IMG/VR virus record: IMGVR_UViG_3300046543_000140
Span: 1-25,194 of that record
DNA: 25,194 nucleotides
Reading direction: 5' to 3' (one strand)
Source of the DNA: a virus
Shown here: positions 1 to 25,194 of the stretch, piece after piece
Numbering within the stretch: position 1 is the stretch's first letter
Layout of the letters: the number at the start of each line of letters is the position of its first letter
Made by a program: the position numbers and the translations under genes
The notes under the pieces: model-generated
What the model was told of the DNA's origin: nothing
The model's database searches: none
The model's input: only the letters and a program-made list of their open reading frames with translations

Positions 1-334
1 GCATGGGGTCGCGCGTGTCGCCCGACCAGCCGCCGCCCCAGGTCAACCCGTGCGCGGCGGCGAGGTCGGCGACATTCGCCGGCAGGTCGGATGGGCCCTT
101 CGCGCCACGCGGGTTGCTGCCTGGGTTGATGTCGATCGCGTGCCCGAACGCGTGCTGCGAGGGCGTGTTGGTGCCGGCGATGTTGCGCGGATTGTAGCCG
201 CCGGACGATTTCGGATCGATCTTGTATCCGGTGTCCTCGAGGTCGGAGAGGAAGCCGGTGAACGCGTCGGCCGCATCCTTGGCGACGGTGAACTTAGCAC
301 CCGACGGCGCGGTGACCTGGACGAGATCGGGCAT
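1..334 (-). CDS. M15-type (VanY/endolysin-like) murein peptidase, N-terminal part, cut by window edge
   Basis: This reading frame starts with ATG two bases beyond the stop of the upstream pilot gene and runs off the left edge after 111 residues. Residues 59-68 read SQHAFGHAID, the SxHxxGxAxD signature of zinc D,D- or L,D-peptidases of family M15 (His61 and Asp68 would be zinc ligands). Residues 100-111 read GGGWSGDTRDPM, just where the family has its WxxxxDPMHFE motif, so the edge cuts within the catalytic domain. Peptidases of this family cleave peptide cross-links or stem peptides of peptidoglycan. Because it follows two ejection proteins it may be a virion-associated hydrolase, perhaps the N-terminal domain of a large ejection protein; a free endolysin is the alternative. 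No signal peptide is visible. The domain call is strong, the role is inferred. Confidence 0.85.
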   Translation of the reverse strand, partial: MPDLVQVTAPSGAKFTVAKDAADAFTGFLSDLEDTGYKIDPKSSGGYNPRNIAGTNTPSQHAFGHAIDINPGSNPRGAKGPSDLPANVADLAAAHGLTWGGGWSGDTRDPM

Positions 335-335
335 G

Positions 336-1886
336 TCAGTGCGGCATTGTCGCGAGCGAGAGGATGCCCGGTGTGTGCTCGACCAGGTCCAACGTCTTGT
401 TGTAGCGGATGAGCTCGGCCTTGGTCATTCCAGTCAACATCTTGCGCCGCTGCCCGTCGTCCAGCATGTCGAACAGGAACGCGCGCGGGTCGTGCTCTGT
501 CTGCCATTTGCTGAGGAAATCCATGTAGTCATTCGGATGCCCGCCGCCGGCTTTGAAATCTTGCGTCGCCATCTGCTTCATTCGTTCGACGGCGAGCAGC
601 GGCTTGACCACCTCCTTGTTAGCGAGTGTTGACAGGTGCGAACTCGGGTTGCCGGTGATCGCCGAGGCAAGCGCCTGATCAGATCGAGCAGACATCCCCT
701 GCGCGTTCACATACTGCTGCATGTATTTGGTGACCTCGTCATACTTGGCCTGCTGGATCGTCTGCGCATCCCAGCCCATGCTTGCGGCCGCCGTCTGCAG
801 GAAACTCTTCGCCCGGTTGAGCGCGTCGGCCCCCTGCCCGGTGGTGACGTCCCCGGAGGCGAGGATCGAAGCCACCTGCGCGAGCGGGAAGATGCGCTGC
901 TGATATGTCGTTGAGGCCTCTAGATCGCGCGCGTAGAGGGCGCTGCTCGCCTCCCACTTCGCCTTGTCGTCGGGCCGGGGGCCCGTTGGCACGGGCGGCA
1001 CGGGTGCGCCCGGCATGGACGTGCCGGGTGCGACCACGGGTGCGCCGCCCGGGCCAGGGGTGCCCGGCGTTGGCGCTGGCGCTGCGGTGGCGCCTGGCAC
1101 GGGCGGGGGTGGAGGCGCCCCGACGCCACGCTTTGCCCGCTCCATCAGCATGCCGTTGGTCATAAACTCAGGCTGACCATTGGTGGGGTTTTTGTAGTCG
1201 GGGATTTGGGTGTTCCACCATTCCGGCGTTACCCCGAGCGGGATGCCGCTGCCCGCCGGGGCGACCGCACCCGTGTAGAGGTTCGTGTTGGTGCCGACCA
1301 CATCCGGCCCCCGGTTCATCGTGCCCGGTGCGCCGTAGTGCAATTTGAAATTCTGCTCGGCTGACAGCGCGCTGTCGCGGAGCTGCTGCACGTAGGTCGG
1401 GATTTGCTTCTCGTCGGTCGGCACGCTGGCGATCTCTTTCGCCAAGATGTCGGACGGGATGACGCCAGCCGCGCCACCCTTGTTCAACATGTCGATCACC
1501 TGCTGCCGCGTGGCGTTCAGCGGCAACGCAGCCGACGCGCCCTGCAAGAACCCGTTGATCAGGTGCCCACGGTTGGCCTGCTCGGTCTGCCGCCCCGACG
1601 AGGCCTCCAGCCCCGCCGCCATGCCCATCGACGCGTCGCGGTCGCGCGAGGCGATCGCCTGCGCGCGCGGATAATCGACCACCCCGGTGTTCGGGTCGGT
1701 CGCCTGCTGCAGCGCGTCGCCCCACGCCTGCTGCGCTTTCGCTGAGCGCAGGGCGAGGACGTTCCGCGCCGCTTCGCTCGCGCGCGTGATCGAGCCTAAC
1801 ACGTTCACCTGCGCCGGATTGGCGAGGCTATCGATCACGCTGGCATTGCGCTGCCCGGCGATCAGGTCGCTGATGCTGTCGCTCAT
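336..1886 (-). CDS. Putative internal virion / DNA ejection protein (516 aa)
   Basis: The 516-residue protein has no recognisable enzyme motif. It is rich in Ala and Gln and looks largely helical: residues about 1-60 and 330-516 carry amphipathic helices, separated by a Pro/Gly/Ala-rich linker at about 257-305 that includes a run of five prolines. Its ATG overlaps the stop of the preceding pilot gene (ATGA). In P22-like phages two or three ejection proteins (gp7, gp20, gp16) are encoded together after the tail genes; its place between a gp7-like gene and a murein peptidase gene suits a gp20/gp16-type role, forming a conduit for DNA across the cell envelope. Function is inferred mainly from position and composition. 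Confidence 0.6.
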   Translation of the reverse strand: MSDSISDLIAGQRNASVIDSLANPAQVNVLGSITRASEAARNVLALRSAKAQQAWGDALQQATDPNTGVVDYPRAQAIASRDRDASMGMAAGLEASSGRQTEQANRGHLINGFLQGASAALPLNATRQQVIDMLNKGGAAGVIPSDILAKEIASVPTDEKQIPTYVQQLRDSALSAEQNFKLHYGAPGTMNRGPDVVGTNTNLYTGAVAPAGSGIPLGVTPEWWNTQIPDYKNPTNGQPEFMTNGMLMERAKRGVGAPPPPPVPGATAAPAPTPGTPGPGGAPVVAPGTSMPGAPVPPVPTGPRPDDKAKWEASSALYARDLEASTTYQQRIFPLAQVASILASGDVTTGQGADALNRAKSFLQTAAASMGWDAQTIQQAKYDEVTKYMQQYVNAQGMSARSDQALASAITGNPSSHLSTLANKEVVKPLLAVERMKQMATQDFKAGGGHPNDYMDFLSKWQTEHDPRAFLFDMLDDGQRRKMLTGMTKAELIRYNKTLDLVEHTPGILSLATMPH

Positions 1887-2656
1887 GGTGCCCTCGGATC
1901 ATAAATCATAGGCTGGGGTGAGTTCACCGACCGAGGTGAGTTCAAGTAGCTTTGGAAGTTTGTGTAATCCAGATAGTTCTGCGCCGCGCCCGTGGCCGCC
2001 TTGCCGATGCCGCCAATGCCCGCCGCCGTATCGACCCCCGCCGTGTTGGTATATTGAGCAGCCGTGTTGGTCAGGCCGGCGCCGATCGTGCCGGTCTGCG
2101 CGCCCGCGTTCTCGCCGAGCGTAGCGAGGCCTGACGCCCGGTTGTATTGGTTGGTGATGTTACCCTGCTGCGCGGTGTTCAAGGAGAGCGCGTCGGCGAA
2201 GCGCTGCTGCTGGATATTAAACTGGTCCTTGTAGGTGTTGTTCGCGAGCCCGGTGGCATAGCCGGTGATGCCCCGCATGTCGCCGCCGCCGGCAATGCCG
2301 AGCCCGCGCGCCGCCGCACTCCCCTGCGCCGCGCGGAGCCCCTGCGCGAGGGTGAATTGGTAGCCTGGCGTCGCCTCGAGTTGGGCTTGCGTCATCTGCC
2401 CGGGCTGCAGCGCATCCGCCTGTGAAACATAATCCGGGCCGCCGCCGGTTCGGTCCATGGCCAGCGCATTCATCGTCGGCAGCACCGCCTGGCCGGCGGT
2501 GTTGTAGGGCATCAGGTCGCCGCGCGTTTGCTGCCGCTGCGCCGCCGCCAGGTTGGCGGCTTTGTTCGCTGCGCCAGCAGCGCTAGAACTGCCGATCATG
2601 CTGGTGATGCCGCCGATCAGGGCGGAGCCGCCGACCGCAGCCGCCAATGCGACCAT
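1883..2656 (-). CDS. Putative DNA transfer / ejection protein (gp7-like, 257 aa)
   Basis: The protein opens with a hydrophobic glycine-rich stretch (residues 1-30: Ala/Gly/Ile/Ser) that could insert in a membrane. It continues as an Ala/Gln/Asn/Gly-rich chain with repeated QFNIQQQRFADAL-like and TGTIGAGLTNTAAQ-like segments. This composition is typical of small P22 gp7-type pilot proteins and of the phage 'DNA transfer protein' family. The start codon directly follows the TAA stop of the sulfotransferase-like gene, and a perfect GGAGG lies 5 nt upstream, inside the end of that gene. The gene ends in an ATGA overlap with the 516-residue pilot gene. No catalytic residues are visible. Assignment rests on composition and gene order. 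Confidence 0.65.
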   Translation of the reverse strand: MVALAAAVGGSALIGGITSMIGSSSAAGAANKAANLAAAQRQQTRGDLMPYNTAGQAVLPTMNALAMDRTGGGPDYVSQADALQPGQMTQAQLEATPGYQFTLAQGLRAAQGSAAARGLGIAGGGDMRGITGYATGLANNTYKDQFNIQQQRFADALSLNTAQQGNITNQYNRASGLATLGENAGAQTGTIGAGLTNTAAQYTNTAGVDTAAGIGGIGKAATGAAQNYLDYTNFQSYLNSPRSVNSPQPMIYDPRAP

Positions 2657-3232
2657 TTACGCCTCCATCATGCGGACGCAGGCAACACCCGCTTCTGCCG
2701 CCAATGCACGCAGCTGCGGCCCACGACTGAGTGCCGCCACCATCTGCGCCCGGTTAATCTGCAAATTCTGCCGGTCGTGTTCTTCCCACCATTCCGGGTC
2801 GTGCGCGTAGGGCAGGCAATGTTCAAATACCTCCGCGCACACCTCCTCGGAAGCCAGGTCCTCGAACCGCACCGACAGCACGTTCGGCATGCGGTGTTCG
2901 ATCTGGTCGAGCTTGCGGTCGTGGTGTGCGGCCACGCGCGTCATCAGCAGCGTGTCGAACGCCAGGCCGGCACGATGCAACGACGCGATCACATCCGCCA
3001 CCGGCCGGCGCACGGTGACCACCCGCACGGTGGGGCTTAGGAGGCGCCAAAACGGCGCCGCCGACGTCTCGGCTGTGCCGACACAGGGTTGCCGCAGCCA
3101 GGCGCCCACGGCTCCCAGGCTGTCGCAGTGCAGCAGCTCGTCGTGTCCGCAGTGCCACGCGCCGTAAGTCAAGAACCGCGAGAGCCAGAACGACCGGCTG
3201 CGCGGCAGCGAGAAAATGACGAACGGGGTCAC
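2657..3232 (-). CDS. Sulfotransferase-like P-loop protein (191 aa)
   Basis: The GTG start at 3232 overlaps the stop of the upstream fibre gene (GTGA), as at many junctions here; a GTG at 3247 is an alternative giving five more residues. Residues 5-18 (VIFSLPRSRSFWLS) resemble the 5'-phosphosulfate loop PxSGTxWL of PAPS-dependent sulfotransferases, with Arg in place of Gly. Residues 69-87 (VRVVTVRRP...SL) resemble the 3'-phosphate binding segment, where Arg75/Arg76 and Ser84 would contact PAPS. RFEDL at 122-126 matches the RYEDL-type motif of the family. The C-terminus is Trp/His/Glu-rich (PEWWEEHD) and helical. Such enzymes move a sulfuryl group from PAPS to a sugar, lipid or tyrosine. The chain is shorter than a typical 250-300 residue enzyme. 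The fold call is fairly firm, the activity and substrate unknown. There is no signal peptide, so it would act in the cytoplasm or be packaged. Confidence 0.7.
   Translation of the reverse strand: MTPFVIFSLPRSRSFWLSRFLTYGAWHCGHDELLHCDSLGAVGAWLRQPCVGTAETSAAPFWRLLSPTVRVVTVRRPVADVIASLHRAGLAFDTLLMTRVAAHHDRKLDQIEHRMPNVLSVRFEDLASEEVCAEVFEHCLPYAHDPEWWEEHDRQNLQINRAQMVAALSRGPQLRALAAEAGVACVRMMEA
2662..2666 (-). promoter_or_regulatory. Ribosome binding site GGAGG of the gp7-like gene
   Basis: A perfect GGAGG on the minus strand lies 5 nt before the ATG at 2656, inside the last codons of the sulfotransferase-like gene. It fixes this start and suggests the ejection genes are translated strongly and independently of the upstream cistron. 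Confidence 0.75.
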
Positions 3233-3744
3233 GCGATCGCGGCCCACGCCGTGCCTCCCTGGTTGACGAACAGGATGCCGCCCGGCGCCCCGGTGGTGCG
3301 CGAGTAGAGCGAGCCGGTGACGGCGGCGCCGGTCGGCACGACCGTGCCGGCCGTCCAGGTCGGGCCGCCGGAGCCGCCGGCCTGCAGCGTCGTAAACGTG
3401 CCCGTGGTGCCCGTCAGGGGCCCGCTGAGCGTGCCGCCGGTCAGGGGCAGCGTGGTTGCCTGCAGGTGCGCGTCGGCCGCCTGGCGGGCGCTGGCTTCGC
3501 GCGCGACGGCATCACCGACCGCCACCGTCTCCGCATGCGCGGCGGCGGCGATCGCGGCGTCATTCTGCGCCCTTACCGCCGCCTCGGTGCCGACCGCCCG
3601 CGCCACCGAGACGCCCTCGGTCGAACCGGTGCGGTCGTAGAGGGTCGTGAAAAACGCCCGCCAGGCGCTGGCGGGCTGCCCGGTCGGGTCCAGCAGCGGG
3701 CCGGTGGGGAACGCCGCGCGGTAGGGGTGGGCGGGGTCTGCCAT
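3229..3744 (-). CDS. Short tail fibre / appendage protein (171 aa)
   Basis: The ATG at 3744 shares one base with the stop of the upstream fibre gene (TGATG). Residues 11-40 contain LLDPTGQPASAWRAFFTTLY, a sequence type I associate with N-termini of podovirus fibre proteins. Residues about 45-97 form an Ala/Glu/Val-rich helical stretch likely to be a trimeric coiled coil. Then comes TLPLTGGTLSGPLTGTTGTF (about 98-117), the beta-rich repeat style of tail fibre shafts. The C-terminus (LYSRTTGAPGGILFVNQGGT) is a common fibre tip sequence type. It probably works with the preceding 272-residue protein as an adhesin or accessory fibre. Confidence 0.65.
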   Translation of the reverse strand: MADPAHPYRAAFPTGPLLDPTGQPASAWRAFFTTLYDRTGSTEGVSVARAVGTEAAVRAQNDAAIAAAAHAETVAVGDAVAREASARQAADAHLQATTLPLTGGTLSGPLTGTTGTFTTLQAGGSGGPTWTAGTVVPTGAAVTGSLYSRTTGAPGGILFVNQGGTAWAAIA

Positions 3745-4562
3745 CAGCTGCCGATCGCCACCCAGTAGAAAGTCGGCGCGAGGGGCGCAGGCGGCGTCGT
3801 GATGCCGGTTGACCCTTGGTAGGCGACGACATCGCAGCCGGTGGTGGTGAGATTGAGGGCGGCAAACGTGACGCTGCCGAACGCACCTGTGGAGAGGACA
3901 GTGGCGTCGGCGAGCGTGCACACGACCGCCGAAATGCTGTGCGCGAACGGGGCTGGAAAGGTGACGTGCACCGAGCCCCCGGCGCCGAGCGTCGTGCGCC
4001 CGCTTTGCATGTAGGTGGTGGGCGTGCCGGTGATCAGGCTGATCTGCGTCTGCAGGCTGGTGTCGACCGCAATCAAATCCGCAACGGCGGTCGTGGTGTA
4101 GTTGGTGATGTTGTCGTCGGCGAGGATGCGAGCGTTTGTTTCGGCAGTGAGGCTGCCTTGTTGGATCACCACCGAGGCGGCGATCGCCGCGTCGCGTGCC
4201 GTCGCCTCGGCGGCGATCGCGGTGGTGACGCCCAGGTAGTTCATTGCATCCAGCGTGGTCGGCGCCGAGGTCACCGGATACATCGCCGCCGAGACGATCG
4301 TGGTCGCCGGCTGGTCCCAGATCAGATTGCCGGCGGCGTCGTAGAGGATCAGCCGATAATCGCCATCGCCCCACATCGAGCATTCGCCGGCCCCGTCCAG
4401 CGTGATTGGGTTAGTATTGATGGCGATTTGATCCGGGTCCTTCCAGGTGGTCTTCGGCGTCATCGTCCCCTTGACGAACGTGCCGATCAGCCCGCCCGTG
4501 TAGGGTTTGCCGTTGGGGTCGCAAAATTGTGGCTTCGGCTGCAGCAGGGTAGGTGCGGTCAT
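3744..4562 (-). CDS. Tail fibre with P22 head-binding-like N-terminal domain (272 aa)
   Basis: Residues 1-85 have the layout of the P22 tailspike head-binding domain family: PKPQFCDPNGKPYTGGLI, then a PxTTWKDPD segment, NPITLDGAGECSMWGDGDYR, and LYDAAGNLIWD. This domain anchors fibres to the tail hub. Residues about 95-170 form an Ala/Glu/Asp-rich helical segment that suggests a trimeric coiled coil. Residues about 185-272 are beta-rich (GAGGSVHVTFPAPF ... PPAPLAPTFYWVAIGS), resembling a small phage fibre tip. Its start overlaps the gp10-like stop (ATGA), which fits attachment to that hub. No endosialidase or lyase residues are seen, so I take it as a binding fibre rather than an enzyme. Confidence 0.75.
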   Translation of the reverse strand: MTAPTLLQPKPQFCDPNGKPYTGGLIGTFVKGTMTPKTTWKDPDQIAINTNPITLDGAGECSMWGDGDYRLILYDAAGNLIWDQPATTIVSAAMYPVTSAPTTLDAMNYLGVTTAIAAEATARDAAIAASVVIQQGSLTAETNARILADDNITNYTTTAVADLIAVDTSLQTQISLITGTPTTYMQSGRTTLGAGGSVHVTFPAPFAHSISAVVCTLADATVLSTGAFGSVTFAALNLTTTGCDVVAYQGSTGITTPPAPLAPTFYWVAIGS

Positions 4563-6046
4563 GCTGCTTCTTTCTGTTGCGGTTCAGGCAGGGGATTGTC
4601 GGCCATGTCGAACGTGATCCAGGCGCCCTGCAGCGCGCATGGCGCGTCGATCGTCCAGGACAATTTGAAAACGCGATCGCGCGCCATGCCGAGGCGCTGC
4701 CATTGCATGCTGGTCAGCGTGTCCCCGAGGCCGCCCAGGGAATTGAGCACCGGATTGCCGAAGCTGCGCCCGCGATCGTCGGACCACGACAGCGAAGCGA
4801 AATTCAAATCTTGAACGAACGGCCCGCTGCCGGTTTCCATATCGGCGAGAAACTCGCGGTAGAATACCCGCCGCGCCTCGTTGATCAGGTGCGGAAACGA
4901 GCGCTCGCGCTTGATCGGAAACCCCCAGTCATTGTGCACCTCGGGGTCGAGCGCATAGAGGTTTCCATATTGCCGGTCGCCCGCCACCAGGATGCCGAAG
5001 CAAGGGTAGACGCACATGATCCGGTGCGCATGCTCGTTGCCGTTGCTGTCGGTGAACGCCCACTCGTGCCATTGCTTGGTAAGCAGGTCATAGACCCAGG
5101 TGTGGTCGGCCGTCGGGAACGTGAGCACGTAGAAGATGTGCCCGCCGATTTGATAACAGAAGCCAATCGCGTCATCGATGACCGGGTATTTGCGGATTGC
5201 CTCCTCGATCGCGAACGTCGAGATGCGCTCGCCCTTATACCCGGCGATCATCAGCACGATCCCCTTGCCGGTGCGATCGCGGCTGAGGAGGAAAGTCGTA
5301 TTGTCGTTGGTGGCGACCGAATACTTGGCCGCCGTGCCGTAGTCGATGAAGACGCCCTGCACCGACGTGAATTGCTGCAGCAGGAAGCCGGTGACGGGAT
5401 CAATGACGCCCGCGTTATAGAAGACTTCGGTGGTGCGCTCGCCGATCAGGATGATCTCCCGCTTGGCCACGGCGATCGTCACCAGCGGATCGGGGGCGCC
5501 CGCCTTCGGGGCGACGTCGAGCTGGTCGAATGTCAGCGCATAGGCGCCGCTCCAATACATCAGCTGCGTGCCCGGCTTGTTGAAAACGAAGAAGCCGTCG
5601 ATGTAGTCGACCCGGTCGGCGCCGTAGAAATAGGGATCGACGATCTGCGCGAACGCGTCGGTAGCGAGGTCCACCGACCAGCCGCCGCCGGGCGTGCCAT
5701 CGACGACCACCAGGTCGAACGTGTTGTCCGCCAGGCTGACCGGCGTCCGCCGCCCGGTGGCGATGCTGCCCAGCAGGGCAAACGTCCACGGGGCGCCCGG
5801 CGTCACCCGGTAAACCCCAGCCCCGGCGACCATGTAGATTTTGCCGTTGCTCGCCTGGCGCACGCCGCGCACCGGCAGCTCGGGCGTGTAGCCCAGCAGG
5901 CTCAGGCCCGGCGTCGGAAAGTGCGCCACCGGCATCGGCTCGCCCGTCTCCTGCGGCAGCTGCTCGGGGTAGAGGTTCAAGCAGCGCTGCGCGCTCGCAA
6001 TCACCGAGCGGGATTGATAGGCGCCGGAGGTGAGGGGAACCTTCAC
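4559..6046 (-). CDS. Tail hub / packaged DNA stabilization protein, P22 gp10-like (495 aa)
   Basis: The protein opens with VPLTSGAYQSRSVIASAQRC, then NLYPE, FPTPGLSLL and RGVRQASNGKIYMVAG, the characteristic N-terminus of the P22 gp10 'phage stabilisation protein' family. It continues with beta-propeller-like repeats such as YIDGFFVFNKPGT and YDLLTKQWHEW. Length (495) is close to P22 gp10 (472). In P22 gp10 forms a hexamer below the gp4 ring, seals the DNA and carries the tailspikes. The start is GTG, overlapping the previous stop (GTGA). Downstream comes a fibre with a head-binding-like domain, its likely partner. Family assignment is firm. Confidence 0.9.
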   Translation of the reverse strand: MKVPLTSGAYQSRSVIASAQRCLNLYPEQLPQETGEPMPVAHFPTPGLSLLGYTPELPVRGVRQASNGKIYMVAGAGVYRVTPGAPWTFALLGSIATGRRTPVSLADNTFDLVVVDGTPGGGWSVDLATDAFAQIVDPYFYGADRVDYIDGFFVFNKPGTQLMYWSGAYALTFDQLDVAPKAGAPDPLVTIAVAKREIILIGERTTEVFYNAGVIDPVTGFLLQQFTSVQGVFIDYGTAAKYSVATNDNTTFLLSRDRTGKGIVLMIAGYKGERISTFAIEEAIRKYPVIDDAIGFCYQIGGHIFYVLTFPTADHTWVYDLLTKQWHEWAFTDSNGNEHAHRIMCVYPCFGILVAGDRQYGNLYALDPEVHNDWGFPIKRERSFPHLINEARRVFYREFLADMETGSGPFVQDLNFASLSWSDDRGRSFGNPVLNSLGGLGDTLTSMQWQRLGMARDRVFKLSWTIDAPCALQGAWITFDMADNPLPEPQQKEAA

Positions 6047-6261
6047 GGGCTCGATGCTTCACCGTTGCCGCGCGCGGCCATGCCCATGCGGTGCAGCGTC
6101 TCGCCGGTGTCGCTCACCGTGTCGTGCTGCATGCACTGGCGCTGTATCTCGGCGATCAGCGGGGCGGTGACGCGGTAGGGGCCATCCGCCAACGCATTGA
6201 GCACTTGATCCCAAGCGGCAGCCTCAAGCACGACGGTGAGCCTGGATGTGCGATCGATCAT
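6043..6261 (-). CDS. Small protein of unknown function (72 aa)
   Basis: I chose the ATG at 6261 because it overlaps the upstream stop as ATGA; the ATG at 6267 would add two residues. The protein reads MIDRTSRLTVVLEAAAWDQV, followed by LNALADGPYRVTAPLIAEIQRQC and a polar tail. It looks alpha/beta with an amphipathic helix. I do not recognise a family. Small helical proteins with an 'AAWDxVLxALxxxPY' pattern recall assembly chaperones or regulators of tail genes, but this is only likeness. It ends in a GTGA overlap with the gp10-like gene, so it is likely coupled to it. Confidence 0.65.
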   Translation of the reverse strand: MIDRTSRLTVVLEAAAWDQVLNALADGPYRVTAPLIAEIQRQCMQHDTVSDTGETLHRMGMAARGNGEASSP

Positions 6262-6614
6262 TGCCATGCGTATCCGCTTATCGGGTGGTTGCTGTCGCTA
6301 GAGACAACCGAGACGCTGTTTCCGCTAGGGGCCAACCGATAGGCCTGCCCCGGCACGATGCAACTTACGTTGCCGCCCGGCGTGGTCGTTGCCGCCTCGC
6401 CATCCATCTCATCGATGCACAGGTTAGTGGTCGCGGTTGACGGGTTAAACAGCCATCCACCCTTAAGTCTGTGATAGTGTGCCACTGCGGTGACGGCGGT
6501 GCCCCCAGTCGTAACTGTCGCAACATCAAGGGGCGCCACAATAACTGCAGTCTGGGCCTGCGCGCTGCCCGCTATCGCGACGCTCGCGAGCGCTGCCGCC
6601 ATCATCCATCGCAT
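6258..6614 (-). CDS. Small secreted-type protein with Sec signal peptide (118 aa)
   Basis: The ATG at 6614 has GAGGGAG 6 nt upstream, overlapping the stop of the previous gene. Residues 1-20 form a clear signal peptide (MRWMMAAALASVAIAGSAQA) with an AxA cleavage site before QTAVIV. The mature part (about 98 residues) is beta-rich and contains GGWLFNPSTATTNLCIDEMD and IVPGQAYRLAPSGNSVSV. This pattern resembles small phage proteins with 'GGxxxNPxxA ... L.PG' that accompany fibres. Two cysteines (in LCIDE and VSCIV) could form a disulfide in the periplasm. It pairs with the neighbouring signal-peptide gene. Function unknown; candidates are a virion tip protein or a periplasmic superinfection-exclusion factor. 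Confidence 0.75.
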   Translation of the reverse strand: MRWMMAAALASVAIAGSAQAQTAVIVAPLDVATVTTGGTAVTAVAHYHRLKGGWLFNPSTATTNLCIDEMDGEAATTTPGGNVSCIVPGQAYRLAPSGNSVSVVSSDSNHPISGYAWQ

Positions 6615-6620
6615 GGCAAT

Positions 6621-6627
6621 CTCCCTC
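6621..6627 (-). promoter_or_regulatory. Ribosome binding site embedded in a stop codon (TGAGGGAG)
   Basis: The stop TGA of the 181-residue gene forms part of TGAGGGAG, placed 6 nt before the ATG at 6614. It decides that start over a longer upstream frame lacking such a site. Confidence 0.7.
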
Positions 6628-7171
6628 AATGCCAATAATCCACCACCAGCGCCTGCGCCGTTATCGATCCCGCAACCGGATTGGTGCTGTTTTGCCCGGT
6701 TACCAGCACCGCAATAGTCGCCGTATCGGTTAGCGTCAGCGTGCCGGTTCGAACATTCCCATTGGACCCAACAACCGTGCATGCCGAAATGTACGACTGC
6801 GTATTGCTCCCGGTCTTAATCAACTGCGCCGTGACATACCAATTGATGACGGCCGCTACGTTACCGCTGCAACTTCCGATTATCTGGCCGCCGGCGAGCA
6901 CCCGAACAGCCTTAATGTCGGTGGATGCGGCATAAACGCCGCCGGTTTCGATCGAGATGATATCACCTACGGAAGCCAGTTTTCCCGCCGCGATCGTCAT
7001 GCTTTGCAGCGTGTCCTGGGTGATATCAGCACCGTTGCCTACTGATACTCCGTTGACATACAGGTGTGGAGACGAAGCCGCGCCGCCGCCGCCCGATCCT
7101 GGGGGCGTTAACGGTTGCGCGGATGCCGCAGCGATGAAAGACAGCGCAAGCAGCAGCGGGAGCGATTTCAT
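6626..7171 (-). CDS. Secreted-type beta protein with Sec signal peptide (181 aa)
   Basis: The ATG at 7171 follows AAGGAG by 9 nt; an ATG at 7180 is too close to that site. Residues 1-18 are a signal peptide (MKSLPLLLALSFIAAASA, cleavage before QPLTPPG). A Gly-rich spacer (GSGGGGAASSPH) and a long beta-rich domain follow, with VNGVSVGNGADITQDTLQS and INWYVTAQLIKTG; the C-terminus is VVDYWH. The mature part looks like phage fibre or lectin-type beta domains more than an enzyme; no catalytic motif is seen. It lies directly downstream of the tailspike and upstream of a second signal-peptide gene. A virion protein would not normally need a Sec signal, so export to the periplasm during infection is a fair inference. 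Family not recognised. Confidence 0.75.
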   Translation of the reverse strand: MKSLPLLLALSFIAAASAQPLTPPGSGGGGAASSPHLYVNGVSVGNGADITQDTLQSMTIAAGKLASVGDIISIETGGVYAASTDIKAVRVLAGGQIIGSCSGNVAAVINWYVTAQLIKTGSNTQSYISACTVVGSNGNVRTGTLTLTDTATIAVLVTGQNSTNPVAGSITAQALVVDYWH

Positions 7172-7180
7172 CGACGACAT

Positions 7181-7185
7181 CTCCT
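7181..7185 (-). promoter_or_regulatory. Ribosome binding site overlapping the tailspike stop (TAAGGAG)
   Basis: The tailspike stop TAA runs into AGGAG, 9 nt before the ATG at 7171. This supports the short form of the signal-peptide gene, beginning MKSLPL. Confidence 0.7.
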
Positions 7186-10100
7186 TAGAAGCACGGAACA
7201 TAACGAACCGTGCCGCTGGCATCCTTGATCGTCAGCCACTCCTGCACCGTCGCATGTGCCCCCGCAGGTGCGAGCGCAGTCAGCGACACCGACGTGGCGC
7301 CATTGGCTGTCCACGCGCCGCTCCCAGCTTGGATCGTGCCGCCGCTGGGCTGCAACGCAAGTGTCGTACGCGTCGTAGACCATGTCGGCGTCAGCACGCA
7401 GCCGGTGCCCGTGCTCGCTGACCGCGCCGTGGTGGCGAGCGTGGCTGGTGGCGAGGCCGTCGGGTAGATGGGCTGCGCAACCACGGTTACGCTCGTTACG
7501 ACGCCGCCCGACGCCAGCGTGTAGTAAACCCCACCATAAGCATCATCGAGAATGTCACCGCCCAACCCCGCATACCCTGAACCGCCCGCACTTACCGCAG
7601 GGGTGCCGGTGCCAACTGAACCCACCACATCAACCGACAACCCGGTTGCTGTCGGCGTCAGAAATGCGGTGCTTAGTTGCAGCACTCCCGTTGGGCTGAC
7701 AGCAAATCCCCCGGGCGTACGCAACGCCGCAGTGGTGAATGTCACATCGTTGAAATCGATACCGATATTAGCAAGGGCGGTGTGTGCCTGCGATAATTCA
7801 TACGCGAGCACTTTGCTATCCGTCCCCAGCGGGGCTAATGGCGAAAAACCACCGCCAAACCGCAACCCTGTGCGCCAGGGCGGTCCTGTGGCCTGCCCGA
7901 CCACAATAGCGTCATCAGCCATGGCCCCGCGCACTGCGTGGCCGCCACTGTTGTTGACCGCCAGACCCGCTCGACGAACCACCGATGAGCCGGTGTTCAT
8001 GGCGTTATCAAGCTCGATGCCAGTCATACCATAAAGGTTCAGCGCACCGTTCTTTGCCGTGCAGATAACGTCGATGCCCCAGTTGTTGCCGAATGCTGTT
8101 GACGGCGTTAACCCAGTTCCGCCTTGCGGCTGCGAAGCAATGCGATTGATCTGCGCTGCCAAAAAGCATCCCAGCCCGCCCCCCGCTTTATCATTAGTGG
8201 GGGCGATATCGCTGCAAGTCGCAGCTAACGCTTGCCAACCACCCGATACAGCCGCGACACCGCCCGCAACAAAGCTAACCCGCAAGGCATCAACGAGGCT
8301 ACTGGGTGCATTAACATTGGCCTGAGATAGATTGATCCACGCCGCGCCGGGGATTTCTGGCACAGTTGAATTACCAATAATTCCGTTTTGCACATAAAGG
8401 CCGAACAAGGTCGTATCGATCGTGCCGCCTGATAGCGTGTAGGTATTGGCCCGCCCGAAGTTTGTGCAGTTCGCTGCCAGCGGGCCGCCGGTAAAAGCAA
8501 TGCCAGGCGAGTTCTGCGCCTGAATAATGGCAGGGGTGGTGGTCTGATTGGCTCCCGCCGTCATCGTGATGATGTTGTTGGTTCCCGCCACGCCAACAAT
8601 GTGCTGCCCCCGGGTGCGGGCATTGCCGGTAACATCGAGGCCGAGGCCGGCGGCGGTCAGGTTGACAAGCCCAGCCACCGTGCCACCCGTGGCCAGCGGT
8701 AGGAACGGCCCGGTCGTCGTCGTCGGCAGCGTGACGGAGCCCGTCGCCACAAACGGCCCATTGACGGTTAGCGTTCCCGGCCCGACCGCACCACCGGATA
8801 GCGCCAGGTAGGGGCCACCAACGGGCGGCGTGCCGCTAACATCGGGAATGCACGGCAACCACGTGTTCGCCGCCGCGCCGGGGCCGCCCTGAATGAAACG
8901 GAACGCTGCACCAGCCGACAACACCGCTGTCGGCGGTCCGGCAACCGCCGCGCCCGTGGCCGCCGTCACCGTGAGCGTGCCAACTGGGTTTTGAAACCGC
9001 ACGTCGAGCTGGCTGCCGATGGTCTGGAATGAAGACGCGGCTGGCGCCGGCAGCACGAGGCTGCCGGTGGCGATGCTGGAGGAGTTGTTCACCAGCATGA
9101 ATGACGTGTTCTGCGGAACGGTGACGGTGCCGCCGTTGGCGAGCGTCGCGGTCTGGATTGCGCCATGCACGAGCGCACCACTGAGGCGGGTGTTGGCGTA
9201 ACCGTCAACCGACAACAGCGAGCCACCAGTGGTGAAGCCCAGCGTGCCGCTGTTGCTCACGACGACGGGCAGGCCGACACTGGTGTCAATCACGCCGCTG
9301 TCGAGCGCGGACGCATTGATGGCGCCGGCGGTGATGGTGAGGATATCCAGGCCCGTGTAGGGCGTTGGCACGCCAGCGACATTCTGGGTCAGCACGAAGT
9401 TGATCGTTGTGCCCGACGTGCCCGCGTTGTCTGCGGTCGCGATCCAGTTGCCGCCGAGTTTCGAAATATCCCGTCCGTCAGTGAACCCAATGCTGTCTGT
9501 GCCGAGTACCAGCGACAGGTTGAACCGGCTGCCGACGACCAACCCGTGCGGCGTGCGAGTGGTGAGAGTAACGATAGCCGTGGCAGGGTCATAGCTGCTG
9601 GGGGCTTGAACGGAGATGCCGATGACCTTGATGAAATCGAAGCCGCCGGGGCTGGCGTTGCCGGCACCGACATAGATGTTGCTCTCGCCGCGCCCGGCGC
9701 TGCGGTTGTATCCAACCTGAACGCCAAGCGGCGCGAAGCGCTCGGCGCTGTCATTCGAGAACGGCTGGTGCAGAGTGGTGCCGTTGGTGAACCCGGTCAC
9801 CACATCGAAGTTGTTGCCCTGCATCCCACCGGCGGACATATCGGCAGGGAAGTTCCCGCCGCTGTTGATCCTGGGGCCGTAGTAATTGCCGGTGCAAACC
9901 CCCTGGATGCCCCAGGTGCCACCAATCGCGGCCAGCATCGTGGGTGGTGATTGATAATCAGCGATGAAGTTGTCAGCGATATAGAGCCGATCCGCGCCAT
10001 GGGTGACGATACCGAAGCCATTCGGCACCAGCTGACCCCCGGTGAAGGTAATCGTCCCCAGCCCTGCCGGCGCATGAAAATTCAGGATAGTCGGGCCTGT

Positions 10101-12296
10101 GGACGCCTCGGCAATGTATCGACCTTCGATGCTGGCATGCGCCCCGGTCCCTGTAGTCGCTGACAAGGTAAAATAGGCATTCGTGAACAGATTATGCGGG
10201 ATTGCCGTGGTCAGGCTGACTGCACCAGTCGCATTGTTATACGTCCCGCTGACGACCTGCGTCAGCGTCGTGCCCGCCATGGTCGTGCTGATCAGGCACG
10301 GGTCGCGGAGGGTGTTGCCGGTAATGCTGACACGGTTCGCATCAGGCCCAACCGTAATTTCACCAACGCTGCCGTACGTGTTCAGCCCCACCGCCCGGTT
10401 CTTGTAGAAATAATTGTCGGCGCATTCGAGGCCGTCGCAACTACCGAAACCCGCCCCGCCTCGGTTGCCGGTGATGTAGTTGTTGAAGATACGGGTGCCC
10501 GTGTGCGGGATATTCCCCGTTCCAAAGTTAACAGTTCCGACGCCTGCGCCGAGGTTGTCATGGATATAATTGCCGGATATCTCACAATCGACGCAACGCC
10601 CGGAGTTCGCGTCCGAGAACAGGTATGGCCCCGACCCCAGGTTACGAGTGATCTCGCTGTTGCGGATGTAGCAAGCGACACCACCACCGTAGATGCATGG
10701 ACCGATGTCGCGGATTTGGTCGATAAAGCAATTATCGAAACCGCTGTTCCAGCACTTGGTGCTGACCCCGATCGTGCCGCCCGTGATCGAGAGGGTGGGA
10801 CCACCGTAGACGGTGCCGCCGCTGATGGTGATGCCGGCTAGATTAGGCGGCCCCACGTACTTAATCGTGGTTCCGGTAGTGCCCGCTACGCAGACATATT
10901 CACCATGCAAGCCAGAGAGAAACCCGGAGCCAGTTGCGGACACCGTGACAACATCGCCGGGGGACATGCCGTGTGGCGCATCGGTCGTCAACGTGACAGT
11001 GCCGGATGGAGCATCGTAGACGCCGCTAACGATGTTCTCCGTGGTGCCGGTCCGCGTCGTTCGATAGCGCAGCGTTACGTTCTTCGCTGCGGTAATAGGC
11101 GGCTCACCGGCTCCATCAGTCACGTCGAGCAGCTGGAAGATGCCGGTGGCAACAGCCGCCGCCGTGCCGCCGGTGATGTTGGACGAAATCGTCTGTCCAT
11201 AGACCAACTGGTGCGGTGCGGTCGTCGTCACGGTGATGACGCCCGTGGCCGGCACATAGGTACCGCTGACGATCGTCGCCTGCTGGTAGAACCAGTTGGT
11301 AATGCGACCGCCGGTGATCGAACCATCGGTGCCGACACCGCCGCCGGTAGCGGCATAAACGATCGTGTTTCCGGCAGTGCCGGCAAGCGTAATGAACAGT
11401 TTGCCTGTTGCAGCGTTAAAGCCACCAGTGCCGGTCAATGTTTCGGTGATGAACTCCTCACCCGGCACCATGCAGTGCGGAACATTGGTGGTCAGAGTGA
11501 CGATGCCGGTCGCCGCGACAGAGGTTCCGGTAAAGGTCAGCGGTGTGCCAGCCGCAGGGTCGTAAGGGAAATTGCGCCAACCACTGACCCCGACCGAACC
11601 GGCGTGAAACGCCGAATTGGTCAGCGAGATATCCGAGACTTCGCAATTCGTCGCGCCAGCCAGCCCAACAGCTTGGTTCTGGAAATTCGTGATCAGCCCA
11701 TTGCGATCACCGATAATCTTGACGTGGCTGCAAAAGCCACCCTGCACGGGAGGATTTCTTGCAGGACCGCCCCAAATTCTATCGTTGCTTATGCCGCCGC
11801 TAATGCTCGCCGGGTTTCCATTTGTCGCCGGATAGTCCAGATTAAGTTGGAAGTATTGCTGCGACGAGTTGCCATCCAACGTGCCGTACAGCTCGATCAG
11901 GACATGGTGGGCGAAGTTGCACAGCAGGAACATGTTCGCGTTGGTCTGCGGCGCCAGTTTCAGCGTCGCGCCCAGCTCGATGATGATGTGGCTATGCGAG
12001 GGGATGATGAGCGAGGTGCCGATGATGTATGGCAGCGGATTGGCGGGCACGATCAGCCGCGTCAACCCCGGAGCCGAGGCGCGGTCTGCCGGATCGGCAT
12101 CAGCCGCACCATCGATCGCCTGCTGGAAATACGGCGCAAGATCGGTCACGCCATCCGGCTGGCCGCCCGGTATCCAGTCGGTGACCCGAGTGCCGTGCCC
12201 GGCGTTGGCGATCGCGGCATTCAGCTCATCCGCAATCAGGATTTCGCCCTGCTTCCAGGGGTAGTGCGGGCGGTTGGGAGGAGAGATGCTGTCCAT
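7185..12296 (-). CDS. Giant tailspike / fibre with pectate-lyase-type beta-helix (1703 aa)
   Basis: The ATG at 12296 has AGGA 6 nt upstream. Residues about 1-45 (YPWKQGEILIADELNAAIAN) look like a virion-anchoring head. GTRVTDWIPGGQPDGVTDLA with FQQAIDG at about 35-63 is the start of the pectate-lyase-like superfamily, in which right-handed beta-helices bind or cleave capsular or O-antigen polysaccharide. Helix rungs are evident at about 530-650 (NSEITRNLGSG, NYIHDNLGAGV, NNYITGNRGGAG, NYFYKNRAVGL). Five copies of an 80-100 residue module (SGxYxxATGxVTLTTxxPHGL) lie at about 252-332, 343-422, 423-499, 682-758 and 896-994. Residues about 1000-1560 are Thr/Gly-rich fibre sequence. The C-terminus (LQPSGG, then APAGAHATVQEWLTIKDASG) is a frequent fibre end. 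It is much longer than the P22 spike (667). Catalytic residues cannot be named from the sequence alone. Confidence 0.85.
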   Translation of the reverse strand: MDSISPPNRPHYPWKQGEILIADELNAAIANAGHGTRVTDWIPGGQPDGVTDLAPYFQQAIDGAADADPADRASAPGLTRLIVPANPLPYIIGTSLIIPSHSHIIIELGATLKLAPQTNANMFLLCNFAHHVLIELYGTLDGNSSQQYFQLNLDYPATNGNPASISGGISNDRIWGGPARNPPVQGGFCSHVKIIGDRNGLITNFQNQAVGLAGATNCEVSDISLTNSAFHAGSVGVSGWRNFPYDPAAGTPLTFTGTSVAATGIVTLTTNVPHCMVPGEEFITETLTGTGGFNAATGKLFITLAGTAGNTIVYAATGGGVGTDGSITGGRITNWFYQQATIVSGTYVPATGVITVTTTAPHQLVYGQTISSNITGGTAAAVATGIFQLLDVTDGAGEPPITAAKNVTLRYRTTRTGTTENIVSGVYDAPSGTVTLTTDAPHGMSPGDVVTVSATGSGFLSGLHGEYVCVAGTTGTTIKYVGPPNLAGITISGGTVYGGPTLSITGGTIGVSTKCWNSGFDNCFIDQIRDIGPCIYGGGVACYIRNSEITRNLGSGPYLFSDANSGRCVDCEISGNYIHDNLGAGVGTVNFGTGNIPHTGTRIFNNYITGNRGGAGFGSCDGLECADNYFYKNRAVGLNTYGSVGEITVGPDANRVSITGNTLRDPCLISTTMAGTTLTQVVSGTYNNATGAVSLTTAIPHNLFTNAYFTLSATTGTGAHASIEGRYIAEASTGPTILNFHAPAGLGTITFTGGQLVPNGFGIVTHGADRLYIADNFIADYQSPPTMLAAIGGTWGIQGVCTGNYYGPRINSGGNFPADMSAGGMQGNNFDVVTGFTNGTTLHQPFSNDSAERFAPLGVQVGYNRSAGRGESNIYVGAGNASPGGFDFIKVIGISVQAPSSYDPATAIVTLTTRTPHGLVVGSRFNLSLVLGTDSIGFTDGRDISKLGGNWIATADNAGTSGTTINFVLTQNVAGVPTPYTGLDILTITAGAINASALDSGVIDTSVGLPVVVSNSGTLGFTTGGSLLSVDGYANTRLSGALVHGAIQTATLANGGTVTVPQNTSFMLVNNSSSIATGSLVLPAPAASSFQTIGSQLDVRFQNPVGTLTVTAATGAAVAGPPTAVLSAGAAFRFIQGGPGAAANTWLPCIPDVSGTPPVGGPYLALSGGAVGPGTLTVNGPFVATGSVTLPTTTTGPFLPLATGGTVAGLVNLTAAGLGLDVTGNARTRGQHIVGVAGTNNIITMTAGANQTTTPAIIQAQNSPGIAFTGGPLAANCTNFGRANTYTLSGGTIDTTLFGLYVQNGIIGNSTVPEIPGAAWINLSQANVNAPSSLVDALRVSFVAGGVAAVSGGWQALAATCSDIAPTNDKAGGGLGCFLAAQINRIASQPQGGTGLTPSTAFGNNWGIDVICTAKNGALNLYGMTGIELDNAMNTGSSVVRRAGLAVNNSGGHAVRGAMADDAIVVGQATGPPWRTGLRFGGGFSPLAPLGTDSKVLAYELSQAHTALANIGIDFNDVTFTTAALRTPGGFAVSPTGVLQLSTAFLTPTATGLSVDVVGSVGTGTPAVSAGGSGYAGLGGDILDDAYGGVYYTLASGGVVTSVTVVAQPIYPTASPPATLATTARSASTGTGCVLTPTWSTTRTTLALQPSGGTIQAGSGAWTANGATSVSLTALAPAGAHATVQEWLTIKDASGTVRYVPCF

Positions 12297-12302
12297 TGGT
12301 GA

Positions 12303-12306
12303 TCCT
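12303..12306 (-). promoter_or_regulatory. Ribosome binding site of the tailspike gene
   Basis: AGGA, sharing bases with the stop TAG of the gp4-like gene, stands 6 nt before the ATG at 12296. It favours this start over a GTG/TTG-type extension to 12338. Confidence 0.6.
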
Positions 12307-13819
12307 ATGCCAACACAGAAGTGCCGCCCACGGTCCACGCCCGGTCGAGCCCGCGCCCGGCCCAGCTGGACACGTCGCCGCCGCGCCCGCCGAGGATGAC
12401 CGGCAGGCTCAAAAGCGGGATCTGACTGTTAGCCAGGCGTATCGTTTGCAGCGCCGCGCGCGCCTGGCCGAGCAGGAACGGGCTCACCGGGGCGCCACTT
12501 GCCACCACCATGCGCACGGCCAGATTGTTGACCACCGCGTCGGCATATTCCGGCGGCAGGGACAACGCGTCGTCGATCGTCAGGAACACCGGCAGCGGCG
12601 CCTTGGTGAGAATGTGCAGCTCGTAGAGCCCGGCCGCCGGCACCGGGTAGAAGGTGATACGCGCGCTAGGAAAAGCGCTGTCGTAGAACAGTGCCGACGG
12701 GATCGAGCCGAGGTCTTTGATCGTGATCTGACCCCAGTCTTCTTTGCTCTCGATGATCGCCAGCGGAATGTCGACGGGGTTGTGCCCGCTGTTCGGCATC
12801 AGCCGGCACCAGCCGCCATGAATTTTATCCGGACGCAGGATGGGGAAATCGCCGCCGGGGCCAACCGAGTACCACTGGTTGCCGGTCGCCATTTTGGCGG
12901 TCTCTGCCTCGTTCCAAATCAACCAGCGTTTGCGCTGCCACTGCGCCAGCATCATCGTCAGCAGGCTGAGCGCGTCGGCCATGTCGGCCGAGGTGTCGCT
13001 AACGCGCTGCTGGTCGTTGACGCGCCCGGCCAGGCGCAGCGCGAGGAGCAGCACCTGGCGCACCGTGGACGGCACGCCGCCGGGCACCAACGCCGCCTGC
13101 TGCTGCTGGTTGATCGCCTGCAGTAGCTGCAGCGCGCGATCGGCGCGGCCCTGCAGCGTCGCCGGCACCTCTTGCCCCCAGAGGTCACGCAGGCGCACCG
13201 CCAGGTTGAGCGTGAGAGCGTTCCTCATCCCGTGCGTGAACGTGCCGGTGATCGGCGCGTTGATGTCGACCAGGTTCGGCAGCGCGTTCGGGTTGACGCG
13301 CACGTCACGCTCGCGCTGCCACTCGTCGACCATCTCAAGCAGCTGCAGGTGCGCCTCGGTGACGTCCGCAGAGGCGGGGTCGACACCCTGCGTGTCGGAT
13401 AGCCGCCCGGCGGCGCGGAGTGCCATGTAGACGATGCTGAGGGGCGTAGAGAGGTCGATCGCGGGGTCGACCGGCGTGACCTGCAGGTTCTGCGCCTGGA
13501 ACGCCGCCAGGGCGCCCTGGGCAATCTGCACGTCGATCGGGACCGGTGGCAGCGCGTAGATTTGCCGCAGGCGCACGGCCAGGCTGGTCAGCAGCACATG
13601 CTCGTATGGACCCCAGAACGACACGTCGGTGGTGAGGTCCGGAAACGTCGGCAGCACGATCGCATTGACGTGCACGCGCCGCTCGAGGTTGAGCTCGCTG
13701 ATCCACGCATTGAGGATTTTGAAACAGTCGTTGACGTCATCGGCGCGCGGGGTCTGCCCGATGCCGTTGACCCCGCTGTTGCGCAGCGACAGGAACAGAA
13801 TATCGTTAGCGATTGTCAT
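12305..13819 (-). CDS. Head-tail adaptor with three gp4-like units (504 aa)
   Basis: The P22 gp4 family (tail accessory factor, 166 aa, ring of twelve under the portal) has a pattern 'xxxAlrxxGxxx...daxxxLxxMxxxWxxxx'. That pattern occurs three times here. Unit 1, residues 1-115: IANDILFLSLRNSGVNGIG ... CFKILNAWISELNLE. Unit 2, about 124-242: STPLSIVYMALRAAGRLSD ... LQLLEMVDEWQRERDVRV. Unit 3, about 251-470: STVRQVLLLALRLAGRVND ... LSLLTMMLAQWQRKRW. Each unit then has an LAVRL/LAVRM motif (80-84, 206-210, 433-437) and an AxxAL helix. Unit 3 carries an extra beta-rich insertion at about 305-420. Start is ATG in an ATGA overlap. It probably closes the portal and stabilises packaged DNA. The repeat reading is direct from sequence; the ring stoichiometry is unknown. 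Confidence 0.85.
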   Translation of the reverse strand: MTIANDILFLSLRNSGVNGIGQTPRADDVNDCFKILNAWISELNLERRVHVNAIVLPTFPDLTTDVSFWGPYEHVLLTSLAVRLRQIYALPPVPIDVQIAQGALAAFQAQNLQVTPVDPAIDLSTPLSIVYMALRAAGRLSDTQGVDPASADVTEAHLQLLEMVDEWQRERDVRVNPNALPNLVDINAPITGTFTHGMRNALTLNLAVRLRDLWGQEVPATLQGRADRALQLLQAINQQQQAALVPGGVPSTVRQVLLLALRLAGRVNDQQRVSDTSADMADALSLLTMMLAQWQRKRWLIWNEAETAKMATGNQWYSVGPGGDFPILRPDKIHGGWCRLMPNSGHNPVDIPLAIIESKEDWGQITIKDLGSIPSALFYDSAFPSARITFYPVPAAGLYELHILTKAPLPVFLTIDDALSLPPEYADAVVNNLAVRMVVASGAPVSPFLLGQARAALQTIRLANSQIPLLSLPVILGGRGGDVSSWAGRGLDRAWTVGGTSVLA

Positions 13820-15024
13820 GCCATCACCATTGCCTGCACGCGCGCGCCCGAAACTGGGAGATCGCCGGAGAACCCGCCAGTGAAGCCAGCAGGAGCAGTT
13901 CCCGTGAATGCCGCCGCGCCGAAATTGCCCGTGATCTGGTCAGACGTAGCCTGCGTCCACATCGTCGGAAACGCCGCGACACCAGCCCCCATGCCAGTCG
14001 TGGAGACACCACCGACGCCGGTTGTGGGATTATTGGCAACATTGGCATTCCAGTTGCCTGCCGCCCCTAGCCGGAACCAGATCAGGGCCGCACCGATATC
14101 GTAGGCTATCCCGACGAGCGTACCGCTGGTGATCGTTCCGAACGCAACCCCGGGCGCGTTGCCTCCGCTCGTGCGGATGTTACCGGCTTGTGTTAGCGCG
14201 ACCATGCCGGGTACACCGGCGCTGTTTGGCGCAATTGTGAACGCGTAACCACTGATTGTCGCGCCGACCGCCGTGCCGATGCCGGTGATCGTGTTGCAGA
14301 CGCACTCCCAGTAGTATTTCCCGGTGGTCTGACTATAGAGGCCGCGCGCGCCACCTTGCGGCGATCCGGTAGCGGTGCCGATAACATTGCCGCCGGATAG
14401 CGTGACGTTGCTCGTCTTGTCATTCAGGTTCCACGCATTGGGGAAAGTCGCGCCGACGCCAATACCATTGGCATAGCCAGAGGACGGCGAACCGGAGAAC
14501 GCGGAGCCGCCGAAGTTCGCCGTGACATTGCCAGCGGTTCCAGTTGCCATGGCAACCAGGGCAAACGCCGGCAATGTCGTCGCGGTAATCGCGGCGATGT
14601 TGACACCACCGACGCCGGTTCCGGGATCGTTGGCGACATTACCGTTCCAGTTTCCGCTTGCCGTTCGCCGGAACCAGATCAGCTTCGCGCCAAGATCGAG
14701 CGCAACACAGATCAAGCCCCCATCGACAGAAGCACCGAGCGAGATGCCCGTGTTGACGTTATTGACGGAGATAGTGCCGGCCTTGTTCACCGTCGCGGCG
14801 TTGTTCGAGAATATGTTGACGTTGTTGAGTGTGACACCGGAGTTGGCAATGCCAACCGTCGTTCCCGCCCCCCAGAGGGTGGCGGTGTATTCCCAGTACC
14901 ATTTGCCGCTGACCGCGTTGAATGTCGAGCGTGTGGCTCCCGCTGTCGCGTTCCCCACGGCGATGAGATTGCCGCCAGAGAGCGTGATATTCAGCAGGTC
15001 GCTTGGGTTCCATGTACTCGGCAT
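13816..15024 (-). CDS. Virion-associated protein with two SPRY-like domains (402 aa)
   Basis: The protein is an internal duplication. Copy 1 (about 5-190) contains NITLSGGNLIAVG, SGKWYWEYTATLWGAGTTVG and ALDLGAKLIWFRRTASGNWN. Copy 2 (about 195-385) contains NVTLSGGNVIGTA, TGKYYWECVCNTITGIGTAVG and AYDIGAALIWFRLGAAGNWN. 'GKxYWExxxx' followed by 'xxvGia' and 'D.g.....wfR...G.W' is typical of the SPRY/B30.2 beta-sandwich, a ligand-binding domain seen in a number of phage surface proteins. The gene sits between a collagen-like protein and the gp4-like adaptor, sharing one base with the former (TGATG) and four with the latter (ATGA). A role as adhesin or head/tail decoration is likely. No signal peptide. 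Confidence 0.75.
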   Translation of the reverse strand: MPSTWNPSDLLNITLSGGNLIAVGNATAGATRSTFNAVSGKWYWEYTATLWGAGTTVGIANSGVTLNNVNIFSNNAATVNKAGTISVNNVNTGISLGASVDGGLICVALDLGAKLIWFRRTASGNWNGNVANDPGTGVGGVNIAAITATTLPAFALVAMATGTAGNVTANFGGSAFSGSPSSGYANGIGVGATFPNAWNLNDKTSNVTLSGGNVIGTATGSPQGGARGLYSQTTGKYYWECVCNTITGIGTAVGATISGYAFTIAPNSAGVPGMVALTQAGNIRTSGGNAPGVAFGTITSGTLVGIAYDIGAALIWFRLGAAGNWNANVANNPTTGVGGVSTTGMGAGVAAFPTMWTQATSDQITGNFGAAAFTGTAPAGFTGGFSGDLPVSGARVQAMVMA

Positions 15025-15650
15025 CAGACGCGCGCCGCCAGCACGGTGATGCCCAAATTCGCCAGCGTAGTATCTGCGGTCCCCGGCGCCACAATTTGCA
15101 AAACGTCACCGATCGCAAGCGTTCCTCCGCTTCCCGCCAGTGTCGCACTGGTGTGCGAACTGCTGGTCACAGAGATTGTTCCGATCGCCGCGATCGTCGT
15201 GCCGCCGCTGATCTTATTCAGAATGAATGCGGCGGTCGCGGTTGCCTGCGTCCCGTCATAGACCACCGTTCCCGCGAGCGCCGCGGGCACCGTCAACGAC
15301 ATCGGCATCGGCACATTGACCACCGCGCTTGCGGCGATGGTGCCCGGGAACATAAACGTCACCGGCACCTGTTGCACTTCAGTTGGGAGCTGCGCATAAG
15401 TCGCGGTCCCTGTCAGCCCGCTGAATGCCGTTGTCCCTGGCGGCCCGGTGGCCCCTGTCGCCCCAGTCGCTCCGGTCGGCCCAGCAGGGCCGGTAGCTCC
15501 CGTAGCGCCCGCTGGCCCTGTGGGCCCTGTCCCAGAAGCTCCGGGTGGCCCCTGTGGGCCAGGCGGCCCCTGGATGCCTACCTCAGTCACTTCCACCAGC
15601 ACCGGCACGCTGGGGTCATCCACGAGCACGGCCACGACGTTATCCATCAC
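15024..15650 (-). CDS. Collagen-like repeat protein, probable virion fibre or decoration (208 aa)
   Basis: Residues 25-72 are Gly-X-Y triplets ([16 protein letters not shown] ... GATGPPG), with one two-residue break near 40-41 that shifts the register. Residues 1-24 are a short beta-rich head, and residues 73-208 form a beta-rich C-terminal domain ([20 protein letters not shown] ... [20 protein letters not shown]), a type commonly found at fibre or decoration tips. Collagen-like stretches in phage proteins trimerise and act as shafts. The gene is coupled on both sides (ATGA with the 113-residue gene, TGATG with the SPRY gene). It is likely displayed on the virion; whether on head or tail cannot be told. 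Confidence 0.8.
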
Positions 15651-15988
15651 GGTGCCGCCACCGTCACATCGGGCACGACGTTCACGCCACCGGACACCAC
15701 CGTGGACACGTCACCGGTCGGATACGTCAGCTGCATATCCCATACCGCCGCCGCCGGCAGGGCCGCGCACTGCGCTGCCGTCAGCACGATCCCCACCGTG
15801 TTTGGCAACGTAACCACGCACGGCAACTCCAGCACCAGCACGCCGCCGGGGCGGTTTCTGATCTGCGACTTAACCGCGACCCCGGTGAGATCGGCGGCCA
15901 CGGTCTTGGCGGCGTTCGCCCACAAGACAAACGTCCACCGAGCCGTGTCGCCGCGATACACCATCAGCGAATATCTGCCGGGGATCAT
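15647..15988 (-). CDS. Small beta-rich virion-type protein (113 aa)
   Basis: The protein begins [20 protein letters not shown], followed by a [17 protein letters not shown] segment, [11 protein letters not shown] and [20 protein letters not shown]. The 'RGDTaxWxxxLxxxxxxxxDLTGxxxxxqIR' and 'WDxQLTYPxGxVxTxxxGxV' layout matches a small Ig-like phage domain of the BppU-N/baseplate-associated kind that I know from structural operons. The RGD triplet at 12-14 is probably chance. The ATG at 15988 has only a weak GGAA site upstream. It ends in an ATGA overlap with the collagen-like gene, so the two probably act together, for example this one anchoring the fibre. Family assignment is moderate, role inferred. 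Confidence 0.7.
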
Positions 15989-16020
15989 CTCATGTCATTT
16001 CCAATGAAGTTGCCGCCGAA

Positions 16021-16093
16021 TTGCCGGGGGAAAGCGCTCGGCGGCCACACGCTGGGTCGTGGGACAGGGGCGGTCTCACCCTGCCCCCGGCAA
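16021..16093 (-). terminator. Nested inverted repeats after the coat gene (possible terminator or attenuator)
   Basis: The 118-nt gap between coat and the next gene holds a perfect 10-bp inverted repeat (TTGCCGGGGG at 16021-16030, its complement at 16084-16093). Inside it is a 9-bp stem (16061-16069 with 16079-16087) whose minus-strand RNA pairs fully, including one G-U. The two share bases 16084-16087, so the full stems compete. No U-tract follows either, so a classical intrinsic terminator is not proven; RNA processing or stabilisation of the coat mRNA is as likely. Confidence 0.4.
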
Positions 16094-16106
16094 AGATCAG
16101 GCTCTG

Positions 16107-17309
16107 TTAGTTCGCCACCAACCGGCAGGCGAGCTGCGGACGCAGCGCGGCAGCGCCCCAGAGCACGTCGATGCGGATGGGGAACGTGTCATCCGAGATC
16201 GAGTATTGGCGGACGGCGCGCATGCTGATGCCGTCCTTCACGACCCGCGATGCCATGTCGACGCCGCCGGGCATGACGAGGTCGGCAGTGGCGAACGTGA
16301 ACGCGTCGGGGTGAAACGCGAGGCTGAGCCCGGATGCAGTCGACACGGTCCCAGACCAGGTGATCGGCGCCGAGCCGTTTGCCACCGTGACGACGTTCTG
16401 CTGCGGACTGCCGGCGAGACCGTTGATGCCCGGGCTGATGGTCATGGTGCCCGCGCCGCCGGCATAGGCTCCCGCCACCACGAATTGCTGCAGCACGCCG
16501 CTGCTCACCTTGGTCTCCGGGTGGCAGCGGAACACGCCGCCGATGGTGAAGACATCGCCGGCGTTCGCTGCCCCCGCCCCGGCGGCGACCACCAGGCTGG
16601 TGCCGGTGTTCTGGTTGGCGACGATCGCTGTCGTGTAGGCGGCATTCCCCGCGCCGCGCGTGGTGGTCGTCAGGTGGGTGTTCTCCGCCCACTCGAAACC
16701 ACCCGCGAGCCCCATGACGCCGTCGGTGTATTGGCGCGCAATCTGCGTCGATTGCTGGAACAGCCCCTTGAGAGCGTCCACCAGATCGACGTTGTCCTGG
16801 GTGTTGATGCGGAGCAGCCACTGCTTCGATTGCGGCGTCAGATTGTCCAACAACAACTTGCGGCTCTGCAAAACGGTCTTGAACACCTGCGGCGAGCCTG
16901 CCGTGCCGACCAGGTTGTAGACCGTCGGCCACATCTGCAGGACGAAGTCGGCCTCGATCTGCGCCGCCAGCACCGCGATCGCCGGCTCGATGTAGCGGGT
17001 GCTGAAATCATCGATCGACAGCGTCAGCTCGTTGCTGCTGAAGCTGAAGTCAGTGTGATACTGGTTGCTGATCGGCAGGCTAACGAACGTCTCGACCGTA
17101 TTCTGCAGGCTCAGCGCCGGGGTCTTGGAGACGGTGTATTGCACGGGGACGCGGATGCGCAGCGTGCTGCCGATCTTGGCTCCGCTGTTAGCGAAGCTGT
17201 CGTCGTATTGGCGGTTCACCGCGCCGATGATATTGCATTTTTGATGCAAGATCGCCAGCGCCTTGGCGGTGATCATGTTGATGGTGAGAAGGGTGTTGCT
17301 TGCGGCCAC
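16107..17309 (-). CDS. Major capsid (coat) protein, P22 gp5 type (400 aa)
   Basis: I place the start at GTG 17309 because GGAGG stands 5 nt upstream and the result, MAASNTLLTINMITAKALAI, matches the usual N-terminus of P22-type coat proteins; an ATG at 17321 and a TTG at 17354 are weaker. Then NRQYDDSFANSGAKIGSTLR (about 32-51) and RVPVQYTV follow, a very typical block of this family. LSIDDFSTRYIEPA and QIEADFV (about 97-122) also fit, and the chain ends with a beta-rich domain and AALRPQLACRLVAN. Length is close to P22 gp5 (430). It forms the HK97-fold shell, co-assembling with the scaffold encoded just before. It has its own 232-nt leader with repeats and a hairpin. Confidence 0.92.
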   Translation of the reverse strand: MAASNTLLTINMITAKALAILHQKCNIIGAVNRQYDDSFANSGAKIGSTLRIRVPVQYTVSKTPALSLQNTVETFVSLPISNQYHTDFSFSSNELTLSIDDFSTRYIEPAIAVLAAQIEADFVLQMWPTVYNLVGTAGSPQVFKTVLQSRKLLLDNLTPQSKQWLLRINTQDNVDLVDALKGLFQQSTQIARQYTDGVMGLAGGFEWAENTHLTTTTRGAGNAAYTTAIVANQNTGTSLVVAAGAGAANAGDVFTIGGVFRCHPETKVSSGVLQQFVVAGAYAGGAGTMTISPGINGLAGSPQQNVVTVANGSAPITWSGTVSTASGLSLAFHPDAFTFATADLVMPGGVDMASRVVKDGISMRAVRQYSISDDTFPIRIDVLWGAAALRPQLACRLVAN

Positions 17310-17314
17310 ATTGG

Positions 17315-17319
17315 CCTCC
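17315..17319 (-). promoter_or_regulatory. Ribosome binding site GGAGG of the coat gene
   Basis: A perfect GGAGG lies 5 nt before the GTG at 17309 and overlaps the upstream ATG at 17321-17319. It is the only good site in the leader and decides the coat start. Confidence 0.75.
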
Positions 17320-17338
17320 ATGACAACGGAGTTGCGGG

Positions 17339-17362
17339 AGGCGCTTCCTTTCAAGAGCGCCT
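17339..17362 (-). promoter_or_regulatory. Hairpin in the coat gene leader
   Basis: A perfect 7-bp inverted repeat (AGGCGCT at 17339-17345, AGCGCCT at 17356-17362) encloses a 10-nt loop, which in the RNA reads CUUGAAAGGA. It lies about 30 nt before the coat GTG. No U-run follows, so it is unlikely to be a terminator; it may protect the 5' end of a processed coat mRNA. Confidence 0.45.
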
Positions 17363-17415
17363 GGTGATCCGTTGTCGCGAGAAGGAAAGCCGCAGCGACG
17401 CGGGCTTGGGCACGA

Positions 17416-17493
17416 CGCAGCGTATTTTTGAGGTGTTACGCGACCACCTTCGGGGGATATCCGCAGCGTGTTTTAAGGTCTAACGCGACGACC
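17416..17493. repeat. Imperfect direct repeat pair, 46-bp period, between scaffold and coat
   Basis: Copies at 17416-17448 and 17462-17493 share CGCAGCGT, a T-run, and a TTACGCGACxACC/TAACGCGACGACC block, differing by a few substitutions and one gap. They occupy the largest non-coding stretch inside the operon (17310-17541, 232 nt), upstream of the most highly expressed gene. Apart from these, the hairpin at 17339-17362, a weak GC stem just after the scaffold stop (about 17515-17535) and the coat ribosome binding site, I see nothing else in this gap. Confidence 0.6.
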
Positions 17494-17541
17494 TGGCGTA
17501 GCCACAGCAGGATTTAGCGCCCCCCGCGAGGGCGTCGAAGG

Positions 17542-18240
17542 TCAGCGCTTGGCAGGCTTGAGGTAGTGATCGACGAGGTCTTGAGCCGACGCCGTGTATT
17601 CGTTGAACGTCGGGCTTGCACGCCCGCTCACCGGGCGAACCGGCGCAGGTGCGCGGGTGACTGGCGCGGGGGCGGCCGCCGCGCCGTTGTTCAGTTTGGC
17701 GGCATAGGCCCCGAGGGCAATGGCGCGGCCGCGCTCGCTGTAGATGCCGGCGATGCGCTGCACCTCCTCGGGATCGTCGGCGAGCGCCGCAACCACGCGC
17801 GGGGCGTTCGGCAGCTCCACCAACAACGCCGCGAGGGGCGCGTCGGCGCCCATCGCCATCAGGTCCGCGCACTTTTTCGACCAGTCCGGAAACTCAGCGG
17901 CGCCCTCTTGGTGGAACCGCTCGGCGCGCAAGCGCATCCCCTCCTCGGCGCGGATTTGCGCGCGCATCTGCTGCTCGCGCGCCTCGGGCGTATCCGCGAC
18001 CGGCGTCGCCGGCTGACGCTGCGCACGATAAAACTCGAGCTCGGAACGCTGCTCCGCCTGGATGCGCTCGGCGGCGGACAGCTTGGCGGTGAGGACCGCG
18101 AAGCGCTTGTCGGCGGGGTGCTGCCGCTGCTCCTCGGTCTGCTCCCCCTCGGCCTGCTCGACGGGCTCGGGGGCTGGGGCTGGGGCTGGAGCCGGCGCGG
18201 GGGCCGGTTCCGGTGCAAGGGCGGTGGTGGTCTCGCTCAT
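17542..18240 (-). CDS. Scaffolding protein (232 aa)
   Basis: The protein sits between portal and coat, where P22-like phages encode gp8. Residues about 8-27 are an Ala-Pro repeat, 28-45 are acidic and Gln-rich, and residues about 46-110 are charged helix likely to be a coiled coil (RFAVLTAKLSAAERIQAEQR, then ELEFYRAQ). The middle reads EFPDWSKKCADLMAMGADAP and LVELPNAPRVVAALADDPE, a pattern seen in phage scaffold or capsid-assembly proteins. The C-terminus (FNEYTASAQDLVDHYLKPAKR) is a short basic helix, as expected for the coat-binding helix-turn-helix of scaffolds. It would form the procapsid core and leave on maturation. Shorter than P22 gp8 (303). Start ATG in ATGA overlap. Confidence 0.8.
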   Translation of the reverse strand: MSETTTALAPEPAPAPAPAPAPAPEPVEQAEGEQTEEQRQHPADKRFAVLTAKLSAAERIQAEQRSELEFYRAQRQPATPVADTPEAREQQMRAQIRAEEGMRLRAERFHQEGAAEFPDWSKKCADLMAMGADAPLAALLVELPNAPRVVAALADDPEEVQRIAGIYSERGRAIALGAYAAKLNNGAAAAPAPVTRAPAPVRPVSGRASPTFNEYTASAQDLVDHYLKPAKR

Positions 18241-18410
18241 CGTGGTGCGTCCGGTGGCAGGTTGTGGGTGATTTGCGCGGGCTCGTCGAGGTCGGGTCGC
18301 GCCAGGCTGCCGCGCAGCAGCACGAGCTCGGCCTCCAGCGTCAGCACGCGCATCTGCAAAAGCCCGATGTCGGTTTCCGCCCGGTGCAGCCGCTCGATAA
18401 TGTCGCTCAT
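18237..18410 (-). CDS. Small coiled-coil protein between portal and scaffold (57 aa)
   Basis: This short frame overlaps its neighbours by ATGA at both ends (start in the portal stop, stop in the scaffold start), strong evidence that it is translated. It encodes MSDIIERLHRAETDIGLLQM followed by RVLTLEAELVLLRG. Residues 4-34 have hydrophobic residues at heptad spacing (I, L, I, L, V, L, L), hence a likely dimeric or trimeric coiled coil. The tail, ARPDLDEPAQITHNLPPDAPR, is polar. It may be an assembly cofactor of portal or scaffold. No family recognised. Confidence 0.75.
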   Translation of the reverse strand: MSDIIERLHRAETDIGLLQMRVLTLEAELVLLRGSLARPDLDEPAQITHNLPPDAPR

Positions 18411-20608
18411 GCCATTGCCGGGGCTGGGGCGGGCGCTGGGGCCGGTGCCGGCGCTGGCGGGGCGGCTGCCGCGCCGTCGCCGTCGGCGGGCTCTGGCGGC
18501 GCCATGCGGGCCGCCAGGTCGCCCTGGATGTCGGCGTGGCGCTGCAGCATCGGGTGCAAGTCGGTTTGCAGCATGTCCTCGACCATTTTGCGGACGATCA
18601 GCTGCAGGGAATGCGGATCGATCTGCCCGACCGCCTTGAGCCGGTCGGTCTCCGCCTGGTAGTCGTCGATGGCGCGATCGCCGGCCTTGTCCTGCAGCTG
18701 CAGCGTCATCTTGGCGACCTGCTGCTTGAGGGCCGCCACCTCGCTGTCGGCCTGGCCAAGCAGCTGCTGCGCGTGCTTTTGCGTCTCGCTCAGCACGCCC
18801 TGCAGCTGCTGCACCTGCGGGTCGACGCCGGATTGATACTGCGGCGGCAGGCCGCGCTTCATCCGATCGGCCAGCTCGTCCGCGCCCGGGAAATCGGAGT
18901 TTTGCGCCCAGAAGTCGCCGACGATCTGAAACGCCGCCGGGTTCTGGCTCATGATCTGGGAGAAGGCGTTCGCCGCCTCCTGGCGCTGCGTGCCGTAGGC
19001 CGGGCCTACGTCCGCCTCGACGTCATATTCCCCCACCGACGGATTGAAGATGATGGCGGGGTTGGGTTGGTCAGGGTTGGCGCGCATCGCCTGCGCCTGC
19101 GCGGGATTGAGGGTTGCGCCGTTCGCGGGGTCAATGTGCTGGTGCGCGTCCTGCGCGGCGGGGTCGACCTGCACCGTGCTCTCGGAATTGTCGTAGCCCA
19201 TGATCTTGACCACGCGCGGGGTGTCGTAAATCTTCGGGATCAGATCGAGGAGGATGCGCCCGACCTGGCGGATGCCTTTCGCCTGGTTGTCAATGTAGTG
19301 ATAGGTGGCGGTGTCACCCTGCCGCTGGCGCTGCTGGATCGCGGTGCCGGATCGCTCATTGGAGGGCATGCCGAGCTCGGCCTGGTATTGCCCGGTCACC
19401 GCCATGAGGTCCTGGCGCGCGATCGTCATCCCCTGCACGTAGGCCTGCGCCATCTGCGGCGGGTCGACGCGCGTGGGCGGCGGGATCGCGTTGCCCTGCT
19501 CGTCGAGACCGTTGTACACCAGCACGCTGTGGTTCTTGACGTTCGCGGTCTTCCACTGCTCCTCGCGGCCCTCGATCGCGTCGGCGCGCGCCACGTAGGG
19601 CGTCTTCGTCTGCAACGCCACCTGCTCGACGGCAGCCGACGCCCAGTAATTGTAGATGCGCTGCGCGTCGATCTGGGACCGGGTGTGACCTTTCCGGTCC
19701 ATCTTTTTATCAATAACGGTCTCTTCGCCGATGAAAGGGGCGATCGGGATGTATTTGCCGAGCCAGTCCTCGCGATCGATGATCTTGTCGCCCGACAATT
19801 TGAACCATTCAATCTTGTGGCTGGTCACATCGCGCGTCTTGGCGATCATGGGTTCAATTTTGTCACGCAGCTCGTCGGGGATTTCATCGTCACGCGTCAG
19901 CGTGCCGTCCTGCAGCCGGTGCAATTTGTGGGTCGTGGTCGTGCGCCGCCAATATTCGGCGATGCGCACATGGTCCTTCTCGTTCCAGCCGTCGCTGTGG
20001 TCGAGCGTGTTCGGCGCCGGGCTGGCATCCTTGCCATTCTCGTCCTCGTAGCGGTCGCGCGGGATATCCTCGAAAACGAAGGCGAAATTGGCATCGGATT
20101 TGTCGTATTCCTGGCAGTCGGGGTCGATGTAGACCGTGCGCGGGTCGGCGATCCGGCGGATGAACAAATCGAGGTTGTGGCTGGTCTCGTCGACGTATCC
20201 GGTGTCAACGCGCACGTAGCCGATGCCGGTTTCAATCTGGTGGTAGGTGGCGGTGCTATAGGCGTCGGTGGCGCGGGATTGATATTCGATGCGGCGGATG
20301 ACGCCCGACATCACCTGGGCAGCATCGTAGCTGGAGCGGCCCGAGGTTGGCGTGATCTTGATCTGCGCCTTGTTCTGCCGCGCGTCGTTGATGATCTGCA
20401 GGTTATGCTGCCGAACATGGTTCTGGGTCAGGCACGGGCGGCCGGTGCGATCGGCGCGCACGTCGGCGTCCCACTGCCACATATTCTGGCTGTCGCCGTT
20501 GGCGAACCGTTGATCGAACCGCGCGCGATCGCGCCACTCGCTTTCCCAGGTGACACAGCGCTCGAAACGCTCTTTCGCCTCGCGCAGGATGTCGTCGTCT
20601 TTTGCCAT
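18407..20608 (-). CDS. Portal protein, P22 gp1-like (733 aa)
   Basis: I place the start at ATG 20608 (MAKDDDILREAKERFERC), which shares one base with the upstream stop (TGATG); a longer frame to 20821 is out of phase with sense and overlaps the previous gene. P22 gp1 features include RFANGDSQNMWQW, RPCLTQNHVRQHNLQIINDA near residue 65, IGYVRVDTGYVD, a YIDPDCQEYDKSDA segment and GTAIQQRQRQGD, typical of the portal core. Residues about 640-700 (QLQGVLSETQKHAQQLL ... LQDKAGD) form the helical barrel, and the end is an Ala-Pro repeat. Length matches P22 gp1 (725). Twelve copies form the DNA entry/exit ring, docking terminase and later the gp4-like adaptor. Confidence 0.92.
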   Translation of the reverse strand: MAKDDDILREAKERFERCVTWESEWRDRARFDQRFANGDSQNMWQWDADVRADRTGRPCLTQNHVRQHNLQIINDARQNKAQIKITPTSGRSSYDAAQVMSGVIRRIEYQSRATDAYSTATYHQIETGIGYVRVDTGYVDETSHNLDLFIRRIADPRTVYIDPDCQEYDKSDANFAFVFEDIPRDRYEDENGKDASPAPNTLDHSDGWNEKDHVRIAEYWRRTTTTHKLHRLQDGTLTRDDEIPDELRDKIEPMIAKTRDVTSHKIEWFKLSGDKIIDREDWLGKYIPIAPFIGEETVIDKKMDRKGHTRSQIDAQRIYNYWASAAVEQVALQTKTPYVARADAIEGREEQWKTANVKNHSVLVYNGLDEQGNAIPPPTRVDPPQMAQAYVQGMTIARQDLMAVTGQYQAELGMPSNERSGTAIQQRQRQGDTATYHYIDNQAKGIRQVGRILLDLIPKIYDTPRVVKIMGYDNSESTVQVDPAAQDAHQHIDPANGATLNPAQAQAMRANPDQPNPAIIFNPSVGEYDVEADVGPAYGTQRQEAANAFSQIMSQNPAAFQIVGDFWAQNSDFPGADELADRMKRGLPPQYQSGVDPQVQQLQGVLSETQKHAQQLLGQADSEVAALKQQVAKMTLQLQDKAGDRAIDDYQAETDRLKAVGQIDPHSLQLIVRKMVEDMLQTDLHPMLQRHADIQGDLAARMAPPEPADGDGAAAAPPAPAPAPAPAPAPAMA

Positions 20609-20904
20609 CAGCGGGTCCGCATCAGCACGATGTGCCCGGGGTCGTCGCCGGGTATCCAGGCGTGCACGACAATGCCCGCCGGCAGGCTGCGCCGGGCGCC
20701 GCCGCCGGCGGGGTCGCCCATCACCCAGCGCACGATGTGGCGCCGGAATTGACGCTCGGGCTCGGGCAGGTCGACCAGCGTGCGCCAGTCGATCCGCAAG
20801 CGCTGCATCAGCGCCAGCCAACGCATCCTGATGCTCTCGGGCGGGGGCACGAGCTCACGCTCGTAATCCTGCGGCCGCAGGGATCGTCGGGTGTATTCGG
20901 GCAT
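20608..20904 (-). CDS. Hypothetical protein before the portal gene (98 aa)
   Basis: The ATG at 20904 follows the lipoprotein stop by 25 nt and gives MPEYTRRSLRPQDYERELVP; a longer frame to 21054 would overlap the lipoprotein gene and has an atypical composition. The protein is Arg-rich with a helical middle (IRMRWLALMQRLRIDWRTL) and a beta-like end (GIVVHAWIPGDDPGHIVLMR). It overlaps the portal start by one base. No family recognised; its place between terminase and portal would suit a small packaging or assembly helper, but nothing in the sequence shows this. Confidence 0.65.
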   Translation of the reverse strand: MPEYTRRSLRPQDYERELVPPPESIRMRWLALMQRLRIDWRTLVDLPEPERQFRRHIVRWVMGDPAGGGARRSLPAGIVVHAWIPGDDPGHIVLMRTR

Positions 20905-20929
20905 CAGCGCTGATCCGGTCCAGCCTGGG

Positions 20930-21103
20930 TCACGGCGGGGGTCTGGTCCGTTCCAGCAATTTGATCGCGCCCGTAGCGGGGCAATCCAGTGTGAGGTCCG
21001 CCGCACCAAACAGGAATATCCACGCATTGCATGGTGGGATGCCCGAACTACCACCGCCGCACCCGGTCAGTGTGAACAGCAGGAGGATCACCCGCCGGGT
21101 CAC
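20930..21103 (-). CDS. Small putative lipoprotein (57 aa)
   Basis: From GTG 21103 the frame reads MTRRVILLLFTLTGCGGG: two arginines, a short hydrophobic core and a lipobox LTGC, so Cys15 would be lipidated after cleavage by signal peptidase II. The mature part is only 43 residues and contains one further pair of cysteines. The start is 4 nt after the stop of the Ig-like gene; an ATG at 21127 is possible but would overlap it and lengthen the n-region. Phage lipoproteins of this size include Rz1-type spanins and superinfection-exclusion proteins. No spanin partner is visible beside it, so I leave the role open. Confidence 0.65.
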   Translation of the reverse strand: MTRRVILLLFTLTGCGGGSSGIPPCNAWIFLFGAADLTLDCPATGAIKLLERTRPPP

Positions 21104-21107
21104 CGCT

Positions 21108-21566
21108 TCATGCGACGGCGAGGGCATTCGACATCGGCGCGACGGTCGAGCCGAGGGCATTGGTCGCGGTGACCACGCACGCCAGGCTATGCCCGCTGTC
21201 GTCAGGCTGGACGGTGTAGGTGGCGTCGGTGCCGCCGTTGGCGACGCCGTCGCGGTGCCAGGCGTAGCTGTATGAGGTTGGCTCGCCGGTCCAATTCCCC
21301 ATCGTGCAGCTCGCCGTGATCCCGGTGAGCTGCGCGTGCGGCACGTCGACGTTCGTGGGCGGTCCCTGCGCGGCGGCGAGCGACGCCGTCAGCCGGGCGA
21401 TCTCGGCGCTGTGCGTGCGGTCATTGTTGAGCCAGTCGGCGGAGAGGAGGAGGAGAAGGTGGAGTTGGTCGGCCGAGGCATCGCGCGGTGCCGCCGTGGT
21501 CTTGGCGGCGGGTTTATCCTCTTTCGTGTTGCTCGAGTGGCTCGTGTGGCTCGATGAGTGGCTCAT
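21108..21566 (-). CDS. Ig-like domain protein, possible capsid decoration (152 aa)
   Basis: The ATG at 21566 has AGGAG with a 6-nt spacer. Residues 1-30 are Ser/His/Thr/Lys-rich (MSHSSSHTSHSSNTKEDKPA) and probably disordered. Residues about 35-68 are helical (LHLLLLLSADWLNND ... IARLTASLAAAQG). Residues 73-152 form an Ig-like beta-sandwich of the bacterial/phage kind: ITASCTMGNWTGEPTSYSYAW, then TYTVQPDDSGHSLACVVTA, with the two cysteines at Ig-like spacing and the 'DxGxxLxCxVTAxN' signature. Phage Ig-like domains are often displayed on heads or tails. No signal peptide. It overlaps the previous gene by 53 nt, an unusually long overlap here. Confidence 0.75.
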   Translation of the reverse strand: MSHSSSHTSHSSNTKEDKPAAKTTAAPRDASADQLHLLLLLSADWLNNDRTHSAEIARLTASLAAAQGPPTNVDVPHAQLTGITASCTMGNWTGEPTSYSYAWHRDGVANGGTDATYTVQPDDSGHSLACVVTATNALGSTVAPMSNALAVA

Positions 21567-21774
21567 GTTCGTCTCCTGTTAAACGCGTATCTACCAAACC
21601 GACCAACAGCCGCGCGGAACTCAATTCTCGCCAAGCAATGGAATTGGCTCTGCACAAACGGTTGTAGCGCTGCTCTAGATCGACAATTACATCTGCCGCC
21701 TCCGCACACAGGCAAGCCGCGTCCGACCGTTGCGCCTTTTTCCCGCGCAACCGGGCGACAAGTTTCAAGTTCAC
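21514..21774 (-). CDS. Small helical protein after large terminase (86 aa)
   Basis: Starts with GTG in a GTGA overlap with the terminase stop. Residues about 5-45 (LVARLRGKK ... CLCAEAADVIVDLEQRYNRL) follow the 'LxxRLR...cxEAADxIxxLExxxxxL' pattern of many small phage proteins, an amphipathic helix able to coil. The last 15 residues repeat a Glu-Pro-Leu/His theme (EHEPLIEPHEPLEQHERG) in the part that overlaps the Ig-like gene. Codon use is less GC-rich than the neighbours. Role unknown. A small-terminase role cannot be excluded but there is no DNA-binding motif to support it. Confidence 0.6.
   Translation of the reverse strand: MNLKLVARLRGKKAQRSDAACLCAEAADVIVDLEQRYNRLCRANSIAWRELSSARLLVGLVDTRLTGDEHEPLIEPHEPLEQHERG
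21573..21577 (-). promoter_or_regulatory. Ribosome binding site AGGAG of the Ig-like gene
   Basis: AGGAG with a 6-nt spacer to ATG 21566 lies inside the upstream gene and shows that this start is used despite the 53-nt overlap. Confidence 0.7.
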
Positions 21775-23114
21775 ACGCTCATCCAGCTGGTGACCGGGCG
21801 ACCGTTAGGCGTGGTGACGTGGTCCCATTGCCCGGTTTGGATCGCATCCTGCGGTCGGAGGTCGATCGTCTGCGGGACGCCGGCCTCGCGCACGCCGAGG
21901 GCGAGGTAGCGCATGCTGTCGGCCCCGTGGCTGGCGTGGTCGTGCACCGGGGTCGCGCGCCAGGCCTGCGCCGCCTCGTTCCACTCGCGCCGGTAATGGC
22001 GCAGCGCGTGGATGCCCTTGGCGCAGCGTTGGGCGTCGAAATAACAGCGCGGGAGCACCATGCGCACCGCGTTGATGCCGTCGGCGATGCTGTGGCTGCG
22101 GAGCGTGCGGGTGGGGCGGATGCCGAGGCTGTGGAACGTCTCCACGCGACTGCGCCCGCTGCCGAGCTCCACGACCTTGGCGTCATGCGGCAGCAAATGC
22201 TTGGCGTAGACATAGGGGCGCTGCTGCAGCAGCTGCGCGTAGTGATCGAGGCCGGCGCCGCTGTCCTCGAGGTAGTCAATCACCCGCCACTCGCCGGATT
22301 TGGTGATCTGCACGAACCAAATCGCAGTGCTGTCGTGCACACCTAAATCCCACGCGGTGGTGACCAGCAGATTGGGCTCGTGCGGCACCACGGTGATGCG
22401 ATTTTGACGCTCGGCCTCGTCCATCAACTTGCCGTAGTAGCTGCCACTGTTCGGGGAGGCGAAGCTGCACTCCATCTCCTGCGCGAACTCTTCCGGCGAC
22501 ATCTCGAGGCGCAGGCGGTCGATCGCGGCCGGGGTCAGGGCTTGGGTCTGCGTGTAATCGAGCAGATAGGTGGAATAACCGGGGGTGATGCGCGCGTGGT
22601 CGTAGGCGGCCTGCAGGATGCCTCTGCCTTTCGGCGTGCCAGAACGGACCAAGGTGCCCATTCTATCGGCCAGCATCGGCTCGATGACCAGGGGAATGAG
22701 GGATGGCGGCGTATCGTCGGCCTCGTCGACGATCGCCTCGTCGGCAGCACCCCCGCGCCAGCTGTCAGGATTGTCGGCGCCGCCGCACTGGTAGGTGCCG
22801 CCGTTCGGCAATTTGATTGCCATATCCGAGCGGCGTGGAACGGCGCCGGGGATACTCTCGGCGGCTTTCGAGAGGGCATCCCAAAGCCCGGTGCGCTGCC
22901 ACATGACCCCAAATGGGAGAATGTGCACGACCCGGGGTAGCGCTTTCTTCTCGGTCAGGGCCCGCTTGAGGCCGCGCCACATCAGGGCGGTTGATTTGCC
23001 AGCGCGTCGGTGCACCACCGCGACAATCCGGGGCGCCGGGTCGTCGATGAGCTGGGTCTGCCACGGGCGCGGGCTGAACGGCAGCTGCAGGCGGCGTTTT
23101 GGGGCGGTGGTCAC
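21771..23114 (-). CDS. Terminase large subunit (447 aa)
   Basis: This is the ATP-driven packaging motor and nuclease. Residues 34-42 (VHRRAGKST) are a Walker A motif of the terminase type. AIVDEAD at 127-133 is Walker B with the catalytic Glu131. SGTPKG at 158-163 is the coupling motif. In the C-terminal RNase-H-like nuclease the acidic residues are Asp256 (AWDLG), probably Asp311 (LPHDAK) and Asp399 (HASHGADSMRY). The chain is complete though a little shorter than P22 gp2 (499). Start is GTG in a GTGA overlap with the ART-like gene. The small subunit that would recognise the packaging site is not evident in the window. Confidence 0.95.
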   Translation of the reverse strand: MTTAPKRRLQLPFSPRPWQTQLIDDPAPRIVAVVHRRAGKSTALMWRGLKRALTEKKALPRVVHILPFGVMWQRTGLWDALSKAAESIPGAVPRRSDMAIKLPNGGTYQCGGADNPDSWRGGAADEAIVDEADDTPPSLIPLVIEPMLADRMGTLVRSGTPKGRGILQAAYDHARITPGYSTYLLDYTQTQALTPAAIDRLRLEMSPEEFAQEMECSFASPNSGSYYGKLMDEAERQNRITVVPHEPNLLVTTAWDLGVHDSTAIWFVQITKSGEWRVIDYLEDSGAGLDHYAQLLQQRPYVYAKHLLPHDAKVVELGSGRSRVETFHSLGIRPTRTLRSHSIADGINAVRMVLPRCYFDAQRCAKGIHALRHYRREWNEAAQAWRATPVHDHASHGADSMRYLALGVREAGVPQTIDLRPQDAIQTGQWDHVTTPNGRPVTSWMSV

Positions 23115-24988
23115 TGTTGATCCTGGCCGGCGCCGGCCGCCGCAGCCGCCCCGGCGGCGCCGACGGCGCCCAGCGGGGTCAGCAGCGGATGACGGCCGCG
23201 AATGAAGTCATCGAGCGCCTGCTCTTTGGTTATTCCGCGCTTAACAGCGGTGTTGTGGAGACGATTTTCGACTATTCCGAGGAAAGATGTCGGCAGGCTG
23301 CGCAGTCCGGTGACGCGGCCGCCGCCGACCCACAGCGCCGCTTGGAATTGCGCGGGGGTCAAGCCCATCTTACCGGCGATATGCTGCGCCCACGCCTCAA
23401 GCGCCCCATAATGGTTGGGGTCGGGCATATCCTGCCACATATGCGGGTGCTGCAGCGCCTGTTCCATCGTTATGCGACCGGATTGAACCTCTTTTTTCCA
23501 GTTCCGGCTTTCACCTTTGGCGATGCCGAGGGCGGGATAGTTGACATCCGCGACGGTCTTGCCGTTGAGGAACGCGGGGTCTTGAGAGAGCATCCCGATC
23601 AGCCGGATAAAATGTTTGTCCCCGGTGATTGGTTGCTGATTGCCGCCAAGATTGGCGACGAAAGACGACCGTTTCGCCTGCGTTTCCGGGTTGAGCGTTC
23701 CGGTGTCGCCCTCGTTGAGCCCGCGATAGCCGCTGATGTGCGCCTGCTGCAGCTTGTGGCCGTAGGGCGGGATCAGGTCATTGGACGTCCGGACAGGCGT
23801 CCCGGCCCGTTCCATTACGTGATAATAGGAGGCGGCACGCACATTCTGTCCAACCTCAGAACCGGCGGAGGTGGCACCAACAATCGGTATGTAACGGTTA
23901 AATTGTGCGTTGCCCTCTTCTGGCCCGAGACGGTCGATAAAGGCTTGCCGTAACGGTTCCGCATTATACCAATGCGCGCCGCCGACCTCGAGGCCCTTCT
24001 CGGCGACGAAACGAAGTTTCGCCTCGAGGTCCGGGTTGCTCATCGCATTGATAATGTGCTCGGGCAGGCCCTTGCGCTTGCCACCGTAGGGGTCGATGCG
24101 CGCGAGGTCGGTCTGCGGCACATCTGGCACCTGCCAGGTGTTGGACAGGTCAAGAACGTGGTCAGGGTGCGCAGGCGAGCCCGCCTGCAGCTGGGCCGGT
24201 GTCACCGGCCCCGTATTGCGGCTGGGGACGATGTCCCCGTAGGCGGGCATGCCGAGTGCCGCGAGGTCCGCGTCGGCGTTGGAGCCGAGGCGGCCCGCCA
24301 GGCTCTCCATGACCGGCGCGCCGGCCGGGCGCGGCGCGAGGGGCACCGCGTCGGGGAAAGGCACATGCCCGTCCAGCGAGTGACTGACGGGGCCGGCCGC
24401 AGCCGGGGTGGGGGTTGCCGGGGGCTCTGCCGACGGGGTGTGAATTACGGCGTCAGCGGCAGAGATTGGCTTGTCTACGCCAACATTGTGCCCAGCCCGC
24501 AAATAATCATCGATGCCCCACCCGTCTCGCCCAGAATAGCTGTTCGCGTCGGCAATATTCAGCAGCTGCCCGTTGGGTAAATCGAAATCAACTTTCAGGT
24601 CTGATTTGGGCACTTTCAATTCAACAACCGGGCCGCCAGCCGCATAACCGGAAGCGGTCGCCTTGTTCGGCGATAGAAACGCGGGGCCTTTCACCTGCCC
24701 GTCGGCCTTGATCTGTGCCGCCCCCTCAGGGGAGGTGCCGTGGTAAAGAGTGGTCAGGTCGTCGGAGGGTGCCTGCGCAGGAAGCGCTGCAGCGGGCGCT
24801 GAAGACCCTTCCTGCGCGACAGGTTCCTCTGCGTCGGGGAAAGGCAAATGACCGTCCAGGGACGCGCTGCGCGGATTGCGCGCGGCGGCACGCGTGCCGG
24901 GCTCGGGTGGGCGGTCGGCGCCGGGGGCGCGCACCCGCTTGCTGGGCAGCGCCACCGGTTCCCCGGGGAGCCGGCCTATGTCGGGCAC
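23111..24988 (-). CDS. Polyvalent-type protein with ADP-ribosyltransferase-like domain (625 aa)
   Basis: From GTG 24988 the chain has a Pro/Arg-rich head (1-75), an ART-like domain at about 79-183 (TLYHGTSPEGAAQIKADG, then AFLSPNKATASGYAAGGPVV and GWGIDDYLRAGHNVG), a Pro/Ala linker, and a long domain at about 297-600 with YHVMERAGTP, GDKHFIRLIGML and YGALEAWAQHIAGKMGL; the end is Ala/Gly-rich (604-621). The motif SLDGHLPFPDA occurs at 43-53 and, with one change, at 204-214. 'YHGTs...FLsx...A..YA' fits the ART fold; a catalytic glutamate is not obvious. The long domain resembles pieces of large phage 'polyvalent' proteins thought to be ejected with DNA. The start is uncertain: no ribosome binding site, and an in-frame ATG at 25027 is separated from it by a TGA. 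Ends in a GTGA overlap with terminase. Confidence 0.7.
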   Translation of the reverse strand: MPDIGRLPGEPVALPSKRVRAPGADRPPEPGTRAAARNPRSASLDGHLPFPDAEEPVAQEGSSAPAAALPAQAPSDDLTTLYHGTSPEGAAQIKADGQVKGPAFLSPNKATASGYAAGGPVVELKVPKSDLKVDFDLPNGQLLNIADANSYSGRDGWGIDDYLRAGHNVGVDKPISAADAVIHTPSAEPPATPTPAAAGPVSHSLDGHVPFPDAVPLAPRPAGAPVMESLAGRLGSNADADLAALGMPAYGDIVPSRNTGPVTPAQLQAGSPAHPDHVLDLSNTWQVPDVPQTDLARIDPYGGKRKGLPEHIINAMSNPDLEAKLRFVAEKGLEVGGAHWYNAEPLRQAFIDRLGPEEGNAQFNRYIPIVGATSAGSEVGQNVRAASYYHVMERAGTPVRTSNDLIPPYGHKLQQAHISGYRGLNEGDTGTLNPETQAKRSSFVANLGGNQQPITGDKHFIRLIGMLSQDPAFLNGKTVADVNYPALGIAKGESRNWKKEVQSGRITMEQALQHPHMWQDMPDPNHYGALEAWAQHIAGKMGLTPAQFQAALWVGGGRVTGLRSLPTSFLGIVENRLHNTAVKRGITKEQALDDFIRGRHPLLTPLGAVGAAGAAAAAGAGQDQQ

Positions 24989-25041
24989 GCGTTGGCGTCA
25001 GGCATTGAGGGTGGATTTCTGGCTCATGTTAGCGGAACGGT

Positions 25042-25069
25042 GTCTTACAGTTTGGGAAAAGCGGTTCAA
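25042..25069 (-). promoter_or_regulatory. Possible sigma70-type promoter of the operon
   Basis: Reading leftward, TTGAAC (25069-25064) and TAAGAC (25047-25042) are 16 nt apart. The -10 box is poor. It would start transcription about 40-50 nt before the ART-like gene. The stretch 24989-25194 otherwise holds only the tandem repeat at 25094-25180 and a nine-codon frame at 25027-24998. Confidence 0.25.
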
Positions 25070-25093
25070 GTTTGGCCCCCACAAATGGCCGTC

Positions 25094-25180
25094 AGATTTT
25101 GACTAACAGTCGGATTGGGTGGGGAGTGGGTGGGGGGTGAGATTTCGACTAACAGTCGGATTGGGTGGGGGGTGGGGGGA
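25094..25180. repeat. Tandem direct repeat, two copies, 46-bp period
   Basis: Copies begin at 25094 and 25140. Both contain GACTAACAGTCGGATTGGGT preceded by AGATTT(T/C) and followed by a G-rich tail (GGGG, AGTGGGTGGGG or GGTGGGGGG). GACTAACAGTC is itself a short inverted repeat (GACT/AGTC, 3-nt loop). The minus strand of the tails is C/A-only. They stand upstream of the first gene in the window and may continue beyond the right edge. Confidence 0.8.
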
Positions 25181-25194
25181 GGGTATACGTCCGA

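Follow-up and report, generated by a model that had tools for sequence, protein, structure and literature searches.

A sulfotransferase-fold gene in a P22-like virion operon belongs to a phage family found in the slot before the ejection genes

What would a sulfotransferase-like protein be doing among the virion genes of a phage? The window analysed here, the whole 25,194-nucleotide stretch of a 25-kb virus contig, encodes along its minus strand a terminase, portal, coat protein, adaptor, tail spike-like open reading frame (ORF), head closure protein Hc3, fibre, fibre-like protein, the sulfotransferase-fold (ST) gene, a phrog_598 protein and a further ejection-module gene. The original prediction, made from the letters alone, described the ST gene as locked into the virion operon, overlapping a fibre gene upstream and abutting an ejection gene downstream. 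The features on which the argument depends are as follows.

4559-6046, minus strand: head closure Hc3 / packaged-DNA stabilisation protein (phrog_578, E 5e-95)
3744-4562, minus strand: tail fibre with a Gp53-like C-terminal domain (domain match)
3229-3669, minus strand: upstream overlapping gene, 146 aa, of fibre/collar-like sequence character and with no convincing database match
2657-3232, minus strand: sulfotransferase-fold ORF, 191 aa, GTG start, a single-domain member of the ST-GNAT family
1883-2656, minus strand: DNA ejection protein (phrog_598, E 5e-14)
336-1886, minus strand: ejection-module gene after phrog_598, 516 aa, whose homologues trail the ejection gene in related phages

The start of the ST gene overlaps the upstream stop by GTGA (3229-3232), with the upstream TGA inside it, and its own TAA (2657-2659) abuts the ATG (2654-2656) of the ejection gene with no gap. 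Both junctions are as originally described, except that the fibre label of the overlapping gene reflects sequence character only. Two other ORFs of the same strand deserve a remark in their own right. Upstream of the terminase (23111-24988) lies a long late-operon protein with LYHGTSPEGAAQIKADGQVKGPAFLSPNKATASGYA, reminiscent of an ADP-ribosyltransferase-type motif, and the 1717-aa tail spike-like ORF (7185-12338) has several repeats of the type VTLTTxxPHGMxxG inserted along its length.

An HMM built from relatives, with the window excluded, found 2657-3232 as its sole match in all six frames (E 1.1e-79), which together with the invariant residues below speaks against a chance resemblance; an alternative in-frame GTG at 3247 would extend the product to 196 aa. 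Within the 191 residues, the motifs claimed for a PAPS-binding sulfotransferase do occur in the expected order, LPRSRSFWLS at residues 9-18, VTVRRPVADVIAS at 72-84 and RFEDL at 122-126, and the positions discussed below are these.

3185-3208, minus strand: LPRSRSFW, residues 9-16, at the 5'-phosphosulfate-loop position; P10, R11, R13 and W16 invariant, Gly changed to Arg13
3143-3145, minus strand: His30, invariant, where strand 2 ends; by analogy a candidate for the catalytic base
3065-3070, minus strand: Glu55-Thr56, invariant; Glu55 aligned with Asp in SgdX2 VDWPAAAFW
2981-3010, minus strand: RRPVADVIAS, residues 75-84, the 3'-phosphate motif; R76 and S84 invariant, matching the invariant Arg and Ser of canonical sulfotransferases
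2855-2869, minus strand: RFEDL, residues 122-126, aligned with vxYEDL in Sulfotransfer_3 proteins

Conservation was read from 46 first-domain sequences reaching down to about 41% identity to the window protein, and thirteen positions are invariant in all of them (P10, R11, R13, W16, L21, H30, G52, E55, T56, A59, R76, S84 and C132). The Arg-x7-Ser 3'-phosphate motif is complete, with R76 and S84 aligning with the invariant Arg104 and Ser112 (A7 numbering) of canonical Sulfotransfer_3 proteins. Compared with [KR]SGTT, the 5' loop keeps P10 and R11, has S12 in 42 of the 46 sequences, replaces Gly with the invariant Arg13, does not conserve the second Thr and leaves position 15 free; the Gly-to-Arg change, noted earlier from one sequence, is real and an invariant signature of the virion-slot family, distant phage relatives of which read LPRSATTW. 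The third-motif Lys of canonical Sulfotransfer_3 proteins is absent, its column being occupied by Ala, Gly or Met, and Arg13 may replace the contacts of this missing Lys. Since the solved bacterial sulfotransferase SgdX2 (8y9p) also lacks the third-motif Lys in the aligned segment, its absence argues against filing the family under Sulfotransfer_3 but not against all sulfotransferases. By analogy, the invariant H30 and E55 would be suitably placed to serve as catalytic base.

No sulfotransferase model was matched in a Pfam search with the window protein alone, but a two-domain relative (L016) exceeded the curated Sulfotransfer_4 cut-off (25.8 against 22.8), and Sulfotransfer_3 was matched at E<0.01 by 16 of 53 family members. 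A profile-profile comparison with ten canonical Sulfotransfer_3 proteins from bacterial genomes gave a probability of 96.5, with the invariant Arg and Ser aligned. The best true sequence match in the PDB was SgdX2 (E 0.002-0.003), in which TVDWPAAAFWREL is matched to tvEtaaApfwrll and DWPAAAFWR to the family's ETAAAPFWR; the top-ranked sequence match, the designed helix bundle 9u78, was rejected because it reflects a repeated 20-residue helix and hence chance. With Sulfotransfer_4 and Sulfotransfer_3 (PF17784, PF13469) and SgdX2, the ST family has in common the fold and the Arg-x7-Ser motif, whereas it differs from the Sulfotransfer families in the Gly-to-Arg change of the 5' loop, in a core of only about 160 residues and in the GNAT fusion of its relatives.

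Structure prediction points the same way. An AlphaFold model of the window protein from eight alignment rows (pLDDT 80.7) is good over residues 1-158 and of low confidence over residues 159-191. The leading Foldseek matches in the PDB are all sulfotransferases (E 5.7e-5), and the top matches in a viral structure library are phage proteins annotated as sulfotransferases. VIA gave Z 12.5 over 155-160 residues for TPST1 and an olefin-synthase sulfotransferase domain, against Z 10-11 over about 135 residues for small kinases; this structural lead is modest, and the sequence evidence therefore matters. Taking the predicted fold, the conserved pocket and the profile match to true sulfotransferases together, the sulfotransferase variant of the P-loop fold is well supported for the modelled window protein, in agreement with the original prediction: the fold found was that of a sulfotransferase, and the Arg and Ser proved invariant. 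We tentatively infer PAPS use and catalysis by the window protein.

A family in the Abidjanvirus phages of Pseudomonas, PHROG 10855, named 'hydrolase', is a single-domain homologue of the window protein (E 4e-10) and has P10, R11, W16, H30, T56, R76 and S84 in common with it. Its loop LPRSATTW, as against the Arg13 loop of the virion-slot family, is close to the canonical PRSGTTW and so bridges the ST family to ordinary sulfotransferases. In phage PA_LZ03 the PHROG 10855 gene has exonuclease, ligase and integrase genes in its vicinity and is not, like the window gene, part of the virion operon. This Pseudomonas phage gene (L093:9001-9552) and its relatives, annotated '(putative nucleotide triphosphate) hydrolase', are themselves sulfotransferase-like, with the LPRSATTW loop and the pocket His, Arg and Ser kept and no Walker A lysine.

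Scans of viral contigs recovered first 10 and then 154 relatives; 80 of these were retained. Nearly all complete relatives are about 350 aa long and consist of the window-type domain and, after it, a domain with a match to PHROG 1249, a phage acetyltransferase, and weak matches to the GNAT models of Pfam; 50 of 53 aligned members have this ST plus C-terminal GNAT architecture, and the window protein, L015 and L028 are single-domain. The full-length model of the two-domain relative L016 (pLDDT 91.6) has a clear GNAT fold in its second half (Z 16.0), from which all the matches listed in its structure comparison came. This GNAT half keeps invariant positions across the relatives and, judged by eye, its acetyl-CoA motif retains GxG but not the preceding Gln/Arg. 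The window protein thus belongs to the ST-GNAT family by its N-terminal domain but lacks the C-terminal GNAT domain, and a profile search found no GNAT coded anywhere within the window. On the first-domain tree, where L015 stands beside a two-domain relative (support 100/93) and the window protein groups with L028 (88/88), with bootstrap not fully settled, at least three changes are required to account for the single-domain state. From this placement, the window protein is best read as a derived half, the GNAT domain having been lost in its line and separately elsewhere. In one uncultured alphaproteobacterial contig (L105:9995-10985) the ST and GNAT halves occupy two overlapping frames, as split genes or through a frameshift.

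The plasmids and E. coli genomes searched held no match to the family, and one clear match in 385 alphaproteobacterial genomes indicates a gene that is seldom chromosomal and, where it does occur, is carried by phages. A Sulfotransfer_4 search within the order of Azospirillum gave no match, with the controls equally silent. The open-licence literature yielded no description of an ST-GNAT protein or of an ST and GNAT pairing, which is weak evidence of novelty.

The position of the gene is more constant on one side than on the other. In 54 of 55 loci the downstream gene starts within -60 to +20 of the ST stop (median 0), and the median upstream spacing is -1, distances that indicate tight coupling. 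By PHROG match phrog_598 lies downstream in 29 of 45 loci; with profiles grown in this analysis, a phrog_598-like ejection gene comes next in 39 of 65 loci and Hc3 lies upstream in 38. In two further groups, of 8 and 6 loci, the downstream gene is of unknown family, and four loci fall outside every group. Overall, roughly between a quarter and a third of the loci have a downstream gene that could be assigned to no family. Upstream neighbours, in contrast, come from many unrelated fibre and collar families, and in five loci they are T7-type TTPA/TTPB, with a gp14-like or candidate internal virion gene downstream (a gp14-like match that is clear in L103 and L104 and weak in L057, L079 and L100). 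Magnetospirillum loci run TTPA, TTPB, ST-GNAT, a gp14-like internal virion protein (phrog_418, E 6e-32) and then long proteins, and loci of the Azospirillum prophage type share this TTPA and TTPB and continue with a gene whose phrog_418 match is weak (E 0.03); the arrangement reproduces the T7 gene order with ST-GNAT at gp13, while the window itself is P22-like. Persistent ejection genes beside varied fibres make the first ejection gene, and not the fibre, the most constant partner. The proposed lock into the virion operon therefore stands for the first ejection or internal-virion gene, and homologues do mostly keep to the ejection side, but the fibre varies in family and in T7-like loci gives way to TTPB. 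We regard the ST-GNAT family, and a slot common to two virion types, as a more notable finding than the family assignment of the window gene.

Each half also has counterparts standing alone. The phage GNAT family PHROG 1249, exemplified by the N-acetyltransferase of MW202796.1, is a homologue of the relatives' C-terminal half (E 7e-8; hhalign probability 95.7) and sits in the same Hc3-to-ejection slot without a sulfotransferase half, the window having the opposite half only; solo GNATs occupy this slot in MW202796, L124 and L125. Further solo GNAT relatives of the PHROG 1249 type (L126-L137) have no detectable Hc3 or phrog_598-like neighbours in their contigs. The 'acetyltransferase' orf028 of Xanthomonas phage PBR31 (L097:11072-11443) was rejected as a slot GNAT, since it has no GNAT signal and resembles a small fibre or decoration protein. 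In T7, gp13 lies between TTPB (gp12) and gp14, a slot that ST-GNAT fills in Magnetospirillum and also in Azospirillum prophages, where the downstream match is less certain. The gp13 protein matches PF11090, a Pfam family of its own, and phrog_308, neither of which the ST-GNAT family matches; it has no ST half, and with no signal between gp13 and the GNAT half it was rejected as a sequence homologue. GNAT proteins have been described beside internal virion proteins in cobaviruses, where a relation to T7 gp13 was suggested (PMC6775973), and after the tail tubular proteins in ZP6 (PMC8515928), and LUZ19 Rac (gp28) is a phage GNAT like the half absent from the window, with no ST half and another genomic place (PMC7552054); the passages of these three papers on cobaviruses, ZP6 and Rac mention no sulfotransferase half.

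We tentatively favour a sulfotransferase-fold enzyme of the ejection module that acts late and in the cytosol, using PAPS to modify an ejection-module protein or a loading partner. That it is instead another P-loop enzyme, a small kinase or NTP hydrolase, is suggested by the kinase Z scores and by the 'putative nucleotide triphosphate hydrolase' annotation of the Pseudomonas phage relatives, but we consider this very improbable because no Walker A GxxxxGK[ST] was found in the 46 sequences, which have PR[SC]R[TS]xW almost throughout, and because even the annotated 'hydrolases' have PRSATTW and the sulfotransferase Arg/Ser spacing. A further proposal is that the protein sulfates a glycan on the host surface or the fibre of the phage itself, which would fit the frequent use of sugars as substrates by bacterial sulfotransferases and the presence of a fibre gene upstream, both in the window and in a good many P22-like relatives. 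It is nonetheless quite unlikely, given that the upstream fibre families are many and unrelated, that TTPB takes their place in T7-like loci as the downstream ejection gene persists, and that the gene lies in the late operon and not in a conversion module; the specific proposal of glycan sulfation against superinfection found no support.

Two further readings were weighed against the favoured one. A product encoded beside ejection proteins could be injected, or be made late, as a host take-over enzyme that modifies a host protein, and LUZ19 Rac offers a precedent, a GNAT that acts on host transcription, in that RNA polymerase alpha is cleaved only when Rac is present, with an effect that depends on its acetyl-CoA pocket (PMC7552054). 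The place of Rac is a different one, however, with the phage RNA polymerase gene to one side and the first structural gene to the other; nothing in Rac corresponds to the ST half, and late expression would be poor timing unless the ST protein were packaged, all of which makes this reading unlikely. The fold might also have been repurposed as a non-enzymatic chaperone or scaffold for ejection proteins. The ST and GNAT folds would then offer surfaces for binding, and PAP or another nucleotide might serve as a structural ligand. T7-like loci place ST-GNAT in the gp13 slot (TTPB, ST-GNAT, gp14-like), Pfam labels gp13 a 'probable scaffold', a role for gp13 in virion morphogenesis has been proposed (PMC6775973), and the canonical pocket Gly and Lys are altered. 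We consider this somewhat unlikely because R76, S84, H30 and E55 (46/46) and the invariant GNAT positions go beyond the needs of a surface role, and because sequence kinship with T7 gp13 is not detectable.

Under the favoured enzymatic reading, the ST protein would be soluble, probably expressed late and active in the cytosol, where during assembly it would bind host PAPS. R76 and S84 would hold the 3'-phosphate and the R11-R13 loop the 5'-phosphosulfate, with H30 or E55 as base, and the presumed target would be an ejection-module protein or a partner required to load it. In two-domain relatives, the GNAT half may acylate that target or one next to it. A further-reaching and rather unlikely form of this proposal is a two-headed enzyme, PAPS-dependent transferase and acetyltransferase in one, that acts on ejection proteins in assembly, of which some phages, including that of the window, keep only the sulfo half and others only the acetyl half; if true, phage morphogenesis would have its first example of sulfation.

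Several short-tailed phages fill the slot before the ejection proteins with a GNAT-like or unknown protein of unsettled function, as with T7 gp13 and the GNATs of cobaviruses and ZP6. That a conserved sulfotransferase pocket turns up there in two virion types, and that each half can occur by itself, makes the question of function testable. We found no report of a search for chemical modification of ejection proteins; if the pocket is needed for infectivity, these proteins, or their loading, would depend on it.

Follow-up and report, generated by a model that had tools for sequence, protein, structure and literature searches.

Polyvalent proteins of phages with portal and terminase genes combine several unrelated enzymatic domains on one chain, and an ADP-ribosyltransferase (ART) can be one of these domains (Iyer et al. 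2017, PMC5512222); the word glycosylase is absent from the main text of that study. ARTs located near terminase and portal genes were argued to be packaged (PMC9503650; PMC5512222). The ART Alt of phage T4, which belongs to the R-S-E clade, is packaged into the head and injected (PMC5512222). DNA glycosylases also occur in phage-host conflict, namely in bacterial defences of the Brig1 type, as these are described in PMC11078745.

We have analyzed a 25,194-bp stretch of viral DNA, positions 1 to 25,194 of IMG/VR record IMGVR_UViG_3300046543_000140, hereafter called the window. Pfam and PHROGs scans identified genes for a portal (1.3e-163) and a coat protein (6.1e-25), which mark the contig as a P22-type podovirus, and a P22-type DNA-ejection protein is encoded as well. 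A 1717-aa ORF at positions 7185-12338 (minus strand) gave no Pfam or PHROG match above chance. Upstream of the large terminase gene lies an ORF encoding a fusion protein with a predicted ART fold and a C-terminal domain predicted to adopt the fold of HhH-GPD DNA glycosylases. With the polyvalent proteins it shares the presence of unrelated domains on one chain, the portal-terminase phage, the ART as one domain and relatives carrying transglycosylase and GNAT domains; it differs from them by the glycosylase fold, and no metallopeptidase domain was found in it. The proposed working model likens the protein to T4 Alt as a head-packaged and injected ART. T4 Alt is not known to contain a DNA-glycosylase domain. 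The Brig1-type enzymes are bacterial, whereas the glycosylase fold described here is borne by a phage; the two are likened by description. The features of the locus are compiled in Table 1.

Table 1. Features of the fusion gene and of the neighbouring head genes in the window.
Feature	Position	Strand	Remarks
Fusion-protein ORF	23111..24988	minus	625 aa in the window, 5' end truncated; intact relative in L004, 751 aa
361-bp deletion junction relative to L004	24988..24989		N-terminal leader lost, frame shifted
First SLDGHxPFPD motif	24833..24862	minus	exact pattern match
ART-fold domain (predicted)	24434..24763	minus	window ORF, residues 76-185; 751-aa protein, residues 202-311
Second SLDGHxPFPD motif	24350..24379	minus	exact pattern match
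C-terminal domain, DUF7178 relative with predicted HhH-GPD DNA-glycosylase fold	23147..24214	minus	residues 385-740 of the 751-aa protein
Putative catalytic segment	23612..23674	minus	K439...D457-x-H459 of the window ORF; K565, D583 and H585 of the 751-aa protein
Large terminase	21771..23114	minus	Pfam Terminase_6N, 5.8e-6; GTGA overlap with the fusion ORF
P22-type portal	18407..20821	minus	Pfam/PHROGs scans
Scaffold protein	17542..18240	minus	
P22-type coat protein	16107..17354	minus	Pfam/PHROGs scans

The coordinates of the ORF given in the original prediction were confirmed; its strand had been missing and was established here. The predicted coupling to the terminase ORF by a GTGA sequence was also found, the overlap being 4 nt, and the ORF contains the YHGTS sequence, the two exact motif copies and the long C-terminal region described before. 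The window copy of the gene is incomplete. A second contig, L004, is 99.96% identical to the window over 7.9 kb and runs on to both sides of the junction with 361 additional bases. The corresponding deletion in the window is exact and lacks microhomology at its junction, which lies 206 bases short of the contig end; it is either a real deletion or an assembly artefact. The ORF of L004 encodes 751 aa with the N-terminus MPDANALDP, and the GTG "start" of the window corresponds to an internal valine of this intact protein. Because 361 bp are missing in the window as compared to the almost identical L004, this start is an artefact. The full N-terminus, whose absence from the window had been missed in the original prediction, is also present in two further phages, L005 and L006. 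The window ORF had no match at E ≤ 1 in Pfam and PHROGs scans, so that relatives had to be used for domain assignment.

For the C-terminal domain, 206 candidate IMG/VR stretches were reduced to 80 loci, from which 47 sequences were aligned. A genome scan for relatives yielded only two cellular ones, both of them distant. DUF7178 (PF23802) matched 41 of the 47 aligned members at E ≤ 0.1, and its C-terminal domain is the one found here; relatives such as those of L027 (47.2 bits) and L041 (35 bits) scored above the family cut-off, and the window domain alone stayed below it (12.3 versus 27 bits). Pfam gives no function for DUF7178, and no paper on it was found in the literature collection searched. 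An AlphaFold2 model built on the 47-sequence alignment reached a pLDDT of 90.5 and a pTM of 0.89. Upon comparison with PDB structures by VIA-align, the OGG2 8-oxoguanine glycosylases came out on top (3knt, Z 10.8 over 181 residues at 3.5 Å; 3n0u, Z 10.7; 3fhf, Z 10.5), followed by OGG1, AGOG, MagIII, MutY and EndoIII. Matches 1 to 47, which include all those above Z 4, were exclusively HhH-type enzymes; the first unrelated structure had a Z of 2.7. Foldseek against the PDB likewise placed OGG2 first, at a weak E of 0.14 (probability 0.89).

The residues K565, D583 and H585 form a K-x17-D-x-H pattern that is invariant in 47 of 47 phage proteins, in which most other positions vary, and the K-to-D spacing of 18 is the same in OGG2 sequences and EndoIII-like proteins. 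Apart from predicted fold and spacing, the domain is unlike OGG2: an insertion of about 50 residues follows the Asp, NPK stands in place of the GIGxK of the HhH hairpin motif, and significant sequence similarity was not found. Profile-profile comparison by hhalign with the glycosylases of two genomes was not significant (probability 0.5%), its best local match aligning the K-x17-D-x-H segment; the domain profile found no more than a chance match among PDB sequences, and PF00730 did not match at E ≤ 10. Since the Foldseek value is weak and the profile-profile comparison not significant, the relationship to HhH enzymes rests on the model together with the motif. On these two grounds the assignment of an HhH-GPD DNA-glycosylase fold and site, which is new for DUF7178, is well supported; glycosylase activity would follow from the fold as an inference. 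The region had been described previously as long and of the type found in polyvalent proteins, which holds, and the glycosylase fold had been missed.

The middle domain was modelled with AlphaFold2 from 12 sequences (pLDDT 85.6). The best 50 PDB structures found by VIA all belonged to the ART superfamily, with the tRNA 2'-phosphotransferase Tpt1 on top (Z 8.2 over 79 residues) and Rhs toxins and PARPs next; Foldseek against the PDB gave a weak match (E 0.07). The model thus supports an ART fold and upholds the predicted ART-like domain at this level. Membership in the ART-PolyVal family could not be maintained, as the PF18760 profile matched the window domain with an E of 0.11 and 13.7 bits, the cut-off being 31.2. 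The L006 homologue matched it at 0.0025; these matches are weak and in the correct register. The closest relatives of the domain are phage proteins (L128, L129/L117, L130 and L131), and the named weak Pfam matches among the ART relatives were ART-PolyVal or DRAT, the latter in L131 (4e-4). A tblastn search in phages and plasmids gave a single chance-level match (E 0.8).

With ART-PolyVal and Tox-ART-HYD2 the domain shares the ART fold and the strand-1 His, which is located in the NAD site and belongs to an H11-G12-T13 sequence invariant in the 12 relatives. It differs from them in strand 2 (AFLSP), where Phe, Tyr or Trp occur at the position of the Tyr invariant in the polyvalent clade; hence their His-Tyr-Asp active site is not retained. 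For the third catalytic acid, in strand 5, an Asp occurs nearby in the alignment, with no single fixed column. Lacking the clade Tyr and a clearly conserved third acid, the domain may have lost its activity or have a different ligand. In the sister phage L006, the same ART (64% identical to that of the window) is encoded by a stand-alone gene of 191 aa between portal and scaffold. A 673-aa phage ORF of L123 (positions 4587-6605) combines a YHGT ART-type domain with a PBECR5 nuclease. An HhH domain considered in the giant polyvalent protein of L130 was dropped (hhalign probability 0.6%), and a search for DUF7178 in the records of eight ART-relative phages, run without a positive control, found none.

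At its N-terminus the intact protein carries a leader of about 100 residues with the pattern NPVGTExLxxQS...LTxxQAxxIxxGSxxLF. This leader recurs in L005 and L006 as well as in relatives further removed, and its conservation stops at one subclade. In phage L021 it is present on both an ART-PolyVal protein and an HhH protein (E 1.6e-26 and 3.4e-19). Six-frame ORFs totalling approximately 1 million residues contained the NPVGT motif in 15 contexts, namely 14 HhH proteins and the L021 ART protein. Such a distribution would be expected of a targeting signal; common descent of two adjacent genes through partial duplication would look the same. In L021 and L027, ART-PolyVal genes lie a short distance upstream of the C-domain gene, and in L028 a 1453-aa ORF with several ART-PolyVal copies precedes it. 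Other relatives carry an SLT transglycosylase (8.9e-24) or a GNAT domain on one chain with the C-domain. Lytic transglycosylases fused to a DUF7178/HhH-fold domain were observed in L041 (2200-4872) and L043 (34-2676). BFVD matches of the C-domain at ranks 6-11 (E 7e-5 to 3e-3) included ART-PolyVal, RelA/SpoT, helicase and LPD proteins.

The position directly before the terminase gene, as originally described, is correct for the window; it is not the typical place of the family, being confined to the window lineage, and most relatives carry the gene between portal and scaffold or coat. The window ends 206 bases upstream of the fusion ORF, so that the lack of a small terminase in this slot, noted before, may be due to the contig end. 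In L005 and L006 the corresponding gene is preceded by a gene of 129-137 aa (phrog_11043, function not annotated), whose homologues in Sulfitobacter phages adjoin an annotated terminase; the 137-aa gene of L005 is a candidate for the small terminase. In L005 it is accompanied by a NusG-like antiterminator gene (4118-5220 for both). Direct repeats with a common core near CTGTTAGT were observed in three phages between the gene at the small-terminase position and the fusion gene or its counterpart (window 25091-25182, plus strand; L005 5399-5466; L006 2704-2823); they may constitute a packaging or regulatory site.

The linker of the intact protein is rich in Pro and Ala, contains the two SLDGHxPFPDA motifs and has the ART-fold domain inserted into it. 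Two exact SLDGHxPFPD copies in the window compare with none expected in 100 shuffles. The motif is restricted to a small lineage comprising the window and L004, L005 and, as a variant, L006. Both motifs and the linker occur in L005 and L006 without an ART in that protein, so the motifs predate the ART or are independent of it. The proposal that they serve as a packaging or protease-processing tag was not borne out: besides this narrow distribution and the occurrence without ART, no peptidase was found. A role as general virion tag was rejected, the exact motif being present in only two IMG/VR contigs. A different motif, IG[HD]NxPP, precedes the HhH-fold domain in the linkers of L012-L021, L023, L048, L069, L075, L076 and L086. 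It occurred in 15 of the 60 ORFs of the family as compared to 2 of 2348 other ORFs of the same loci, sequences that are related, so that a p-value would not be independent; no paper on IGHNxPP was found in the literature collection searched. Both motifs occupy a similar place in the linker, and their resemblance is only suggestive.

Taken together, the protein is probably a polyvalent-type phage effector that would be carried in the phage head and leave it together with the DNA. One ORF contains at least two unrelated domains (ART and HhH-GPD folds, from which the activities are deduced), the gene belongs to a portal-terminase phage and is located near head genes, and its domains are shared with other polyvalent proteins. 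The polyvalent reading proposed originally is supported because the C-domain recurs in phage polyvalent proteins and because relatives carry SLT or GNAT domains. Injection is consistent with the location in the head gene block and with a leader common to two different effectors. A role as accessory of head morphogenesis or packaging, with the HhH domain merely binding DNA at the portal or terminase and the ART fold being a degenerate binding module, appears unlikely. HhH is a common DNA-binding fold, the third acid of the ART is not clearly conserved, and wherever neighbours could be identified the family genes lie near terminase, portal, scaffold or coat; but a packaging part would not be expected to keep the enzyme-type Lys, Asp and His in 47 otherwise variable sequences, nor to gain and lose ART, SLT and GNAT cargoes among relatives.

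The protein might also act late inside the cell, as a toxin or superinfection-exclusion factor that does not enter the virion, its gene position reflecting late expression alone. ART-fold domains are indeed common in toxins, and packaging of the protein is a prediction; the leader common to ART and HhH proteins, the SLT fusions and the published location of ARTs of this kind close to packaging genes (PMC9503650) nevertheless make this quite improbable. We consider it least probable, with only a slight chance, that the protein is a late base-hypermodification enzyme. Phage HhH domains can be base-modifying transferases, such as PUGT of PaMx11, and PUGT (8z2n) is among the structural matches of the C-domain with Z 4.9. 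The OGG2 glycosylases score much higher (Z 10.8), the C-domain is fused to or located beside injected-type domains, and the proteins scanned in this incomplete contig included none recognisable as a further base-modification enzyme.

For the favoured polyvalent effector, the leader would guide its loading into the procapsid; once ejected with the phage DNA, the protein would act on the cell at the start of infection. The ART domain may then use NAD+ to modify a host macromolecule, and the glycosylase-fold domain may remove bases from DNA or scan it, thereby repairing incoming phage DNA or damaging host DNA. More tentatively, DUF7178 might represent a large and so far overlooked group of DNA glycosylases that virions bring into the cell with the phage DNA, often fused to an ART or encoded next to one, with the leader shared in this podovirus group as head-packaging signal for varied cargoes. 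A phage family without function, DUF7178, thus gains a testable enzyme class and two named putative catalytic residues (K565 and D583), and the candidate packaging leader offers a direct test of effector loading by podoviruses. If the proposal is true, injected activities would come to include DNA base excision, mirroring the bacterial anti-phage glycosylases.
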